Below are positions 1 to 64,000 of a stretch of 64,000 nt of DNA, in pieces (position 1 is the first letter of the stretch; every line of letters starts with the position of its first letter). The position numbers and the translations under genes were made by a program. The notes beneath the pieces are model-generated. The model worked only from the letters and a program-made list of their open reading frames with translations. It did no database searches and was not told where the DNA came from. Origin of the DNA: a virus; the IMG/VR virus record IMGVR_UViG_3300035703_000010, positions 62,001 through 126,000 of that record; one strand, written 5' to 3'.

Positions 1-1
1 T

Positions 2-478
2 GTTGATAGTCAAGGTAATTTTATAAGCTTAGGCTCCGGTCGAGGTAGTCGGCAAGATAGAGCAGGTGGTCCAAATAGTCCAGAAAGAATAGCAAAAAAA
101 CTTTCATTGACTGCAGATGTATTATTGAAAAATTTATTACATCCAAAATCTTTTGATAGAGTTTTCAATATAATATTTGATCCAGATTCGTTTATCGTTG
201 ATGAATCTAAAACTAGTGTAGATACATTAGTCAAAATGAGAGAAATTGGAAGAATAAGACAGATTACATATAAGGGAAAGATCTACCACGTTGACAATGA
301 TAGATCTTTTAAAGATCCTACTTTAAATTCTTATTTTGTCAATATAGAAACCCTTAATTCTACCAAACCGATTATTCCGTCAAATTCTTCAAATCCTATG
401 ACACAATCTGGTGGTACTAATCAAAACATTCTAGATACTGCATTAAAAGTTAAAGTATTTGATGTTTGGAAAAACTAA
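2..478 (+). CDS. C-terminal end of a virion structural protein (5' truncated)
   Basis: The reading frame is open from the first bases of the window to the TAA at 476-478, so only the last 158 residues are visible and the true start lies upstream. The visible part begins with a Gly/Ser/Arg-rich stretch, followed by a mixed alpha/beta region without a recognisable motif. I do not recognise the family. It is followed after 31 bp by a run of co-oriented structural genes, so a baseplate or tail role is plausible, but this is inference from position only. A TTG at 107 could be mistaken for a start, but the uninterrupted upstream frame makes that unlikely. Confidence 0.7.
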   Translation, partial: VDSQGNFISLGSGRGSRQDRAGGPNSPERIAKKLSLTADVLLKNLLHPKSFDRVFNIIFDPDSFIVDESKTSVDTLVKMREIGRIRQITYKGKIYHVDNDRSFKDPTLNSYFVNIETLNSTKPIIPSNSSNPMTQSGGTNQNILDTALKVKVFDVWKN

Positions 479-509
479 ATTATAATTTTAATCAAATTAA
501 GTAATTCAT

Positions 510-2426
510 ATGCCAAAGATATCATCTATACCATCTAAACTGATATATTCAGTTGATGTTCCTGAAGTTGAAAACTTTCAAGCACAATTTGTATACAACT
601 ATTATGTTCCAAATGAATCGATACAAGATTATAAAGATGATAAATTTGGGGAGTCTATTTTATTAGACAAAATGAATCTTAATCTTGATGTTTTAAAACA
701 GCCTGGATATGAAATAGAAGGTTTTTTAAACAAAAATTCTAGAATTTCTGATCTAAAAAAGTTACCTCGGTATATAAAACTGACTTGGGCTAATGACTTT
801 AAACTTTTGTCTAAAAGTAAATATGGTTTTTTTTATAAAGACAAAGTTAATAATGAAATTAAAGGAAAAGGTCTGACCGATTCTGATATATCAAAAATTG
901 TAAGAGAGGATCAGTTTGCTAGCAGCTATTATACGTCTATAGAATCTAGCAACAGGAATATCATAAATGGAATATCTTCTGTTTTTGACTCGATAGACAA
1001 TACTTTGTTAAAAGATCCAGATCTTAGAAACAATTTTCCAAAATCAGTTAAAGAAGTTAATACAGTTTATAAAGATTCTGAAGCTGATAATACAATTCAA
1101 GCTTCTATGTCTGCAATTGCGTATCAAAAGGGAGGTCTTGAATTAAAGAACCAAACCAAAGATTCGTATTTGCAAAAATTATCATCAACAAAATTTTATT
1201 CGCAAATTAATAATAATTTTTTGCACAGCGTAGTAATAAATGCGTTAAGTTCTCAACATCCGAACAACTCAATTTTTCAAAGCTTTATAGATTATTCAAA
1301 AAAAATTAATAAGCTAAACATAAACCGCAAGCTTTCTGATTCTGAGTATAAGGCTTCAATACCATACCATACTACTTACCAATGGGACGCAAGATCAAAT
1401 TTAGATAATGAGTCTACATTTAATGTTACTGGATATGTTATAGAAAAAGTCGAAATGTTTTCTGATGGAACAGTAAAACGATTTAATCCTATCGTGATAA
1501 GAGGAGGGGAAAAAAATAGTTACATAGATTTTCAAGTTAGATATGGAGCTATGTATTTCTATAGCATTAGAACTATCATGGATATAACATACAATGCTAT
1601 AGACAATAAAGAATATAAGTTCATGAGAGTAGGATCTTTTATTGCTTCAAAAGATACGACTATTGACGTACAAACGATAGAAAATGTTGCTCCTCCTCCT
1701 CCACAAGATTTGATGTTTGTCTGGAATTATGATAGAGTAAATCAAAATACGATTGTTTTTGATCATCAAAACAATAAGCCATTTCCAAATACAGGAGTAC
1801 CAGGATCATTAATGATAGCTTGGTCAATGCCAGTTAACTCTCAAATGGATATAAAAAAATTCCAAGTTTTTAGAAGAAAATCTGTTAATGATCCATTTGA
1901 ATTAATAAAAATGTACGATTTCGATGACTCTATTTCAAAGTTTGAAACTTTAGAAAACAACATAAATCCAACGTTGATTACTAAGAGCAAAGATCCTGTT
2001 TTATATTATTTTGATGATGATTTTTACAAAAATTCAGAATACATTTATGCAGTTGCTTCCATAGATGCTCATGGATTGACATCAAATTATTCTGAACAGT
2101 TTATGCTAAAATTTAATATGTTTTCAAACAAGATAGAAAAAATTTTAGTTTCTATAGCTGGAGCTCCAAAACAATACCCCAACATGTACCTAGAAAGAGA
2201 TTTATTTGTTGACACGATTAAAACTTCGAATAAAAATTCTATGCATGTTTATTTAAACCCAGATTGCATTAAGGTCAATAATGAAGACAATACTTCATAT
2301 TCAGTTTTACAAATGAAAGATCTTTCAAACAGTAGTGATAATTCAAAATATTGTATCAACATCATCAATACTGACGTTCAAAAAAGCAGGCAGTTAAACA
2401 TAAACATAACAAAAAAGGTATCATAA
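510..2426 (+). CDS. Virion structural protein with fibronectin-like region
   Basis: A 638-residue protein starting at ATG 510. The N-terminal 280 residues are polar and rich in Asn, Ser and Lys. From about residue 285 the sequence looks beta-rich, and after a proline run (PPPPQD, about residue 400) there is a segment resembling a fibronectin type III fold: a Trp strand, an alternating strand with FQVFRR, then YIYAVASIDAHGLTSNYS before the chain ends. Such modules are common in tail and baseplate proteins that contact cell surfaces. It lies in a co-directional run of structural genes with short gaps. Structural assignment is likely; the precise role (baseplate or fiber-associated) is not determined. 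Confidence 0.65.
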   Translation: MPKISSIPSKLIYSVDVPEVENFQAQFVYNYYVPNESIQDYKDDKFGESILLDKMNLNLDVLKQPGYEIEGFLNKNSRISDLKKLPRYIKLTWANDFKLLSKSKYGFFYKDKVNNEIKGKGLTDSDISKIVREDQFASSYYTSIESSNRNIINGISSVFDSIDNTLLKDPDLRNNFPKSVKEVNTVYKDSEADNTIQASMSAIAYQKGGLELKNQTKDSYLQKLSSTKFYSQINNNFLHSVVINALSSQHPNNSIFQSFIDYSKKINKLNINRKLSDSEYKASIPYHTTYQWDARSNLDNESTFNVTGYVIEKVEMFSDGTVKRFNPIVIRGGEKNSYIDFQVRYGAMYFYSIRTIMDITYNAIDNKEYKFMRVGSFIASKDTTIDVQTIENVAPPPPQDLMFVWNYDRVNQNTIVFDHQNNKPFPNTGVPGSLMIAWSMPVNSQMDIKKFQVFRRKSVNDPFELIKMYDFDDSISKFETLENNINPTLITKSKDPVLYYFDDDFYKNSEYIYAVASIDAHGLTSNYSEQFMLKFNMFSNKIEKILVSIAGAPKQYPNMYLERDLFVDTIKTSNKNSMHVYLNPDCIKVNNEDNTSYSVLQMKDLSNSSDNSKYCINIINTDVQKSRQLNINITKKVS

Positions 2427-2489
2427 TCATTCATAGATAGTTAAAAAAATTTACTTTGATTATAGTTACTGTAGATTTATTGAGGAAAT

Positions 2490-3221
2490 ATGGGATTTCT
2501 TGACCACAGCACAAATAACATAATTTTAGATGCAGTGCTTACTGATACTGGAAGACAATTTCTGTCTAAAAATGACGGATCATTCAGTCTTTTTAAGTTT
2601 GCGCTTGGAGATGATGAAGTTAATTACGGAATTATCACAAAATACGGAAGAAGCGTCGGTAGAGAAAAAATAGAAAAAAATACTCCTGTATTCGAAGGAT
2701 TAACAAATCAAGCTCACGCTCAAAAATATAAATTAGTTAGCGTTTCAAATCCAAACTTGATTAGACTACCAAGCTTCTCATTTTCAGGAGATTCTTCAGT
2801 TAGCGGAAATTCTATTTCTTTATACAACACTGGTGGAAGTAGAGGATTAAAAACTGGAGCATCAGTAACAATCGAGCAAACGATTTTAAATGAAACGTTA
2901 ATTGATGTTGAACTAAGAGATCAAGTCTTTTTAATAGATGTACCTAATTTATTTTTACGACTCAATGATGGAAGAGTTACACCAAACAACATTGATAATC
3001 AACAAAGAGCTTATTATGTGTTGACTAGGACTTCTAGCTCTTCAACTTCAGGTGGATCAATATTGACATTTACTGTTAGCGTTAAGTCATTAACACAAAC
3101 GTTGTACGATGTTTACGGAACTGGAACTTCTAAAAACGTAATAAAGACTTACATTAGAATAACAGGAATGCAATCAGGTACAGTAAAAGATATTGCAGTT
3201 GATATTAACCAAACAACATGA
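2490..3221 (+). CDS. Virion structural protein, tail/baseplate-associated
   Basis: A 243-residue protein starting at ATG 2490, preceded by a GAGGAA ribosome binding site. The N-terminus (MGFLDHSTNNIILDAVLTD followed by TGRQFL) and the FALGDDEVNYG segment at about residues 38-48 match a conserved pattern I know from structural proteins of large myoviruses, where it lies near tail fiber genes. The remainder is beta-rich and Ser/Thr-rich. It is 15 bp from the next gene and almost certainly co-expressed with it. Role in the particle is unknown; an adaptor between baseplate and fiber is one possibility. Confidence 0.65.
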   Translation: MGFLDHSTNNIILDAVLTDTGRQFLSKNDGSFSLFKFALGDDEVNYGIITKYGRSVGREKIEKNTPVFEGLTNQAHAQKYKLVSVSNPNLIRLPSFSFSGDSSVSGNSISLYNTGGSRGLKTGASVTIEQTILNETLIDVELRDQVFLIDVPNLFLRLNDGRVTPNNIDNQQRAYYVLTRTSSSSTSGGSILTFTVSVKSLTQTLYDVYGTGTSKNVIKTYIRITGMQSGTVKDIAVDINQTT

Positions 3222-3235
3222 GAATGAAGTGAACA

Positions 3236-4444
3236 ATGGCAACATATAAGAATTTAGAACCTTCAGATGTAAAAACAGCTAGATCTTTTTTAAGCCAGTT
3301 AATTGACGTTATTCAAGAAGATGTAAGCGGATCTACGTCAAGAAGAAAGTATCAAGTTTTCGTAACTGGAGGTATTGGTCCTGGAGTAACTTCATCTTTA
3401 TTTCAAACTGTATATGATCAAGATTTTACTCTTCAAACAGCAAACCAAGTATTTGATTGCACAATAGGATTATTTCAAAATTCTGATATAGTTTCTTCTT
3501 CCTTGGCAGGTGTTGATTCGGTAGGAAAAGAATTATTTCCGTCTTCATCTTTAATGATGAGAGAAAAGATGGACAATTATAGACAATTTGCTCAGCTTCT
3601 TTTAGGAGATTCTAATGCTCAATTTGTCGCTCCATACAATTCAAATAGCGCTAACGACAAGATAGACGCTGCGTTTTTCATTGCTTTTAAGAGATTATTT
3701 GCAAGAGATCAAATTAAGCGTGAATCATTTGCAATGAGATTTTATCAATCTGCATCATTGTGCAGATATGATGGTGCACCAAATATCCCAAACATTTATT
3801 CTACTTCTGAATTAGGCGTTTCAGTATATACGGATATTGGATCTTCTAATGAAAAGTTTAATGTCTTTGGTGGTCAACTTGGTAATATCGTTGATGCAGC
3901 TGATACTACAAGAACAGTAGGTTTGATGTTTTATGATAGAGGAATCGCTCTATTAGATTTAGAAAAAGTAGTTTCAGCATCTCAATTTATGTCTGGAACC
4001 ATTGATGCGATGACCCCGACTGGATATACAATTCTTGGTCATCAAGGAACAGAAACTGCAGGAGTTTCAAAATTTATACCTGATTTTATAGTTTCAGCTT
4101 CCATTGACAACGTTGTTGATCATATTTGTGCAACAAGATTTAGTTCAGGATCGCAAACTGCAATAACATTCCAAAACACTACAAATATTAATAGTACGCT
4201 AATCTTCTGCCGAGCAGGTGCGGATGAATTCAATTATTCATCAAATCCTACGTTTACAGATTCTAACAATAGAATCGTTGTAATAGATCCAGGACAAGAA
4301 GATACGCAGCAAACGTTTACGTTCATTACATCCGTAGGGTTATATGATGCAAATGATAATCTTCTTGCTGTTGCTAAACTAAGTCGTCCTGTCGAGAAAA
4401 GCCCTGAAAGAGATTTGACTTTTAGAGTTCGTCTAGATTTCTGA
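3236..4444 (+). CDS. Virion structural protein, unknown role
   Basis: A 402-residue protein starting at ATG 3236, 15 bp after the preceding gene. No catalytic motif is visible. The central part is alpha/beta and includes a segment rich in aromatic residues (RESFAMRFYQSASLCRYDG, about residues 162-180). The C-terminus is beta-rich and ends in FRVRLDF. The downstream large LamG protein ends in the closely similar FRIKYDF, which suggests the two share a C-terminal domain or attachment peptide. That shared ending supports a common assembly partner, probably in the baseplate or fiber. Function is otherwise unknown. Confidence 0.6.
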   Translation: MATYKNLEPSDVKTARSFLSQLIDVIQEDVSGSTSRRKYQVFVTGGIGPGVTSSLFQTVYDQDFTLQTANQVFDCTIGLFQNSDIVSSSLAGVDSVGKELFPSSSLMMREKMDNYRQFAQLLLGDSNAQFVAPYNSNSANDKIDAAFFIAFKRLFARDQIKRESFAMRFYQSASLCRYDGAPNIPNIYSTSELGVSVYTDIGSSNEKFNVFGGQLGNIVDAADTTRTVGLMFYDRGIALLDLEKVVSASQFMSGTIDAMTPTGYTILGHQGTETAGVSKFIPDFIVSASIDNVVDHICATRFSSGSQTAITFQNTTNINSTLIFCRAGADEFNYSSNPTFTDSNNRIVVIDPGQEDTQQTFTFITSVGLYDANDNLLAVAKLSRPVEKSPERDLTFRVRLDF

Positions 4445-4519
4445 TTTCTTTGCAGTCATTAATATTGATGAATGTCATGTCATCATATCTTTAATGATGT
4501 ATAATTAGCAACACTAGAG

Positions 4520-7096
4520 ATGTCTATCTTTAAACTTAATCCTACTGATTTTCAAAGCGTAACTGTTACTACAAATCCTTCTAGAAATTATTCTTCAAGT
4601 TCTATTGGGGTAACAGGTTCAGTTAGGGTTTTTTCAAGAAAATCTTTTGTTGAAAAAGACATAGAAAACAAAGATGATCCTTCTACGTCTTTTAATGAAT
4701 CTTCTATCTTTAATTCTTGGAATACTTTAAAATCTACTACAAAAAATAAAATTAATATTTTTCAAGACGTAAACGGATTTTTAACTAAAGTTAATAGTGA
4801 AAATCTTTCATTAAAAAAGCAAAAAGTTTTAGATGTCATAAGGTTCACTCCTTCTGATGATTACAAAAATTTTCAAAATTTTGTATCAGGAAACTTTTAC
4901 TTTACTTCAGGAATAGGGTCAATAAACAATTTAAAAAAGTTAGCAATAAAAGATAATTTATCTCATTATTATAGAACAGCATATCCATCAGCACACTGGG
5001 GATATTGCAATTATCATAGCCTTAACTTTTTTTCGTCTTCTACAGTTCCTACATCTTCTGTGCTTTTATATCCTAATGTAGATGATAAAAAAATGCCTGT
5101 AGGATATTCTACTGGAAGATACGCAGTTAGTGGAGCATTCAGTTTAGATTTTTATATCAATCCTCGATATAGAAACTTAGATTCTAATGGTCATTTTAAA
5201 GCTGGAACTATTTTTCATTTATCATCAAGCTACGCTTTATCTTTAATAACCGGGTCATTGAAAGACGTTAATGGTCTTCCGTCTACTTTTAGACTTCAAT
5301 TACAATTAAGTCACAGTGCTGATATTTCACCATCTACTGCTATAGCTGGAAATTATCCAAAAGATCTTATTTTCTTATCTGAAGATAATTCTCTTAAATT
5401 AAATAATTGGCATCATGTTGTCGTTAGATGGGGAACTAATAACATTAATCACGGAACAGGATCTTTTAATATTGATGGAATTGATAAAGGTGTATTTGTT
5501 GTCCCTTCAGGGACAATTGCACCATTTGCATATGCAAATGATACGACCAATCCAGCTAATCCAGATGCATTGTGTATCGGAAATTACTATGAAGGAAACA
5601 ACATAGGTAACAACAAATTAAAAAGGTTTTTTGCTCACATATCTTCATTAGCTGAAGGTACGTACACAATGGATACATCAGCAGTAGAATCTCCTGATTC
5701 TTTTTCATTTAATCACCCCCTTCAAGCAGAAGTTCATGATCTCTCAATAAAAAGATTTTATGTTACTGATTCAGATATATTAACTTCTAGCTCAACAGGA
5801 ATTTCTGACTTTACTAACGTTTGTTTTTATTTGCCTCCATTTTTTACTGTTGATTCTCCTATTAGACAACTTTCAGCAGACGGAAAAGGCGTATTCATTA
5901 CGCCTAGAATAGCTTTACCTGGAATGACTACGACTCCATTCAACGTCGGTATGTCATTTGGCGTTGATGGTCATTACATAAATACAGAAAATTTCTTAAA
6001 AGATTTTTCATCAAATTATTATCCTAGACAATTGTTTTTGACAGGTACTGCGATAACTCAAAATTTTTCTAGCGAAGTAAAAGCGAATGAAATTCTATAT
6101 AACCAGCCAGAAATTAGAAAAAGGAATCTTTTGATTCTTCCGTGCGATGACGGAAACTTTTATCCAAATTATGATGTAATAAAAACAGAAAATATTTTTG
6201 TTATTGATAAAACCAGCGGCGGATCAAATCCGTATAATGAAACGAAAAAATTTACTATTGATCCTAAAAAAGTTTCTTACGTTGATGATATCGGAAATTA
6301 TTTACAAGGATTTATAACTTTGAATAACATGTTAAATGACGTGTCTAGACAAGAGTTATTTAACAATGATAAACTAAACGAGTTAATAACTTTTACTCCT
6401 CAATTTCCATTAAAGTCTTATGGAAGTAGCGTAAAAAGTAAATATGTCGATCCTATTCTTAATGATACTTTTAATAATAGCATTTTAAAAGCAGATAAAT
6501 TTTTCGTTACTCAAAGTCAAATCCCATTGTCGATTCCTTTCATAACCAAAGACACTTCATCAAATCAAGTAGTGTTTTTTGACATCAGCAATTTGTTTTA
6601 TGGAATAAGAATTTTGCCTGGAAGTTTTATGATAACAGATTCTGCGATTACTGGATCTGGCGGGGCGGTTAGCATAACAATAAGAGATGATGGAAATGGC
6701 ACTCTATATCGAGCAGATTCTTTGACGCCTCATTGCACATGGAATTCTGTTGGAACAATTTTTTATAATGAAGGAATCATAGCAATAAAGAGTCCACATT
6801 TATACTTTTTTGGTCAAGAACAATATGAAATGTCTTTTAAAGGTGAACAAAATCTTCATGTTTTAAGAACTGAAGTTTTAGCTCCTCAAAATTATTTAAA
6901 TTCTTCTTCTAATCCTTCTTATACTCAAGTTCCCTCTACCAATAGACCGAACGAACAAGATCCTAATTTCGTTTATATAACTGGTATTAATTTTCATGAT
7001 GATAATTTAAACGTTATCATGAAGACTCAATTAGCTCAACCTATTATGAAGCGTCATTCTGAAAAGATCTTATTTCGAATAAAATATGACTTCTAA
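4520..7096 (+). CDS. Large adhesin-like structural protein with LamG/concanavalin-like domain
   Basis: An 858-residue protein starting at ATG 4520. Residues from about 205 to 400 look like a laminin-G/concanavalin A-like jelly roll: AFSLDFYINPR, then a strand leading to GTIFHLSSSYALSL, then LNNWHHVVVRWG and GSFNIDGIDKG. NWHHV plus an IDG strand is the classic LamG signature. Such domains bind glycans or proteins, so a surface-binding tail protein is the likely role. The C-terminus ends with KILFRIKYDF, resembling the end of the 402-residue protein just upstream. The stop codon overlaps the start of the next gene by 11 bp. The LamG call is fairly secure; the receptor is unknown. Confidence 0.7.
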   Translation: MSIFKLNPTDFQSVTVTTNPSRNYSSSSIGVTGSVRVFSRKSFVEKDIENKDDPSTSFNESSIFNSWNTLKSTTKNKINIFQDVNGFLTKVNSENLSLKKQKVLDVIRFTPSDDYKNFQNFVSGNFYFTSGIGSINNLKKLAIKDNLSHYYRTAYPSAHWGYCNYHSLNFFSSSTVPTSSVLLYPNVDDKKMPVGYSTGRYAVSGAFSLDFYINPRYRNLDSNGHFKAGTIFHLSSSYALSLITGSLKDVNGLPSTFRLQLQLSHSADISPSTAIAGNYPKDLIFLSEDNSLKLNNWHHVVVRWGTNNINHGTGSFNIDGIDKGVFVVPSGTIAPFAYANDTTNPANPDALCIGNYYEGNNIGNNKLKRFFAHISSLAEGTYTMDTSAVESPDSFSFNHPLQAEVHDLSIKRFYVTDSDILTSSSTGISDFTNVCFYLPPFFTVDSPIRQLSADGKGVFITPRIALPGMTTTPFNVGMSFGVDGHYINTENFLKDFSSNYYPRQLFLTGTAITQNFSSEVKANEILYNQPEIRKRNLLILPCDDGNFYPNYDVIKTENIFVIDKTSGGSNPYNETKKFTIDPKKVSYVDDIGNYLQGFITLNNMLNDVSRQELFNNDKLNELITFTPQFPLKSYGSSVKSKYVDPILNDTFNNSILKADKFFVTQSQIPLSIPFITKDTSSNQVVFFDISNLFYGIRILPGSFMITDSAITGSGGAVSITIRDDGNGTLYRADSLTPHCTWNSVGTIFYNEGIIAIKSPHLYFFGQEQYEMSFKGEQNLHVLRTEVLAPQNYLNSSSNPSYTQVPSTNRPNEQDPNFVYITGINFHDDNLNVIMKTQLAQPIMKRHSEKILFRIKYDF

Positions 7097-7487
7097 GCCC
7101 AAGAAAAAAAGAAAGCGAAAAGGTCGCTATCAAAGAGGCGTGCATTCTTCACCGATAGCAGGAGAATGTAAGTATCGTTCGGGTTGGGAACAAAAATACA
7201 TGGTCTATCTCGACGACAATCCCGAAGTCGCCTCATGGTCGTACGAAAAACTAGTCATTGAATACGTTTCTAACAAAAAAACAAAAAAGATTCGAAAGTA
7301 TTACCCCGACTTCCAGATCGAATACAAAGACGGTCGAAAAGTCGTCGTAGAAATTAAACCTTCAAGAAAATTACAACAAGCGACCGTCGTAAAGAAGATT
7401 AGAGCCGCAAAAGAATGGTGCACAGAGCACGATATGATCTATAAAATATTGACGGAAATAGAATTAAAAGATATAGGTTTGCTTTAA
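7086..7487 (+). CDS. TnsA-like endonuclease, T4 gp4-like head completion nuclease
   Basis: A 133-residue basic protein whose start at 7086 overlaps the previous gene by 11 bp. The fold signature of a TnsA-type PD-(D/E)XK nuclease is present: Glu35 in RSGWEQKYMVYLD, Asp75 in YYPDFQIEY, and Glu89-x-Lys91 in VVVEIKP. The N-terminus is a run of Lys and Arg. Proteins of this size and layout in T4-like phages are head completion nucleases (the gp4 family), thought to act on the packaged head or DNA end. Codon use is slightly more GC-rich than in its neighbours. A stand-alone transposase subunit is unlikely because no transposase partner or terminal repeats are visible. Confidence 0.75.
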   Translation: MTSKPKKKRKRKGRYQRGVHSSPIAGECKYRSGWEQKYMVYLDDNPEVASWSYEKLVIEYVSNKKTKKIRKYYPDFQIEYKDGRKVVVEIKPSRKLQQATVVKKIRAAKEWCTEHDMIYKILTEIELKDIGLL

Positions 7488-7528
7488 TTCAATTTTACTG
7501 GATGCATCTAGAGTTAAAATAACATGAT

Positions 7529-8122
7529 ATGGCATATCATGGATACATCCCATTTATAAAAGAAACATTACTTAAGTTTGATAAACCAAAGGTGTTAGAA
7601 GTCGGACTTGACAAAGGTGTAACAACTATTCCTACAATAGTTTTTTTGACAAGAACAAAAGAAAATTTTGAATTTGTCGGAGTAGACGTTTTAGTTCAAG
7701 AGCCATTATTCATCACTTTGAAAAACATAGACGTTTTAAGGGGTCAAAAAATATCGTTGTATCAAAACAATAGTTTGGATATTTTGCCTAAGCTTGTTGA
7801 GAATTCCCTTAAGTTTGACGTTGTTTTGCTTGATGGAGATCACAATTATTTCACTGTTTCAAAAGAGCTACAATATCTTAATGAATTGGTTTCTGATAAT
7901 GGAATAGTAATCATAGATGACTATCACGGTCGATGGGCTGAAAAAGATTTGTGGTATGCTGAACGTGATGGGTATGAAAAAGTAGAAATTGCAACTAAAA
8001 AAGTTGAAACTCAAAAGCATGGAGTAAAACCAGCAGTTGATGATTTTCTTTCTGCTAATCCACAATGGGAAACATTTACCTTAATGGATGGTGAACCTAT
8101 AGTTTTAAGAAGAAAATCATAA
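7529..8122 (+). CDS. Class I SAM-dependent methyltransferase-like protein
   Basis: A 197-residue protein. The Rossmann-type motif I appears as VLEVGLDKGVTT at about residues 21-32. An acidic residue ends strand 2 (FVGVDV), and strand 4 carries DVVLLDGDHNYFTV with the following GIVIIDDYH. This resembles the Methyltransf_24 group, whose members methylate sugars or small molecules or are uncharacterised. No DNA-methylase motif (NPPY or PC) is seen. It sits between the head nuclease and the RuvC-like gene. The fold call is good; the substrate is unknown. Confidence 0.65.
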   Translation: MAYHGYIPFIKETLLKFDKPKVLEVGLDKGVTTIPTIVFLTRTKENFEFVGVDVLVQEPLFITLKNIDVLRGQKISLYQNNSLDILPKLVENSLKFDVVLLDGDHNYFTVSKELQYLNELVSDNGIVIIDDYHGRWAEKDLWYAERDGYEKVEIATKKVETQKHGVKPAVDDFLSANPQWETFTLMDGEPIVLRRKS

Positions 8123-8131
8123 GGAATTTAA

Positions 8132-8695
8132 ATGAATTTGATTTTAGGATTAGATGTTTCTACTACGGTTACTGGAATATGCATTTTAAATTCTGAAGTT
8201 ATTCCTGATGATAAAGGTTCTCATATAGTTTATTTAGATAAGGTAGATTTTAAGAAATGCAAAACGTTGTGGGAAAAAGCAGACGTTGTCGCAAATGAAT
8301 TTTCAAACTTATTATCAAAATATCCTGGTGAGTACAGAGTTGCATTAGAAGAGCCTTTGATGGGATTTCGAGCTGGAATGTCTTCTGCAGCGACCATAAC
8401 AACGTTGATGAGGTTTAATGGAATAGTTTCATATATCTCTAGAGAAATATTTAAAGTTGATCCTGAGTACATCGCTTCATCTTCAGCAAGAAAATTATGC
8501 GGAATTAAAATGCAAAAGACATCAGTTGCAGGCATGAATGGAAAAGAACAAGTCTTTAAATACATGTCAGAAAATGACTTAAAACATATTATTTGGCCAA
8601 CAAAAAAGAATGGTGAAGCCGTCGATTGGAGCCGTGATGCAACAGATGCTTATGTCGTAGCTAGAGGATACTCTTTATTATCTTCGAAATTGTAA
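8132..8695 (+). CDS. RuvC-like Holliday junction resolvase
   Basis: A 187-residue protein, close to the size of bacterial RuvC, with an AAGGA ribosome binding site 6 bases before ATG 8132. The RNase H-like fold is marked by the N-terminal LILGLDVSTTVTG (catalytic Asp8), an acidic strand ALEEPL near residue 72, and the C-terminal DATDAYVVARG (Asp near residue 170). It would cut four-way junctions or branched replication intermediates before packaging, a role filled by the unrelated gp49 in T4. It is followed by primase and recombination nuclease genes, consistent with DNA metabolism. Confidence 0.8.
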   Translation: MNLILGLDVSTTVTGICILNSEVIPDDKGSHIVYLDKVDFKKCKTLWEKADVVANEFSNLLSKYPGEYRVALEEPLMGFRAGMSSAATITTLMRFNGIVSYISREIFKVDPEYIASSSARKLCGIKMQKTSVAGMNGKEQVFKYMSENDLKHIIWPTKKNGEAVDWSRDATDAYVVARGYSLLSSKL

Positions 8696-8735
8696 ATTGA
8701 AAAATCTGCATCAAGTATGATAGTTTGCTTTTATT

Positions 8736-9710
8736 GTGCATTCTCTGTCTGATAAGATAAAGTTCTATGAGTCTATATTTGGACGTGGAAGAATTTCTAG
8801 CAATGGTAAGAACTTTGACGTTCGTTGCCCAGTTTGCGCTCCTCTAGATCCTTCTAAAAAAAAGCTAGCAATCAGAACAACTGATGACGCAAACCATTGT
8901 TGGGTATGCGGATGGAAATCTAGAAGTCTTGCTCCTTTATTAAGAAAATATGGAACTCAAGAACATCTAAACGCATATCGAACGTTAATTGGGATTGATG
9001 GCAAGTCAACATTACTAACTGCGCAAGTTGACAAAGCAACAAAAATAGAATTGCCAAAAGATTTTCAACTTTTGACATTATCAAACTATGAAGATCCTGA
9101 TGTAAAAGCTGCGTGGCGTTATGTCTACTCAAGAGGTCTATCTGATAGAGATGCGTGGTATTTTAAATTTGGATTATCAAATGAAGCAAAATGGCATAGA
9201 AGAGTTATCATGCCATCATTCGATGATAAAGGTGAGTTAAATTATTTTGTTGCAAGAGCAATCGATAAAGATAAAAAGCCCAAATACGACAATCCAGATA
9301 TCGATAAAAACCCAATTGTTTTTAATGAAATTAACATCGATTGGTCAAAGAGATTAGTTTTAGTAGAAGGACCATTCGATTTAGTGAAGTGTCCTGAAAA
9401 TTCTACAGCATTGTTAGGGTCTGATTTAGACGAACGTCATGAAGTCCTTAATAAAATTCTATTAAACAACACACCAGTTGCTTTAGCTTTAGATGGAGAC
9501 ATGTGGAGTAAAAAGACCCCTAGAATAGTTAAAAAGTTGCAAGAATACAACGTTGATGTTGTTGTTGTTGATGTACGTCCCTGGGGAGATCCAGGAAATA
9601 TGTCAAAAGCAGAATTTGAAGAAGCTCTTAATAGTGCTAAGCCGCTCCTTTGGGAAGATAGGTTTTTAACGAAGTTAGATAAGTTTGTTTCTTCAAGTTT
9701 TAGATTTTAG
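8736..9710 (+). CDS. DNA primase with zinc finger and TOPRIM domain
   Basis: A 324-residue protein that appears to start at GTG 8736. A CHC2-type zinc-binding motif is seen at the N-terminus: Cys31-x2-Cys34 and Cys55-x2-Cys58. A TOPRIM core follows, with VLVEGPFD (catalytic Glu) near residue 210 and ALALDGDMW near residue 250. The size and domain order match T4 gp61 and short DnaG-type primases, which make RNA primers at the fork. No helicase domain is fused, so the helicase must be encoded elsewhere. The start is the least certain part, since no clear ribosome binding site precedes it. Confidence 0.85.
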   Translation: MHSLSDKIKFYESIFGRGRISSNGKNFDVRCPVCAPLDPSKKKLAIRTTDDANHCWVCGWKSRSLAPLLRKYGTQEHLNAYRTLIGIDGKSTLLTAQVDKATKIELPKDFQLLTLSNYEDPDVKAAWRYVYSRGLSDRDAWYFKFGLSNEAKWHRRVIMPSFDDKGELNYFVARAIDKDKKPKYDNPDIDKNPIVFNEINIDWSKRLVLVEGPFDLVKCPENSTALLGSDLDERHEVLNKILLNNTPVALALDGDMWSKKTPRIVKKLQEYNVDVVVVDVRPWGDPGNMSKAEFEEALNSAKPLLWEDRFLTKLDKFVSSSFRF

Positions 9711-9751
9711 ATATTGAACACTGTTTTCAAATAGTATATTGTAATTAACTG

Positions 9752-12700
9752 ATGGCTATTATAGCTCATATTGCCGACGTTCACTGGCGCGGATTAAGTC
9801 GACACGATGAATATCGTGAAGTATTTTCCTCTTTTATTAAAGAGTGCAAGAAAAATCGTGTAGAACACATTTTTGTTGGTGGAGATATCTTCCATACAAA
9901 GACTTCAGGAATTTCTCCTGAATATATTGATCAATTAACTTGGTGGCTTGAGTCTATGTCTGAAGTCGCTAAAGTTCATTTAACGCTTGGAAATCATGAC
10001 GGAAACTTGACAAATCTAACAAGGCAAGACGCCGTATCTCCTATTGTTCAAGCGCTTAACAATAAAAATGTCTTCTTGTATAAGAAAAGCGGAGTATACG
10101 AATTTTCTTCAGGTTTTAATTGGTGCGTCTACAGCCTCTTTGATGAAGAAGGATGGGATAGCGTAAAACCAGAGCCCGGAAAAATTAATATTGCTTGTTA
10201 TCATGGTGCAGTGTTAGGATGCATGACGGAGTCTGGATGGGAGATTGATGAATCTCATATTAAAGTAGATTTTTTTAAAGATTATCCTTTCGCATTTTTA
10301 GGTGACATTCATCAAATGCAATATTTGGGATACAGGGAAGATGTAAGTGGGAATAAAAAACCATGGATAGCTTATCCAGGAACTCCAATACAACAAAATT
10401 ATGCTGAAGAGCTTGATCATGGGTATCTGTTATGGGATATTAAATCTCAAGATAATTGGGATGTAACTTTTAAAAAGTTACCTAATCCAAAACCTTATGT
10501 TACTATTCAATGGGTTGGTTCAAAAAAAGATTTCTTAAAAGAAGCTTCAAAATATCCAAAGCAAACAAGATTTCGTATCAAATCCGCAATTGATCTCTCT
10601 CAAGACGATGTTTCATTTTTAACAGAAACTTTGAAGTCGAGTTATTCTGCTACTGAAGTAACGTTTAAGTCTGAATATAGAGCAGAAAGCGAAACAATAA
10701 AAGCTGGATCATCTACAATTGCAAAATCTGATTTGACTTCATCAGATGTAATTTTAGGATTAATTCAAACTTACTGCAAAGAGAATGGAAATTCTGATGC
10801 AGACTGGGAAAGCATATCTTCTCAAATAAAAAAGTACATGTCAACAGTCGCATCATCTGATGACTATGTTAAAGGTTCAAAGTGGTCTTTAAAACACTTG
10901 AAGTGGGACAACACGTTTGGGTATGGAGAAGACAACGAAATTGATTTTTCAAAGCTAAATGGAATCGTAGGCATATTTGGATCTAACAGAATCGGTAAAT
11001 CGTCCATTGTCGGAACAATGATGTATTCATTGTTTAACTCTACTGACAGAGGATCTATAAAGAATCTTCACGTTTGTAATATTAGAAAAAACTATTGTTC
11101 AGCAAGAGCGATTTTTGAGCATAATGGAAAGCTTTATATTACTGAGCGACAAACAACAAAATCGATTACAAAAAAAGGTATCGTAAATGCTTCTACTTCA
11201 TTGAATTTTTTTAGAATGAGAGATGATGGTGAAGTTGACGATCTTTGTGACGATATTCGTACAGGAACAGAAAAAGTAATTAGAAATCTTATCGGCAGTA
11301 GCGAAGATTTTTCATTGACATCTTTATCAGCGCAAGGAGATATCAACGCTTTTATCCACCAAGGTTCAACAAAACGACGAGCATCTTTGTCAAGGTTTTT
11401 AGGATTAGACATTTTTGATAAAATGTGTGATCTTTCATCGAAGGATCTAAGCACTTACAAGGCTCAATTAAAAAACTTTCCAGAAAAAAACTGGGATGAA
11501 TTGAAGCTTATAAATGAGTCAAAAACTGTAGACATGTCTAACAAATTAGATGAGTTAGTCTCTTATATTTCAGATGCTCAAAATAAATGCAGCGAGCTTC
11601 GTTCTCAGCTATCGACTCACCAAGGGCATAAAGCTGTTACTGTTCATGATGTTGAAATACAAGAAAAAAGAGTTAACTCATTAACAGTATCATGCAATGA
11701 AGCTTGTTCTAAGATTGATGTTCTAAAAGATGATATTAATAGCTTATCAGAAAAGCTGAAGATAGTCGAAGAAGTACAGTCTTCTGATAATGTTGAAGAT
11801 TTAAAAAACAAGCTATCAATGATTGATTCATTAGAAAAATCAATTTTAGAAATTCAGCATCTTCATGAAAAAGAAACAACTCTATTAAAGTCTCAACAAA
11901 AGTCTCTAAAAATTTTAGATGAAGTACCATGTGGAGATGATTATCCAACATGCAAATTTATTAAAGATGCTCATCAAAACAAAGAAAAAATTTCTTTGCA
12001 AGAAGAAAAAACAAGATCTTTGTTAAAGAAGCTAAATGAATTGAATGATGCATTGAAAGTTTTAGAAAAGGATTCTTTAATTTCAAAGCTTAGTAAGCTT
12101 GAAAAAGCTTCAACGCTATCTTCAAAGCTTCATTTAGAAATCTCAAAGAAAGAAACGGAAATTGAAAAGATACGCTCAACATGTGATGTTACAACAGATC
12201 TGTTGAAAGACGCTAAGCAACGTTTGGATGACCTTAAAGAGGCATTAAAAAATGATGAAAATTCAGAGGTTGTTTCTTTAAGATCAAAAATTGAAACATT
12301 GTCTAGGTCAATTAAGGAATGGGATGAGCAAAGAATGACATTAGCGACACAACGTGGTCGTCTTATGTCTGAACTTGAAAAGCTTGAATCTGAAAAATCA
12401 GCTAGAGATAACTTGCTGAAAAGTATGAAAACTTATGAAATTATCTCTTCTGCTTTTTCTAAAAAAGGAATACCTTTAATCATCACAAGATCTCAAATAC
12501 CTGTTATTAATGCAGAAATATCAAAAATTTTGCATGGTATCGTAGACTTTTCAGTAGAATTAGAAAATGATGATGATTCTGATGCTTCTGAAATATACAT
12601 CAATTATGGAGATTCTAGAAGAATCATAGAATTATGTAGCGGCATGGAAAAAACAATCGCGTCAATTGCATTAAGAGTTGCTTTGATCAATATTTCTTCA

Positions 12701-12910
12701 ATGTCAAAATCAGACATGTTTGTAATAGATGAAGGGTTTGGAACACTTGATGATGCAGGAGTTGAAGCTTGTAATAGACTCTTGACCAGTCTTAAGAAAT
12801 ATTTTAGATTAATTTTAGTTATAACTCACGTTGATGGTATAAAAGATATAGCTGATCACGTTTTAGAAATAACTAAAAATGAAAAAGATTCAAGGGTTGT
12901 TTACGTATGA
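9752..12910 (+). CDS. Fused Mre11-Rad50 (SbcD-SbcC, gp47-gp46) recombination nuclease/ATPase
   Basis: A 1052-residue protein joining two proteins that T4 encodes separately. Residues 1 to about 340 form a calcineurin-like Mre11/SbcD nuclease: HIADVHW, FVGGDIFH, LGNHDG, CYHGAV and FLGDIHQ supply the metal ligands. From about residue 380 an SMC/Rad50-type ATPase begins, with Walker A GSNRIGKSS near residue 408, a long heptad-rich coiled coil interrupted by a cysteine hook (CGDDYPTC, about 726-733), the ABC signature CSGMEK near 962 and Walker B MFVIDEGFG near 989. It should process DNA ends for recombination-dependent replication. There is no stop or frameshift between the halves. The gene ends by overlapping the next start by 4 bp. 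Confidence 0.85.
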   Translation: MAIIAHIADVHWRGLSRHDEYREVFSSFIKECKKNRVEHIFVGGDIFHTKTSGISPEYIDQLTWWLESMSEVAKVHLTLGNHDGNLTNLTRQDAVSPIVQALNNKNVFLYKKSGVYEFSSGFNWCVYSLFDEEGWDSVKPEPGKINIACYHGAVLGCMTESGWEIDESHIKVDFFKDYPFAFLGDIHQMQYLGYREDVSGNKKPWIAYPGTPIQQNYAEELDHGYLLWDIKSQDNWDVTFKKLPNPKPYVTIQWVGSKKDFLKEASKYPKQTRFRIKSAIDLSQDDVSFLTETLKSSYSATEVTFKSEYRAESETIKAGSSTIAKSDLTSSDVILGLIQTYCKENGNSDADWESISSQIKKYMSTVASSDDYVKGSKWSLKHLKWDNTFGYGEDNEIDFSKLNGIVGIFGSNRIGKSSIVGTMMYSLFNSTDRGSIKNLHVCNIRKNYCSARAIFEHNGKLYITERQTTKSITKKGIVNASTSLNFFRMRDDGEVDDLCDDIRTGTEKVIRNLIGSSEDFSLTSLSAQGDINAFIHQGSTKRRASLSRFLGLDIFDKMCDLSSKDLSTYKAQLKNFPEKNWDELKLINESKTVDMSNKLDELVSYISDAQNKCSELRSQLSTHQGHKAVTVHDVEIQEKRVNSLTVSCNEACSKIDVLKDDINSLSEKLKIVEEVQSSDNVEDLKNKLSMIDSLEKSILEIQHLHEKETTLLKSQQKSLKILDEVPCGDDYPTCKFIKDAHQNKEKISLQEEKTRSLLKKLNELNDALKVLEKDSLISKLSKLEKASTLSSKLHLEISKKETEIEKIRSTCDVTTDLLKDAKQRLDDLKEALKNDENSEVVSLRSKIETLSRSIKEWDEQRMTLATQRGRLMSELEKLESEKSARDNLLKSMKTYEIISSAFSKKGIPLIITRSQIPVINAEISKILHGIVDFSVELENDDDSDASEIYINYGDSRRIIELCSGMEKTIASIALRVALINISSMSKSDMFVIDEGFGTLDDAGVEACNRLLTSLKKYFRLILVITHVDGIKDIADHVLEITKNEKDSRVVYV

Positions 12911-13206
12911 GTGAATGGAAACCATATCTTAATGATAGAGTTATAAAAAAGTGTGAAGGTTTTTACGTAATAAAACCTGCTGAAGATAGAGAATTTGTGC
13001 CAATAGCATGTCCAGTTTGCGATTATTTAATGAGATCTTCAGATGATGAAAAATCCTATAGGCAATTTAGTTGTTGTGAAAGTTGCGAAACATATTGGGC
13101 ACGCCCCAATCTTACAGCATGGAGAAATGGGTGGAGACCAGACAAAAAAGATGTATTAAAAAAGTTCTCTGAAGGAAAAAAGATATCTGTTGGTGTACAC
13201 ATTTGA
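12907..13206 (+). CDS. Small zinc-ribbon protein
   Basis: A 99-residue protein whose ATG overlaps the stop of the fused nuclease gene (ATGA), so translation is probably coupled. Two cysteine knuckles are visible: CPVC at about residues 35-38 and CCESC at about 57-61, suggesting a single zinc ribbon. The surrounding sequence is rich in Trp and charged residues. The position suggests a partner or regulator in DNA metabolism, but no specific function can be assigned. Confidence 0.65.
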   Translation: MSEWKPYLNDRVIKKCEGFYVIKPAEDREFVPIACPVCDYLMRSSDDEKSYRQFSCCESCETYWARPNLTAWRNGWRPDKKDVLKKFSEGKKISVGVHI

Positions 13207-13239
13207 TTTGTCTCAATATTTAATTGGTAGAGATATAAT

Positions 13240-13620
13240 ATGTCAGACTTAGATTATAACGCTTTAGGTCAAGCTATAGACACAACGTGGGGTAAATCAT
13301 CATCTCCAATCGTCAATTCTTTTTCAGTGAAAATGTCTTTAATTGGACCTGATATGCTAAGAGTTTCATATCAAACCATAGTCAATTTTGCTTCTGAAAG
13401 ACAAATGCTTCAAGTGAAGATTAAAGAACAAGAATTATCTTCTGGTAACATTAAAACAGTCCTTGATGCTGTGAAAAATAGTTACAAGGATTTAACTTCT
13501 AAAACTCTTAAGTTAAAAGAAGTTAGTTCTGGAGACTCTGTAGAAATTATTGGAATGGCAGTGCATAATCCAAAGAAAACAGCAATCTATAGAAAAAATG
13601 TTATGTTTGAAGTAGGATGA
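13240..13620 (+). CDS. Unknown protein immediately upstream of terminase
   Basis: A 126-residue protein starting at ATG 13240, with no recognised domain. It reads as a mixed alpha/beta protein with a strand FSVKMSLIGPDMLRVSY near residues 28-44 and a final strand ending in VMFEVG. The stop is one base before the terminase start, so the two are co-translated. In T4 the small terminase subunit (gp16) occupies this place, but the sequence does not show the expected coiled-coil oligomerisation segment, so I do not make that assignment. Confidence 0.6.
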   Translation: MSDLDYNALGQAIDTTWGKSSSPIVNSFSVKMSLIGPDMLRVSYQTIVNFASERQMLQVKIKEQELSSGNIKTVLDAVKNSYKDLTSKTLKLKEVSSGDSVEIIGMAVHNPKKTAIYRKNVMFEVG

Positions 13621-13621
13621 A

Positions 13622-15256
13622 ATGCAAGACAAACCGCTGACTAAACAACAACAAGTTAATGAAATTGTACGTTGCGGAAAAGATCCTGCATATTTCATAA
13701 AAAAATACGCTAAAATACAACATCCATTAAAAGGGACAATACCTTTTGAGCTGTATCCTTTTCAAGAAGATTGCTTAAACGATTTTCAAAACAATCGTTT
13801 CAATATAGTTCTTAAATCTCGTCAGCTAGGTTTATCCACAGTCTCAGCTGCATATGCTACATGGATGGCGATCTTTTATAAAGATAAAAACATTCTTGTA
13901 ATTGCAACAAAATTAGCTACTGCTCAAAACTTTATTAGAAAAGTTCATGTAATGCTTCAATCGCTTCCTAAGTGGTTGTTAATGCCAAAATTTGAACCTT
14001 CAAAACAACAAATTTCTTTTAGTAATGGATCTATAGTAAAGGCAGTTCCAACTTCTGAAGATGCAGGACGTTCTGAATCTCTTTCATTATTAATTGTTGA
14101 CGAATGTGCATTTATTCGAGACTTTGACACGATATGGACAGGTCTTTATCCTACATTGACGACTGGTGGTAATGCTATCTTAATTTCTTCTCCAAATGGT
14201 GTAGGTGGACTATATTATCGATTGTGGGTAGAAGCAGAAGCTGGAACAAATGAGTTTAACCCAATTAGACTTCCATGGACTGTTCATCCTGAACACGATG
14301 AAGAATGGTTCATCAAGGAAACTAGGAATTTACCAAAACGAAAAGTAAGTCAAGAGTATTTATGCGACTTCATTTCTTCTGGTGATACGTTCTTACAATC
14401 TGAAGATCTAGAAGATCTCAGATCTATGATTAGGCACCCTATTGAAAAAGCTGGGTTTGATAGAAATATTTGGGTATGGGAACAGCCTGAAATTGAAAAA
14501 AGCTATGTTATTTCAGCCGACGTAGCTAGAGGAGATGCGTCTGATTATTCTGCATTTCATGTTATAAACCAAAAAACATGTGAAGTTGTTGCTGAGTATA
14601 TGGGTAAGATACCCCCCGAAAAGTTTGCAGATTTGCTTTCAGAATGGGGTAAGAAGTATAATAACGCTTTAATATGTCCAGAAAATAATACCTTTGGCTA
14701 CTTCGTTAACGTAAAACTTAGAGATACTGGATATCAAAGACTTTATTACTCAGGGCACAGAGGAGATCCATTTACTTATTCCCCAGTTACTCAAGACGAA
14801 TTACCAGGGTTTCAAACAAACCAAAAATCCCGTGTACAAATCCTTACAAAATTAGAGGAATTAATCCGTAACAAGACTTTAAAGAGTCATTCTCAAAGGC
14901 TTTATGATCAGCTACAGGCCTTTATATGGAACGGCAATAAACCAATGGCTTCAAAGGATAGCCATGATGACTTAATCATGAGTCTTGCTATAGGAACGTG
15001 GCTAACTGAAGGCGGTACAGGAAATAATGATGCTGGTTACGCAATGGCCATGGCGATGTTAAAAGCGACTGGCGTTTCGAGTATTGACGCTAGAGCAATA
15101 CCGAACAATCCAACTTATGCATTAGGGTCAAATTCAAAAGGCCAAAACCAAATTAATCATTCAAATGTGTATAAGCTTAGAGAAGCTTCACAAGTAAAAC
15201 ACTTAGATCCAAAAGCAAGTCATGGTATGGATGATTTAACGTGGTTATACAAGTGA
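13622..15256 (+). CDS. Terminase large subunit (gp17-like)
   Basis: A 544-residue packaging motor. The ATPase half shows an adenine-binding YPFQEDCL, Walker A as SRQLGLST (about residues 66-73), Walker B LLIVDECAF (about 157-165) and a coupling motif ISSPNGVGG. The RNase H-like nuclease half has SADVARGDASD (about 298-308), an acidic strand CPENNTFG and a final SHDDLIMSLAIG near residue 446. It cuts concatemeric DNA and pumps it into the prohead through the portal. The size is slightly below T4 gp17 (610). It starts at ATG 13622, one base after the preceding stop. The portal gene is two genes downstream. Confidence 0.95.
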   Translation: MQDKPLTKQQQVNEIVRCGKDPAYFIKKYAKIQHPLKGTIPFELYPFQEDCLNDFQNNRFNIVLKSRQLGLSTVSAAYATWMAIFYKDKNILVIATKLATAQNFIRKVHVMLQSLPKWLLMPKFEPSKQQISFSNGSIVKAVPTSEDAGRSESLSLLIVDECAFIRDFDTIWTGLYPTLTTGGNAILISSPNGVGGLYYRLWVEAEAGTNEFNPIRLPWTVHPEHDEEWFIKETRNLPKRKVSQEYLCDFISSGDTFLQSEDLEDLRSMIRHPIEKAGFDRNIWVWEQPEIEKSYVISADVARGDASDYSAFHVINQKTCEVVAEYMGKIPPEKFADLLSEWGKKYNNALICPENNTFGYFVNVKLRDTGYQRLYYSGHRGDPFTYSPVTQDELPGFQTNQKSRVQILTKLEELIRNKTLKSHSQRLYDQLQAFIWNGNKPMASKDSHDDLIMSLAIGTWLTEGGTGNNDAGYAMAMAMLKATGVSSIDARAIPNNPTYALGSNSKGQNQINHSNVYKLREASQVKHLDPKASHGMDDLTWLYK

Positions 15257-15289
15257 GAGTATACATATAAGCATTTCAGGAGTTTAAAA

Positions 15290-15592
15290 ATGGTATTTAA
15301 TAAAACAAAATTAATAAAGTCTTTAAATGAAGATGCAAAGTTTATCTATGAAGGACTAAATTCTCAAGAAGCTAGAGATTTATTTAAATGCGTCACGGAT
15401 CTTTATGAAGAAGTTAATGAATTTGAAAGTTCTGCACCTTCTGCAGCAATTGATGCATTGTCTCCTCATTTGACACGAGTTAAAGACATGCTTGAAACTA
15501 TGATGCAAAATCCAATGAATTACGTTTCTGATGCTAAGCAAGAAGATGAATCAGTTCCACAAAAAGTCATATTAAAGCCTTCTAAGGGTTGA
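15290..15592 (+). CDS. Small acidic protein between terminase and portal
   Basis: A 100-residue, mostly helical acidic protein starting at ATG 15290, preceded by an AGGAG ribosome binding site. The central part has heptad-like spacing (LFKCVTDLYEEVNEFE) and the tail is polar with a final PSKG. No domain is recognised. Its place between terminase and portal suggests a role in packaging or portal assembly, but that rests on position alone. Confidence 0.6.
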   Translation: MVFNKTKLIKSLNEDAKFIYEGLNSQEARDLFKCVTDLYEEVNEFESSAPSAAIDALSPHLTRVKDMLETMMQNPMNYVSDAKQEDESVPQKVILKPSKG

Positions 15593-15649
15593 TTTTTTTA
15601 ATCAAACAATAATTTAAGTTTTATAATACTAAAAAGTTGAAGGCAAAAA

Positions 15650-17626
15650 GTGTCTAAAGAAAATAAAAATTTATTTCAAAGATTAAGTCGTTTATTTAAA
15701 AGCGGCCCTGTCGTAAAAAGAAAAGTAAAATCTCTTGACACTACTATTGCAGTCGCTGATAAAGTTAAATCATCAGGGGCTCTTCTTTTTCAAAGATCGA
15801 CGTCTCCTACATATTCAGTAATAACTGCTAATTCCTATAATCTCTCCGAGCGCTTGATGAGATATCAAGATTTTCAAGAGATGGAATACACTGCTGAAAT
15901 TGCAGCAGCGATGGACATTTATGCTGATGAAACTGTCGCACAAGATGATAAAGGAAGAGTTCTTCACATCTATTCTGATGATGAAAAAATAAGGGATATT
16001 CTTGAAGATCTTTTTTATAACGTTCTAAACGTAGAATTTAATTTAAGATCATGGGCTAGAAACTTAGTTAAATACGGAGATTTTTTCCTTTATAACGACG
16101 TTTCTCCCACACAAGGCGTCGTTCATGCATTTCCTATTCCTGTAAACGAAATAGAACGTGAAGAAAACTATGACCGTGAAGATCCTTTTGCAGTTAGATA
16201 TAGATGGTCTACTTTAGGAAATAGAACACTAGAAAATTGGGAAGTTACACATTTTAGGTTGTTAGGAAATGATATGTTTCTTCCTTACGGTTCATCTTTA
16301 ATCGAACCAGCAAGAAGAATTTGGAGACAATTGATTCTTCTTGAAGATGCTATGCTCGTTTATAGAATCGTTCGTGCGCCTGAAAGGCGTGTATTTTATA
16401 TAGACGTTGCTAACATACCTCCAGAAAACGTACCGATGTATGTTGAAGAACAACGTAAGAATCTTCGAACGAATCAAGTTATTGATCGTAATACTGGAAG
16501 AGTAGACTTGCGTTATTCTCCATTAAGCGTTGAAGATGATTATTTTATTGCAGTTCGCGGCGGAGAGTCTGGAACTAAAATTGATACGCTTTCAGGAGGT
16601 CAAAATGCTGCGACCGTTGAAGACGTACAGTACATGCAAAAGAAGTTATTTGCTGCATTAAAAGTTCCAAGAGCATACCTTGGATATGATGAAATGTTGT
16701 CTTCTAAGGCTACATTAGCTCAAGAAGACATACGTTTTTCTAGAACAATTAACGTAATTCAAAAAACTTTTATATCAGAACTTAATAAGTTAGCAATCAT
16801 TCATTTATATTCTAACGGTTATGATGGAGAAGAATTACAAAACTTTACATTAAGACTTTCAAATCCTTCAACAATCGCTCAGCAACAAAAACTTGAACTG
16901 TGGAAATCTAAGTTTGAAATTGGAGGCGCTCTTCCTGAAGGAATGGGAAGCAGAAGATTTGTTCAACGAGAGATTTGGGGTCTTAACGATGAGCAAATCG
17001 ATGAGATGAATGCTCAACGTTTGAAAGAAAAAATCACTGATCTAGGTATTGAAGGCGCGAAGGCAGAAGGTGGGGAAGAAGGCGGAGAAGCTGCTGGTGG
17101 AGCTGAAGATCTATTCGGAGGCGGAGAAGCTGGACCTGAAACAGGTGGCGAAGAACCAGCTGCTGGTGGAGAAACAGAAGAGGAAGAACTAACGGCTTCT
17201 GATGATGCTGCGGATGACGCAGGATTAGGAACTAAGCTTTTGATGTCTGGAGATATAGACGATGATATTTTGCCAAACCTAGATGAAAAAGACAAGCTTC
17301 CTGTATCACCAGGTGCTTATGCAAAAAAATACATGTATAACAGAAAAAGAAGAAAAGTGCAAAAGCACATGCCTGATTTTAATAAAATGTTATCATCAAA
17401 GAACCAATCCTTGTCAGATCCTAATGACAAAAATTGGATAAAAAGTTTAGTTAGCGATCCTTTTGGTGAATCAGTTAGCTTTGACGGTTCTTCATCTTCA
17501 CAGCCACCTTTGTCACCAAATATGATTTCTACCTTAAAAAGAATGACAAATTCTCTAGGAATTGCAAAAAAACAAGAAGGGCTTTTAGTAGAAAATCAAG
17601 AAATAGATATTGATATAAAAGAATAA
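15650..17626 (+). CDS. Portal protein (gp20-like)
   Basis: A 658-residue protein starting at GTG 15650 after a GAAGG ribosome binding site. The body matches T4-type portals: YQDFQEMEYTAEIAAAMDIY (residues 73-92), the clip/stem region with WRQLILLEDAMLVYRIVRAP, and FFAALKVPRAYLGYDE-like wing sequence (here LFAALKVPRAYLGYDE) followed by ALKS-type helices. Twelve copies should form the ring through which DNA enters and leaves the head. An unusual feature is the region from about residue 465 to 525, a low-complexity stretch of Gly, Glu and Ala that is absent from T4 gp20 and probably disordered. Confidence 0.93.
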   Translation: MSKENKNLFQRLSRLFKSGPVVKRKVKSLDTTIAVADKVKSSGALLFQRSTSPTYSVITANSYNLSERLMRYQDFQEMEYTAEIAAAMDIYADETVAQDDKGRVLHIYSDDEKIRDILEDLFYNVLNVEFNLRSWARNLVKYGDFFLYNDVSPTQGVVHAFPIPVNEIEREENYDREDPFAVRYRWSTLGNRTLENWEVTHFRLLGNDMFLPYGSSLIEPARRIWRQLILLEDAMLVYRIVRAPERRVFYIDVANIPPENVPMYVEEQRKNLRTNQVIDRNTGRVDLRYSPLSVEDDYFIAVRGGESGTKIDTLSGGQNAATVEDVQYMQKKLFAALKVPRAYLGYDEMLSSKATLAQEDIRFSRTINVIQKTFISELNKLAIIHLYSNGYDGEELQNFTLRLSNPSTIAQQQKLELWKSKFEIGGALPEGMGSRRFVQREIWGLNDEQIDEMNAQRLKEKITDLGIEGAKAEGGEEGGEAAGGAEDLFGGGEAGPETGGEEPAAGGETEEEELTASDDAADDAGLGTKLLMSGDIDDDILPNLDEKDKLPVSPGAYAKKYMYNRKRRKVQKHMPDFNKMLSSKNQSLSDPNDKNWIKSLVSDPFGESVSFDGSSSSQPPLSPNMISTLKRMTNSLGIAKKQEGLLVENQEIDIDIKE

Positions 17627-17712
17627 TAAAAATTTTTATTAAATAATTTCTATTTCTTAATTACATTATATTATTTATTTTTTGTAACCACACAAGAAAG
17701 GATCTGACCTTA

Positions 17713-18570
17713 ATGTCGGCTCATAATAAGAAAAGAAACACTGGCTTGTTGTATGAATTTTTAATAAAGACGATATCACAAGCATTAGTAGATGATGATA
17801 AAAAAAGATCATCAAAAGCATTAAAGATAGTAAAAACTCATTTTAAGCCAGGAACAGAGTTATATAAAGAATTTAGATTAGTAAATTCTATAATGAAAAC
17901 TACTGTTAGTTCAGAGGCTGTTGCTTCATCAATTTTAAATGAAGCTAAATCTGCCGCAAGATCGCATGACTTAAATGCTCTTGATAAAGAAAAATCATTA
18001 TTGATTAGGTCAATAAACCACCAATTAAATGATGATAATTTTTATGATCAACATATTTCCGAATATAGAACTTTCGCTACAATTCAAAATCTCTTGAATG
18101 ACTGGAGATCAAAGTCTCCAGATTTATCAAGAATGGCAGAATATGAGGATCAGCTTGTTCGTTGGCTTGTGACTCAAAAGCAAGAGAAAAAAGATCATAT
18201 TGTCGTTGAAGGGTCTACTGGTTCTAGCAGACTTTTAATGAAAATCATGATGAAAAAGCTAGGCGAAAAATATGATAACGCTTTGACAAATGAGCAGAAA
18301 TCTTTGATAAAAGCATACGCATTTTCATCTGCAAATGACGATGACAAAACTATTTTATTGAAATTAAATGAAATAAAGCAAAAGCTTGTTGCATCGATAG
18401 ATTCATACATTTCAGAAAATTCTAGAGATGAAAAATACTTGTCTGACAAATTAAACCAAGTTAGATCAAGTCTTTTAGTTGAACACACTAAAGTTGATGA
18501 TTCGATAGTTGCTGAATACATGTTATACATCAAATTAATTGATGAATTGTCAGGAGGGGAAAATGTCTGA
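17713..18570 (+). CDS. Helical protein, possible prohead core component
   Basis: A 285-residue, highly charged and mostly alpha-helical protein starting at ATG 17713. It has no recognised domain. It lies between portal and prohead protease, the place of the small core genes 67 and 68 in T4, and its stop overlaps the protease start by 8 bp, so translation is coupled. The upstream gap of 86 bp is extremely AT-rich and contains a 16-bp palindrome at 17625-17640. A scaffold or core role is inferred from position and composition only. Confidence 0.6.
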   Translation: MSAHNKKRNTGLLYEFLIKTISQALVDDDKKRSSKALKIVKTHFKPGTELYKEFRLVNSIMKTTVSSEAVASSILNEAKSAARSHDLNALDKEKSLLIRSINHQLNDDNFYDQHISEYRTFATIQNLLNDWRSKSPDLSRMAEYEDQLVRWLVTQKQEKKDHIVVEGSTGSSRLLMKIMMKKLGEKYDNALTNEQKSLIKAYAFSSANDDDKTILLKLNEIKQKLVASIDSYISENSRDEKYLSDKLNQVRSSLLVEHTKVDDSIVAEYMLYIKLIDELSGGENV

Positions 18571-19174
18571 CTTAAGATTATTAAATTCATACCAAATTTT
18601 TGATTATACTCCTGAAAAAATAAGAGAAGCAAGAGAAGAAAATTCTGGAAAAATTGTCATGAAAGGAATTCTTCAAAAGTCTGACACTCTTAATCAGAAT
18701 GGAAGAATTTATCCTAGAGTTGTTTTAGAACGCGAAGTAAGAAATTATCAAAAATTTATAGTAGAAAATAGAGCGCTCGGCGAACTAGACCATCCAGATT
18801 CTTCAGTTGTTAATTTAAAGAATGTTTCTCATATTGTAAGAGAAGCATATTTAGACGGTGATGTTGTTTATGGCTCTGTAGAGATACTAGACACTCCATC
18901 AGGAAAAATCTTACAGTCTTTAGTAGAAAGCGGAGTGAAATTAGGAATTTCATCAAGAGGCGTAGGAACGACCAAGAAGCAAGGCGACTATCAAATAGTC
19001 CAAGATGATTTTCAATTAATTTGTTGGGACTTTGTTTCTGAACCTTCAACTCCAGGAGCATTTATGATGGCTGAAGGAAGACAAATTAATCCAGAAGAAT
19101 TGCAAAAAGTATTCACAAAGTCAGATAGAATTGATAGAATTCTAAACGACATTTTAGTTTCGAAAGGTAAATGA
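18563..19174 (+). CDS. Prohead maturation protease (gp21-like)
   Basis: A 203-residue serine protease of the T4 gp21 group. The catalytic histidine lies in ALGELDHP (His77), the nucleophile in KLGISSRGVG (Ser130 or Ser131), and VNLKNVSHIV links them in the pattern typical of the family. It cleaves scaffold and capsid precursor peptides after Glu at L/I-x-E sites. I choose ATG 18563 because a strong AGGAGGGG lies just before it; a longer frame from TTG 18539 would place that ribosome binding site inside the gene. The start overlaps the previous gene by 8 bp and the end overlaps the next by 4 bp. Confidence 0.92.
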   Translation: MSDLRLLNSYQIFDYTPEKIREAREENSGKIVMKGILQKSDTLNQNGRIYPRVVLEREVRNYQKFIVENRALGELDHPDSSVVNLKNVSHIVREAYLDGDVVYGSVEILDTPSGKILQSLVESGVKLGISSRGVGTTKKQGDYQIVQDDFQLICWDFVSEPSTPGAFMMAEGRQINPEELQKVFTKSDRIDRILNDILVSKGK

Positions 19175-19584
19175 ACATGGGAATGAAAGATCCTAGAGTA
19201 GGTTTCAATTCAGTTACTGAATTCATGGGATCAGGTCTCCCATGGGTTATAACTAGTACCGCTACAGACGTAGTCACACGTCATTCATTCGAAAAGATTA
19301 CAAAACATGTAATTATTCATAATTTAGCAGCTAGCGGAGTTTACCTTAGAGTAGGGTTCACTGAAAATGGAATCAATGGCGTCGGCGCTAGCTATTATTA
19401 CAAAGTTAATGGCGGACAAGTTTTTGAATTTGATGCTAGAATAAAAGAAGTTTTTATTTTAAGAGATGGAGCTACTAGCGCAGCTTATAGTTTATATGCA
19501 GAACTAACTAATATAGATTCATTTATGATGCCTATATTAACAGGATCTTTAAATGGTTCTCCATTTTGGAATGGGATTGGATGA
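19171..19584 (+). CDS. Small beta-rich protein, possible head-associated
   Basis: A 137-residue protein starting at ATG 19171, overlapping the protease stop (ATGA). An ATG at 19177 is also possible. The sequence alternates hydrophobic and polar residues in beta-strand style, with VIIHNLAASGVYLRVGFTEN (about 47-66) and VFILRDGATSAAYSLYAEL. The composition suits a small decoration or virion surface protein. It sits in the head gene cluster and its stop overlaps the next start by 4 bp. The family is not recognised. Confidence 0.6.
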   Translation: MNMGMKDPRVGFNSVTEFMGSGLPWVITSTATDVVTRHSFEKITKHVIIHNLAASGVYLRVGFTENGINGVGASYYYKVNGGQVFEFDARIKEVFILRDGATSAAYSLYAELTNIDSFMMPILTGSLNGSPFWNGIG

Positions 19585-20012
19585 TAAAAATGGGTATTAC
19601 TAAACAACAATTAAAGTCTATCGTAAAAGAGTGTTTGGTAGAAATTCTTTCTGAAGGAATTAATACAACAAAAAATTCTATTCAAGAAACAAGAAATTCT
19701 AAATCTTTTCAAAAGCCTATTTCTAATCAGCCTGTTCATAAACGTGGACAAAATGTGAAATATTCGCAGACACTAGCAGAGACAATAAAAAGAGAATCAA
19801 ACGGAAACCCCGTAATGGAATCAATTTTTGCTGATACAGCGGCAAGTACTCTTCAAACGATGTTGTCTGAAAATCAATATGCTCAACCGCAAGTACCTGC
19901 AGGCTCTATAGAAGGAACTGTCTCTCGCAGTACTCCTGAACAATTATTTGGAGATGATGTTGCTTCAAAATGGGCTGAACTAGCTTTTTCAGAAACTCCA
20001 AAGAAATTTTAA
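19581..20012 (+). CDS. Small protein with N-terminal amphipathic helix, possible internal head protein
   Basis: I place the start at ATG 19581, which overlaps the previous stop (ATGA), giving 143 residues. A second ATG at 19590 is equally usable. The N-terminus ITKQQLKSIVKECLVEILSE is a short amphipathic helix of a type that recurs at the N-termini of other small proteins in this window. The rest is Ser/Gln/Asn-rich and looks disordered, ending in a short helix WAELAFSE. Its location between protease and scaffold genes and the helix suggest a protein incorporated into the prohead core. This is inference. Confidence 0.6.
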   Translation: MIKMGITKQQLKSIVKECLVEILSEGINTTKNSIQETRNSKSFQKPISNQPVHKRGQNVKYSQTLAETIKRESNGNPVMESIFADTAASTLQTMLSENQYAQPQVPAGSIEGTVSRSTPEQLFGDDVASKWAELAFSETPKKF

Positions 20013-20066
20013 TTTTTTTTTTAGTAACAATAATTAAAGTATATATATTTGCACGAGGGTTATATC

Positions 20067-20369
20067 ATGAAGCTTACAACTACAGTATTAAAGAGAATAA
20101 TTGCAGAAGAAGTTGCCAAATTCAAGGAAGCAAAGCTATTTGGCGATATGGAATCAGTTGAAGATGTTGATGCAAAAGAAGTTGATGCAGATGAACTTGC
20201 TGATTCTCTTGAGCATCATGTAGATCATTACAAGGCTCTTGGTTTGGAAGAGGCTCGTTTAGTCAAGAGACTTTCACAGATTCAAGAAGCTAAGAAAAAG
20301 GTTGCAAAAAAAGTTGCATCAAAAAAAGCTGCATCTAAGAAGCCTGTAGAAAAAATGCCTAAAAAGTGA
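20067..20369 (+). CDS. Small core protein with lysine/alanine-rich tail
   Basis: A 100-residue protein. ATG 20067 is preferred because CGAGGG lies 7 bases upstream; a TTG at 20049 would also be in frame. The N-terminus KLTTTVLKRIIAEEVAKFKE is the amphipathic helix shared with other small proteins here. The middle is very acidic, and the last 25 residues are made of Lys and Ala with AKKVASKK-type repeats, like histone H1 tails. An acidic middle followed by a basic tail would suit a core protein touching packaged DNA, as for internal head proteins. Function is inferred. Confidence 0.6.
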   Translation: MKLTTTVLKRIIAEEVAKFKEAKLFGDMESVEDVDAKEVDADELADSLEHHVDHYKALGLEEARLVKRLSQIQEAKKKVAKKVASKKAASKKPVEKMPKK

Positions 20370-20414
20370 TTGATCTATTTTATAATTTTAATTTCTTTGT
20401 AAGGAGGAAATAAT

Positions 20415-20909
20415 ATGGCTGGTCAAGGAAAATATACTGTTTATGCTCCGCCTAGTGGCGAAAAAAATACTTTGCTAGCGAAGTTATTTCCAAAATCTCC
20501 AACTGCACAGTTTGTTGGAAAAGAAGAAGATTACAGAAAAATCGTTCTTGAACAAGGAAATTTGAATCTAAAGAATGGATTACAAATGGGAGATTCATAC
20601 TTTGGAACTGGTGTGAATATGGATTTTGTAGGCTCACCGGACATCAGCAAAGGTGCTGATGGAATGTGGACAAGATCAGGAGATCCTGCAAATTCATACA
20701 CACCAGACATAACATCTCCAGGACCAGGAAAGACGGACGGGTCTGATAAAAATGAAGATCCTGGAATAAAAGCAGTCGATTTAAAGCCTACCTATGTCCC
20801 AGGTGGTCCCAATACTGGAACAAGAAATCCAGCTGAGTTTGCAAAAAAGATTGCTGCGCAAACGTTGGGTGTCGCTAATAAGATGGGATCTTCAGATTCT
20901 AACGGTTGA
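20415..20909 (+). CDS. Unknown head-cluster protein, Gly/Pro-rich
   Basis: A 164-residue protein with a very strong AAGGAGGA ribosome binding site 7 bases before ATG 20415, suggesting high expression. The N-terminus AGQGKYTVYAPPSGEKNTLL is followed by a short helical part (KEEDYRKIVLEQ). The second half is Gly/Pro/Asp-rich and likely disordered, ending in a helix AEFAKKIAAQTLGVA. No family is recognised. Its place next to scaffold and capsid genes implies a head role. Confidence 0.6.
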   Translation: MAGQGKYTVYAPPSGEKNTLLAKLFPKSPTAQFVGKEEDYRKIVLEQGNLNLKNGLQMGDSYFGTGVNMDFVGSPDISKGADGMWTRSGDPANSYTPDITSPGPGKTDGSDKNEDPGIKAVDLKPTYVPGGPNTGTRNPAEFAKKIAAQTLGVANKMGSSDSNG

Positions 20910-20926
20910 TTTTCGGAGATAATAAA

Positions 20927-22876
20927 ATGTCAAAAGAACTATACGAAGAAGCCATTGCTGATTTAAAGAAAGTAAAAGAAGTTGCAGAGGATAATGCAAA
21001 GCGTGCTATCGTTGAAGCAGTAGCTCCTCGTATAAGAGAATTGATTGAAAAAGAATTGTTAGGTGAATCCGTCGATGACCCAGAGGAAGGTATGGGCTGT
21101 GAATCTGAAGAAAAAGACGATGAGATTCTAACCGATAAGAAACCAGCTGATTCTGAACATGGTGATTCGGAGCATGACGACAAAGATTCATCTTCTTCAA
21201 AAGATGAAATGATGGGTGTAGATGAAATGACAAATGAAAATGAAGTTGTAGAAAACGTCATTTCTCCATCCATCGTTGAAGAAAAAGATGAAGTCGAAGA
21301 AAAATTACTCTACATTGAAACAATGTTGGACAAACTTTCAACATCACATATCTTTGAATCAAAGACATTTGGTCTAAGTTTAATCAGATTAAATGAGATG
21401 GTTGAAGCAATATATGGATATATCCAAGAATGTGTAGAGGATCCTAATGTCAGATTGGGATATGGATTAAAATTAAGAAAGTGTTTAAATAAACTTGAAA
21501 AACTTCAGGAGACAAAAATGAATCGAGATCTTTTAAATGAAGAAGACGTTATGTTAACAATCACAGGACTCCCAGATGATCTTGATCTTGAGGGTCTTGG
21601 AGTCACTTTACAAACCGGTGAAGAAGGAGAAGAAGCTCCTGAAGGTGAAGAAGGTGGCGAAGAAGAAGCAGAAGGAGAAGAAGCTCCTGAAGGAGATGAG
21701 GGCGGCGAAGAAGAGCTTGACCTTGACCTTGGAGGAGAATCAGAAGGCGAAGAAGAAGCAGGGAAGAAAGAAGAATCTCTTCAACTTTCTGATGACATGA
21801 TCGTTGAAATCGACGAAGGCATGCTCCGCCGTGAAATTTCTCGTATGAAAACTCTTCGTGAAGCTCATGATGAAGCTCATGATGTTCAGGCATGGGGTCA
21901 TGGAGCTGGTGATGTTTCAAGCGAGGAAGATTTTGAAGCAGACGATTTAGGAGAACCTCTTGAATTAGACCTTTCTGAGGCTCTTGCTGAACTTGATGGT
22001 GCAGCAACTCAAGGAGCTGCAACAGAACTTGAAGATTATACAGCTGAAGCTAAACCATCTTTAGATAAAGAAGAAGTCGAAGAAATGTATGAAGAAGTCG
22101 ATGAAGAAGTCGATGAAGAAGTCGATGAAGCTTCATGCGATGAAGAAGATTCTCAACATGAAGTTGATGAAGAGCTTGAAGAAATGATGGGTCAGGCATA
22201 TGATGAATCTGACAAGCAGCATTCTTCTGCTTCTCAACCTAACAGACAAACAAGAGAATCAATTCGTTCTGAAATGGCTAAGGAGCTCAAGCTACAAGAG
22301 TCACTTCGCGGACGAGCTGCTCAATTAAAGAAGCTTTATGAATCTTCAAAGAAAGCTTCTTCAAAGGCTTCTACAATTCTTGAAAGAAAAGAAGCTTCTC
22401 ATAAGGAAGCTCAAGTCAAGAAAGCATATGCTGAAACAGCAGATCGTTACAATGCTTCTGTAACACGATTTAACAAACTTTCACAAACCTTAGAAGAAGG
22501 TTTAACAAAGAACGTTCGCTCAAATAGCGATGTAAACCCTGTCGCTAGCACAGGTTCTGATACGCTACGCAAGAAGTTGGCAGAAACGAATCTGCTCAAC
22601 GCAAAGCTTCTCTTTACGAATAAGCTTCTTCAAACAGAGTCGCTCACTGCTCGCCAAAAGGCACAGATAATTGAGCAACTTGATTCAGCTGAAACAATTC
22701 GTGAAGCTAAGCTTGTGTACGAGAGCCTCTCAAAGGCTTTAATGAAGACTCGTACAACTGTGACAGAAGGCCGAATCCTCGGATCATCTTCACAAGCAAC
22801 ACGTCCTGCTTCAACCCAAACACTCAACGAAGGCATTGAAGCAGAGCGTTGGGCAAGACTCGCAGGCATCAAGTGA
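20927..22876 (+). CDS. Prohead core scaffolding protein (gp22-like)
   Basis: A 649-residue very acidic protein. Start ATG 20927 follows a GGAG ribosome binding site; a TTG at 20906 would also be in frame but overlaps that site. The N-terminal 60 residues are helical, then there are long runs of Glu/Gly (about 225-285) and further Glu/Asp clusters near 390-420. The C-terminal 190 residues are helical with ETNLLNAKLLFTNKLLQ and ARQKAQIIEQLDSAETIREA, a pattern I associate with gp22-type scaffolds of marine T4-like phages. It lies directly before the capsid gene. At 649 residues it is more than twice the length of T4 gp22. C-terminal codon use shifts toward that of the capsid gene. Confidence 0.8.
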   Translation: MSKELYEEAIADLKKVKEVAEDNAKRAIVEAVAPRIRELIEKELLGESVDDPEEGMGCESEEKDDEILTDKKPADSEHGDSEHDDKDSSSSKDEMMGVDEMTNENEVVENVISPSIVEEKDEVEEKLLYIETMLDKLSTSHIFESKTFGLSLIRLNEMVEAIYGYIQECVEDPNVRLGYGLKLRKCLNKLEKLQETKMNRDLLNEEDVMLTITGLPDDLDLEGLGVTLQTGEEGEEAPEGEEGGEEEAEGEEAPEGDEGGEEELDLDLGGESEGEEEAGKKEESLQLSDDMIVEIDEGMLRREISRMKTLREAHDEAHDVQAWGHGAGDVSSEEDFEADDLGEPLELDLSEALAELDGAATQGAATELEDYTAEAKPSLDKEEVEEMYEEVDEEVDEEVDEASCDEEDSQHEVDEELEEMMGQAYDESDKQHSSASQPNRQTRESIRSEMAKELKLQESLRGRAAQLKKLYESSKKASSKASTILERKEASHKEAQVKKAYAETADRYNASVTRFNKLSQTLEEGLTKNVRSNSDVNPVASTGSDTLRKKLAETNLLNAKLLFTNKLLQTESLTARQKAQIIEQLDSAETIREAKLVYESLSKALMKTRTTVTEGRILGSSSQATRPASTQTLNEGIEAERWARLAGIK

Positions 22877-22932
22877 TCCTCGAGTAAACAACTTTTTTAA
22901 CAACTTTTTGTACACGTATAGGAGATACAACA

Positions 22933-24825
22933 ATGAAGACTTTTACAATTGAACAACTTTCACAAGGCATTCGCGAAAAGCACGTCGGTGCCGAGCGTGC
23001 CCGTTTAACAGAAAAGTGGAGCCGCACAGGACTCCTCCGTGGCCTTGATGGTCAACGCCGCGAGATGATGGCACAACTTCTTGAAAACCAAGCAGCACAA
23101 GTCCTCAAGGAGAGCTCAGCTCTTTCTTCAGGCGGTGGAAACGTAACATCATCTGGACAAATCCAAGGCTTCTCTAACATCGCCTTCCCAATTGTCCGCC
23201 GAGTGTTCGGTGGCCTCGTCGCCAACGAGCTCGTTTCTATCCAACCAATGAGCCTTCCATCAGGTCTAATCTTCTACCTTGATTACACATATGGAACCAA
23301 CGTTGGTCAAGCAGCTGGACAAACCTCTGAGGCTACATACTCCAGAGGAACATCCATCTACAACAACCCAACCGGCCGCGGAGTCCAATCAGGATCTCTT
23401 GCAACTGGTGGTATGTACGACCTCGTTGGAACAGGTTACTCAAAGGTAACAGGTTCTCTTACAGCAGTCAACTTCGCTGCAGCTTCAGTTTACTCAGGAT
23501 CATGGGGCGGTGCAGATGGCTTAACATGGACAGACGGCTTAGTTCTTGGAACAGGAACAAGCTTCAGCGGTTCAAATGCTCGTTTAATGGACTTCGATAG
23601 CCAAGTTGAGACAGCACTCACAAACAACGATCTAGACGCACTCTTCGTCTATCTTCCAACAAGCGCATTAACCGGTGCTGATTTACTTGCAGTTGACCAA
23701 ATCGCTGTTTTCAGCGGCTTCGGTGCAAACGCAACAGCATGGGGAGATTCTTACCAAGGTGGAAGCGGCGTTCTCAACCTTCGTCGCCTCAACAAGCGTG
23801 GAACTCTTACAGGAACAGGAACATCATTGAAGTTCGTACCAGACGCACTCAATGGTAACTATGTCCAATTCGTTCTTAAGGGAGCAAACGGACTTTCTGC
23901 TCTCACATCAGCAACAGGTCGCGTTACCTTCGTCAAGTCTGATACAGTCTCTGCTCTTGGCGGAGACGGTGCAGGAGCCGGTGCAACACTCACAGTTCCT
24001 TCATTCGAATCTGATTTCGGAACGACACCATCTCCAGCAATCCCAGAGATTGACATCAAGATTGAGTCGCTCGCAATCACTGCAACAACCCGCAAGCTAC
24101 GTGCTCGCTGGTCACCAGAACTCGCACAAGACCTCAATGCATACCATTCAATGGATGCAGAGGTTGAGCTCACCTCAATCCTCTCAGAGCAAATCGCTCT
24201 TGAGATCGACCGCGAGATCCTCAATGACCTCGTTACACAAGCCAACGGCGCAAACTACTACTGGTCACGCGCTCCAGGCAAGTTCGTCAACAAGGTAACA
24301 GGAGCACCAGTTACTCTCGCATCTTCACTCTCTATCGGACCGGCCTTCACAGGTACAGTTCGCGAGTGGTACGAGACACTCGTTGAGACAATCATCGACG
24401 TTGCAAACACCATCCACCGCAAGACACTCCGCGGAAGTGCAAACTTCCTCGTCTGCGGTCCAGATGTTGCGACAGTCCTTGAATCATCTGTTCTCTACAA
24501 GCCAAAGTTCTCCATCGATGGTGAAGGACAAGTTGCTTCTCCATTCACAATCGGTGCAGAGGCAATCGGTTCACTCAGCAACCGCTTCACAGTCTACAAG
24601 GATCCTTACTTCGTTCGTAACAAGATCCTCGTCGGCTACAAGGGCGGCAGCTACCTCGAGACAGGCTACGTCTACGCACCATACGTTCCACTCATCGTGA
24701 CACCAACAATCTTCGCACCAGAAGACTTCACACCACGTAAGGGCGTGATGACTCGCTACGGTAAGAAGATGGTTCGCTCCGACTTCTTCGGAACAGTCAC
24801 TTGCTTGGACATGAACATCATCTGA
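22933..24825 (+). CDS. Major capsid protein precursor (gp23-like)
   Basis: A 630-residue precursor with ATG 22933 after an AGGAGA ribosome binding site. The N-terminus is a helical delta peptide, ending near VLKESS. L58-x-E60 fits the gp21 cleavage consensus, which would release residues 1-60. The HK97-type core follows, with GFSNIAFPIVRRVFGGLVAN at about 77-96 and typical gp23 C-terminal segments such as DPYFVRNKILVGYKGG and YVPLIVTPTIF. A Ser/Gly/Ala-rich insertion (about 125-370) may form a surface domain. The gene uses many C-ending codons, unlike most neighbours, as expected for the most abundant virion protein. A strong terminator follows. Confidence 0.96.
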   Translation: MKTFTIEQLSQGIREKHVGAERARLTEKWSRTGLLRGLDGQRREMMAQLLENQAAQVLKESSALSSGGGNVTSSGQIQGFSNIAFPIVRRVFGGLVANELVSIQPMSLPSGLIFYLDYTYGTNVGQAAGQTSEATYSRGTSIYNNPTGRGVQSGSLATGGMYDLVGTGYSKVTGSLTAVNFAAASVYSGSWGGADGLTWTDGLVLGTGTSFSGSNARLMDFDSQVETALTNNDLDALFVYLPTSALTGADLLAVDQIAVFSGFGANATAWGDSYQGGSGVLNLRRLNKRGTLTGTGTSLKFVPDALNGNYVQFVLKGANGLSALTSATGRVTFVKSDTVSALGGDGAGAGATLTVPSFESDFGTTPSPAIPEIDIKIESLAITATTRKLRARWSPELAQDLNAYHSMDAEVELTSILSEQIALEIDREILNDLVTQANGANYYWSRAPGKFVNKVTGAPVTLASSLSIGPAFTGTVREWYETLVETIIDVANTIHRKTLRGSANFLVCGPDVATVLESSVLYKPKFSIDGEGQVASPFTIGAEAIGSLSNRFTVYKDPYFVRNKILVGYKGGSYLETGYVYAPYVPLIVTPTIFAPEDFTPRKGVMTRYGKKMVRSDFFGTVTCLDMNII

Positions 24826-24851
24826 TAGTCGGAAACGACAATCTTTGATAG

Positions 24852-24890
24852 GAAAGGCCTTCGAAAGAAGGCCTTTCTTGTTTTTGTTTG
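24852..24890 (+). terminator. Rho-independent terminator after major capsid gene
   Basis: A perfect 11-bp stem (24852-24862 with 24867-24877) closes a GAAA tetraloop and is followed by a T-rich run to about 24889. The stem contains the AAGGCC core that recurs in three other terminators in the window. It ends the head operon. Confidence 0.9.
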
Positions 24891-24896
24891 TAATAA

Positions 24897-24921
24897 ACAT
24901 GCAATAATATAAATTGCATGT
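24897..24921. promoter_or_regulatory. Inverted repeat with AT-rich centre after capsid terminator
   Basis: ACATGCAAT (24897-24905) is mirrored by ATTGCATGT (24913-24921) around a 7-base AATATAA centre. It lies just after the capsid terminator and upstream of the accessory island, so it may be an operator or promoter element for the island. No protein binding is known. Confidence 0.4.
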
Positions 24922-24983
24922 CTTTAGAATATTAAATCGTAGATTTATCTTGATGTTGTTATCACTAGAAGATATATAGTTTT

Positions 24984-25316
24984 ATGAAGAATCTTCGAGA
25001 TATTGTTGAAGAAAAGCGTTTGCGTCAAATTATAAAAGAAGAAATAGAATCTTTGAAGTTAACAGAGCAGACAGACACTGAATTAAATCGTTTTGTGAAA
25101 GACTTTGAAAGCGTCATTAGAAGCAGTGATTTTAAATCTAAGATTAGACCTGCAATATTACATATTTTTTCTGATGATCCTAAAGATGCGAAGCCTATTG
25201 ATTTTCAAGCATTAGGACATGTGTTATTTGATTTGATGAAGAGCCCTAATGAATCAGACATCAACGATATATGCAATTTATTGAAAAACTTAGCAAGAGA
25301 GCGTAAGCGAAGATAA
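24984..25316 (+). CDS. Small helical protein with recurrent N-terminal helix
   Basis: A 110-residue protein starting at ATG 24984. The N-terminus (RLRQIIKEEIESLKL, about residues 13-27) is another example of the short amphipathic helix shared by several small proteins of this phage. The rest is predicted helical, with RPAILHIFSDD and DINDICNLLKNLARERKRR at the end. It stands after the capsid terminator and before an HNH nuclease. Function is unknown. Confidence 0.6.
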   Translation: MKNLRDIVEEKRLRQIIKEEIESLKLTEQTDTELNRFVKDFESVIRSSDFKSKIRPAILHIFSDDPKDAKPIDFQALGHVLFDLMKSPNESDINDICNLLKNLARERKRR

Positions 25317-25352
25317 GTTTTATCTTGTTATTCCTTAGCCTATAGTCAATAT

Positions 25353-25679
25353 GTGAAACGTCGCAGAACGTATGGTCAAGTCAAATTAAAGAAAGATCTA
25401 TGCGAAATTTGTAGCTGTGATCGATCTGCTGCATTGAACATACATCATATTATTCCAAGATGCGATCCTCGATGTTCAAATGACAACCACAACCTCGCTG
25501 TCGTTTGTCACACGTGTCACGACCTAATCCATGCAGGCGAAATTACAATTATTGGCGTTTATTCTTCTACGGGAGGAAGAAAGCTAATGTGGTTCCGTGA
25601 AGGAGAAGATCCTCCATTAGACAAGGAGTTCTGGAAGGTCAAAGAAAATCCTTTAGTATTAAGACGTAGGAAACATTAA
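25353..25679 (+). CDS. HNH endonuclease
   Basis: A 108-residue protein starting at GTG 25353 (an overlapping ATG at 25351 is out of frame). The zinc-stabilised HNH core is clear: Cys17-x2-Cys20, the catalytic His31-His32 (HHIIP), Asn44-Asp-Asn-His-Asn, and Cys52-x2-Cys55-His. Such small nucleases are either mobile homing-type enzymes or help packaging. It stands alone beside an accessory island rather than next to terminase, so a mobile origin is plausible. Confidence 0.8.
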   Translation: MKRRRTYGQVKLKKDLCEICSCDRSAALNIHHIIPRCDPRCSNDNHNLAVVCHTCHDLIHAGEITIIGVYSSTGGRKLMWFREGEDPPLDKEFWKVKENPLVLRRRKH

Positions 25680-25720
25680 TCTTTTTTATAATTTTTTTGT
25701 GAAGGAAATATAATTGTTCT

Positions 25721-27184
25721 ATGTCAACAAGAAAAAGTGATTTTCTAAAAAGAGTTACGATCTTTTCATGTCTGCTGGGAACTTTGGTTTATGGTTGCGT
25801 TAGACCAAATCCAAATAAATTAGCAGGAGATACGTCTGCTGTTTTTAATGATTGTCCGACACCCTCAGACGTCGTTACAACCGTTGATGTTGTAACAGGA
25901 ACAACAACTGCTGGTGTTGAATCATCATCTAGTAAGACGTCAGGAATTTCAGCTGTTTCTACTGGTTCTGGTGAACAGAAACAAGAAGAGACCGAACTTG
26001 ATAATAGAGAGCTAGACTATTCAGAAGCTCTTCGCACTGCCAGCTTTTTAATAGTCGGAGATTCTCCTACTCTTTTTGAGATTTATGAATTAGGAGATCT
26101 TCCGCTAGATCAAAAAAAGCAAAAGTATGAAGAGTTAATTGATTCTAAGTTATCTGATCCAAGATTTGCTGATACGTTAGTTGAATTTTTTAAGTACACT
26201 TTTAAGATGGGTGGTGCTGCAACGACACCAGGAGAACCGACAAGAGACACTGCACCGACTTTTGCAGCAAGGACTGTTTATGAAGAAAAAGATTGGAGAA
26301 ACATTTTAACTCAAGATTCTAATACATGTCCTACATACAATCCTATGACAAAAGTATTTTCAGACGGAGATTGCAATAATCTTCCTGCTGGAATGAAACA
26401 TTCGGGAATTCTCACAGACCCCGGCGCACAAAGCTTATATTACGGTAATTTATCTTTTAGAAGAAATCGTTTCTATCATGAAACTTTTCTGTGTTTGTCC
26501 GGTAACGAACAAGCCGGTGGAGAACCGACTGATCAGCCACCTGTTGTATCACCTTGTAGTGGAGTAGATCCTATACCCGGATATCAAAATAAATGGCCTG
26601 TTAATGAAATTGCAGGAGAATGCAACGGTGGTAGAGTAGATTTTCATGCGTATAACACGAGCAACGTTTGTGCAAATTGCCATGCAACGTGGAATCATCG
26701 TTCACCTTTATTCAGTCAATTCGATTCTAGAGGAATTTTTCAACCATTGACGCCATCTGGAGAATATTCTGTATTTGTTCCAGTTGAAGGATCTCCTAGA
26801 GCAAAAATGTCAGATTGGTTGTGCGTAGATCCTGTTAAATGCCCTAATGGAGGAAACAATTTTACTGCATGGAAAAAAACTATGAAAGTTGATGGAGTTG
26901 AAGTTCCTGCTTTTGCATCAACTATTAATGAGTTAGGATCTCAAATGGCTAAAGATGATGAAGTCATTGAATGTGCGGTCAAAAGAATTTGGAATTATTC
27001 CATGGGCCGTGCTGACATAACTGAGATAGGCGGTAGAAGTTGGGTAAACTTACCTGATCGAAAAGATAAAAATGAAGAATTAATGACTATGAGCAAGTTA
27101 GTTTCTCAGTTTAAAGGAAATGGATACAACTTGAAGAAAGTTTTTAGAACAATTTTGGTATCGGATGACTTCACGAGGTTTTAA
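25721..27184 (+). CDS. Exported lipoprotein with c-type heme motif, DUF1588/DUF1585-like
   Basis: A 487-residue protein. The N-terminus is a signal peptide (FLKRVTIFSCLLGTLVYGC) ending at a lipobox-like Cys26, followed by a Ser/Thr-rich linker. From about residue 95 it resembles planctomycete and Bdellovibrionota cytochrome proteins. It has a helical segment FLIVGDSPTLFEIYELGDLP, a single CANCH heme-attachment motif (Cys317, Cys320, His321) within NVCANCHATWNHRSPLFSQF, and a C-terminal DUF1585-like part with NYSMGR and NLKKVFRTILVSDDF. The protein would sit in the outer membrane or periplasm and bind heme c. It is the first of three linked genes. Such a gene in a phage head region is unexpected. 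Family calls are from memory of motifs. Confidence 0.75.
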   Translation: MSTRKSDFLKRVTIFSCLLGTLVYGCVRPNPNKLAGDTSAVFNDCPTPSDVVTTVDVVTGTTTAGVESSSSKTSGISAVSTGSGEQKQEETELDNRELDYSEALRTASFLIVGDSPTLFEIYELGDLPLDQKKQKYEELIDSKLSDPRFADTLVEFFKYTFKMGGAATTPGEPTRDTAPTFAARTVYEEKDWRNILTQDSNTCPTYNPMTKVFSDGDCNNLPAGMKHSGILTDPGAQSLYYGNLSFRRNRFYHETFLCLSGNEQAGGEPTDQPPVVSPCSGVDPIPGYQNKWPVNEIAGECNGGRVDFHAYNTSNVCANCHATWNHRSPLFSQFDSRGIFQPLTPSGEYSVFVPVEGSPRAKMSDWLCVDPVKCPNGGNNFTAWKKTMKVDGVEVPAFASTINELGSQMAKDDEVIECAVKRIWNYSMGRADITEIGGRSWVNLPDRKDKNEELMTMSKLVSQFKGNGYNLKKVFRTILVSDDFTRF

Positions 27185-27185
27185 G

Positions 27186-28187
27186 ATGAAAATGCTGAAC
27201 AACAAATTTCTAAGTACATTAACGTTATTATTTATTGTTTCATGTGGTTCCGATGCTGCTGATATAAATGAAGGAGATTGTGAACAGCAAAAACAAAGTT
27301 CTTCAACTTTGTCTTCTCAGTCTTCTTCTGTAACTTCTTCTGTAACTTCAGGCGGAGGTGAGAAACAAGATCAACCTGTTTCTACAGCAGGTGCTGGAGG
27401 ATCTTCTCAATTACCTTCATACGATGTACCAACTCCTGATGAAATATCTTCTAGATTGCATTCATGTCATAAACTTTCTTATTCTCAGCTTGGAAACTTC
27501 TTAAGAGCTCGAGGAGCAGCGATTCCGTTTGGTAGCGTTTCAGATGTTAGAACTACTCAAGTTTCAGTGTTCGGAATGACTCAAACATTAGGATCTATAT
27601 TCGGCGGAAGCGGAGCGTCATGTGAGATGGCTGTTACTGTAGCAAATGGAACAAACGATCCTATTTGCCAAGGAAATGAAGTTTGTTTTTGCAACCAAGA
27701 CGATAAGATGAATCAAGTTAATCGTAGCTGTCTAGACGTAGGAAATAACTCTCCTGATGCCGCAGATGGATATTGCGTCGCAAAACCTGCTACTGCAGGT
27801 TATTTGTACTTTACTGGTAAAGATGCATTAGGAGTTCCTAAATTAGATTCTAGATTAGGAGAGAAAGATGAACATACGACTGCATCTGCAATGAGGTTGA
27901 TGGATATTTTCATTCAATCAGCGCCACAAATTATTGCAAATATTAGCGATCCTTCTAAAGCTCCTGCATGTACATTAAATGGTAAAAACAAACCGATGTT
28001 TGCTGCTGATGGAAGTTGTATAGAGGAATCAGTAAGCTGTTTGATAGGAATTCCAGCTACTGAAGATCATATGCTTCTTTGTAATTTATTGGTTGGAAAA
28101 GCTAATTCAAATGATGCGACTGATGTAATGAAAAAAAGAAATATCGCAGTATCTGTTTTGTTGTCTGCAGCACATTCATGTCAATGA
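27186..28187 (+). CDS. Lipoprotein, partner of the cytochrome-like and Tat proteins
   Basis: A 333-residue protein. ATG 27186 is preferred because MKMLNNKFLSTLTLLFIVSC is a clean lipoprotein signal peptide with cleavage before Cys20; an in-frame ATG at 27165 lies within the previous gene. A Ser-rich and Gly-rich linker (about 35-80) follows. The mature part has many cysteines and a conserved-looking LHSCHKLSYSQLGNFLRARG near residues 92-111. Only 1 bp separates it from the preceding stop and 13 bp from the next start, so the three genes form one operon. No enzyme domain is recognised. I infer an envelope partner of its neighbours. Confidence 0.7.
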   Translation: MKMLNNKFLSTLTLLFIVSCGSDAADINEGDCEQQKQSSSTLSSQSSSVTSSVTSGGGEKQDQPVSTAGAGGSSQLPSYDVPTPDEISSRLHSCHKLSYSQLGNFLRARGAAIPFGSVSDVRTTQVSVFGMTQTLGSIFGGSGASCEMAVTVANGTNDPICQGNEVCFCNQDDKMNQVNRSCLDVGNNSPDAADGYCVAKPATAGYLYFTGKDALGVPKLDSRLGEKDEHTTASAMRLMDIFIQSAPQIIANISDPSKAPACTLNGKNKPMFAADGSCIEESVSCLIGIPATEDHMLLCNLLVGKANSNDATDVMKKRNIAVSVLLSAAHSCQ

Positions 28188-28200
28188 AGGAAAATAAAAA

Positions 28201-29805
28201 ATGTCAAACTGGAAATTAAAAGATCTTCGTAATGATAGACGTAGAACATTCTTAAAAATGTGTACTGTCGCAGCTGCAGTCGCAGGAATAGAAAGAACAA
28301 AATTACTAAATTTCCTTGCTGATGAAGGCGGCTATGGTTTAGCAGAAGCAGCTGGATCTACTTATGGACGATCATTGCTTGTTCCTTCGCCAAATGGAGT
28401 TTATGCATGGTTCCAAGAATTGTGGCCTGTTGCTGATGTTGGTCTAAAAGCTTGTCAAAACGCTAATGTTCCTGGATTGTCTTCAAACTTTGGAGGAACA
28501 TCATCTTATCTTTACACGTCTCAAAGAGGATATAACCCAGCAAATGGATACAGAGGAACTTATACAACTGGTAAAGGAAATCAAATGCCATCTTTGCCGA
28601 TGGGCGTAAAATCTTGGGACGGAGGAGACAAACCTTTCTTTTATGGTCCTGATGCTCCATGGTTTGACCATGTTTCTGGAAAACCGAAATATCCTGTGAC
28701 AGCATTCATGTCAGGAAAAGATGAAACTCATACAGAATTTCCAATTTCTCACATGTCTTTATCTGGAAATTCAACTCTTCAAGCAGCATTAGCTTCATTA
28801 GGCGCAGCAGGATCTTCTGCAATAGTTCCTGTCTTAGGTATAGATCCAGTAAAATATGGTCGTGCCCCTGGAGCTCCTGAGGTTGCGACAGTTCCAAGTT
28901 CTTTAGGTATGATTGACTTGTTTAATAGCGCTGCAAGCCAATTTACATTATTGAATAAAACTGATCAAGAATTGTTTGAGACATATTACAAGGCTCTTGT
29001 AGGTTTGAGAAAGTCTTCAAATAAATCATCATGGATTCCACAGATGTCAATAACCAAGAATTCTGCTAGAATCATTGGGTTAAATTTTGCATCTCAACTT
29101 ACTCCAACATCTCAAGATTTGGTCGATTTTGGTATTCAAGAAATGGTTGACAATGTAACTTCTAATTCAAATTATATGACTGCTGCTCAAAGAGCCGGAA
29201 TAGAAGAATTTGGAAGGGTTTTAATTGTAGTTGCAAAAGCATTTACGCTAGGATTATCTAAAACTGCAATTGTAGCCTTATCTCCAGGTCCGACTAGCGA
29301 CACGACCTTCACGGATCCTCACGTTACATTTGATAATTCTACCTTATTAAACCAAGGAAGAAATACTACGAAACATTTAGGGAAGGTTCTAGATGGTTTC
29401 TATAACTATTTATCGCAACAGGTGGATCCTGAAAGCCCTTCTGAGAAGTTAGATAAAAGCACTGTCTTTGTTGCTTATGGAGACACTCCTCATACTCCGT
29501 TAGTAGGGTCTACATGGCCTGACGCAACTCCTGATGCTTGTAATTGGATGTATGTTATGGATCCTCGTGGTCATATAAAGAATGGATGGTTCGGCCATGT
29601 TTATGCTAATAAAGTTAATAATCGAAATGCAGTAGGGTTTAATCCTTTAACAGGTATGGATGATGTCACAAAGACGTCTGAGCAAGTTTCTGCTTTTGCT
29701 TCAACTGCAACAGTATTTTCAGTAGCAAACGGAGATTCTAATAAGGCATCTGAATATGGAAATTCTCCTAACATCGTTTCAGGATTGATTAATAGCATAA
29801 AATGA
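28201..29805 (+). CDS. Tat-exported DUF1501/DUF1552-like protein
   Basis: A 534-residue protein. The N-terminus carries a twin-arginine export signal (RRRTFLK, Arg14-Arg15) followed by an Ala-rich stretch. Downstream, VPSPNGVYAWFQE (about 61-73) recalls the PNGV motif of DUF1552, and the C-terminal VFVAYGDTPHTPLV and the later GHIKNGWFGHVY resemble the tail of DUF1501 proteins. These families belong to the alkaline phosphatase/sulfatase-like superfamily and are usually encoded beside cytochrome-type DUF1592/1588/1585 proteins, as here. It would fold in the cytoplasm, possibly with a cofactor, and cross the membrane through Tat. The start follows GAAGGA. No function is established for the families. 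Confidence 0.75.
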   Translation: MSNWKLKDLRNDRRRTFLKMCTVAAAVAGIERTKLLNFLADEGGYGLAEAAGSTYGRSLLVPSPNGVYAWFQELWPVADVGLKACQNANVPGLSSNFGGTSSYLYTSQRGYNPANGYRGTYTTGKGNQMPSLPMGVKSWDGGDKPFFYGPDAPWFDHVSGKPKYPVTAFMSGKDETHTEFPISHMSLSGNSTLQAALASLGAAGSSAIVPVLGIDPVKYGRAPGAPEVATVPSSLGMIDLFNSAASQFTLLNKTDQELFETYYKALVGLRKSSNKSSWIPQMSITKNSARIIGLNFASQLTPTSQDLVDFGIQEMVDNVTSNSNYMTAAQRAGIEEFGRVLIVVAKAFTLGLSKTAIVALSPGPTSDTTFTDPHVTFDNSTLLNQGRNTTKHLGKVLDGFYNYLSQQVDPESPSEKLDKSTVFVAYGDTPHTPLVGSTWPDATPDACNWMYVMDPRGHIKNGWFGHVYANKVNNRNAVGFNPLTGMDDVTKTSEQVSAFASTATVFSVANGDSNKASEYGNSPNIVSGLINSIK

Positions 29806-29834
29806 TTTTTTAATATTTTCGCATATTTAATGAA

Positions 29835-30608
29835 ATGCAAGACAAGCTAATAAAAGAATACGTTCGTCTAGTTTTAGAAAAAATCCGAACCGTCAAAAAA
29901 GGTTCTCCGTTTGGAGACAGGTTTGACGTTAGAAAGTTTAAATCTCTTGAAAACATAGAATTCATGAAAGCTTATGCTGATTCATTCCTTGAAATGTTAG
30001 GTGAAGGTTCTTCTAGAGTTGCTTACGCTTTATCAAGCAATAAAGTTCTTAAGATAGCATTAAATAAAAAAGGTATTGATCAAAACATTGCAGAATTAGA
30101 TGTTTTTACGAACCCGTTGACAAAACCGATGATATCTAAAATCCAAGATTATGATAATGACTATAGATGGTTGATTGCTGATTCTGTAAGAATTTTTAAT
30201 AATGAATCTGAATTTGAAAAAGAGACAGGATTAGCTTTCCAAAGTTTTGTAGAAGAAGTAAAAAATGCTCTAGTAAAATCTGTTCCACCTGAATCTGAGC
30301 TTGCAGCAAACACAGTAAAAACAATAGAAAATTCTGAATTGATGTTAGGAGATGTTGCTAGGATAGAACATTGGGGTAAATCAGCGGATGGAAGGGTTGT
30401 TTTGTTAGATTACGGCTTTACAAAAGAAGTTTGGAAGACTCATTATGCTAAAAAAGCACCTCCAAAGCCTCCTCGTAATCCTAAAAAATTACGAAATATA
30501 GAAGATCCTATTGCGTATGCGTCTACAGAAAAAGCTACAATTCCTGTAAAGAAAACTGATGATTTGCCTACATTGCCACTAACGATATCTACACGTCGTG
30601 TAGATTAA
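29835..30608 (+). CDS. Protein kinase-fold protein with DYG motif
   Basis: A 257-residue protein. The N-terminus again has a short amphipathic helix (KLIKEYVRLVLEKIRT). Kinase-like elements follow in order: a Gly-rich loop LGEGSSRVAY (55-64), a beta-3 lysine in VLKIAL (Lys73), an acidic residue in the next helix (Glu87), and VLLDYGFT (Asp192-Tyr-Gly), which stands in for the DFG metal-binding loop. The usual HRD catalytic loop is not obvious; GDVARIEHWG (172-181) occupies its place. Thus it could be an atypical kinase or an inactive one. The C-terminal 55 residues are Pro/Lys-rich. Similar proteins occur in other large myoviruses without known function. Confidence 0.6.
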   Translation: MQDKLIKEYVRLVLEKIRTVKKGSPFGDRFDVRKFKSLENIEFMKAYADSFLEMLGEGSSRVAYALSSNKVLKIALNKKGIDQNIAELDVFTNPLTKPMISKIQDYDNDYRWLIADSVRIFNNESEFEKETGLAFQSFVEEVKNALVKSVPPESELAANTVKTIENSELMLGDVARIEHWGKSADGRVVLLDYGFTKEVWKTHYAKKAPPKPPRNPKKLRNIEDPIAYASTEKATIPVKKTDDLPTLPLTISTRRVD

Positions 30609-30825
30609 AATGGTATAGTATTTTTTATGAAGACGCATGAAGCTTATCGTGTGTATTCATTAATTCATGTTTGATTAAGTAGTTTATCTTCTTTTCTTAA
30701 ATGAAAGGTCTTCATAGATCTCTCATTTTTTTGCTTTGTACACGACATGTCATAAGTAGTATCTTTTTATCACCGGCAACACCAAGCCGACATAGATTAA
30801 ATCGAAATAAATCGGAGAATATTTT

Positions 30826-31092
30826 ATGCCTAAGAATAAGAAGAATGATGTAACGACAAACAAGCATGCAACTATTCGTACTCGTCGTGATCGTACTGGC
30901 AAGCTTCGTACTGAGACAGCTCGTCGAGATGATGGATTCAATGCAGCATTGACAACAGACGTTCGTAATGATTCGACTAGATTCTTTATTGATTTTGATC
31001 AACAAACTGTCGAGTTTAGTGGCCGTGAAGCACGAACACTTTATCGCCTCCTACGTACTCATTACGAGTACACAGGCAAGCCGCGTCGTTGA
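30826..31092 (+). CDS. Small basic protein, unknown
   Basis: An 88-residue protein with a GGAGA ribosome binding site before ATG 30826. The first half is Lys/Arg/Thr-rich and probably disordered; the second half reads FFIDFDQQTVEFSGREARTLYRLLRTHYE, a strand followed by a helix. No family is recognised. A good terminator follows directly, and a 217-base gene-free leader precedes it, so it forms its own transcription unit. Confidence 0.65.
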   Translation: MPKNKKNDVTTNKHATIRTRRDRTGKLRTETARRDDGFNAALTTDVRNDSTRFFIDFDQQTVEFSGREARTLYRLLRTHYEYTGKPRR

Positions 31093-31117
31093 TTTATTAA
31101 AAGTTAATTAGCTTTTT

Positions 31118-31150
31118 GGAGAGATTGAGAAATATCTCTCCTTTTATTTT
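31118..31150 (+). terminator. Rho-independent terminator
   Basis: An 8-bp perfect stem (31118-31125 with 31134-31141) with an 8-base loop, followed by a TTTTATTTTA run. It closes the small basic gene just upstream. Confidence 0.8.
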
Positions 31151-31170
31151 ATAAGAAAGAAGGTACTAAA

Positions 31171-31695
31171 ATGGAAATTAGCAAGCAGACTGCAATGTCA
31201 CTAATTAAGGTACTCTGTCATTATAACTCTTTAACGATGACAGGAGGCAATTATCCTATCATCGATAACACGGATGATATTTTAAGAGATTTTGAGAATT
31301 TTGTTTTAGGATTCGATGAAGAGCAAAAAACATTTGCTGACCTTTTTAGGGTCGATGGTGATATTTACCCGGAATCTTTGTGCGAATTACCTTCATTAAA
31401 TGGTCACATCAATAACTCTTGCATTGGAGAATCAGGAGAGGATGTGAATGTTTCATTTAAAAACGTTGTTCACGATGATTCAGAAGAAATTGATACTTTC
31501 CTTATGATTGATAAAGGAAGAGATTCAATCGGTCCAGTTACGTATATCAGGTTGTGTGATAGAGAGCTACAAGTAGCTACAGGCCAAGGTAGCGATAGAA
31601 CTTGGCATTATTTTGATATTGAGAATGTTCCTTCATCATGGGCTAGGGTTTTTGGTCAAGACTCAAGCTATTTTAGAGTTATTAACTGGCAGTAA
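31171..31695 (+). CDS. Unknown acidic protein
   Basis: A 174-residue acidic protein starting at ATG 31171, with AAGAAAGAAGG upstream. No domain is recognised. It contains three cysteine residues and a C-terminal alpha/beta segment with YFDIENVPSSWARVFGQDS. It lies between two hairpin elements, a terminator before and a long inverted repeat after, so it may be a single-gene transcript, possibly an early gene. Confidence 0.6.
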   Translation: MEISKQTAMSLIKVLCHYNSLTMTGGNYPIIDNTDDILRDFENFVLGFDEEQKTFADLFRVDGDIYPESLCELPSLNGHINNSCIGESGEDVNVSFKNVVHDDSEEIDTFLMIDKGRDSIGPVTYIRLCDRELQVATGQGSDRTWHYFDIENVPSSWARVFGQDSSYFRVINWQ

Positions 31696-31710
31696 ATTGA
31701 CACTGTAACA

Positions 31711-31773
31711 AATAATTTGTGCCACGTTACTAGTTTTAATTTGATATGTATTGGTAACGTGGCACACATTATT
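31711..31773. repeat. Long near-perfect inverted repeat (20-bp arms)
   Basis: Arms 31711-31730 and 31754-31773 pair at 19 of 20 positions (mismatch at 31717/31767), including a perfect 13-bp core built on TGTGCCACGTTAC, around a 23-base AT-rich loop. No T-run follows, so it is not a standard terminator. It lies between two small genes and could be an operator, an RNA processing stem or a translational control element for the following gene. Confidence 0.75.
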
Positions 31774-31971
31774 AAACCTTCTACAGTTGCAATAACGTTA
31801 TTAAAAACTAGAGACGAATTAAATGGTCTATTAGAGCTGATTCGTTCCTGGAGATTAAAGGGTATTAATGGTTCTGGTGTCGTTCCTATAGCAATTTTAC
31901 CTCTAGAAGCAAAACTAGAAAAATCTATTAAAGATATAGAAGCTATGATAAAAATTGCAGCAAACGTTTAA
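31759..31971 (+). CDS. Small hypothetical protein
   Basis: The frame is open from TTG 31717, but that start would lie inside the inverted repeat. I take GTG 31759 (70 residues) as a candidate start; neither has a clear ribosome binding site. The sequence is helical, with LLKTRDELNGLLELIRSWRL and a final IKDIEAMIKIAANV. No function is assigned. Both start and coding status are uncertain. Confidence 0.4.
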   Translation: MAHIIKPSTVAITLLKTRDELNGLLELIRSWRLKGINGSGVVPIAILPLEAKLEKSIKDIEAMIKIAANV

Positions 31972-32000
31972 AAATCTTGCAATTGATGTATTTTGTTTTT

Positions 32001-32180
32001 ATGTCTGCAACAACAGAAACGTTATTATTACAAATTATTTCATTAGAAGAAAAATTAGCAGAGTCAAAACTAAAAGGTGAAGATTGTACTAATTTAGAAG
32101 ATTCTTTATTTGAATTAAAGAATCGTTTTGCGTCTTTAAATGAAACATTAAATAAAAACCAAAATGTTTTAAAAGGATAA
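32001..32180 (+). CDS. Small coiled-coil protein
   Basis: A 59-residue protein from ATG 32001 (a TTG at 31977 is also in frame). Nearly the whole chain is one heptad-patterned helix: LLLQIISLEEKLAESKLKG and LEDSLFELKNRFASLNETL. It is probably an oligomerising small protein. No ribosome binding site is evident. It is 2 bp from the next gene. Confidence 0.5.
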   Translation: MSATTETLLLQIISLEEKLAESKLKGEDCTNLEDSLFELKNRFASLNETLNKNQNVLKG

Positions 32181-32182
32181 TT

Positions 32183-32401
32183 ATGCAAAGAGTAGATCTA
32201 TACCAACCACTAATTCATTCTAGAGTAGGAGCTCCTCCTCTTGTTATCAACGTTGGAGTGAATCGTTCAGGAGCAGAAACGATGGGAGGTCCAATTGAAA
32301 ATGCAATTAGACCAGAAGCATATGTTCTTTTATCTGCATTGCCAGACGAATTAAAAGAAAGAGTTAAAACTGCTATACAAGCTTTAATTTCATCTATGTG
32401 A
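32183..32401 (+). CDS. Small hypothetical protein upstream of endolysin
   Basis: A 72-residue protein starting at ATG 32183 after AAAGGA. It has a Pro/Gly/Val-rich first half and a helical end (ELKERVKTAIQALISSM). There is no transmembrane segment, so it is not an obvious holin. Its stop overlaps a possible GTG start of the endolysin gene. Confidence 0.55.
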   Translation: MQRVDLYQPLIHSRVGAPPLVINVGVNRSGAETMGGPIENAIRPEAYVLLSALPDELKERVKTAIQALISSM

Positions 32402-33195
32402 TTTTTATGATTCAAATTCTTCGATTAGGGTCTTCAGGAGATGACGTAGAAAGATGGCAAAATTTTTTACGAGGCCAATCTCCAAATAGTTCTATTATAG
32501 TAACAGGAAACTTTGATTCGAAAACTGAATTAGAGACTAAGTCTTTTCAATCTCGTAAAGGTTTGGTTCCTGATGGAATTGTCGGTCCTAAGACTTTGTC
32601 AACTGCATTACAAGCAGGATATCCTTTAATGGATGACCCTACTGCATCGATGGATGGTCCAAACTGGCCACCTAGGCCTTCTGAAAATCCTTTATCGTCA
32701 GTTGAACGAGAAAAAGTTTTTGGTAAATTTTCACATGTAGCAGCTCCTACACAATCCAATCCAGAAGCGATTACAATTACGGGAGATTGGATTAAAAAGA
32801 ATATTTCAAATGTAAACATTCCACAATTAAGTGGAACTCCCGGAGCTCCTAAGTCGTGTAATATTACGATTCATAATAGCATTTCAAAACAGTTTGTTGA
32901 TCTTTTTAATGAATGGGATAATGCTGGATTATTGTATCTTATTATGTCTTGGGGAGGTTCTTGGTCTCCAAGATTTATAAGAGGATCTAGAACAACATTA
33001 TCTAATCATGCATGGGCAACAGCATTTGATATTAATGTTCAATGGAATGGTTTAGGTGTTCAACCTGCTTTAAGAGGTGAAACAGGATCTGTTAGAGAAC
33101 TTGTAGAGATTGCATATAATCATGGATTCTATTGGGGTGGATGGTTCCAAAAAAGACCTGACGGTATGCACTTTGAAGCTTTTAAAATACTTTGA
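32398..33195 (+). CDS. Endolysin: peptidoglycan-binding domain plus M15 D,D/L,D-peptidase
   Basis: A 265-residue protein (GTG 32398 overlapping the previous stop, or ATG 32407). The N-terminal 65 residues are a PGRP/peptidoglycan-binding type 1 domain: LRLGSSGDDVERWQNFL, then VPDGIVGPKTLSTALQ. The C-terminal half is an M15/VanY-like zinc peptidase with SNHAWATAFDIN (His and Asp ligands, about residues 201-212) and DGMHFEAF (last zinc His with Glu, about 255-262). It should cut peptide crosslinks in the cell wall at lysis or entry. There is no signal peptide, so release needs a holin, which I do not see here. Confidence 0.85.
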   Translation: MIFMIQILRLGSSGDDVERWQNFLRGQSPNSSIIVTGNFDSKTELETKSFQSRKGLVPDGIVGPKTLSTALQAGYPLMDDPTASMDGPNWPPRPSENPLSSVEREKVFGKFSHVAAPTQSNPEAITITGDWIKKNISNVNIPQLSGTPGAPKSCNITIHNSISKQFVDLFNEWDNAGLLYLIMSWGGSWSPRFIRGSRTTLSNHAWATAFDINVQWNGLGVQPALRGETGSVRELVEIAYNHGFYWGGWFQKRPDGMHFEAFKIL

Positions 33196-33235
33196 ATTGT
33201 CATTTTTTTATCAATGATGATAGTTAATCATTGAA

Positions 33236-33640
33236 ATGGCAATAATCAACAGAGATATATCAAGGTCTAGAAAAGCATATTCATACTATAGACCGCGACC
33301 TATATATCGAGCTATAGCTACAGAGGAACAGATGAATAATGTTAATGATGCTATGAAGCAAGTTGAAGCGATGAGGCAAATGGTCAATACCATTAATTCT
33401 ACATCTGATGCTATCGTTTGGAATGAGATACCCTCAGGAGCAGTTGACGGAAGCAATGCTTCTTTTGATTTGCAACATACTCCTGAGTTAAATGGAAAAG
33501 TTCTTATTTTCGTAAACGGAGTTCTACAAGAACGTCATGATTCTTCAGCAGATTATAATCTTGTTGGAAAAACAATCACGTTTACTTCCCCTCCTCGTAG
33601 AGACTCAAAGATACTTGTCACATACGCAAAAGCAACTTAA
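33236..33640 (+). CDS. Small tail-fiber-like structural protein
   Basis: A 134-residue protein starting at ATG 33236. The N-terminal half is Arg/Tyr-rich then helical; the C-terminal half has a beta module (KVLIFVNGVLQERH then DYNLVGKTITFTSPP and KILVTYAK) that resembles repeats found in phage tail fiber proteins, and the same type of module (VYLNGVRLSYGDDYIIS) ends the large minus-strand fiber protein. A role in fiber or its assembly is likely. It converges with the minus-strand gene after 10 bp. Confidence 0.6.
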   Translation: MAIINRDISRSRKAYSYYRPRPIYRAIATEEQMNNVNDAMKQVEAMRQMVNTINSTSDAIVWNEIPSGAVDGSNASFDLQHTPELNGKVLIFVNGVLQERHDSSADYNLVGKTITFTSPPRRDSKILVTYAKAT

Positions 33641-33649
33641 ATTATTTGC

Positions 33650-34249
33650 TTAAACTTCTTTTGGTTTTCTTCCTCTTTTTTTTAATGAATTTTCTTTATT
33701 AAGGATTGAGGATTCTTTTGCTTTCTTTTTTCGCTCAGCAATATCGATTGCTGCTCTTCCAATTTTTGTGTTTGGATTTTTGTCTGGTCTAACTTTTTGA
33801 ATTTCTTCTTTAACTTCAACTTCTTTTTTCAATTCATTTTTTTCAGTTGCTTTTAAAGCAACTTCATGGTTCTTTTTCAAGACAACCATTTTTTCAATAT
33901 CTTGTTTTAGGAATACTGTTTCTCCTTGTTTTGAGAAAAACAATCTTTCAGCATCTAATGATACGCTTTTTACGAATGATATCATACTGTTAAAAACGCT
34001 GTCTAAAAATGAAAAAATTTCTTTAGAAACTTTTCCTTGTGAAGCTAATTCTTTTAGTTCATTCTTTTGTTGCTTTATATGCTTTTCTATTTTTTCGACA
34101 GATTCTTTAGAACCTAAAACGTAACCGTCCAATCTTTTTAAGCCTTCTATTAGATTGTTTAATTGTGACGTTTTAGTCTCAACTATCTCTGAAAGAATTT
34201 CTATTCTAGTTGTTAATGTTTTTGGATCAAATGCTTGTTGTTCACTCAT
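33650..34249 (-). CDS. Coiled-coil protein with basic AT-hook-like tail
   Basis: A 199-residue, highly charged helical protein on the minus strand, with a GAGG ribosome binding site 5 bases before its ATG at 34249. Heptad-like spacing runs through most of the first 140 residues. The C-terminus is Lys/Arg-rich and ends SLKKRGRKPKEV, similar to an AT-hook (RGRKP), which could bind AT-rich DNA. It lies downstream of the minus-strand fiber gene, separated by a terminator, so its expression may need read-through. A fiber chaperone role is an alternative. Confidence 0.6.
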   Translation of the reverse strand: MSEQQAFDPKTLTTRIEILSEIVETKTSQLNNLIEGLKRLDGYVLGSKESVEKIEKHIKQQKNELKELASQGKVSKEIFSFLDSVFNSMISFVKSVSLDAERLFFSKQGETVFLKQDIEKMVVLKKNHEVALKATEKNELKKEVEVKEEIQKVRPDKNPNTKIGRAAIDIAERKKKAKESSILNKENSLKKRGRKPKEV

Positions 34250-34294
34250 GAAAGCCTCAAAAGTATTACTAAATTATTTATTAAATATTCTTTA

Positions 34295-34331
34295 GTAAAA
34301 ATAAAAAGGCCTGAAGTTTCCTTCAGGCCTT
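34295..34331 (-). terminator. Rho-independent terminator after minus-strand fiber gene
   Basis: A perfect 11-bp stem (34306-34316 with 34321-34331) is followed on the minus strand by CCTTTTTATTTTTA. The minus-strand loop is GAAA, and the stem carries the same AAGGCC core as the capsid gene terminator. Confidence 0.88.
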
Positions 34332-34377
34332 CCCAGATCAGTCAGTCTAGATCTGTGTCGATATTAGTTTCCTAATA

Positions 34378-36747
34378 TCAGGCTGCGTTGTGGATTGCGA
34401 CGAAGATTCTATCTTCAGCAACTGTAGCTACCTTGAGTTGAAGCTGTGTTGTTGAAGAGATGATGTAGTCGTCTCCGTATGAGAGGCGAACGCCGTTGAG
34501 GTAAACGTCCATTGCAAGCTTCTTAGCAGCATCATCAGCGACTGAAGCAGCGCGGAGGGTACCGACTGAAGAGAATGCGATGTTTGTGTCAGCTGCGACG
34601 ACTCCTGGTAAGAAGGCATCTTGCTTGAAGTTACCACCTGAAGCTGCAGAGATGATCGCATCAACGAGTGATACACCAGCTCCGAATTGTGCTTCAAATT
34701 GTGCTTGGTCGCCATCGCTTGCTAACTTGAAGGATTCATCGCCACGTGCAACGAGCATGAGATCAACTCCTGCTGCAGACTTGAGTTCCATTGCACCAGC
34801 GCTGATTCCTGCATGGCCAAGTTCTGTTCCTTCTGCGTTTCCGAAGTAAGAACCAGACATCCAAGCCTTGACGAGTGCTGCACCATTGAGGTCTGCTGGC
34901 GTAGTACCGTCTGCATTGTGTGCAACTTGTGCGAAGATGAGCTCTCCTGCTCCACCGTCTTGTCCGACCACGAGGTCATAAGAAGCACCAGCACCCTTGC
35001 TGAGGACGATACCGGAATCAACTGATCCGTTAGATCCTGTTGCGAGGTAGATGAATGCATCCTTAACCTTCATGTTTTCGGTTTCAACGTAGGTGAATGC
35101 ACCCTTAACGAGGAGGTTTCCATCGACTTGAGCATTACCAGAAACACGAATGTCTCCTGTAACGTCGAGCTTGGATCCGTCGAATGTTAACTTGGCTTCA
35201 TCCTTGATTGAACCGTCTGAATCAACGATATAGAGGCGTTGTGCAACGTCGCCATCGATGCTGATCTTGTTTGAGGTCAAGTCTGCGTTGACGTCGAGGG
35301 CTGCTCCGTTGATAGCTGCACCTGCAGAGAATGTAGCTGCGCCGGTTACGCCGAGTGTTCCACCGACTGTTGCGTTGTTTGTAACGCCGAGTGATGAAAG
35401 TGTAGATGCACCAGCGGAGAGTGTGCTGGAGAGTGTTACTGCTCCTGTTACTCCGAGTGTGCTTCCGAGTTGAGCTGCGCCAAGAACTCCGAGTGTACCA
35501 GCAATGGATGTGTTACCTGTTCCGTCTGCAACGACGAACTTGTCTGTATCCATTGTTAATCCACCATTGAGTTGTGCTCCTCCTGCGACGGATAATGAAC
35601 CGGCTGTTGCAACGTTTCCGGTTCCGTCTTGTACGGAGAATGCACCGGAATCCATGGACAATCCACCGTTAAGTGTTGTTGCACCGGTTACGGTGAGTGT
35701 GCTTGCCATAGAAACGGCTTGAGCAAATCCAGCCATTCCTGCAACTTGAAGTGAACCAGAGAGTCCTGCTGGTCCGCTAGCGTAGATTCCGCCTGTGATT
35801 GACATTGCGGATCCGTCGAAGATGAGTTTGGATTCATCCTTGAGGGAACCGTCTGAGTCAACGATGTAGAGACGTTGTGCAACATCGCCATCAATCTTGA
35901 GTGCAGATGCTGAAACTACGTTGTTGACATCAAGGATGCCGTCGATTCTTGCAGAGCTTAACATGTGAACGCTGCCGGTGACTGCGAGTGTACCAACAAG
36001 TTCAGAGTTTCCTGCAACTGCGAGATCTGACATTGTGCTTAAGTCGCCCATGATTGCTGCATCTTCGGTGACTGTGAGGTCGCCTGTGATAGCAGCTCCA
36101 CCGGAGATTGAAGCTCCTCCTGCGGAAATTTCGAGGCCTGCTGATCCGCTAATTGCTGCAGCAAATTTTGCAATTCCTGCGACGTCTAATGAACCAGAGA
36201 GTCCTGCTGGACCGCTTGCATAAAGTCCACCTGTGATTGACATTGCAGAACCATCAAAAACGAGTTTTGATTCATCTTTGATTGAACCGTCTGAGTCAAC
36301 GATGTAGAGACGAGAAGCAACATCACCATCGATGCTGATTTTGTTTGCAGTTAAATCAGCATTGACATCGAGTGCTGCACCGCTGATGGAAGCGCCGTTT
36401 GCGAATGTAGCTGCTTGAGCAACTGCAAGTGAACCGGAAACTCCAACTGCGCCAGCAAAGTATGCTGCTGAATCGAAATCAGCAACTCCAGCGACGTCAA
36501 TTGCGCCTTGGAAGTTTGCTTTTGTTCCGTCCATGTGAACGGCTGTGTAGATTGCTGAAAGGTTTTGTGAACCAGCAAGGTCGTCGTACCAGTTTGTTTG
36601 ACCGAGTACGCGCTTGACCTGCGAACGAAGTGCGTCAAGGTCTCCTGCGAGTGTAGATCTTGAAGCTAATGATGAACCTGCTCCGAGTGCATCATTAAAA
36701 GAAAGCGAACCACTAATTTGTGCTTGCTGAACTTTAGTAAAAGCCAT
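34378..36747 (-). CDS. Long repetitive fiber protein
   Basis: A 789-residue protein on the minus strand. ATG 36747 is chosen because AGGTGGT lies just upstream; a longer frame to 36810 adds a poor N-terminus. The body is Ala/Gly/Ser-rich with dozens of short repeats of the form G-x-L-x-V-x-G-x-A, as in trimeric beta-helical fibers. A 62- to 72-residue cassette with RLYIVDSDGS occurs three times. The last 200 residues differ and end in VYLNGVRLSYGDDYIIS and a short tail. This looks like a tail or head fiber that contacts the host. Codon use matches the capsid gene, suggesting abundant expression, which is unusual for a receptor fiber and might point to a whisker or head fiber. Confidence 0.75.
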   Translation of the reverse strand: MAFTKVQQAQISGSLSFNDALGAGSSLASRSTLAGDLDALRSQVKRVLGQTNWYDDLAGSQNLSAIYTAVHMDGTKANFQGAIDVAGVADFDSAAYFAGAVGVSGSLAVAQAATFANGASISGAALDVNADLTANKISIDGDVASRLYIVDSDGSIKDESKLVFDGSAMSITGGLYASGPAGLSGSLDVAGIAKFAAAISGSAGLEISAGGASISGGAAITGDLTVTEDAAIMGDLSTMSDLAVAGNSELVGTLAVTGSVHMLSSARIDGILDVNNVVSASALKIDGDVAQRLYIVDSDGSLKDESKLIFDGSAMSITGGIYASGPAGLSGSLQVAGMAGFAQAVSMASTLTVTGATTLNGGLSMDSGAFSVQDGTGNVATAGSLSVAGGAQLNGGLTMDTDKFVVADGTGNTSIAGTLGVLGAAQLGSTLGVTGAVTLSSTLSAGASTLSSLGVTNNATVGGTLGVTGAATFSAGAAINGAALDVNADLTSNKISIDGDVAQRLYIVDSDGSIKDEAKLTFDGSKLDVTGDIRVSGNAQVDGNLLVKGAFTYVETENMKVKDAFIYLATGSNGSVDSGIVLSKGAGASYDLVVGQDGGAGELIFAQVAHNADGTTPADLNGAALVKAWMSGSYFGNAEGTELGHAGISAGAMELKSAAGVDLMLVARGDESFKLASDGDQAQFEAQFGAGVSLVDAIISAASGGNFKQDAFLPGVVAADTNIAFSSVGTLRAASVADDAAKKLAMDVYLNGVRLSYGDDYIISSTTQLQLKVATVAEDRIFVAIHNAA
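35152..35301 (-). repeat. Fiber cassette, copy 3
   Basis: Third cassette, about 50 residues, with ALDVNADLTSNKISIDGDV and RLYIVDSDGS. It diverges after FDGSKLDVTGD and leads into the non-repetitive C-terminal part. Confidence 0.8.
35722..35909 (-). repeat. Fiber cassette, copy 2
   Basis: Second cassette, about 62 residues, with IDGDVAQRLYIVDSDGS and the FDGSAMSITGG plus ASGPAGLSGSL continuation seen in copy 1. The opening ALDVNADL segment is replaced by a different lead-in. Confidence 0.8.
36160..36375 (-). repeat. Fiber cassette, copy 1
   Basis: First of three related cassettes in the fiber gene. It encodes about 72 residues starting at ALDVNADLTANKISIDGDV and including RLYIVDSDGS and FDGSAMSITGG. 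Copy 3 shares the N-terminal half most closely; copy 2 shares the C-terminal half. Confidence 0.8.
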
Positions 36748-36779
36748 GTTACCACCTAATTTAGTTATTTTTGCATAGT

Positions 36780-36800
36780 AATCAAGCACCACGCTTGATT
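36780..36800 (-). promoter_or_regulatory. Leader hairpin in fiber gene 5' region
   Basis: AATCAAGC (36780-36787) pairs with GCTTGATT (36793-36800) over a 5-base loop, 33 bases upstream of the fiber gene ATG. A short stem-loop near the 5' end of a highly expressed message can stabilise it; that role is inferred. Confidence 0.45.
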
Positions 36801-36819
36801 TTCTACGCAATGATAAGTA

Positions 36820-36831
36820 TTCGTTAACGAA
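36820..36831. promoter_or_regulatory. 12-bp palindrome in divergent intergenic region
   Basis: TTCGTTAACGAA is a perfect palindrome between the divergent fiber and neck genes. It is a possible binding site for a dimeric regulator or host protein; chance occurrence cannot be excluded. Confidence 0.4.
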
Positions 36832-36857
36832 CTGAGCTATCTGAATAGTTACACACT

Positions 36858-36879
36858 AATTGTCATAAAATTGTCATAA
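36858..36879. repeat. Tandem 11-bp repeat in divergent intergenic region
   Basis: AATTGTCATAA occurs twice in direct succession without a gap. The period of 11 bp is about one DNA turn, so both copies would face the same side of the helix, as expected of paired binding sites. The reverse complement contains TATGACA, which could form part of a promoter for the minus-strand fiber gene. Confidence 0.55.
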
Positions 36880-36998
36880 TGTTCTTTTTTTAGATTACAA
36901 GCTTAAGAAGTTAATTCAGCTTCAAAAATGTTTGAGACGTTTTAGTTGTGTACCATACTTTTATTTAAGCATCTCGCTTGCCGAGGTTTAAATTCATT

Positions 36999-38186
36999 AT
37001 GACAACATTTGCAACAACGATTAATCCAACACCGTTTGGTTTTTTTGATGCTGAGGCAGCATTTCAGACAGAAGCTGATTCAATGGTTCTTTTTGTTAAA
37101 AGAAAATTAGGAGATGATGTTCTTTCTGTCGAATTAACTAAAAAAGAAATTTGGGCATGTTTTGAAGAAGCATGCTGCGAATATTCACGATTAATACATG
37201 AAATGAAAATAACCTCTGACTTGACCAACGTACTTGGAATGCCAACTGGATCTACTGATTTAACGAATAAATACGCAAAGAGAACCGTTGAATATCTTCT
37301 ACGCATGGCAGAACCATACGCAACAGAAGCATATGTTGGTGGATCATACGATGCAACATTAGGATATATAGACCTTATTTCTGGTCAACAAGATTATAAC
37401 ATCTATAAAGATGTTAAGGTTGCAACAGGAAACAACAAAGATCAAGTCGTTTTTGACACAATACCTTCTGGGTCAAAAGGTAAAATGAAAGTTGTTGAGT
37501 TATTTCATATGGAGCCTTTAGCATCTCAACAGTTTTTATTAAACGCTTCAAACATAACAAACTTCCTCGCTACAAATTTTAATTATGAATCATATGTTAA
37601 CTCAACGGTTTTCTACGTCCTACCCGTCTTTGAAGATGTTCTTAGAAGAGGAATGTTAGAAACGGCATTTAGAGTTAGGCGTTCAAATTATTCCTATGAA
37701 ATAATAGGAAGCAATTTAAGAATTTATCCTGTGCCATCTACTGATCTACAAACAGGAAAACTTTTCATAAAGTTAATGACTCCACATAATCCATTAAGCC
37801 CATCTGCGTATACCGATGATTCAATATATGGTATATCAGGTCCAAGCAATATACCATTTGGAAATATACCTTTTGCTACAATAAACCAACCTGGTAAGCA
37901 ATGGATTAGGCAGTACACTTTAGCATTATGCAAAGAGTTATTAGGGTTGATTCGATCTAAGTTTTCTTCTATCCCAATACCAAATGCAGATCTACAATTA
38001 AATGGTGCTGATCTTGTTAGCCAAGGAAGAGATGACAAAGATAAATTGACAACTCAAATGAAAGAATTTTTGGGAAATTTGACGCATGCAAAACTTCTAG
38101 AACAAGATGCGTTAGCTTCTGAGAACATGCAAAAACAATTACGATACATCCCAATGCCGTTAGGTAAATCAATCGTTATAGGTTGA
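36999..38186 (+). CDS. Neck protein (gp13-like)
   Basis: A 395-residue protein. ATG 36999 is preferred over an in-frame upstream start at 36978, because a GAGG site at about 36982 precedes it and the sequence then opens with TTFATTINPTPFGFFD, typical of the group. Further hallmarks are LGDDVLSVELTKKEIWACFE (residues 39-58) and WIRQYTLALCKELLGLIRSK near residue 300. This protein is expected to close the portal vertex after packaging and start the head-tail joint. It is followed by gp14- and gp15-like genes in the order known from T4. Confidence 0.75.
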   Translation: MTTFATTINPTPFGFFDAEAAFQTEADSMVLFVKRKLGDDVLSVELTKKEIWACFEEACCEYSRLIHEMKITSDLTNVLGMPTGSTDLTNKYAKRTVEYLLRMAEPYATEAYVGGSYDATLGYIDLISGQQDYNIYKDVKVATGNNKDQVVFDTIPSGSKGKMKVVELFHMEPLASQQFLLNASNITNFLATNFNYESYVNSTVFYVLPVFEDVLRRGMLETAFRVRRSNYSYEIIGSNLRIYPVPSTDLQTGKLFIKLMTPHNPLSPSAYTDDSIYGISGPSNIPFGNIPFATINQPGKQWIRQYTLALCKELLGLIRSKFSSIPIPNADLQLNGADLVSQGRDDKDKLTTQMKEFLGNLTHAKLLEQDALASENMQKQLRYIPMPLGKSIVIG

Positions 38187-38198
38187 TGAAAGGATAAC

Positions 38199-38870
38199 AT
38201 GGCAAGGCTTTTTATTACTCAAAGAGAAATAAACTTTATTTCTGATATAACAAAAGAAATAGTCAAGGATGTAGTAGGACAAAAGATCTACTATTATCCA
38301 GTTTCTGAAACAAAAACAAAATCTCATGAAGTGTATGATGAAGCTTTGCAAAAAATATTTGATAATCCGATAGTAGTTGATGTTTTAGTAAATAGCGAAT
38401 TTCAAACTGAAACGAAGATTAACAAGTTTGGAATTGACGCTCAATTTACATTAGAAGTGTATATACAGCATAGAGACATGGTAGAAAAAGCTATCAATCC
38501 ATCAATAGGAGATTATTTTTCATTTGGTGCAATATTCTACGAGATTACAGAATATAAATACATGAGGACCATTTACGGTCAAGCTGAAAACATAGATGGA
38601 GTTTCTTTAATTGGAACTAGAGTTCGTGAAAGCCAATTTAAAGCTCTTACAAATGGTCCAACTGACATTAAGTATTCTGATAAAGACGCCATACAAGATA
38701 CATTCGTTCAGCAACGTGGTTATGAAAATGATGCTAATGGAGATCCTACAGGAGACGTTAGAGATCTTGTTAAAAACGGAGTTCTTGATGAACCTTTGAC
38801 AGGTCCTAAACAAGTATCTCCAAAAGGTGACTTAACCGGTGCTGGAAGCGCATTTTACGATGAGGATTGA
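38199..38870 (+). CDS. Neck protein (gp14-like)
   Basis: A 223-residue protein 12 bp after the gp13-like gene, with AAAGGA before ATG 38199. Features seen in gp14 relatives are the N-terminal helix REINFISDITKEIVKDVVGQ, the YYYPVSETKTKSHEVYDEA segment, and the beta part FGIDAQFTLEVYIQHRDMVE. It would form the second ring of the neck on which the tail docks. The C-terminal 60 residues are polar and probably flexible. Confidence 0.75.
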   Translation: MARLFITQREINFISDITKEIVKDVVGQKIYYYPVSETKTKSHEVYDEALQKIFDNPIVVDVLVNSEFQTETKINKFGIDAQFTLEVYIQHRDMVEKAINPSIGDYFSFGAIFYEITEYKYMRTIYGQAENIDGVSLIGTRVRESQFKALTNGPTDIKYSDKDAIQDTFVQQRGYENDANGDPTGDVRDLVKNGVLDEPLTGPKQVSPKGDLTGAGSAFYDED

Positions 38871-38872
38871 TT

Positions 38873-40213
38873 ATGCCTACTAGATTTAATTCTAAAAGTC
38901 AAGATAGATTTGGTGTTGCAGGTATTAATGCAGACAATCACCAAGGTACTGCTGATTTGACAATACCCCCAGTAGGCATAGAAGATGTTGACGTTGCCTT
39001 ATTTAAATTATTTGAAAATGAAATTAATTTGCAGGTAGGAGGAGATAATTCTGATTTTAAAAAGGTTCCTGTCATTTTTGCAACAGGAGAAAAATGGGCA
39101 ATTTTAAAGAAAAAAAAAGCTCTAAGAGATAAGAATAATTCTCTCATATTACCTTTAATAACGATATCTAGAACCTCAATTTCTCAAGATATTTCTTCAG
39201 ACATTGCTGGAAGAGGAATCAACCAACAAACTGGAGAAATTGTCATACGAAGAAGGTTAGATAAATCTGACAGAGGATATCAAAATTTAATCAATAGATT
39301 TTTGCTAAAAAATCAAAAGAACGTTGCAACAAACCCCACCAAAGAACATTTAGACAACCAACTATTGACTGACAGGACAGTCGGAGAAGATTCTAATGAA
39401 TCTTTAGTTGATGATGGAGCTTGGCTTGCTGACGTCAAAACAAACAACATTTATGAAACGATAGTCATACCATCACCACAGTTTTATAACGTTACTTATG
39501 AAGTAACGATGTGGACGCAATATACTCAACACATGAATCAATTGCTGGAACAAATTGTTTCATCATTTTTACCTCAGGCTAATTCATGGAAGCTACAAAC
39601 CCCTAAAGGATATTGGTTCGTAGCAACCGTAGACAATAATTCTTATGAACCTGAAAACAACTTAGACGAAATAGGTCAAGAAGAAAGAGTCATAAAGTAT
39701 AAATTTTCAGTTAATGTAAAATCTTACGTTTTTGCTTCTCAACATCCTGGTAATGGAGTTCCTATCAAACGCTGGGTATCATATCCTATTGTCACATTCG
39801 ATACGGGGCTAGAACCAGGAGGAGGAATGGGTCTATATCCAGCGCCAGGTTCTCAAGATCCATTTTTAGGATCTGACGACCCAACGCTTCCTTTAAGTGA
39901 TTCTAAAAACTCAACTCCTGGGCAACGTAATGTTGGAGGGACTATGTTGTATAATCCTAAAGATATAACTTCTGCAGATCCAGCAAGACAAAGCAGATCT
40001 TCAAAACAATATGCCCCAATTTATAAAAAGATAGTTTCTACTGATTTAAACGGAAACAAGTCGATAAATCACGTAAGAGTATATTCTGTTAATCAGCCCT
40101 CAGGAGAGTCTGTAATAAAAATAGCTACTCAGGTTGGATCAACACCAGCTCCGTCATTAGCAGAATCTTTATTAGGGGGATTAACATATCATACGATGCA
40201 AGATGATGAATAA
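38873..40213 (+). CDS. Tail sheath stabiliser/completion protein (gp15-like)
   Basis: A 446-residue protein from ATG 38873 after a GAGGA site; the in-frame TTG at 38867 is less likely. The N-terminal two thirds match gp15-type terminators of contractile tails: DVALFKLFENEINLQV, then KVPVIFATGEKWAILKKK and LILPLITISRTSI, and later YNVTYEVTMWTQYTQHMNQL. This hexameric protein caps the sheath and tube and binds the neck. The last 140 residues are Pro/Ser/Gly-rich and not found in T4 gp15 (272 residues), so there is an added C-terminal region. Confidence 0.75.
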   Translation: MPTRFNSKSQDRFGVAGINADNHQGTADLTIPPVGIEDVDVALFKLFENEINLQVGGDNSDFKKVPVIFATGEKWAILKKKKALRDKNNSLILPLITISRTSISQDISSDIAGRGINQQTGEIVIRRRLDKSDRGYQNLINRFLLKNQKNVATNPTKEHLDNQLLTDRTVGEDSNESLVDDGAWLADVKTNNIYETIVIPSPQFYNVTYEVTMWTQYTQHMNQLLEQIVSSFLPQANSWKLQTPKGYWFVATVDNNSYEPENNLDEIGQEERVIKYKFSVNVKSYVFASQHPGNGVPIKRWVSYPIVTFDTGLEPGGGMGLYPAPGSQDPFLGSDDPTLPLSDSKNSTPGQRNVGGTMLYNPKDITSADPARQSRSSKQYAPIYKKIVSTDLNGNKSINHVRVYSVNQPSGESVIKIATQVGSTPAPSLAESLLGGLTYHTMQDDE

Positions 40214-40280
40214 ATAGTATTTTTAGTTTTTTTCAAATACTTATAAGAGAAGTTTATTCATTGCATGAAGGAGCAGGATA

Positions 40281-43200
40281 ATGGCTGAGCAAGTTTTTAG
40301 GTCTCCTAATTTTTTTGAGAGAGAAATAGAGTTAAAAGCACCACCAAGCGGAGGTCCTGTAGGCGTACCAGCTGGTGTAATCGGAATGTCAAATAAAGGA
40401 CCGGCTTTTGTACCGGTCACGGTTGCCAATTTTAATGAATTCGTTAGCGTGTTTGGAGACTTAGATCCTAAAAAGTTCGGTCCTTATGCCGTAAATGAGT
40501 TTTTAAAGAATAGAACAGCATTAACTTATATGAGAGTGTTAGGCGCAGGATCAAATAAAACTGCTACTGACATTTCTTCCACTGCATTAACTGGAAGAGT
40601 AAAAAATGCTGGGTTTAAGCTTGAAGGTAATTTAGCATCTCATGATGCTCAAGGTCGTCATGCTGGTGCAGTTCAGTTTTTAGTTGCAGATCATACCCTA
40701 CAAACTAACGAAGCGTATGGAATGCCCATGTTTACTGATAATGATTCACGTTCACAAACTAGCAACGTCAATCTAATCAGAGGAGTTGTCATGTTAGCAT
40801 CTGGTGCTAGAATGATAGTTCTCAATGGAAATGAAAATGTTCCACCTGCATTCGTAGGAGCTACTACGATTGATGACGCAGCTCAAGTAAAAAGTGGAAA
40901 ATTTAAGTTAGTTATTTCATCTGCATTAGGATCAACATTCGCATTTGATGATAAGCTACCTGGAATAAAGGTTTATACTGCATCCTTAAATCCTTCTAGC
41001 GACGATTATTTTGCTAAAGTATTAAATAGAGATCCTGAAAAGTTTGAGCAATACCAACATTTACTTCATTCTGATTTTGCAGTTGATGATGAAATTGCAA
41101 AAGTTGTTGATGATGATTACGTTGCAGTGTTGTCAGGATCTGCATCAACAAGCAATGTTTCAGGTGAACCAACTACTGAGTTTAGAAAAGCTTTTGGTGC
41201 CTTTGATACTAGATTTACTTCACCAAAGACTCCATCCTTCATCTCTCAACCATTCGGTTCTACTGAATACGATTTATTCCAAGTTGAATCATTAGATGAT
41301 GGTGCATATGCAAATAGCCTCTACAAGATCTCAATAACAAACTTAAAGGTTTCTGAGAATGAAGCATATGAGTATGGAACGTTTAACGTTCAAGTCCGCG
41401 ATTGGAATGACACAGATTTAAATCCTGCAGTTTTAGAAGAATTCGTCAACTGTTCTTTAGATCCTGATTCAGACAATTACATCGGAAAAGTTATAGGCGA
41501 TAGAAAAGTAACTTATGATTTTGATCAAGACATTCTTTCCGAAAGAAGAATCATCACGAGCGGCAAGTATGACAATGTGTCAAAATACATTAGAGTTATA
41601 ATTTCTCAAAATGTTGAAGATAAAAAAGTTCCAGCTGCCTCGTTGCCATTTGGATTCAGAGGGCCAGAATTACTAAAGACTAATGATACCTTGAAAGACG
41701 GAGAAATTGCAGCAACTGGAGCTGCTGCCTCATCATTAAAGAGATTAACCGGATTGTTTGCTTCTGATGCAGTCGGTTTCCTCTCACAATCAATATTACC
41801 ACCTGTCCCCTTTAGATTCAAGGTAACGAAAGGTCCGATGACAACACCCGCATGGGATGGTGATCCAGGACCACAAGAGGTTGCATCTCCTCAATTCTAT
41901 TGGGGCGTTAAGTTTGAAAGAAATGATTCACCATTAAATTCAAACATTTCTGAAGTAAAGAATAGCCTCTTAGAAAGCTATACGAAGTTTAGCGGAATCA
42001 AAAAGTTAGATGTTCTTGTAACTGGCTCAGGCGCGGATACATTTAACAACAACAAATTCTCATTATCTAATGTAGCATTTTCAGCAGGAACGATTGCTCA
42101 ATTAACAGGCACCGTTCGATCTCACATGAAAGAAGCTGCATACATCAGAAATGCAAAAGTTGATCCAACAACATACACGATTAATGATGCTGTATTAGGA
42201 GAAAGAATAACATTCGCTTCTCTATTATCAAATGGTGAACCATACGAGTTTAACAAGTATTCATCTTTTGCTAAGTTCACTACATTCATGCAAGGAGGAT
42301 TTGATGGATTAAACATCTTAGATCCTGCTGCATCAAGGATGAATGATAAAGCAACTTCTTTCGAAACTCCTCTTGGAGGAGCATCATCTACTTTCACATC
42401 TCCTGGAATGTTAACAAACCTTGCCGGAGTAGGAGTAGATAATAACGCGGTAAATTCATACATTACTGCAATTGATGTTATGACGGATCCCTTACAAGTC
42501 AACGTCAATTTATTGGCAATACCAGGAATTCGTGAAGATTACATAACGAACTACACGTCAAAGAAGATTAGAGACTATGGCTTAGGCATGTATATCATGG
42601 ATCTTCCAAACTACGATGACGATGACAATCGTATTTATGATGATTCAACAGCAAGAATCAACATTGAAAACACTGCAGCAACTTTTGAGGCAAGATCATT
42701 TGACAACAATTATGTTGCAACTTATTTCCCAAATGTTTACGTAAATGATGTAACTAACAATAGATACGTTAAAGTTCCATCATCTGTCGCTGCTTTAGGA
42801 GCGTTAGGGTTTAATGATAAAGTTGCATATCCGTGGTTCGCACCAGCAGGATTCAATAGAGCAGCTTTAGACTTCGTTAACAACGTAGAAGTTAGACTTA
42901 ACGTTTCTGATAGAGATAGACTCTATGATGCTAGAATTAATCCAATTGCAACTTTCCCAAGATTGGGATTTGTAATTTATGGACAAAAGACATTACAAAT
43001 AAGAAAATCAGCATTGGATAGAGTCAACGTTCGTAGATTACTTTTAGAAGTCAAGCGTTTAATCATCAACATAGCAAACAGAATTGTGTTCGAACAAAAC
43101 ACACCAGCTGTTCGTAACAAGTTTGTTGCAGACGCAATACTTCAATTAGGATTAATTCAAGCACAAGCTGGTATTGAAGCATACCAAGTTGTCATGAATG

Positions 43201-43331
43201 AAACGAACAATACGCAAGAAGATGTTGATCTAAATAGACTAAATGGAAGAATCGTCGTTGTTCCGACAAGAGCAATTGAATTTATTGCAATTGACTTCAT
43301 CGTAACAAATTCAGGCGTTCAGTTCGTTTGA
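40281..43331 (+). CDS. Tail sheath protein, paralogue 1 (gp18-like)
   Basis: A 1016-residue contractile sheath protein with AAGGAG before ATG 40281. The N-terminus carries the sheath motif GVPAGVIGMSNKGPAFVPVT, and the C-terminal core has SALDRVNVRRLLLEVKRLI and RIVVVPTRAIEFIAIDF. AYPWFAPAGFNRAAL is the conserved aromatic patch. T4 gp18 has 659 residues, so the added length is mostly in the outer domains (about residues 120-600). It is the first of three tandem paralogues and is the most divergent in its outer domains. Confidence 0.92.
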   Translation: MAEQVFRSPNFFEREIELKAPPSGGPVGVPAGVIGMSNKGPAFVPVTVANFNEFVSVFGDLDPKKFGPYAVNEFLKNRTALTYMRVLGAGSNKTATDISSTALTGRVKNAGFKLEGNLASHDAQGRHAGAVQFLVADHTLQTNEAYGMPMFTDNDSRSQTSNVNLIRGVVMLASGARMIVLNGNENVPPAFVGATTIDDAAQVKSGKFKLVISSALGSTFAFDDKLPGIKVYTASLNPSSDDYFAKVLNRDPEKFEQYQHLLHSDFAVDDEIAKVVDDDYVAVLSGSASTSNVSGEPTTEFRKAFGAFDTRFTSPKTPSFISQPFGSTEYDLFQVESLDDGAYANSLYKISITNLKVSENEAYEYGTFNVQVRDWNDTDLNPAVLEEFVNCSLDPDSDNYIGKVIGDRKVTYDFDQDILSERRIITSGKYDNVSKYIRVIISQNVEDKKVPAASLPFGFRGPELLKTNDTLKDGEIAATGAAASSLKRLTGLFASDAVGFLSQSILPPVPFRFKVTKGPMTTPAWDGDPGPQEVASPQFYWGVKFERNDSPLNSNISEVKNSLLESYTKFSGIKKLDVLVTGSGADTFNNNKFSLSNVAFSAGTIAQLTGTVRSHMKEAAYIRNAKVDPTTYTINDAVLGERITFASLLSNGEPYEFNKYSSFAKFTTFMQGGFDGLNILDPAASRMNDKATSFETPLGGASSTFTSPGMLTNLAGVGVDNNAVNSYITAIDVMTDPLQVNVNLLAIPGIREDYITNYTSKKIRDYGLGMYIMDLPNYDDDDNRIYDDSTARINIENTAATFEARSFDNNYVATYFPNVYVNDVTNNRYVKVPSSVAALGALGFNDKVAYPWFAPAGFNRAALDFVNNVEVRLNVSDRDRLYDARINPIATFPRLGFVIYGQKTLQIRKSALDRVNVRRLLLEVKRLIINIANRIVFEQNTPAVRNKFVADAILQLGLIQAQAGIEAYQVVMNETNNTQEDVDLNRLNGRIVVVPTRAIEFIAIDFIVTNSGVQFV

Positions 43332-43388
43332 TGCTAAAAATTCTTAGGTAATCTGATACTTATCAAGCAAGTTGTAGGAGCGAAATAA

Positions 43389-46300
43389 ATGGCACAGCTC
43401 AAATTTGGAAGCGCAGGGGTAACGACTAGAGAAATTGATTTAACAGGACCAGTTGAAACGTCACCTACAGGTGTTCCTGCAGGAATAATTGGTACCGCAG
43501 TGAAAGGACCAGCATTCGTTCCTTTAACTTATGGTACTTTAAATGACTTTTTTGCAAAATTCGGTGCTAGTGATTCTAAGAAATTTGGACCAATGGCTGT
43601 TGCCGAATGGCTTAGAAGAGCAACATCAGTTACTTATCTTAGAGTTTTAGGCGTTGGTGATGGTAAGAAAAGATCTTCTAGCGGTCAAACTGCAGGTGAT
43701 GTAACTAATGCAGGGTTTACAGTTGGAGAGCAACTTCCTTCTTCAAACGGAACATTATCATCAAATCCTTATGCAAATGAAAATGGCGTTTTGGGAAGAA
43801 CATATTTCCTCGGATGCTTTATGTCAGAATCAGTAGGTTCTACATTATTCAATGGCGCAGGATTACAAGGAACAGGTAGCGTTAATGGAATTGGTATAAA
43901 CACAGCAGTTCCAATCGTCAGAGGTGTGTTGATGGCACCTTCTGGAGTAGTTTTACGCTTGTCTGCTTCTGCAGCAGGATTAGATTCAAACAAACCATCT
44001 TCATCTTTAGTTGGATCAGATGCAACCGCAAAAGGAACATCATTAGGTTCTTTGGTGTTTGGATCGACACATTCAAAACAGGAATTTACTCTTCTCCTTA
44101 ACGGACACAAAGGAACAGATTCTTCATATCCGAATGTTTTGACTGCATCATTTGATGTAACATCTGCAAACTATATTAGCAAGGTTTTAAATACCGACCC
44201 TTATAAGATCCAGCAAGCAGGACATTATTTAGCAGCACATTGGGATATACACCCAACTCTAGCTGTAGTCACGGGAGTAGGAGCAGTTTCAGAATCTCCA
44301 GTTAATAACAGCGAAAGATCTGTTTTCTTACTCACATCCTCTTTAGCAAGAAACATTGGATCTTCTGAAGTTCCAAACTATGAAGGTTTCAGAGACAGAT
44401 TTACAAATGCAAAAACTCCTTGGGTAATTTCTCAAAAGTTTGGTGGAACGCCAGAAAATCTATTTAAGCTTCACGCACTTGATTCTGGCGGTGGGGTTTC
44501 AAATAAATTTAAGATTTCTATTTACAATATAACTCCATCTTCTGATCCTTTGAACAAGTATGGATCATTTAGCTTAGCAATAAGAAACTTAACTGACACA
44601 GATATTGATCAAAAGGTTTTAGAAAAATGGGAAGGAATCAACCTAGATCCTTCTTCAGATAGATACATTTGTAAGGTCATTGGAGATATTGACGCATACT
44701 ATGATTTTGATCGTGATGAAGCAGCTCAAAAGCTTGTTATCGAAGGAAATTACGAGTTAAGATCAAGATATGTTCGCGTTGAAGTTTCTTCTGCTGTTTC
44801 AGAACAAGCAGTTGATCCTACTGCAATCCCAATGGGATTCAGAGGAATTTCACATTTGGTTACTTCAGGTTCATCTCCGCTTGCAAGCCTTGGAGGAGTT
44901 GATTCTTCGGCTTTATCAAATGCAACATTCACTAGAAACACTGTTGAACCACCACTTCCATTTAGAAATCATCTAAATGACGGAACTGGACAACAGACAC
45001 AAGTTAATTCAAGATATCATTGGGGTTCAAAGTTTGAACACATAATCAGTTTAACAGAACAAAATAGCTCTGTTTTACAAGACAAATCTTTCAATAGCTT
45101 TACGAAACATTTCCCATTGCATTCGATTACTAACATGAACTTTGTCGTTGCAGATAACTCTGGTGCTGCAGACACTGTTGCAAATGGAATTATTGATGTT
45201 GATAGATTCTGCAATAACTTGTTTACTCTAGAAAATGTCAAGATCTTAACAGGATCAAATGGAACAGTCGCACAAAATGACGATTGGAAGTATGCAACTT
45301 ACATTAGACAAGGAAACATTGTTGCAAATGACGCAGCGAAGACAAGAGCTGTTAATGTAAGCGATTTTTCTAATTCTCAGAATAGAAAGTTCCTTAAATT
45401 CTCTTTCATCATGCAAGGAGGATTCGATGGAGTTAATATCTTCGATAAAGATGAAGCAGAAATTAACAATGCAGCCGTTGTTGCAGACATGGATGATGTA
45501 AACAGAGGCCGTTCATCTGGCCCAAGCGTATCATCATACTTGAAGGCTCTTGAAGTTATGAAGAATACAACAAACGTTGATATTCAACTTCTTGCAATAC
45601 CTGGAATTAGAGCTCCAATTGTTACTGATGAAGCAATAAGAGCAACGGAAGAACGCTTTGATGCTCTCTATATCATGGATATAGAACAAGTTGATAAAGA
45701 CGGAAACTTGATAAACATTACTTCAAATGTTAAACCTTCAGTTACTGAGACAGTAGCGCAACATAAGGCAAGAAACCTTAACACATCTTTCGCTGCGTCT
45801 TACTTCCCTGACGTTTTAATCAAGGATCCATCATTACAAACAAATTCAGTCATCGTTCCACCTTCAGTCGTCGTCATGGGCGCTTTAGCATTGAACGATT
45901 CATTAGGATATCCTTGGTTCGCACCAGCAGGATTGACAAGAGGCGATCTACCTTCTACTCTTGAAACAAGCATCCAATTGAAGGATTCAGATTTGGATTC
46001 TCTATACGATGAAGACATCAATCCAATCTATGCTCCAACCACTACGACAAGAGGTGGTACGGGTCCAAAGGGTGGAGTTGTTGTATGGGGACAAAAGACG
46101 ATGCTTCAATCAGCATCTGCTCTTGATAGAATTAACGTAAGACGTCTTCTTATCGACATTCGTCGACAAGTTAGAGAGATTGCTCAAACAATCATCTTCG
46201 AGCCAAACCGCGAAGCGACCTTGGCAAGATTTACAGCTGCAGTTACTCCACGTCTTCAAAGAATTCAAGCTCTTGCAGGTCTTGAGAGATTCCGCGTGAT

Positions 46301-46439
46301 TATTGATTCTTCAACGACGACGCAACAAGACGTTGAGAACAACACGGTTCGCGGTAAGATCTTCTTACAACCCACCAAGACGATTGAATTCGTATCATTG
46401 GATTTCGTTGTGGCAAATAACCTACAACAAGTACAGTGA
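43389..46439 (+). CDS. Tail sheath protein, paralogue 2 (gp18-like)
   Basis: A 1016-residue sheath paralogue. GVPAGIIGTAVKGPAFVPLT opens the chain, GYPWFAPAGLTRGDL and SALDRINVRRLLIDIRRQV lie in the C-terminal core. It shares long outer-domain segments with paralogue 3 (for example NPYANENGV and LGCFMSES near residues 120-140) that paralogue 1 lacks. GTAGGAGCGAAATAA precedes the ATG. C-ending codons increase toward the 3' end. A strong terminator follows, so this is probably the end of the main sheath transcript. Confidence 0.92.
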   Translation: MAQLKFGSAGVTTREIDLTGPVETSPTGVPAGIIGTAVKGPAFVPLTYGTLNDFFAKFGASDSKKFGPMAVAEWLRRATSVTYLRVLGVGDGKKRSSSGQTAGDVTNAGFTVGEQLPSSNGTLSSNPYANENGVLGRTYFLGCFMSESVGSTLFNGAGLQGTGSVNGIGINTAVPIVRGVLMAPSGVVLRLSASAAGLDSNKPSSSLVGSDATAKGTSLGSLVFGSTHSKQEFTLLLNGHKGTDSSYPNVLTASFDVTSANYISKVLNTDPYKIQQAGHYLAAHWDIHPTLAVVTGVGAVSESPVNNSERSVFLLTSSLARNIGSSEVPNYEGFRDRFTNAKTPWVISQKFGGTPENLFKLHALDSGGGVSNKFKISIYNITPSSDPLNKYGSFSLAIRNLTDTDIDQKVLEKWEGINLDPSSDRYICKVIGDIDAYYDFDRDEAAQKLVIEGNYELRSRYVRVEVSSAVSEQAVDPTAIPMGFRGISHLVTSGSSPLASLGGVDSSALSNATFTRNTVEPPLPFRNHLNDGTGQQTQVNSRYHWGSKFEHIISLTEQNSSVLQDKSFNSFTKHFPLHSITNMNFVVADNSGAADTVANGIIDVDRFCNNLFTLENVKILTGSNGTVAQNDDWKYATYIRQGNIVANDAAKTRAVNVSDFSNSQNRKFLKFSFIMQGGFDGVNIFDKDEAEINNAAVVADMDDVNRGRSSGPSVSSYLKALEVMKNTTNVDIQLLAIPGIRAPIVTDEAIRATEERFDALYIMDIEQVDKDGNLINITSNVKPSVTETVAQHKARNLNTSFAASYFPDVLIKDPSLQTNSVIVPPSVVVMGALALNDSLGYPWFAPAGLTRGDLPSTLETSIQLKDSDLDSLYDEDINPIYAPTTTTRGGTGPKGGVVVWGQKTMLQSASALDRINVRRLLIDIRRQVREIAQTIIFEPNREATLARFTAAVTPRLQRIQALAGLERFRVIIDSSTTTQQDVENNTVRGKIFLQPTKTIEFVSLDFVVANNLQQVQ

Positions 46440-46495
46440 AATTAATTCGATAAAAATGTTCGATATGTTTAGACATTAAAATATCGAATAAATTT

Positions 46496-46527
46496 TAAAG
46501 GCCTCTTATGAGGCCTTTATTTTTATT
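46496..46527 (+). terminator. Rho-independent terminator after sheath paralogue 2
   Basis: A perfect 10-bp stem (46496-46505 with 46510-46519) with a TTAT loop, followed by TTTTTATT. The stem holds the AAAGGCCTC core, related to the capsid, fiber and tube gene terminators. Confidence 0.88.
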
Positions 46528-46577
46528 GGTATGCATAGATAAAATCTGCATAGTTATGAATCAAAGAATCTTGTTAA

Positions 46578-49500
46578 ATGCCAAACAATAACAATAGTCC
46601 AGGAGTTTCATCTAAAGACGCAGGAAGCATATCAAATGTTGATGTAAATGTTTCTTCACAAACGTATACATTGGTTATAGGTACGTCACCAAACGGACCA
46701 GCTTTTGTTCCTGTAGGATTTTCAAATGCTGCAGATTTTCGATCAGTGTTTGGTGTACCTAACGTTGTAGGATCTTCTATCACGCCGATTGGACGAGTCA
46801 CAAACTATGCTCCTTTTGGTGCATATCAATGGTTACAGAATCAAAATTCTCTAGCATTTATGAGAGTTTTAGGAGTAGGAAACGGTAAGAGAAGAGTAAC
46901 TTTAGGAACGAATGCTGGTGATGTAATTGGCGCTGGATTCACTGTCGGTGAAAATCAACCTTCAGGATCTTTAAAAGCTCTTGGTTCAAATCCTTATGCA
47001 AATGAAAATGGTGTTCCTGGAAGAACATACTTTTTAGGATGCTTCATGTCAGAATCTGCAAATTCTACATTTTTCAATGGAGCAGGACTACAAGGAACAG
47101 GAAGCGTCAATGGAATTGGAGTAAACACGTCAGTTCCAATTGTCAGAGGCATATTGATGGCACCTTCAGGAGTCATTTTGCGTTTATCTGCTTCTGCAAC
47201 AGGGCAAGATTCATCTGCTCCTTTATCGACACAATTTGCTATTGATTCATCAGCAAAAGGTGCTACTTTAGGCGATGTTAAACTGTTCAATGACAATGGA
47301 GCATCATTGCAACAGTTCGTAATTTTATTAAATGGTCATAAAGGCACAGAAGATTATCCCAACGTAATTACTGCATCATTTGATATAAAATCCAATCTAT
47401 ATCTTACAAGGGTTTTAAACACAACAGCTTCATTGATTCAAGAAGCAGGACATTATCTTGCAGCTAATTGGGACATACATCCTGCGATTGCAGTTTTAAC
47501 TGGATCTGGCGTCGTTGCTTCAGGAGCAGGTTCACCGAGTAATTCTTCAAGAGTGTTTTCTACTGAAAGATCTGCTTTTTTGCTTACATCGTCCTTATCA
47601 AGAGATGTAGGAAGTACATCTGTTCCAAATTATGAAAACTTTAGAGATAGATTTTCTAGTGCAACAACTCCGTGGATAATATCTCAAAAAATACACGGCA
47701 AGTATATAAACCTATTTAAGCTTCATTCACTATCAGATGGTGAACAAGGATCTTATAAGATAATCATAAGCAATATAAAACCAGCAAGTCAAGATTCTGA
47801 ATACGATTTTTGCACTTTCGACATCATCGTGAGATCTATTTACGATTTTGATGAAACAATCTCAGCTTTAGAAAAATACACTGTTTCATTAGACCCAAAA
47901 TCTGACATCTACATTTCAAAAGTGATAGGTGACAAATACACATATTTTGATTTTGACAGGCCTGATAACAATCAAAAGCTTGTTGTCGAAGGAAACTACC
48001 CAAACAGATCGACAAGATTTAGAGTTGAAGTTTCTGACGAAGTTTCAAATGATCGACTACCTTCAAATATTCTTCCTATGGGATTTAGAGGACTACCTCA
48101 TATAATCACATCTGGATCAAACGTAATGGCTCCGTTGGGAGGTCATGATGCTTCTGCATTAATAAATTCAAGCTTTTTAACTAATTTAGTCGTACCTCCA
48201 ATACCTCTTACTGAGAATATTGCTACGTTTTCTAACGGAACAAAAACCCCGTCTGACGTTCGACGGTGGGGACTTAAGTTTGATCATGTCACCAATGTTG
48301 AACAACAAAACAATTTTTACGATGCAAATTTGTCAACAATTTTGAAACATTTTCCGAATCACTCGACGACAAATATAAACTTTTCAGTTTCAGATAATCA
48401 AGGAACACCGGATACTTCTCAGTTAGGAATTGTTGATGCAGATAGATTTTGCAACAATGTCTTTACGTTAGAAAATATAAAAATTACAACAGGCTCAGCT
48501 GGATACGCTACGAAAGAAGGCTGGTCAAATGCCGTGTATATAAGAAACGGTATTATATCAGAAGATATGACAGCTAAAACAAGAAGAGTCAATGTTTCTG
48601 ATTTTAACGACATAATCAGCAGAAACTATCTAACATTTCAAACTTCTTTATACGGTGGATTTGACGGAACAAGCATTTTCGACGTTGATGAATTTAACAT
48701 GACTGATGCAGCAGTTGCATCTGACATGAATGATCCCAATAGAGGAAGAGAATTCGGTCCGTCTGTCATGTCTTATCTAAAGGCTTTAGAAATAATAAAT
48801 GACACGACAACCATAGATACTAGCTTGTTAGCAATTCCAGGAATTAGAGCTCCGATTGTTACTGATGCTGCTATAAATGTTGCAGAAAGCAGGATGGATT
48901 GTTTATACCTGATGGATATAGAACAATTTGATGGATCAGGAAATAGAATAGATCTTTCAACAAGATTGCCGTATGACAAATCATTCGTTCCTGATATACA
49001 AAATACAATAAATGAATTTGACTCTAGGTCTTTAAATACTTCATATGCAGCTGCGTATTATCCTGACGTAGAATTGAAAATTGATGAAAATTTATATGGC
49101 ATTTCTACAGTTATAGTTCCTGCGACGGTTGCAGCATTAGGAGCGTTTTCTGTAAATGATACGCAAAGTTCTTTTTCAGCTCCAGCAGGAAATTCTAGAG
49201 GCGCCGCGCTAAACGTCTTATCTACTGTTTCAAAATTAAAGAAATCAGATGAAAATTCTTTATACGAAAAAAATATCAATTATCTAATAGCTAGCAATAC
49301 ATCAGTCGGTGGAGAACAGACAGGAATTATTGTTCAAGGACAAAAAACCTTGGGTAAATCTAGAAGTTCATTATCTTCACTATCTAGAATCAATGTTAGA
49401 AGAATGCTTCTTGAAGCAAGAAGAAGAATAAGAGTCATAGCAATGAGACTCTTGTTCGATCCAAATAGAGATTCTATTGTATCAAAATTTGTTTTGCAAG

Positions 49501-49697
49501 CTGGTGATGCTCTGTCTTCGATGCAATCTTCTTTTGGACTAGAAAATTATAAAATCGAAATTGATGCTTCTACGACGACGCAAAATGATATTGACAACAA
49601 CACGATTAGAGGAAAAATTTATATTAAGCCTGCTAAATCCATCGATTATGTATCAATAAATTACATTGTATCGAATAAACTACAGTCTGAAGTTTGA
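46578..49697 (+). CDS. Tail sheath protein, paralogue 3 (gp18-like, divergent)
   Basis: A 1039-residue sheath paralogue lying beyond a terminator. The N-terminal sheath motif is weaker (LVIGTSPNGPAFVPVGF), and the aromatic patch WFAPAG of paralogues 1 and 2 is replaced by FSAPAG. The C-terminal core is kept: LSRINVRRMLLEARRRIRVI and KIYIKPAKSIDYVSINYIV. The outer domain is clearly related to paralogue 2. No ribosome binding site is evident before ATG 46578, codon use is more AT-rich than in paralogue 2, and it is separated by a terminator. It may be expressed less, or fill a special position in the sheath. The last 37 bp overlap the antisense gene. Confidence 0.88.
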   Translation: MPNNNNSPGVSSKDAGSISNVDVNVSSQTYTLVIGTSPNGPAFVPVGFSNAADFRSVFGVPNVVGSSITPIGRVTNYAPFGAYQWLQNQNSLAFMRVLGVGNGKRRVTLGTNAGDVIGAGFTVGENQPSGSLKALGSNPYANENGVPGRTYFLGCFMSESANSTFFNGAGLQGTGSVNGIGVNTSVPIVRGILMAPSGVILRLSASATGQDSSAPLSTQFAIDSSAKGATLGDVKLFNDNGASLQQFVILLNGHKGTEDYPNVITASFDIKSNLYLTRVLNTTASLIQEAGHYLAANWDIHPAIAVLTGSGVVASGAGSPSNSSRVFSTERSAFLLTSSLSRDVGSTSVPNYENFRDRFSSATTPWIISQKIHGKYINLFKLHSLSDGEQGSYKIIISNIKPASQDSEYDFCTFDIIVRSIYDFDETISALEKYTVSLDPKSDIYISKVIGDKYTYFDFDRPDNNQKLVVEGNYPNRSTRFRVEVSDEVSNDRLPSNILPMGFRGLPHIITSGSNVMAPLGGHDASALINSSFLTNLVVPPIPLTENIATFSNGTKTPSDVRRWGLKFDHVTNVEQQNNFYDANLSTILKHFPNHSTTNINFSVSDNQGTPDTSQLGIVDADRFCNNVFTLENIKITTGSAGYATKEGWSNAVYIRNGIISEDMTAKTRRVNVSDFNDIISRNYLTFQTSLYGGFDGTSIFDVDEFNMTDAAVASDMNDPNRGREFGPSVMSYLKALEIINDTTTIDTSLLAIPGIRAPIVTDAAINVAESRMDCLYLMDIEQFDGSGNRIDLSTRLPYDKSFVPDIQNTINEFDSRSLNTSYAAAYYPDVELKIDENLYGISTVIVPATVAALGAFSVNDTQSSFSAPAGNSRGAALNVLSTVSKLKKSDENSLYEKNINYLIASNTSVGGEQTGIIVQGQKTLGKSRSSLSSLSRINVRRMLLEARRRIRVIAMRLLFDPNRDSIVSKFVLQAGDALSSMQSSFGLENYKIEIDASTTTQNDIDNNTIRGKIYIKPAKSIDYVSINYIVSNKLQSEV

Positions 49698-51367
49698 ATT
49701 TCTAATTCAAAAACATAATTTTTGCATCCCCATATTTTGACTACTCCTGCGTGTTCAGCTACTTGTGCTTCAGTCAATCCTTCAGAAGCGTCAGCTTTAA
49801 ACTTAAATCTGTTGTATCTATTTTCGAAATCAGTCCACCAAAATCGAGGAGGAGTGGTTGAGGACAATACAAATCCAGCATGTTGATATCCATCGCCAGA
49901 TCCTCCCCAGCGGCTATCAACATATGTTATTATTTTTTTATAACCATTTTCATTACACCATTTTTTAGAATATTTTATTAGCTTACTAATGCCTCCTGGC
50001 ACGTTGTGATTTAACGCAGGACAACATCTAGCAACTTCTATTCCTTCATGCTTTTTATGAAAAGGTTTTCTTAAAGACAAGGCATAAACTATTTTTTCTT
50101 GATTGTCAAAGAGGCCAAACGCTATGATAGATGTTACGTCTCCATCTGCATGATTTTCTTCAAAAAACGTTTTTCGTTCTTGTTTTGTTAAATGTCTAAT
50201 TTTGCATTTTCTTGCATGTATAGTTTGGATTGACATTCCTAATCTAGAAGATATCATCGATTTGACTATGTCCTGTTTGTCTCTCCATTCATCTTCAAAT
50301 ACATGCATCAATTTGATTCCTGCGCATGCTGATTGAACAGACTTATTGTCATGATAATTTTGGGTTTTATTAACATGGCTGTGCCAATACAATCCGTTGT
50401 ATTCTATTGCAAGATGTTTATCTTCAATAAAGATGTCTAATTCAAGACCTCCTAACGTTTTTCTTATATTTCTTTTAACGTTGAATCCCAATGATTCAAT
50501 CCACTTTGCAAGTTCTTCTTGAGCAGCAGAACCTCCTGGAGAACATGAAAAACAACGACCGCGTTGAAGACTTCTTAAAGATCCTTGAAATTGTTTTCCG
50601 CATCCCTTACATTCTACTATGATAACCTTTTGTGCATCGTTTATATAACTTTCAAGACCTCCTATAACAGTAAGTTGTCCTGATTTTTCTATTCTTCCTT
50701 TTATTTCATCATGTGATAATCTTTTTAAATGATCTAACCTATTTCTTATTTGTTTTTCTTTTAATTTTATTGAAACCTTTTGTGATATCTTCTTGACCCT
50801 GTCGTCTGTTTCTTTGGTTAGACCTTTTGCCCAAGGCGTTAATTCCCCTGTTTCAAATCTGCTTTTTAAATGTTCTTTAGCTTTTTTTATTCTATCATCA
50901 GTCTCAGATGACAATCCTTTGTTCCAAGCCTTTATTTTTCCTGTTTCAAACCTTTCTTTTCTTCCTTTGCTAGTTGCTTCTGCTCTATTTTTGATTCTAA
51001 AATCAGATTCTTTTGTTAATCCTGCAGCCCATCCTGGTTTTCCCTTTAACGACTTTGATCTTTTTTCTGCGACTTTTTTTGCAGATTCTTGATCCATCAC
51101 CTTATAGATGAAAGCATTATGTCCATTAATGACTTTTGAATACCCATTCCACCATCCATTCCATTTTGTATAGGCCTCGCATCCACAAGCACACTTAACT
51201 GGACCATCATTCAATTGATCCCATAACTCTTTGCAAGTTGTTTGATGTTCTTCTTGAAGATGACGTTCAAACGCAGTCAGTCTTTTTGACTCAAACCCGA
51301 TGCATAGCGGACATTTTACGATTCTTAGGCCACTTTTATTTGTAGCCATCCGTTCTTGCTCTTCCAT
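49661..51367 (-). CDS. Free-standing homing endonuclease, EDxHD/Vsr-like with NUMOD repeats
   Basis: A 568-residue minus-strand protein from ATG 51367 (a GTG at 51370 is also in frame). Order of parts: an N-terminal C2H2-like finger (CPLC with RHLQEEH), a short cysteine cluster CACGC, three NUMOD3-like repeats of the form W-x-K/A-G-L-T/S-x-E-T/S-D-x-R (about residues 113-195), another cysteine pair motif, then a Vsr-like nuclease core ELDIFIEDKHLAIEYNGLYW (about 308-327) with HSH and later FEDEWRDK. This matches the EDxHD family of phage homing nucleases such as I-Bth0305I. It sits between sheath and tube genes, transcribed against them. The end overlaps sheath paralogue 3. Confidence 0.85.
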   Translation of the reverse strand: MEEQERMATNKSGLRIVKCPLCIGFESKRLTAFERHLQEEHQTTCKELWDQLNDGPVKCACGCEAYTKWNGWWNGYSKVINGHNAFIYKVMDQESAKKVAEKRSKSLKGKPGWAAGLTKESDFRIKNRAEATSKGRKERFETGKIKAWNKGLSSETDDRIKKAKEHLKSRFETGELTPWAKGLTKETDDRVKKISQKVSIKLKEKQIRNRLDHLKRLSHDEIKGRIEKSGQLTVIGGLESYINDAQKVIIVECKGCGKQFQGSLRSLQRGRCFSCSPGGSAAQEELAKWIESLGFNVKRNIRKTLGGLELDIFIEDKHLAIEYNGLYWHSHVNKTQNYHDNKSVQSACAGIKLMHVFEDEWRDKQDIVKSMISSRLGMSIQTIHARKCKIRHLTKQERKTFFEENHADGDVTSIIAFGLFDNQEKIVYALSLRKPFHKKHEGIEVARCCPALNHNVPGGISKLIKYSKKWCNENGYKKIITYVDSRWGGSGDGYQHAGFVLSSTTPPRFWWTDFENRYNRFKFKADASEGLTEAQVAEHAGVVKIWGCKNYVFELEIQTSDCSLFDTM

Positions 51368-51471
51368 CACTCATAATATATTCTTAAGTTGAAAAAAAGT
51401 GATCAAAAAATATCTCTGCTTTTCTTGCAAGAATATTTATGAATACTCACCTCATATAGGAGAATCTTACA

Positions 51472-51960
51472 ATGGCTGAGACATTAGACGTTACATCAAT
51501 GATTCCCAATAAATTCGAGCCAAAGCGCAAGAATCGTTGGGTTCTTATGATTGAAGGTATTGATGCTTATATAATGAAGACCGCTGCACGTCCTCAAATA
51601 TCAACTGAAGAAGTTGCAATTCCATTCATCAATTCAACTCGTTATCTTGCAGGAAGAACTACATTCGGACAAATGAACATCACACTTCATGATCCAATTG
51701 CACCATCTGGAGCACAACAGGTCATGGAATGGATTCGTTTGCATTTTGAATCAGTTTCAGGTCGTTCTGGTTATGCTGACTTCTACAAACGCGACATTCA
51801 ATTGAAAATGTTAGATCCCGTTGGTACAGTCGTCGAATTATGGGACATTAAGGGAGCATTCATCATGGATGCAAACTTCAATGAAGTTACCTATGAAGAT
51901 GGCAACCCAGTTGAAATCTCATTAACTCTTCGTTATGACAATTGCGTGCTGCAATACTGA
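51472..51960 (+). CDS. Tail tube protein (gp19-like)
   Basis: A 162-residue protein, the same size as T4 gp19, with ATAGGAGAA before ATG 51472. Typical features are NKFEPKRKNRWVLMIEGID near the N-terminus, the beta core RYLAGRTTFGQMNITLHDP, the helix AQQVMEWIRLHFESV and the C-terminal DANFNEVTYEDGNPVEISL. Hexameric rings stack to form the tail tube inside the sheath. Codon use is of the highly expressed type and the gene is followed by a very strong terminator. Confidence 0.93.
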   Translation: MAETLDVTSMIPNKFEPKRKNRWVLMIEGIDAYIMKTAARPQISTEEVAIPFINSTRYLAGRTTFGQMNITLHDPIAPSGAQQVMEWIRLHFESVSGRSGYADFYKRDIQLKMLDPVGTVVELWDIKGAFIMDANFNEVTYEDGNPVEISLTLRYDNCVLQY

Positions 51961-51982
51961 GAAATTGCTAGCTGCATGAATC

Positions 51983-52023
51983 AAAAGGCCTATGTTTTCA
52001 TAGGCCTTTTTTGTTTTTTATTT
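51983..52023 (+). terminator. Rho-independent terminator after tail tube gene
   Basis: A perfect 12-bp stem (51983-51994 with 51999-52010) closes a TTTT loop and leads into TTGTTTTTTATTTT. It shares the AAAAGGCCT core with three other terminators in the window. Confidence 0.92.
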
Positions 52024-52047
52024 TCTATTATATAGGTTTACTTTTCT

Positions 52048-52055
52048 TATAAATG
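52048..52055 (+). promoter_or_regulatory. Candidate T4-late-type promoter box
   Basis: TATAAATG lies 33 bases before the hub gene ATG and right after the tube terminator, where a new transcript must begin. It resembles the T4 late box TATAAATA. The motif is short, so chance is possible. Confidence 0.3.
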
Positions 52056-52087
52056 ATTACATAATTTAAGCAATCATTAGGAGTAAC

Positions 52088-52951
52088 ATGTCCGATAATA
52101 GAGAAATAAAAAATTCAGTTTTTACACAAGGCGCACCCAACCATGATCCACGGATTCCTTCGATGTCTCAAGCTGACGCAGTAAAAGCAGAGTTCGGCCT
52201 AGACATTCCAACTGAATTGGTACCTCTTCCTTCTAATGGTAAAGTTTATCCTCCTTCATCGTCTCTTTACGCAAAAGAAACAGTTGAAATTCGTCCTATG
52301 ACAGCAAGAGAAGAAGACATTTTAACTTCTCGTGCCTTATTAAAAAAAGGAACTGTTGTAACTGAATTAATTAAATCATGCCTAGTGGATAAGTCTATCA
52401 ATACGTTAGATCTTCTTGCTGGAGATAGAAACGCGTTAATGGTTGCTGTTAGAATCACAGGATACGGCCCTGAATATTCAGCGGAAGTTACATGCAATGA
52501 GTGTGATGCAAAAAATCAGCAAACTTTTAATTTGGCAGAACTTCCTATTAAACGCCTCGAGATAGAGCCAGTTGCGGACGGACAAAACTTATTTGAGTTT
52601 TCTCTTCCTCATACAAAGAAGAGAGTTAAGTTTAAGTTCACGACTGGAAAAGATGAAGAAGAATTAAGCATAACTCAAGAGAAGCAAAAGAAGCTTGGCT
52701 TAAAGACTGATACAACGGTTACAACTGCATTACAGCAAGCAATTGTTTCAATCGATGGAATAGAAGATCGATCAAAGATTAACAATTTCATAAAGATGAT
52801 GCCTGCAAGAGATTCTTTGGCACTTAGAAATTATATTCGCCAAAATGAACCAGGATTGACCATGAAACAAGATATGACATGCCCAGAATGTGGTCATTCC
52901 GAGGAGGTGAATATGCCGCTCGGTGTTAGCTTTCTTTGGCCTACGACCTGA
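52088..52951 (+). CDS. Baseplate hub protein (gp26-like)
   Basis: A 287-residue protein with ATTAGGAG before ATG 52088. The segment VEIRPMTAREEDILTSRALL (about residues 62-81) followed by LLAGDRNALMVAVRITGYGP is the signature of gp26-type hub proteins. Two Cys pairs (CNEC near 140, CPECGH near 269) form a probable zinc ribbon. In T4 gp26 is needed to build the baseplate hub. The last 29 bp overlap the next gene, and the tape measure follows soon after. Confidence 0.75.
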   Translation: MSDNREIKNSVFTQGAPNHDPRIPSMSQADAVKAEFGLDIPTELVPLPSNGKVYPPSSSLYAKETVEIRPMTAREEDILTSRALLKKGTVVTELIKSCLVDKSINTLDLLAGDRNALMVAVRITGYGPEYSAEVTCNECDAKNQQTFNLAELPIKRLEIEPVADGQNLFEFSLPHTKKRVKFKFTTGKDEEELSITQEKQKKLGLKTDTTVTTALQQAIVSIDGIEDRSKINNFIKMMPARDSLALRNYIRQNEPGLTMKQDMTCPECGHSEEVNMPLGVSFLWPTT

Positions 52952-53204
52952 AGATAAAGCCGATATAATTCTAGAGCCCATATTCTTGTTGATGTACTAC
53001 GGAGGGTTTACTTACAAAGAAGCTTATAATCTTCCAGTATCTCACAAGCATTGGTTCGTTCAAAGAATAAGCAAAGAACTATCTAGAACAAGCGACGAGG
53101 GACACACACAATCACGAGCATTGCACGATAACTCTCCTGATGTTAGAGCTTTGTCAGGCCATGCTCGTACAGAAACCCCCTCTAGGCTTAGAAGGTTTAG
53201 TTAA
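52923..53204 (+). CDS. Small hub-assembly protein overlapping gp26-like gene
   Basis: A 93-residue protein starting at GTG 52923, 12 bases after AGGAGGTGA, which lies inside the gp26-like gene. The core ILEPIFLLMYYGGFTYKEAY followed by LPVSHKHWFVQRISKEL is a conserved pattern seen next to gp26 homologues in large myoviruses, in the position of T4 gene 51. The C-terminal 40 residues are polar. Reading is in a different frame (+1) from gp26, with a stop in this frame at 52908, so separate initiation is favoured over frameshifting. Confidence 0.65.
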   Translation: MLAFFGLRPEDKADIILEPIFLLMYYGGFTYKEAYNLPVSHKHWFVQRISKELSRTSDEGHTQSRALHDNSPDVRALSGHARTETPSRLRRFS

Positions 53205-53255
53205 TTTATTTTGATTATCTAGGCATATCTTTTTTTTTAGTGTGTAGATATATGC

Positions 53256-53558
53256 ATGGCGAACCGTGAGAAGATTAAAGTTTATTTAAGTGATCTAAAA
53301 AACGATGTAGAATCACAAAAAGCTTTATTCGAATCTATGTCTTTTTGGTTGCAAGGAAGTGATCAATTTGACATATGTTTTTTAGGAACAAAAGAACAGA
53401 TTAGCGCTGCAAAACTTGTCATGCTTGAAACAAAAAAATTTCAAGATGTTCTATTTTGTAAAGACGCAACTTTAAAAGAAGTATTTGAAAATTTGTCTTC
53501 TAAACACTCAGCCGCTAATTCTTTTAAGGAAGTTTTTAGGATTTCTTGGATTTTTTGA
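53256..53558 (+). CDS. Small unknown protein upstream of tape measure
   Basis: A 100-residue alpha/beta protein from ATG 53256. It has a helix at the N-terminus (REKIKVYLSDLKNDVESQK) and a repeated strand-helix arrangement (FDICFLGTKEQISAAKLV, then FQDVLFCKDATLKEVFENL). No family is recognised. It is 13 bp from the tape measure gene, suggesting a helper in tail assembly, though this is inference from position. Confidence 0.6.
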   Translation: MANREKIKVYLSDLKNDVESQKALFESMSFWLQGSDQFDICFLGTKEQISAAKLVMLETKKFQDVLFCKDATLKEVFENLSSKHSAANSFKEVFRISWIF

Positions 53559-53571
53559 GACGGTGAATTAA

Positions 53572-56500
53572 ATGGCTAAGTCGAAGCTACCAGGTGGAAC
53601 AGGCGAAACGGTTCAGGAACAAGCTGAACGTATGAAACAAGCGAAGACCACGCTTGAAGAATTTGTTGCAGCAAACATAAAGATGTCACAAGAGTTACAA
53701 AAAGTAACTGAACAATCGAGCGCTTTCTTTCAGCTTGCAGCAGAAGGAGCTTCAAAAGTAGCAGACGAGATGAAAAATATCGATTCATCATCTCAATCAA
53801 CATCTCAAAACATTAATGGATTAACAAAAGCTATAGAAAAACAAGGAAAAGCTTTTGAAAAAGCCAACAAAGAAGCTGGTTTCAAGAAAGGCGGAGATGG
53901 AAGAAACAACGTTTTTGAACAAATGGCAAAATCTTCAAAAGCTGCCAAGGTAGGAATTACTCTTTTAACTGGTGCTTTTAACCTTTTAGGTAAAGCTATA
54001 AAGGGTGTCGCGACATTCATAGGTGGTGTGTTCGACGTTTTTACTTCTATATTAGGAGCCATCCCAGGGTTGATTGGAGGATTTTTAAATTTTGGAAAGA
54101 GCATATTCGAATCTATGGTCCAAGGTTCTGAAGATGTTCGTCAATTTTCATTTGAAGTCAGACAAGCATTAGAACGAGTAAAAGAAAAATTTGGAGACAC
54201 ATCAAAAGGCGCTGCAGCTGATATAAAGTCTTTCGTTTCTACTGCAGTTGGAATGTATAACAGATTTGGAGACAGCATATTTGCTTCTGTTGATGATGCA
54301 GCAAATTTTGCTCTTGAACTTGCTGGTACTGGAGAAATGGCGACTATTCTTAGCGGCCAATTAAAAGAAAGTTCTAATGAAATAATCAAGTTCGCAAAAG
54401 GGATGGGAACGACTGGAGAAGAGTCTGCTGCATTGATGAACATGGCTTATTCATCTGGAACTGACATAGTAGACATTTATAAACAAATAGGTCAACAGTC
54501 GCAAGGCTTAGCTAAAAGGCTTAATTTAGATGCAAAAGTTTTAGCAAAAAATATTCAAATTGCTGCAAAAGACGTCAAACATTTCGGCAAAGCTACGGTT
54601 CAATCGATGTCAGAATCTGCAGCTTATGCAAATAAGATGGGCTTATCTCTTGACAAGATCGTTGGGGTTCTTGACAAGTTTGACACATTTGAAGATGCTG
54701 CAAATAACGTTTCTAAACTTTCGCAAGCATTCGGCCTTAACTTAGATACGATGAAGCTTCTTGAGGCTGAAACTCCAGAAGAACGTTTGGAATTGTTAAA
54801 AGATTCTTTCAACACAGCTGGAAAATCTTTAGACAATTTGAACCGTAGAGAATTAAACTATGCTGCTAGTTTGATAGGATTAGATGAAGCAAGCACAAAA
54901 AATCTTCTTTCTAACGAAAATAGAAAAAATTCTCTTGATGATGTAAAAGATGCATCAAGCGCTGTAGCAATGCAAACTAGAACGATGGCTGATGTCTTAA
55001 GCCAAGCCACAAAAGACATCGCTATGAATTTAAAACAACTTACTAGAGAGACGAAAGGATTTTTTGACACGTTTATTGACGGTGTATTGACAGGCATTGA
55101 ACGAACGCCTGAAATGCAAAAAATCTTCATGAATATTTCTAGAGCCCTTGACATGGTTTTCATAGCTGGAAATAAACTTGGCGCGGCTTTCGTTAATGCA
55201 TTTCCAGGTGTTAAGAAAATGCTAGATGCTCTAGCACAGTTTTTTAATCCTACGAAGATAGGAGACATGTTTAATGGATTCACAAGATCCTTTGAAGCTT
55301 TCTTTAAAAAGCTAGGAACAGGAACAGGCGATGTTCGTGAACTGTTTAGCGATTTATCCAAAAATTTGACAGATTATTTCACTGCTCAAGGACCTGCCGG
55401 CAGCCAATTCCTACAAGGATTAAAAGATTTTTGGAATGCAATAAAGCAAGTTATTGCGACAGCAATCCTTGGAATAGGAGATGTTATCGCAGAAGGACTT
55501 TCTTTTATTGCTGATTTCTTCGAAGGAAAGAGAAAACTTCCAAGCGGAAAAAATCTTCTTGCTGCAGCAAAAGGAGGATTAGGGAAAGTAGGTGAAGAAT
55601 TATCTCCGATTGGAGAAGCTGCGATGGCAAGCTTTGGAAAAATAGGAGAACAGTTCGGTAGAATTTGGGAACCATTGAAAGAATCATTGAAGACGTCATT
55701 AAAAGAAGGTATCGATTATATCTGGGAATACATAAAAGAAAAGTTTTCAGAAAATAAAGGAAAGATTCTTCTTGGAGGTCTTCTCGGCTTTGCTTCTTCA
55801 GGTGATGGAGGAATATTAGGATTACTTGGAAAAGGTGCCATGGCATACAAAATGCACCAATTAACCAAGCTTGTTACGTCAGGTGCAGCTGCAGGAACAG
55901 CGGCCACAGAAGCCGCGGCTACAGGAGGAGCTGCTGCTACGGTGGGAGGAGCTGCACCTCTTATTACAAAAGCAGGTCTTGCGACAGCTGGTGCGACAGC
56001 TGGTGCTGCTGTTCTTGCAATAGGGGCAACAGCGGCTGCGATAGACCAAGCTATGGCTTTATCAGACGATTTAGAGATTATTGCAGGTCAACAACAAAGT
56101 GCAGTTGACGAAATTAATGATTTAGTTAAATCAGGGCAAATTGAAACGTTAACATATAAATTAGGGTTAGGAGAAGGTCAATCAGGAGAAGGAGCAGGAT
56201 GGTCTGAGCTTTCAAATGAAGAATTAGTAGAACGATATGGGCAATTAATAGGAGGAGCTAGCTGGCTTTCTTCTGATACTGAAGATGCAGAAAAAATAAG
56301 AAGAATATTACAACAAAAATTCAATCAAGCTAAACAAATTCAAGAACAACAAAAAGAAGCGCAAAATAAGCTAATTGAAGAAAAAAAGAAACAAGAGAAG
56401 CAATTAAAAGAAGAAGCTCAAAAGAAAAAAGATGAAGATGAATACAATGCATTTATGAAAGCTTTGGGTGTCGGCGGCAATGGAGAAATTAACATGCTGA

Positions 56501-57693
56501 CATTCAAACAAAAAATTGCTGAAATTGACAAGCTTGCAAAAGATGTAACAAAAGGTTCGTCAAATTTGCAGAAAAATTTCGACATTATAAGAAATCATCT
56601 TAAGACGATGAATTTTAATTTGTTTGGAGCAAATTCAGCAGAATCAAAAGCAAAAGTTGAAGAAATGAAAGCCGCCGGTGAGACGATGATGCACATGTTA
56701 ACGATCATCAAAACGATGGCGCTTATTTCAGGCCAATCTCAAGAATCTGCAAAACAATTGGAGAAATTTGGTGATCCAGAAAAAGGAGACTCAATTGCTG
56801 GAAAGGCCGTAAAATTTGTTGAAAATCAAAAAGTTACAATTGATAAGATAACCGAAGCTTTCATGAAGGATTCGACAAAAGGACAATCTGTTCCCGTTTC
56901 GCAAGTAAAAGAAAATATGTCTAATCTGAAAGAATCTTTGAAATCAGCTGAAGATTCTTTTTCTAGTATATCCAAAGTAAAAGATTCTATCGTTGCAATG
57001 GCTGATCCAAAGAATGCGATAACTGAAAAAATAGCGAATGATGCTCAAAACAATATACAACAAATGAGCCTTCCTCTTAAGACCCTTTGGTCAACAATAG
57101 GATCACAATTAGGCAGCGATATGCTTGCAGATGAAAAAGGCGTATCAAGAATGTCTAAAATAGAACTAGCGATGCAGCAGACAAGAGGCGCAGTAAGCAC
57201 GACAGTTGAACTGTTTAATGAGTTATCAGGCGTTATTTCTAAGCTTGACGCGGATACGACACTTAGAGGTATGTCTTTCCTCAGTGATACGCTTCAAAAA
57301 TTCTCTGATCACGTATCTATCGCGATTGATTCAGTTTCAGTAGAAAGAATCAACGAACTTAGAAATAAGATTGCTGAGATTAAACAATTGACTTTAGATC
57401 TAGATGCATTAATGCCAAATCAAGTCACTGTTGCTGCGACGCCATCAGCCAGTACAAACGTAGTTGCTACGAAAGTGTCTCCTCAGGTTGTTAAACCGAA
57501 GCAAGGCGTTCAAATAAACATGAAATTTGATATTGTCATGGATGCTAAGTCATTAGAAAAAGCACTTGTCACAAGAACTGATTCTCTTGTTGTTAAGGCT
57601 CTTACACAAGGTTTTGGTGAAGGAAAAGTTCAAGCTTCACCTGGGTATGACTTAAACGTTTCTAAGACAACAGCAGCAAATGGAACGCCTTGA
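53572..57693 (+). CDS. Tape measure protein
   Basis: A 1373-residue protein starting at ATG 53572. It is long, helical and Gln/Lys/Ala-rich, with two hydrophobic stretches: one with FIGGVFDVFTSILGAIPGLI (about residues 145-170) and an Ala/Gly-rich part (about 765-835) containing TAGATAGAAVLAIGATAAAI. Coiled-coil segments follow (QIQEQQKEAQNKLIEEKKKQ, about 920-940). Such proteins set tail length at about 0.15 nm per residue, suggesting a tail near 200 nm. T4 gp29 has 590 residues. There is no lysozyme domain. It stands after the hub genes and before baseplate genes as in other myoviruses. Confidence 0.9.
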   Translation: MAKSKLPGGTGETVQEQAERMKQAKTTLEEFVAANIKMSQELQKVTEQSSAFFQLAAEGASKVADEMKNIDSSSQSTSQNINGLTKAIEKQGKAFEKANKEAGFKKGGDGRNNVFEQMAKSSKAAKVGITLLTGAFNLLGKAIKGVATFIGGVFDVFTSILGAIPGLIGGFLNFGKSIFESMVQGSEDVRQFSFEVRQALERVKEKFGDTSKGAAADIKSFVSTAVGMYNRFGDSIFASVDDAANFALELAGTGEMATILSGQLKESSNEIIKFAKGMGTTGEESAALMNMAYSSGTDIVDIYKQIGQQSQGLAKRLNLDAKVLAKNIQIAAKDVKHFGKATVQSMSESAAYANKMGLSLDKIVGVLDKFDTFEDAANNVSKLSQAFGLNLDTMKLLEAETPEERLELLKDSFNTAGKSLDNLNRRELNYAASLIGLDEASTKNLLSNENRKNSLDDVKDASSAVAMQTRTMADVLSQATKDIAMNLKQLTRETKGFFDTFIDGVLTGIERTPEMQKIFMNISRALDMVFIAGNKLGAAFVNAFPGVKKMLDALAQFFNPTKIGDMFNGFTRSFEAFFKKLGTGTGDVRELFSDLSKNLTDYFTAQGPAGSQFLQGLKDFWNAIKQVIATAILGIGDVIAEGLSFIADFFEGKRKLPSGKNLLAAAKGGLGKVGEELSPIGEAAMASFGKIGEQFGRIWEPLKESLKTSLKEGIDYIWEYIKEKFSENKGKILLGGLLGFASSGDGGILGLLGKGAMAYKMHQLTKLVTSGAAAGTAATEAAATGGAAATVGGAAPLITKAGLATAGATAGAAVLAIGATAAAIDQAMALSDDLEIIAGQQQSAVDEINDLVKSGQIETLTYKLGLGEGQSGEGAGWSELSNEELVERYGQLIGGASWLSSDTEDAEKIRRILQQKFNQAKQIQEQQKEAQNKLIEEKKKQEKQLKEEAQKKKDEDEYNAFMKALGVGGNGEINMLTFKQKIAEIDKLAKDVTKGSSNLQKNFDIIRNHLKTMNFNLFGANSAESKAKVEEMKAAGETMMHMLTIIKTMALISGQSQESAKQLEKFGDPEKGDSIAGKAVKFVENQKVTIDKITEAFMKDSTKGQSVPVSQVKENMSNLKESLKSAEDSFSSISKVKDSIVAMADPKNAITEKIANDAQNNIQQMSLPLKTLWSTIGSQLGSDMLADEKGVSRMSKIELAMQQTRGAVSTTVELFNELSGVISKLDADTTLRGMSFLSDTLQKFSDHVSIAIDSVSVERINELRNKIAEIKQLTLDLDALMPNQVTVAATPSASTNVVATKVSPQVVKPKQGVQINMKFDIVMDAKSLEKALVTRTDSLVVKALTQGFGEGKVQASPGYDLNVSKTTAANGTP

Positions 57694-57714
57694 TTAATAA
57701 GGACCATCAATTAA

Positions 57715-57990
57715 ATGAAAATACCTACAAAACAAGAATATTTTAAGAAGCTTCGTTCTAATCAAGAATATCAATCTTTGTTGAAGAAAATTCCTGACGC
57801 AGAAGAAAGAAAGCAAGCTATCAACACCATTGAATACATCATGGAAAATTTTATCAATGCTTTTTCCATGGTGGCTTCTGAAGCAGCTAAAAACCCTGAA
57901 TCTGCTGAAAAAATAATGGAGGCTTTGAAAACAGGCGACAACATAATTAAGGAAAGTGATGGTGAACCCATCAATCCGAAAGCGAAGTAG
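57715..57990 (+). CDS. Small helical protein between tape measure and baseplate genes
   Basis: A 91-residue helical protein from ATG 57715, with AATAAGGA upstream. No domain is recognised; the sequence reads as two amphipathic helices (QAINTIEYIMENFINAFSMV and AEKIMEALKTGDNII). It is 5 bp from the next gene, so co-expressed. A baseplate or tape measure accessory role is possible. Confidence 0.6.
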   Translation: MKIPTKQEYFKKLRSNQEYQSLLKKIPDAEERKQAINTIEYIMENFINAFSMVASEAAKNPESAEKIMEALKTGDNIIKESDGEPINPKAK

Positions 57991-57995
57991 CACCA

Positions 57996-60900
57996 ATGTC
58001 AGGAATAAAGACAGGAAATAAAGGGTTTGTCAATCCAGTTGATAATAAGGTTTATAGCATTGTCAACGGTGAGGAAGATCCAGAAAATCCAATTAATCCT
58101 GTTTCTGAAACGTATGATCCAGGTAATATGACTGTCGATAAGACAGTCAAAGACATCAGTAAGACAGTAAAGACAACTTTAGCAAACTATCTTAGCAAAG
58201 CAACATTGGGTCAAGCCGGTGCCTCAACGACGGCAAATGCTTATCCTATCGACGGATCTACACTATCAACAATAGAATCTTCGCTTACAACCCCTACCGG
58301 ATACCCATCCCCCCTTACCCCTGCCTCTTCAGGAAATTCTAAAAAATTTGCCGACCAAGACCACCAAATACCTTCGTCAATATCAGACAATTATGCAAAA
58401 GGAACGAATACGGAAGGTACAATTACGACTCTTCTTTCAAAAGGAAAGAGTGAAGAGTCAGCCACAAAACAGCTCTTGGACGGTAACGAATTGCTTCGAG
58501 GCGTGACTAAAGTTCAAAACGTAGTTACGCTACCATCTCCCTTAGGGGCATACTTTTCAGCTGCAATTACACCAAACTATCGAGCACCAACAGACAAGTT
58601 TTTTTCTGAAAGTGATATCTTAAATCCTCCAAAGGCTTTTAATCCAAAACTATTAAATTATAAAGTTTCATTTGCACCAGATCCTGGTTCTACTACAGTC
58701 GACAGCTCAAATCTTAGTTTGCGATTAGACAAAGTTGTCACTACTGATACTTCAGTTTTCAATTTTGCATCAGGATTAACAGGAAAAAACTTTTTCTCTG
58801 TTTCAGCTCCAGATCCGTTAACTCTTAAATCGATAACGGTGAATGAGGTTCCTCCAACTCTAGCCACTGCTGAAAGCCAAAACACGAAAGTATTTGCTAG
58901 CGGGTTAAGGAATTCTTACACTGACGATTATACGGATCTAAGCGTCAATAACAAGGACGGATTGCAAAAAGGCAAAACTGAACATTCGATAGATCCCACA
59001 ATCCCAAAGCCCAGTGGAAATTCATTTTTATCAAAGATCGTAATTGAAGGTACGAGTATAAAAGCTGGAACTGGATTAGACTTTTTAAAAACTTATACAA
59101 ATTCCGCAATATCCCCGAATTATAGAAATGCAGCAGGACAATTTACGACGGAAGACATATTGTCTCCTTCTGGTAAGTTTGATTACAAGCTAATCGATTA
59201 CAGCTCTTTACAAAAGGTTGAGCCTAAAACTGAAGCTGTTAAACAAGGCGATTTAACATTAACCCTTTCTAGTATTTTCAATTTTGCTTCAAAGTTGACA
59301 AATCCAGCTGCTGGGTTTATTTCATTAACAACTTCGGTAAAAAATTCTTATCCTGTTTCTGCACCTGATAAGTTTTCTGCAGATAGTTTATATCCGATAA
59401 CGACTGACGGATTTCCATCTCCTCGGAATGTTGGAACGAACAAGAACACGTTTGTTTTTAATGACAATTTGCCTTCATCTTATTCTGCAGAATTTGATAG
59501 CGTTTCTGGTCAATTTAAGAAAGGCAAGCAAAACACATCCGGGGTAGATGGACATGCTTTATTGTCCAAAAGCATCATTACAGATTCTTTTGGATTTACT
59601 AGACTGAATCCATCTTTACGAAATTATTTTGAGAATGTTGCTGTAGTTAATTTCTTTTATCCTGATATTTCAAATTCTGTTTTATCAAAAGACTCAAATG
59701 AAAAAGCTTTTTTGTTGAAGCAAATTGACATATCATCCCCTCCGCGGGCTTTTGAACCCATCATAAACATTGGAACGACTTTTGGAAAGTATTCTGGACA
59801 AGAATCTTTAAAAACGCAGTGGAACTTAATAGATCAAAGAAAGAAAGCTTCTGAAATAACTCAAGTAAATCAATACTCAGTTGATCTTTCTTTAGAAGAT
59901 TTAATTCATACTAATGATCCTTCGACTTCTCTTCCGCTTCCTCTTTCGCAAAAAAACAATGATTCTTACGTAAAACGAGAAGATATCAAGCCTTTATCTC
60001 GTGATGCAACGATAAAGAATTTTTCAAAAGGTAAAGAATCATTAAACAATGATGACAACGTTACGACAGGTCATACTCTTTTAAAGGATGGAGTTCCTGG
60101 AAACTATGACGTTTTGACTGGGCTTCCATCTAACGAAAGCCCTACAGGAATTGAAGAATCTAGCCCGCTTTATGAGTATGTAGGAAATCGTGGAGCAACA
60201 GTTCTTAACGTAGGAGCAAATCGTTTCATTGGATCTTCAAGACCTGAAAGAGGATTTAATCCTACTTTGACGCTTCCAGGTGGAAAGACAATTTCTCAGT
60301 TAAAGATGTCTAACGTTGCAAGAGAACTACTTAATCGAGCAACGGGACGAGCAGAAAGATCGGCAACCGAAGTAGACTTTGCTGAAAATCCTGTTATTTC
60401 AAGCCCTGATTTAGGAATAGCAAAAGTCAACAATATTCTTTTAGAAGCAGCAGACGCAATAAATTCATTGTCTATTGATAATGAAATTGACGAAGGATCT
60501 CTAACATCGATCAGCGGCATTTACGACGATTCTGGTAATGGACAATCATGGGGAACTTTAACGACTCCTGATAGCAAGTTTGACCAACCTCTCAATACTC
60601 GTTTTATTGTTCTTATGTTGTTGCTTTTGACCGCGATAATTACGCTATTTGGGTTCTTCGGATTTTTTACTCCTCAAGATAAAAGAACGTCCGATCCATT
60701 GAAGCCAAGCAGAGATCCAAACGGACAATTGGCTCTTGGAAATCATAAGTTCAAAAGCAAAGACGACGGTCTTTTCGGGCTCGGAGGCGGAGTTTTAACG
60801 ATTGAAAACATGTTAGGAATAAGGGAAACATTTAATCCTGCAATTTCTGCATTAAACGCAGGAGTTAAAGCGTTTTTCATAGGAGCTTCAAACGCTGATG

Positions 60901-62846
60901 TAACGATAGCTCAAATTGCAGCTGCAGTTGCTGGAATAGGAATAGACTCTATTGTTGGGGAAGGGTCTGCTGTTGGAGCAAACATAGTCGTAGCTCGTAC
61001 GATAGTTAGATCCAGCTTAATAATAGCTCAACAGGTTGAAAGCATACAAAATGCAAATGAAACTTCATTAAGTCCAGCGTTGTCAAAGGTCTCTGGAATA
61101 GCGACTATCGGTAAGTTGTTTAGGACTTCTAAGCTTATTTCTGCAATAAACGTGTTCATGTCTCTAGGTGATGCTTTACTAAGCAGACAATCAACAATGG
61201 TTTTAGGCCCAGATGGGTCTCCGCGCACCTCAAGCGGCGCAGATAGACAGGATCCCTTAGGGGCTCATTCGACTGTTAGGAAAAGTCGGTTGACGTATGA
61301 CGATGGTCAAGGAACGGTAAAGTACGATCCTGAACTTGCATGGTCGTCTAGAAGAGCTCCTTCACTGTATCTTGTTCCTGCATCCATCGCGGGAATTCAA
61401 AATCGTGATGCAAGCCAAGGAAATCCCCTAGGATCATTCGGGGGATCTGGGTATTTACGTAAACATGATGGCACAGGGAAATCAAAAACGATATCTTCTT
61501 TAGCACCTGATTCAGGAAGGTTCAGTAAAGAAATCAGGGAAAGCATGGAGAAGCTTTTGGATGCAGAATATGTTCCTTTCTATTTCCATGATATCAGAAC
61601 GAATGAAATCATTTCTTTTCATGCTTTCTTGACGTCTTTAACAGATGATTATACTGCATCGTATGATTCAGTGGAAGGTTTTGGTCGTGTCGAACCAGTT
61701 AAGATATACAAAGGAACGCAAAGAAAGATAAGCCTAAGTTTCATCATCGCCTCGACGAGTGAAGAAGATTTTCACGATATGTGGTTCAAAATCAATAAGC
61801 TTGTCACGTTAGCTTATCCACAATATACTTCAGGTAGATCTTTGGTCGGTCCTGGATATGATTTTAAGGCTCCATTCAGTCAAATGATAGGAGCATCTCC
61901 TCTAATCAGAATAAGATTAGGAGATTTGCTACGCTCAAATTATTCTAGGTTCGGATTGGCAAGATTGTTCGGCGCAGGATCAGAATCTACAACAATTCCA
62001 ACACCAGCCACCGATGGGTCCGCCACTCCTTCGAATGATTCTCCTCAACAATCAAATGCTGGTAAAAATTTACAGGCTTTGGTTACTGTTAATGATGCAA
62101 CTAAAAAGTTTATATCTGATCTTTCTAAGACATCAACGCAAGCTTTTGCAGATAACCTTAGAGGTTTAAGTATTCCTTATAACTCTAGTCATGTTGCTCA
62201 AGGAATAACATTAGTTGATAATTCCAATAGAAACAATGGAAAAACCTTAGAAACAGTTGCTGATGATGACGTTTCTAATCCTTCATATTATGGAAAAAAT
62301 CGTGCTCCTTTTAGAAATACAACAATAAAAGTTTTAGGGGTACAAGAATTTGACTATTTAATTTCTGTAGAATATTTCAATATGAAATTAATGAAAATGG
62401 TAGAATCAAGAAATCTCATCACACCTCAGCAACTATCTGTATTAGTGAACAGTTCTATAGGCGTAAAAAATGCCTTAAATGAAAGGTTAAATACCCAACC
62501 TCAAAACGTTGCCATTTCTGGATATAATAGCATCGTATCATTTATGCAAGAGAACACGAACGCAATTGTTCGTTCTTTTGAATCCGCAGGAGGAAAAGGA
62601 CTTGCCGGTGTTATCGAGTCTATGAATTTTGATTGGTACAGCCAAACAACATGGGAGATAGCCCCTGGATCAACTGCTCCAAAAATGTGTAAGGTAACGG
62701 TTAACTTCTCACCGATACATGATATCACACCAGGTATTGATCACATGGGTTATAATCGTGCACCGGTATATTCAGTTGGTAATGCCATGAATTCCACAAC
62801 TCCGAATCAAGTTTCTGCGAACACGGTAGAGAAATCATCTAAGTAA
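57996..62846 (+). CDS. Very large baseplate/hub protein with internal repeats and a membrane-like segment
   Basis: A 1616-residue protein from ATG 57996. The first 750 residues are Ser/Thr/Asn-rich and hold about three imperfect copies of a 150-170 residue repeat marked by PNYR, DIL-P-x-x-F and SxFNFASxLT-type stretches. A strongly hydrophobic segment, LMLLLLTAIITLFGFFGFFT (about 872-891), follows. The last 450 residues carry YVPFYFHDIRTNEIISFHAF and KIYKGTQRKISLSFIIAST, a pattern I know from baseplate proteins of large marine myoviruses. It could be a central hub protein with a membrane-inserting part used at infection. Exact role unknown. Confidence 0.65.
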   Translation: MSGIKTGNKGFVNPVDNKVYSIVNGEEDPENPINPVSETYDPGNMTVDKTVKDISKTVKTTLANYLSKATLGQAGASTTANAYPIDGSTLSTIESSLTTPTGYPSPLTPASSGNSKKFADQDHQIPSSISDNYAKGTNTEGTITTLLSKGKSEESATKQLLDGNELLRGVTKVQNVVTLPSPLGAYFSAAITPNYRAPTDKFFSESDILNPPKAFNPKLLNYKVSFAPDPGSTTVDSSNLSLRLDKVVTTDTSVFNFASGLTGKNFFSVSAPDPLTLKSITVNEVPPTLATAESQNTKVFASGLRNSYTDDYTDLSVNNKDGLQKGKTEHSIDPTIPKPSGNSFLSKIVIEGTSIKAGTGLDFLKTYTNSAISPNYRNAAGQFTTEDILSPSGKFDYKLIDYSSLQKVEPKTEAVKQGDLTLTLSSIFNFASKLTNPAAGFISLTTSVKNSYPVSAPDKFSADSLYPITTDGFPSPRNVGTNKNTFVFNDNLPSSYSAEFDSVSGQFKKGKQNTSGVDGHALLSKSIITDSFGFTRLNPSLRNYFENVAVVNFFYPDISNSVLSKDSNEKAFLLKQIDISSPPRAFEPIINIGTTFGKYSGQESLKTQWNLIDQRKKASEITQVNQYSVDLSLEDLIHTNDPSTSLPLPLSQKNNDSYVKREDIKPLSRDATIKNFSKGKESLNNDDNVTTGHTLLKDGVPGNYDVLTGLPSNESPTGIEESSPLYEYVGNRGATVLNVGANRFIGSSRPERGFNPTLTLPGGKTISQLKMSNVARELLNRATGRAERSATEVDFAENPVISSPDLGIAKVNNILLEAADAINSLSIDNEIDEGSLTSISGIYDDSGNGQSWGTLTTPDSKFDQPLNTRFIVLMLLLLTAIITLFGFFGFFTPQDKRTSDPLKPSRDPNGQLALGNHKFKSKDDGLFGLGGGVLTIENMLGIRETFNPAISALNAGVKAFFIGASNADVTIAQIAAAVAGIGIDSIVGEGSAVGANIVVARTIVRSSLIIAQQVESIQNANETSLSPALSKVSGIATIGKLFRTSKLISAINVFMSLGDALLSRQSTMVLGPDGSPRTSSGADRQDPLGAHSTVRKSRLTYDDGQGTVKYDPELAWSSRRAPSLYLVPASIAGIQNRDASQGNPLGSFGGSGYLRKHDGTGKSKTISSLAPDSGRFSKEIRESMEKLLDAEYVPFYFHDIRTNEIISFHAFLTSLTDDYTASYDSVEGFGRVEPVKIYKGTQRKISLSFIIASTSEEDFHDMWFKINKLVTLAYPQYTSGRSLVGPGYDFKAPFSQMIGASPLIRIRLGDLLRSNYSRFGLARLFGAGSESTTIPTPATDGSATPSNDSPQQSNAGKNLQALVTVNDATKKFISDLSKTSTQAFADNLRGLSIPYNSSHVAQGITLVDNSNRNNGKTLETVADDDVSNPSYYGKNRAPFRNTTIKVLGVQEFDYLISVEYFNMKLMKMVESRNLITPQQLSVLVNSSIGVKNALNERLNTQPQNVAISGYNSIVSFMQENTNAIVRSFESAGGKGLAGVIESMNFDWYSQTTWEIAPGSTAPKMCKVTVNFSPIHDITPGIDHMGYNRAPVYSVGNAMNSTTPNQVSANTVEKSSK

Positions 62847-62866
62847 AGTAATTACTTACAATAAAA

Positions 62867-63166
62867 ATGGCAATTTTCAGTCGATATAAAAACGATCCTT
62901 CATTAGGCTTTGGGTTTCAATATGGAACATCAACTTCGATATCTGCTGTAAGAAGCGCAATCAATGAAGGATTCATACCCATCGTAAAGACGATAGTTTT
63001 GACTGAAAATCAAAGGCTTGATCAACTTGCTGCGATATATTACAAAGATGCAAGATTTTGGTGGGTTTTGGCCGCAGGTTCAGACATAGGATGGGGATTA
63101 CAAGTTCCTCCTGGAACGATAATAAACATACCTGACATCAACGCCGTCGCCGCAATCGTGACTTGA
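62867..63166 (+). CDS. Baseplate wedge protein (gp53-like, LysM-type)
   Basis: A 99-residue protein from ATG 62867. The second half is LysM-like: IVLTENQRLDQLAAIYYKDA (about 44-63), RFWWVLAAGSDIGWGLQVPP and a final IINIP. This arrangement is typical of gp53 and related baseplate proteins that link wedges. The N-terminus RYKNDPSLGFGFQYGTS is characteristic of the group in large myoviruses. It is 20 bp after the large baseplate protein. Confidence 0.75.
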   Translation: MAIFSRYKNDPSLGFGFQYGTSTSISAVRSAINEGFIPIVKTIVLTENQRLDQLAAIYYKDARFWWVLAAGSDIGWGLQVPPGTIINIPDINAVAAIVT

Positions 63167-63186
63167 AAAGGTTGTATAATTGAGCT

Positions 63187-64000
63187 ATGTCAAAAAGCTT
63201 TACAGATAGATTTAGCGCTAACTCTAACTATCAAGACGTGTATGCCGATTTTTCTTTTCCACAAGAACAAGACAAAGGATTAAGAGATCTTATAAGCATT
63301 CTGTTTCCTACATCTGCAGCTGGATTTTTAGATGCAAAACAAATTTGGGAAAAATTTAAAAATTTAGGATCGACATCGCCTTCATCAGGACAAACTATTG
63401 ATAATAAAAAGCTTGTATCATCTCTTTTAAGGATGTATCATTATCCTGGAAAGTTAGAAACTAATGGCATACCGCAACAAATAAAAGAATTTTATGCTGA
63501 AGATAACGCTGCAAGACCTTCTGCATATAATGCGTATTCTGAAGAACAGAAAAAAAGTAAAAGCGGATTTGCTGTTGTGGATGGAGATGTTTTAGAACAG
63601 CTATTTAAAATACAGCTGGCTGAAGAGAAATTTCAGTTTAATAGCGTTAATGAAGTTTTGCCCTCGGCGCTGTCTATGATTTTAGTCGATACACCATTGA
63701 TTGATTTGAAATTAAGAAACTGTGATATTGTTTCAACATTTCTTAATTACACACCCGGTATATTTGCTTCTCAGTTAGTACCTTATCTTGAAGCAACTTT
63801 CTCTTTTGAAAGAACAAAAACTGGACAAAGAGATTCGGCAGGAAGAGAAGTTGTAAAATCGAACAAAGTTATGTCTCCATTAACGTTTTTGTTGGGGCAA
63901 GAAGATGCATCTGCGGGTGACAAAGGGGGTTTAACAACTGCAACTTCTCTCATTTATGATTCATATGCAGCGACGAAAACGAAGAAATTTTATTCAACTG
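63187..64000 (+). CDS. N-terminal part of a large virion structural protein (3' truncated)
   Basis: The frame opens at ATG 63187 and has no stop to the end of the window, giving 271 residues of an incomplete protein. The sequence begins SKSFTDRFSANSNYQDVYAD and includes LPSALSMILVDTPLIDLKLR and SQLVPYLEATFSFERTKTG. No family is recognised. It follows the gp53-like gene by 20 bp and is therefore probably a baseplate protein. The remaining part lies beyond the window. Confidence 0.65.
   Translation, partial: MSKSFTDRFSANSNYQDVYADFSFPQEQDKGLRDLISILFPTSAAGFLDAKQIWEKFKNLGSTSPSSGQTIDNKKLVSSLLRMYHYPGKLETNGIPQQIKEFYAEDNAARPSAYNAYSEEQKKSKSGFAVVDGDVLEQLFKIQLAEEKFQFNSVNEVLPSALSMILVDTPLIDLKLRNCDIVSTFLNYTPGIFASQLVPYLEATFSFERTKTGQRDSAGREVVKSNKVMSPLTFLLGQEDASAGDKGGLTTATSLIYDSYAATKTKKFYST

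Follow-up and report, generated by a model that had tools for sequence, protein, structure and literature searches.

A short leader recurs on many unrelated small proteins of a large phage and its uncultured relatives and may target them to the prohead

We analysed a 64,000-nt window (positions 62,001–126,000) of the IMG/VR record IMGVR_UViG_3300035703_000010, a bacterial virus (phage) of 204,651 bases (204.7 kb). A recurring N-terminal helix on small proteins of this phage is real and lies far above chance, and in many of its uncultured relatives the same short leader stands on many otherwise unrelated small proteins. The sequence data are best explained by a leader that would function like the capsid targeting sequence (CTS) of phage T4 without being detectably homologous to it. 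We think it fairly probable that the helix is a capsid-targeting leader that loads the bodies behind it into the prohead, is often then cut by an S77 protease, and so marks proteins that are probably ejected with the DNA. Searches of open-access PMC papers, preprints excluded, found no description of the leader.

The leader of the first class (class I) has the consensus M-K-[IL]-[ST]-x3-L-[KR]-x-I-[IV]-x-E-E and was counted with the expression L[KR].[IV][IVL].[EQ], beside which a tag profile was used as a second detection method. The motif search over all proteins of the record, suggested by a first-pass annotation of this DNA, brought out a clear N-terminal enrichment, with nine matches (eight proteins) in 9,763 N-terminal residues versus two in 56,418 internal ones (Fisher P 1.4e-6, residues being treated as independent). 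Three genes detected by the profile only (142003, 194968, and 196845, record coordinates) bring the total in this record to at least 11 proteins with the class I helix; 138571 and 192350 on the minus strand (record coordinates), weak profile matches that also start MKI, were excluded from this number. When eight records were pooled, the expression occurred in the first 45 residues of 52 of 1,611 proteins, whereas 100 shuffles averaged 2.5 such proteins and never exceeded 10, and the profile gave 103 N-terminal versus two internal matches at E < 0.001 among 2,546 proteins. Random IMG/VR contigs (880 proteins) yielded one N-terminal and six internal matches of the expression, without N-terminal bias. 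We collected 251 distinct bodies behind the class I leader (median 117 aa), and the leader was the sole shared part in alignments of 98 and of 149 distinct tagged proteins. Its amphipathicity is moderate, the mean hydrophobic moment being 0.30 for the tags, 0.25 for shuffled tags, and 0.22 for N-termini from random contigs.

Tandem arrays of tagged genes, such as the at least 15 within 7.6 kb of record G033, would also suit a leader that is the remnant of a single duplicated or recombined gene family with fast-changing bodies and a slow-changing start. We consider such an origin very improbable. Ten copies of one 15-residue leader are encoded by ten different DNA sequences, and conservation therefore acts at the protein level; identical leaders in general differ in synonymous codons, although one of three groups does so less (2.7 of 45 bases). 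Furthermore, homologous bodies bear different leader classes: one body was found with either a class I leader or the class II leader described below, and one shared domain occurs with and without a leader. Leaders with reordered letters matched nothing, whereas the tag had many hits among the matches listed, a comparison that shows only over-representation.

The first-pass annotation had placed the helix on four proteins in the window, and three of them match both expression and profile. The first (19581..20012, plus strand, 143 aa) has the leader MIKMGITKQQLKSIVKECLVEILSEG and a predicted cut after E25 in ...EILSE-G (after base 19655). Among its 19 aligned relatives L11, K16, E21, L23, E25, and G26 are invariant and L-x-E-G is kept in 19 of 19, while a search of phage records with this protein gave no match at E up to 0.01. 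The second (20067..20369, plus strand, 100 aa, with a Lys-rich C-terminus) carries the leader MKLTTTVLKRIIAEEVAKFKEA, directly behind which F-K-E-A stands instead of L/I-x-E. The third (24984..25316, plus strand, 110 aa) starts with MKNLRDIVEEKRLRQIIKEEIESLKLTEQ and has a predicted cut after E28 in LKLTE-Q; its relative L005, 80% identical, retains E-Q-T and has V-D-E in place of L-T-E. At 29835, however, the helix L-K/R-x-I-I/V-x-E-x-x is absent as it had been described; both expression and profile miss this protein, whose N-terminus MQDKLIKEYVRLVLEKI falls in a second leader class. A small protein in the terminase–portal interval (15290..15592, plus strand) was not detected by the profile; its N-terminus, MVFNKTKLIKSLNEDAKFIYEGL, resembles a leader that has decayed or varied. 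Visual comparison pairs this protein with proteins of records G001 and G002 (L010, L018), the bodies of which show a match (38.6% over 70 residues) to the tagged class I protein in L046.

An L/I-x-E site is coupled to the leader in 95 of 161 cases, versus a mean of 51.8 and a maximum of 64 in 1,000 column-permuted runs, so that the observed value exceeded every one of the 1,000 controls. The Glu usually lies 13–14 residues past the motif Leu, and Gly (3.8-fold) or Ala (1.9-fold) is preferred next. The site was found at +10 to +18 in 146 of all 254 tagged proteins. Seven of the 11 class I proteins of the phage itself have a canonical L/I-x-E, the other four lacking it within the stretch searched; in protein 141492 it lies far behind the leader. 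A cleavage site at the leader end is accordingly present as a statistical tendency and in all aligned relatives of the 19581 protein, not in every protein. It might be argued that the helix targets its proteins to the prohead core but as a rule stays uncut, L/I-x-E being the end of an amphipathic helix and the proteins being kept or discarded whole. The 20067 family, mostly without a canonical site behind its leader, would fit, and a table in PMC9026906 gives T4 gp68 as an uncleaved core protein. We hold this to be unlikely, because the coupling is limited to Glu, is by far strongest at gap two (gap three shows a slight excess, 54 vs. 45.0), and is followed by Gly/Ala, and because L-x-E-G is invariant in the 19581 family.

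The head module of the window starts with a portal protein of the gp20 type (15650..17626, plus strand; phrog_213, E 1.4e-69). An S77 prohead protease of the gp21 type (18563..19174, plus strand; PF03420, 94.8 bits) is the presumed leader-cutting enzyme; its GELDHP and GISSRG motifs are common to its relatives and, we assume, hold the catalytic residues. The large acidic protein at 20924..22876 (plus strand), for which no family was found, occupies the place of the scaffold protein gp22 and is from this position only presumed to be the core bound by the leaders; it contains 26 L/I-x-E sites versus 16.8 in shuffles (P 0.006). In the major capsid protein of the gp23 type (22933..24825, plus strand; PF07068, 260.9 bits), L58-K59-E60-S61 is conserved (of the 66 capsid proteins aligned, 83% have L58 and 85% have E60) and is likely the propeptide cut, after base 23112. 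Tagged genes sit in the head module of this phage and in 13 of the 18 S77 neighbourhoods inspected, the other five having no flagged tagged gene. Among 25 other tagged records of 60 kb or more, 18 have an S77 gene, including all 10 with 127 kb or more, whereas two of 10 random contigs do; the seven tagged records without it (62–125 kb) may be fragments. Fourteen of the 18 S77 proteases have a class II-like start themselves, 11 of these with Arg or Lys.

The tagged bodies are Cys-poor, as are the products of the head–tail genes of T4 and of this phage, and acidic, the median being −3.4 charges per 100 residues with positive values in 76 of 248. In a Pfam scan that took in 247 tagged proteins out of the 251 distinct ones (of the other four, two belonged to the 100 long ones and two were under 50 residues), the domains relied on were DnaJ, WGR, PAP2, and FliG_C; DnaJ occurs together with WGR in a tagged body, an RMF-like match lies below its cut-off, and the remaining matches were discounted as weak and one-off. 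Short amphipathic helices suit many kinds of docking, and the leader could conceivably attach its proteins elsewhere (a phage or host adaptor, a membrane, the ribosome) in a role unrelated to the head. Domains acting on host machinery occur in several of the tagged bodies (DnaJ with WGR, RMF-like), and many tagged genes are distant from the head module. The association of the tag with S77 and the head module, its coupling to a protease-type site, and the Cys-poor bodies nevertheless make docking elsewhere quite improbable.

The same coupling, S77 gene, head-module position, and Cys-poor bodies fit well with the earlier suggestion of a T4-like targeting tag, while its extension to the kinase-like protein (29835..30608, plus strand, 257 aa, no Cys) is weaker. 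This protein has a class II leader and carries V-L-E in place of a canonical L/I-x-E. Class II, with the core LL[RK]E[YF][IV]R, is rarer than class I. Outside the clade of this phage, the N-terminal expression [LI][LIVM][RK][EQN][YF][IVL][RKQ] gave three N-terminal versus two internal matches across the 1,585 proteins encoded at other tagged loci. Class II counts are rough because they include duplicates and because a looser class II expression also catches an orthologous family, ELGELKKLVKEFVSRIE..., which does not resemble a leader. The 29835 protein is called kinase-like from a few conserved positions only, GSSR, K, and D-x-G, which are kept in five relatives. Searches gave it no Pfam family and no solved (PDB) relative, the single PDB match being at chance level (E 0.14), and AlphaFold without an alignment gave no usable model (mean pLDDT 33). 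For this protein no viral contig was confirmed. Two distant relatives, in the cultured phages XacN1 and Slicko01, start in a T4-like manner, MKQVRLSQFLSE-A and MKIYNLYSTLLE-A; the idea that T4-like leaders mark many proteins in these phages was rejected (N-terminal/internal matches 4/8 and 1/6). Packaging of the kinase-like protein is plausible, with a weaker case than for class I proteins because of its different leader class and its V-L-E.

If the helix is a capsid-targeting leader, it would bind the prohead core during head assembly and draw the attached protein into the prohead. Going by the site statistics, the S77 protease would in many cases cut past the Glu of L/I-x-E behind the helix, and the freed body would remain in the head with the DNA, probably to be ejected into the host. 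The class II leader, which the kinase-like protein shares with others, probably has the same role. A single interchangeable leader would in this way be used by many unrelated bodies. Counted against this explanation are the four proteins of this phage without a site, the missing T4 profile match, the acidic bodies, the seven records without S77, the five S77 neighbourhoods without a tagged gene, and the weakness of class II beyond the clade of this phage. We give about even chances to a broader proposal, namely that a modular prefix code operates in a large and almost uncultured group of T4-related phages, with interchangeable leaders loading fast-changing small effectors, about 30 per phage at most, encoded partly in tandem cargo islands. 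If so, injected proteins, which the leader alone would suffice to list, would make up much of the "dark" accessory genome in these phages, and many unassigned small proteins would be accounted for at once. The proteins injected by T4 number a handful, and learning the injected sets of other large phages mostly takes proteomics; a leader readable in sequence would make candidate injected proteins listable and testable in many uncultured phages, and would give protein delivery by phage heads a new loading tag.

The CTS of T4 IPI–IPIII and Alt, removed by gp21, is likewise an N-terminal leader common to different small proteins and followed by L/I-x-E, and the cutting rule of gp21 (S77) is the very site pattern found behind the leader of this phage. 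IPII and IPIII (MKTYQEFIAE-A) are Cys-free, as are most tagged bodies. According to PMC9026906, the T4 CTS alone carries a foreign protein into the head and the cargo is ejected into the host. Unlike the T4 CTS, the leader studied here has a strict helix motif and up to 29 matches in one related record, and its bodies are acidic, whereas the T4 IPs are basic (PMC9026906); it is also longer, approximately 22–25 residues versus 10–19 in T4 (PMC9026906). The tag profile matched nothing in T4 (E up to 0.1), PM2, S-SM2, or P-HM1, and the leader thus has no detectable homology to its T4 counterpart, MKTYQEFIAE. When cultured phages were searched by tblastn with a consensus of 23 residues, three weak matches (E 0.3 to 5) appeared; the two in Pectobacterium PM2 were put down to chance, since the profile matches nothing there, and the third, LR756508, is real by profile. 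Of the cultured phages covered, Flavobacterium phage immuto alone yielded a clear candidate, immuto35A_190. The start of T4 gp24, MAKINELLRE-S (presumably cut at the hyphen), resembles the class II LL[RK]E[YF], a short likeness seen in sequence alone, but gp24 is a shell protein and not cargo, unlike the role proposed for class II proteins. In the giant phages, the propeptides of SPN3US gp53, gp54, and gp47 and those of phiKZ are described as being cut after a short x-x-E motif by a gp21-related protease and have been proposed to direct proteins into the prohead (PMC5694885, PMC7411985). Those propeptides are mostly longer than 100 residues, whereas here one short leader stands on many unrelated bodies.

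An N-terminal leader recurs in this phage and its relatives on proteins that have hardly anything else in common. The first-pass annotation had described such a helix on four proteins, starting at positions 19581, 20067, 24984 and 29835 of the window (bases 62001–126000 of the 204,651-base IMG/VR record), none of which matched a Pfam family (E up to 0.001). Three of the four carry it (class I leader or tag), but the kinase-like protein at 29835 was missed by both the regular expression and the profile used here. The stretch lies inside and next to a T4-type head module, comprising a portal gene of T4 type, a prohead protease of family S77, the family of T4 gp21 (18563–19174, plus strand; PF03420, 94.8 bits), and a gp23 capsid protein (PF07068, 260.9 bits). 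Next to the portal gene, in the window (17713–18570) and in all 18 S77 neighbourhoods examined (L416–L433), is a protein whose N-terminus bears HNKK[RK]N or HNKRRN; no Pfam family was found for it, and it may be a core protein of these phages. Elsewhere in the window (40281–49697, plus strand) are three consecutive open frames of 1016, 1016 and 1039 codons, the first with weak tail-sheath matches below the cut-off.

Searching all proteins of the record revealed that the expression L[KR].[IV][IVL].[EQ] is clustered at N-termini above chance: nine matches (eight proteins) fell within the first 45 residues (9,763 residues) and two elsewhere (56,418 residues). Two more weak matches, both to the profile described next (138571 and 192350 minus, record coordinates), were left out of the phage's own count of 11. 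Among 935 non-redundant proteins from 87 related loci, there were 46 matches in 41,814 N-terminal residues and three in 111,733 residues elsewhere, and in eight long records the expression was N-terminal in 52 of 1,611 proteins, compared with a mean of 2.5 and a maximum of 10 for shuffled N-termini (100 runs). A 23-position profile made from 25 leaders was run on 2,546 own and related proteins, some genomes being counted twice there, as record and as locus. At E up to 1 its matches were N-terminal in 137 cases and internal in 20; at E below 0.001 the figures were 103 and two. Of these two internal matches, one follows a Met of its own and the other is a second copy within a tagged protein. The expression had no N-terminal bias in 880 proteins from random IMG/VR contigs (one N-terminal versus six internal). 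A degenerate DNA pattern of the tag matched at least 120 IMG/VR stretches, and a pattern with its letters reordered matched none. Identical leaders on different contigs had distinct codon versions in ten of ten cases (mean 5.9 of 45 bases), indicating that the peptide rather than the DNA is conserved.

The leader consensus is M-K-[IL]-[ST]-x-x-x-L-[KR]-x-I-[IV]-x-E-[EC]-[LVI], and C-terminal to it there is often an L/I-x-E site, with the Glu mostly at +13 or +14 from the motif Leu and more rarely at +10. A site with its Glu at +10 to +18 was found in 146 of all 254 tagged proteins and in 95 of 161 with distinct bodies (mean 51.8, maximum 64, in 1,000 column permutations among proteins), although some relatives are still among the 161 because distinctness was judged by a rough word test. 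Later windows of these proteins held L/I-x-E in only 20/161, 8/157 and 17/150. The coupling was specific for Glu (110 observed versus 58.6 expected), nine other residues at that position being near or under expectation (highest Ser, 28 versus 21.7), and among gaps of one to five it was strong at two alone (gap three, 54 versus 45.0). After the Glu, Gly is 3.8-fold (23/88) and Ala 1.9-fold (16/88) enriched and Leu is rare; in the 19581 family (19 aligned relatives), L-x-E-G keeps its Leu, Glu and Gly without exception, whereas residues beyond vary freely. Since T4 gp21 cuts C-terminal to L/I-x-E (PMC9026906), a cut after this Glu would obey the same rule. Seven of the phage's own 11 class I proteins have the site, 141492 only at a far distance; it is absent after the leader from 82049 (window 20067), 163672, 194968 and 196845 (record coordinates). 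The motif itself includes I-x-E, so cleavage within the helix is possible. In the capsid protein, L58-K59-E60-S61 is conserved, close to the 65-residue loss of T4 gp23 (PMC9026906), and the large protein at the gp22 position contains 26 L/I-x-E versus 16.8 when shuffled (P 0.006).

The 251 distinct tagged proteins have a median length of 117 aa (range 46–762), and when they were aligned, as sets of 98 longer and 149 shorter ones, almost nothing besides the leader was shared. Pfam matches among the bodies were few, including PAP2 and FliG_C; one protein (L062:10663–11760) has DnaJ and WGR domains, each above the cut-off. In the related record G033, small tagged genes stand in tandem, at least 15 of them inside 7.6 kb (L434, G033:48000–64000); this may be a cargo island, and one of the bodies matches RMF (ribosome modulation factor) below the cut-off. 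The body of the phage's own class I protein 170971 has 56% identity over 282 residues to a protein of the relative G001 bearing a different, class II leader, and part of its protein 146641 resembles the phage's leaderless 197440 (37.5% over 80 residues; record coordinates). An MA-x-SQL...LPxWV domain (197440–197841, plus strand, record coordinates, and relatives) turns up in several records, on proteins that bear the leader as well as on others that do not.

Tagged bodies contain 0.41% Cys, compared with 1.17% for other proteins of the same phages and 1.03% for those with homologues elsewhere, a difference spotted first and examined post hoc. At 80–120 residues, Cys was absent from 85% of 75 tagged bodies and from 35% of the 252 untagged proteins that had homologues. 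As a yardstick, plus-strand called genes of the T4 morphogenesis region contain 0.56% Cys (26 genes) and minus-strand genes 1.33% (203), T4 IPII and IPIII have none, and our phage has 0.58% in its head-tail region and 1.18% outside the window. Low Cys may be an independent sign of virion residence.

The profile (E up to 1) matched 21 of 22 records, our phage and 21 relatives picked by capsid protein. All 25 tag-pattern records of at least 60 kb contained matches (up to 29 each), as expected from their selection by the tag. S77 was encoded in 18 of these 25 (10/10 of at least 127 kb), whereas random contigs had it in 2 of 10 cases when at least 60 kb long (Fisher P 0.008) and in 3 of 18 when at least 42 kb long; the best profile match in the 18 random contigs was E 0.011. 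A tagged gene was flagged in 13 of 18 S77 neighbourhoods, these coming from records selected for tags. Among named phages, the uncultured LR756508 (484 kb) was matched 21 times at E up to 0.1, once with an internal stop; Flavobacterium phage immuto had two matches (7e-5 and 0.06), and KVP40 and HTVC008M a single weak partial one each; RM378, Mel-JY01, T4, PM2, S-SM2 and P-HM1 had none. Among 50,697 phage records, a relative of the 17713 protein had matches (E up to 1e-5) in four records of immuto, in Mel-JY01 and in LR756508 and nowhere else, so the group is almost uncultured.

The kinase-like protein (29835–30608, plus strand) starts with MQDKLIKEYVRLVLEKI, a class II leader. The strict class II form occurred N-terminally 12 times and internally once in the 2,546 proteins; for other tagged loci (1,585 proteins) the counts were three and two, and for random proteins zero and zero. 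Combined with L/I-x-E, it was N-terminal in 11 and internal in none of the 2,546, the kinase-like protein falling outside these 11 because it has V-L-E there. S77 proteases start similarly, with [LIV][LI][RKQ]E[YF], in 14 of 18 tagged records (Arg or Lys in 11). A relative with 48% identity starts MSQTLLREYLDLMLE, and those in XacN1 and Slicko01, which both encode S77, start MKQVRLSQFLSE-A and MKIYNLYSTLLE-A, similar in form to MKTYQEFIAE-A of T4; such leaders were not clearly enriched in these two genomes. The case for a kinase is the conservation of GSSR, K and D-x-G positions across the phage's own and related records; the family (window; L470–L472) is annotated as hypothetical proteins in 18 cultured-phage records (E up to 0.01), including 121Q, PBECO4, XacN1 and Slicko01. 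Packaging of this protein, as inferred in the first-pass annotation, is plausible, the chances being about even. Between its gene and the head module are three genes (25721–29805, plus strand), the first matching PSD2/DUF1585 and PSCyt2/DUF1549 weakly, below the cut-off. All three are in this order on a contig (L468) of a MAG labelled Deltaproteobacteria, and two contigs of a Polyangiaceae MAG (L467, L469) preserve the order of the last two; the last is 73–76% identical in protein and about 63–65% in DNA to the MAG copies. The set is probably an operon of host origin, and the matches hint at such a bacterium as host.

We observed the leader itself and where it lies, saw that it is coupled to L/I-x-E and associated with both S77 and the head module, and determined how the bodies are composed. 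In the mechanism we propose, the leader would bind the prohead core, its bearer would enter the prohead, S77 would cleave the leader, and the body would remain in the head and later be ejected. According to PMC9026906, T4 IPIII can be packaged by means of its first ten residues alone, and proteins fused to its leader are likewise packaged and delivered, a precedent for one leader with many bodies. No earlier description of such a leader was found in the open-access literature searched. The idea of a T4-like targeting tag held up in N-terminal position, L/I-x-E coupling and S77/head-module association, but not in sequence, as similarity to the T4 capsid targeting sequence family was tested and not found. 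The leader probably works like the T4 sequence; it is set apart by a helix motif that is strict, by how many cargo proteins it serves, by their acidic bodies and by its range across an almost uncultured group.

Follow-up and report, generated by a model that had tools for sequence, protein, structure and literature searches.

Why should a phage carry, between its capsid gene and its lysis region, three genes for exported proteins, one of them a predicted heme protein? This question is raised by a stretch of 64,000 nucleotides (hereafter the window), which covers bases 62001–126000 of a 204,651-base IMG/VR virus record. The phage gene content includes a Gp23-type capsid protein, a portal protein, a large terminase, a head protease, a tail-sheath stabiliser and an endolysin. 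An earlier note made from the letters of this DNA had described an envelope-directed cassette of a lipoprotein with a heme motif, a second lipoprotein and a protein with a twin-arginine signal. All three open reading frames (ORFs), here named cyt, lip and tat, are present between the capsid and endolysin genes and carry the export signals that were described (Table 1).

Table 1. Positions of the cyt-lip-tat trio and of neighbouring features in the window.
Feature	Position	Strand	Remarks
Gp23-type major capsid protein	22933–24825	+	Profile match E = 3e-77; context, outside the module
Intrinsic terminator	24847–24882	+	16-bp stem, strong; directly after the capsid gene
HNH endonuclease	25353–25679	+	Adjoins the cassette
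Promoter-like element	25685–25714	+	TTTATA-18-TATAAT; −10 ends 6 nt before the cyt ATG
cyt	25721–27184	+	487 aa; exported lipoprotein with signal peptide, lipobox VYGC and one CANCH heme motif
lip	27186–28187	+	Cys-rich lipoprotein, lipobox VSC
tat	28201–29805	+	534 aa; twin-arginine signal RRRTFLK
Endolysin	32398–33195		Downstream of the trio, same direction

The three genes are tightly packed. For lip the ORF tool lists a start at 27165; we chose the ATG at 27186, which fits the relatives and falls one base past the cyt stop codon (27182–27184), so that the gap of 1 bp given in the earlier note is correct. The tat start, which is preceded by AAGGA, lies 13 bp past the lip stop, again as described. 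Both lipoproteins have a lipid anchor behind long Ser/Thr/Gly linkers and neither has Asp at position +2, which by the E. coli rule would probably place them in the outer membrane, although this rule may not hold in Polyangia.

Transcription of the cassette seems to be arranged independently of the capsid gene, as suggested by the strong terminator that separates them. In 14 of 17 phages a −10 element TATAAT (one mismatch or none) lies 5–8 nt ahead of the cyt start codon, whereas such an element precedes 2.9% of all ATGs at the same loci; the binomial p for this enrichment counts related phages as independent. With the pattern used, a Shine-Dalgarno-like match at cyt was seen in only one of the 17 phages, and cyt of the window has no clear Shine-Dalgarno sequence. 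Since the −10 element lies so close to the ATG and no clear Shine-Dalgarno sequence is seen, the cassette transcript is probably leaderless. For 47 starts, the 60 nt upstream were searched for the T4-type late promoter TATAAATA, with no exact copy found, and an Rfam search of the window gave no match. A small ORF and then the HNH endonuclease gene lie between the terminator and cyt; the HNH gene is also found in relatives that do not carry the trio, and in a second type of trio phage, described below, it lies 3′ of the trio.

To which families do the three proteins belong? The cytochrome of the window shows weak matches to DUF1585 (E = 3e-4; 20.8 bits, 25.8 needed), DUF1549 (E = 0.004; 17.6 bits, 29.8 needed) and DUF1588 (E = 0.14; 12.9 bits, 27 needed), the last of which spans the CxxCH site, and thus lies below all three curated Pfam cut-offs. 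Its homologues score higher: one that is 45–49% identical (L053) is above the cut-offs for DUF1549 (44.4) and DUF1585 (29.5), another that is 70% identical (L047) is above that for DUF1585 (29.5), and bacterial homologues pass DUF1549 and/or DUF1585. By these profile matches cyt is a divergent PSCyt2/PSCyt3/PSD2 (DUF1549/1588/1585) protein, in line with the cytochrome families that the earlier note had named.

The assignment of Tat to DUF1501 or DUF1552, proposed in the same note, fared worse. Neither the window Tat nor its bacterial homologues match Pfam DUF1501 (PF07394) at E values up to 1. A profile–profile comparison of the full-length protein with DUF1501 proteins of related bacteria gave a probability of 93% (E 2.5e-7), partly due to the signal peptide; the mature part gave 29% (E 6e-4) and the C-terminal part 57% (E 1e-4), with reversed controls at E 0.3–0.4. 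These values are suggestive of Tat being a remote relative of DUF1501. DUF1552 (PF07586) was rejected: there is no Pfam match and no HxxSHH motif, and with the mature part at E 0.24 the alignment covers the signal peptide only. Motifs of its own, DPH and GDTP, are found in all or nearly all Tat homologues. Beyond the Tat signal, Tat and lip have no relative in Pfam, NCBIfam, PHROGs or the PDB, and searches of solved structures with Tat, cyt and lip gave no significant match. AlphaFold models of Tat and cyt (pLDDT 35 and 43) were too poor for use. None of the three families has a known catalytic domain or substrate.

Is the trio a genuine part of a phage genome, or an assembly join to a bacterial contig, as the earlier note had considered? 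Searches of IMG/VR with each protein recovered 22 other distinct complete trios. All of them keep the gene order, and wherever the contig of a trio phage extends to the capsid gene, this gene is the upstream neighbour of the trio. These copies in the same context exclude an assembly chimaera. It had also been stated that no phage with this set was known. This holds for INPHARED, where the Tat and cyt queries found no match, and the literature searches, which covered work other than preprints, found no phage with a cyt-lip-tat set; it does not hold for IMG/VR, where a whole phage clade carries the trio.

Within this clade the proteins are well conserved. Identity to the window proteins is 80–88% for Tat, 67–82% for the cytochromes and 63–71% for lip; the capsid proteins of these phages are 76–90% identical, a level of conservation that tat roughly matches. 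The signal RR.FLK is kept in all 17 aligned Tat proteins, CxxCH (as CANCH or CSNCH) in 15 of 15 cytochromes and the lipobox in 16 of 16 lip sequences; 12 Cys in cyt and 14 in lip are invariant in the aligned sets. Based on few unsaturated pairs, dN/dS is ~0.06 for tat, ~0.07 for cyt and ~0.2 for lip. Judged by these values, the trio is held under purifying selection in a phage clade.

The position of the trio suggests two possible roles that are tied to the phage itself. One is lysis preparation or timing, in which the proteins would act on the envelope, for example on its polymers, together with the lysis genes that lie downstream in the same direction. However, the endolysin homologue switches strand or goes undetected among the trio phages while the trio stays, and no hydrolase domain was found in the trio proteins, which makes this role improbable. 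The other is that of a virion or adsorption component, with the proteins in or on the particle. The nearby capsid gene and the capsid-like conservation of tat would fit such a component, yet the Sec/lipoprotein and Tat signals are of bacterial style and would route the proteins out of the cytoplasm in which the particle is assembled. We regard this option as highly improbable.

Relatives that do not carry the trio also exist, with capsids 68–84% identical and with other genes in the interval, and on the capsid tree the presence of the trio is patchy. This pattern fits gain, exchange and loss, events that the low branch support of the capsid tree does not allow to be counted. One trio gene is seen without the others only at contig ends, with one exception (L023 1–1743), in which only the C-terminal half of tat is left behind a zinc-finger/endonuclease-like sequence; this is either an eroding copy or an assembly join. 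The trio-free relatives together with this broken copy indicate that the trio is not essential for the clade. In one trio-free relative a protein that looks patatin-like by eye (L143 5379–6254) lies downstream, ahead of a head–tail adaptor homologue.

Where does the trio come from? When one genome of each prokaryote species was scanned, ten close Tat homologues were found (50–76% identity by tblastn); the window Tat is up to 77% identical to the Polyangia proteins. All ten loci are in metagenome-assembled genomes (MAGs) of freshwater Polyangia, titled Polyangiaceae, Polyangia, Myxococcales or Deltaproteobacteria. In all ten lip adjoins tat, and cyt lies upstream in the order cyt-lip-tat wherever it is visible (five near full-length, one cut by the contig end). 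The records are MAGs, but the loci have ordinary chromosomal neighbours and a GC content of 63–71%, both of which speak for a location on bacterial chromosomes. The phage genes have ~38% GC, which indicates that the phage copy is long adapted. A search of PLSDB plasmids with the bacterial Tat gave no match. In a sample of the class Polyangia some Tat homologue was found in 73 of 290 genomes and the close type in few, and some hosts carry two or three close copies of the trio.

The trees agree with a bacterial source. In the Tat tree the phage copies form one clade (support 99/98) that is nested in the freshwater bacterial clade, with one bacterial copy (G003a) as the nearest to the phages (91/90). 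A constraint that keeps the bacterial copies together and places the phages outside was rejected (p = 0.005). The phage copies are also one clade in the cyt tree (99/96); taken by itself, the lip tree gives no support for a single phage clade. By this phylogenetic evidence the window trio was shown to be captured from Polyangia (Myxococcota) and fixed in a Gp23-type phage clade. Two features expected of host-derived auxiliary genes are found here: the phage copies are nested in host homologues and selection maintains the trio within a real phage genome. From the captured genes alone, we infer that the phage host belongs to the Polyangia, and the trio thereby ties a large uncultivated freshwater phage clade to these hosts.

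A second capture came to light when IMG/VR was searched with a wider Tat alignment. Besides the close trio, the bacterial hosts have a distantly related paralogous operon, which opens with a di-heme lipoprotein (two CxxCH; L222 152–1381, L221 2676–3956 and L224 2703–3989) followed by cyt, lip and tat. A trio of this second type, cyt2-lip2-tat2, is found in three phage contigs (L281, L282 and L284) and is 52–58% (cyt), 61–63% (lip) and 57% (tat) identical to the paralogous operon of G001; its Tat is only ~35% identical to that of the window. It lies in the interval between the capsid and HNH genes, and the two second-type contigs that reach the capsid gene (L284/L285) encode capsids 83% and 78% identical to that of the window. 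The Tat tree groups the second-type copies with two other Polyangia genomes (98/93), well apart from the first phage clade, and a single origin of all phage Tat genes was rejected (AU p = 0.0001). By these trees, related phages were shown to have taken a paralogous bacterial trio in the same region, separately from the first capture. No di-heme gene was detected next to the second-type phage trio, so that the phages kept the three-gene unit and not the four-gene operon. This double capture defines a minimal unit, which to selection is one working thing, and points to a short list of candidate residues.

One could still ask whether the trio is passive cargo in a homing-endonuclease hot spot, of no benefit to the phage. 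HNH genes are present at the site, relatives carry other cargo or none, and one copy (L023, if not a join) is eroding beside endonuclease-like sequence. Passive cargo does not account well for the low dN/dS over a deep clade, the frames that stay open in the aligned complete copies, the conserved promoter-like element or the fact that a unit of this kind was captured independently a second time. This explanation is disfavoured, and we give it the smallest chance of those considered.

A more probable explanation, to which we assign a probability of roughly 0.5, is that the trio encodes an auxiliary envelope complex that supplements or replaces a redox complex of the host envelope. In the infected Polyangia cell the three proteins would be made from the phage-specific promoter. 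Cyt and lip would leave by Sec and be lipidated, probably to reach the outer membrane; cyt would receive one heme from the maturation system of the host, and Tat would be exported in a folded state. Together they probably form one complex in the host envelope during infection, a reading suggested by the three genes having stayed linked in each of the two captures and also in the examined bacteria. By supplementing or replacing the host's own complex, this auxiliary gene set would most likely sustain an electron-transfer or oxidation step in the envelope while infection proceeds. The di-heme lipoprotein was not found in the second-type phages, so that host partners may be required for electron flow.

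The main rival is superinfection exclusion or receptor masking, in which the phage trio would alter or replace the host surface trio, or its target, and so block adsorption or injection by competitors. In its favour, all three proteins leave the cytoplasm and two carry a lipid anchor, some hosts have several close copies of the trio, and two independent paralogous captures could reflect competition. Phage lipoproteins such as T5 Llp and phi80 Cor are reportedly used in exclusion, and like them the trio includes phage-encoded lipoproteins that are predicted for the outer membrane. However, those are single small proteins with neither heme nor a Tat partner, by which description they are set apart from the trio, and exclusion factors are usually one small protein and not a three-protein set with heme. 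Exclusion would also not explain why a heme protein and a folded Tat partner are needed, PADLOC gave no match for the trio, and the trio is strongly conserved and not diversifying. We consider exclusion unlikely. With dN/dS this low, a working complex is a better fit than a surface decoy that varies rapidly. A related and bolder idea, which we also hold to be unlikely, is a new class of phage envelope-takeover system, in which a heme-containing complex of three proteins, acquired on two or more occasions from paralogous operons of Myxococcota, would remodel the host surface against competing phages or predators rather than give metabolic support.

How does the auxiliary complex favoured here compare with known systems? 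Cyanophage auxiliary genes such as psbA are nested among host genes, were captured repeatedly and are under purifying selection. The trio resembles them in having close host homologues, in its nesting in host trees, in more than one capture and in purifying selection; it differs in being a complete exported three-gene set with Myxococcota hosts and no part in photosynthesis. The PSCyt2/PSCyt3 cytochromes of Planctomycetes and Verrucomicrobia have an unknown function, each PSCyt type is found beside its own family of unknown genes, and such cytochromes and partners are spread over several bacterial phyla (PMC5615132). Like these, the trio cytochrome is encoded in a tight cluster with partner genes, and it has a single-heme PSCyt3-type site, a PSCyt2-like N-terminus and a PSD2-like C-terminus. 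Unlike them, the phage cytochrome is below the Pfam cut-offs, its Tat partner belongs to neither DUF1501 nor DUF1552 in Pfam, and the trio is carried by phages and includes an extra Cys-rich lipoprotein. Tetrapyrrole biosynthesis genes likewise let aquatic phages supply a function related to heme, but they encode cytoplasmic enzymes (PMC11480375), whereas the trio carries the exported heme protein itself.

Several other features of the phage genome were observed. The GC content is ~50% in the capsid gene and ~35% in the genome stretch around it; pairwise dS is much lower for the capsid gene than for the trio genes. A large ORF of high GC on the minus strand (34378–36810) varies strongly among relatives and has weak bactofilin and Arr-ms matches along with a PHROGs match to a structural protein. 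Three very large ORFs follow one another at 40281–43331, 43389–46439 and 46578–49697 (1016, 1016 and 1039 aa). Weak matches to tail-sheath models were seen for the first of them, and the other two may be sheath paralogues. On the minus strand, the ORF at 49661–51370 weakly matches a restriction-endonuclease family, the Mom DNA-modification family and a homing endonuclease model. Outside the window, an ORF at G000 192910–194520 resembles a GroEL chaperonin by eye.
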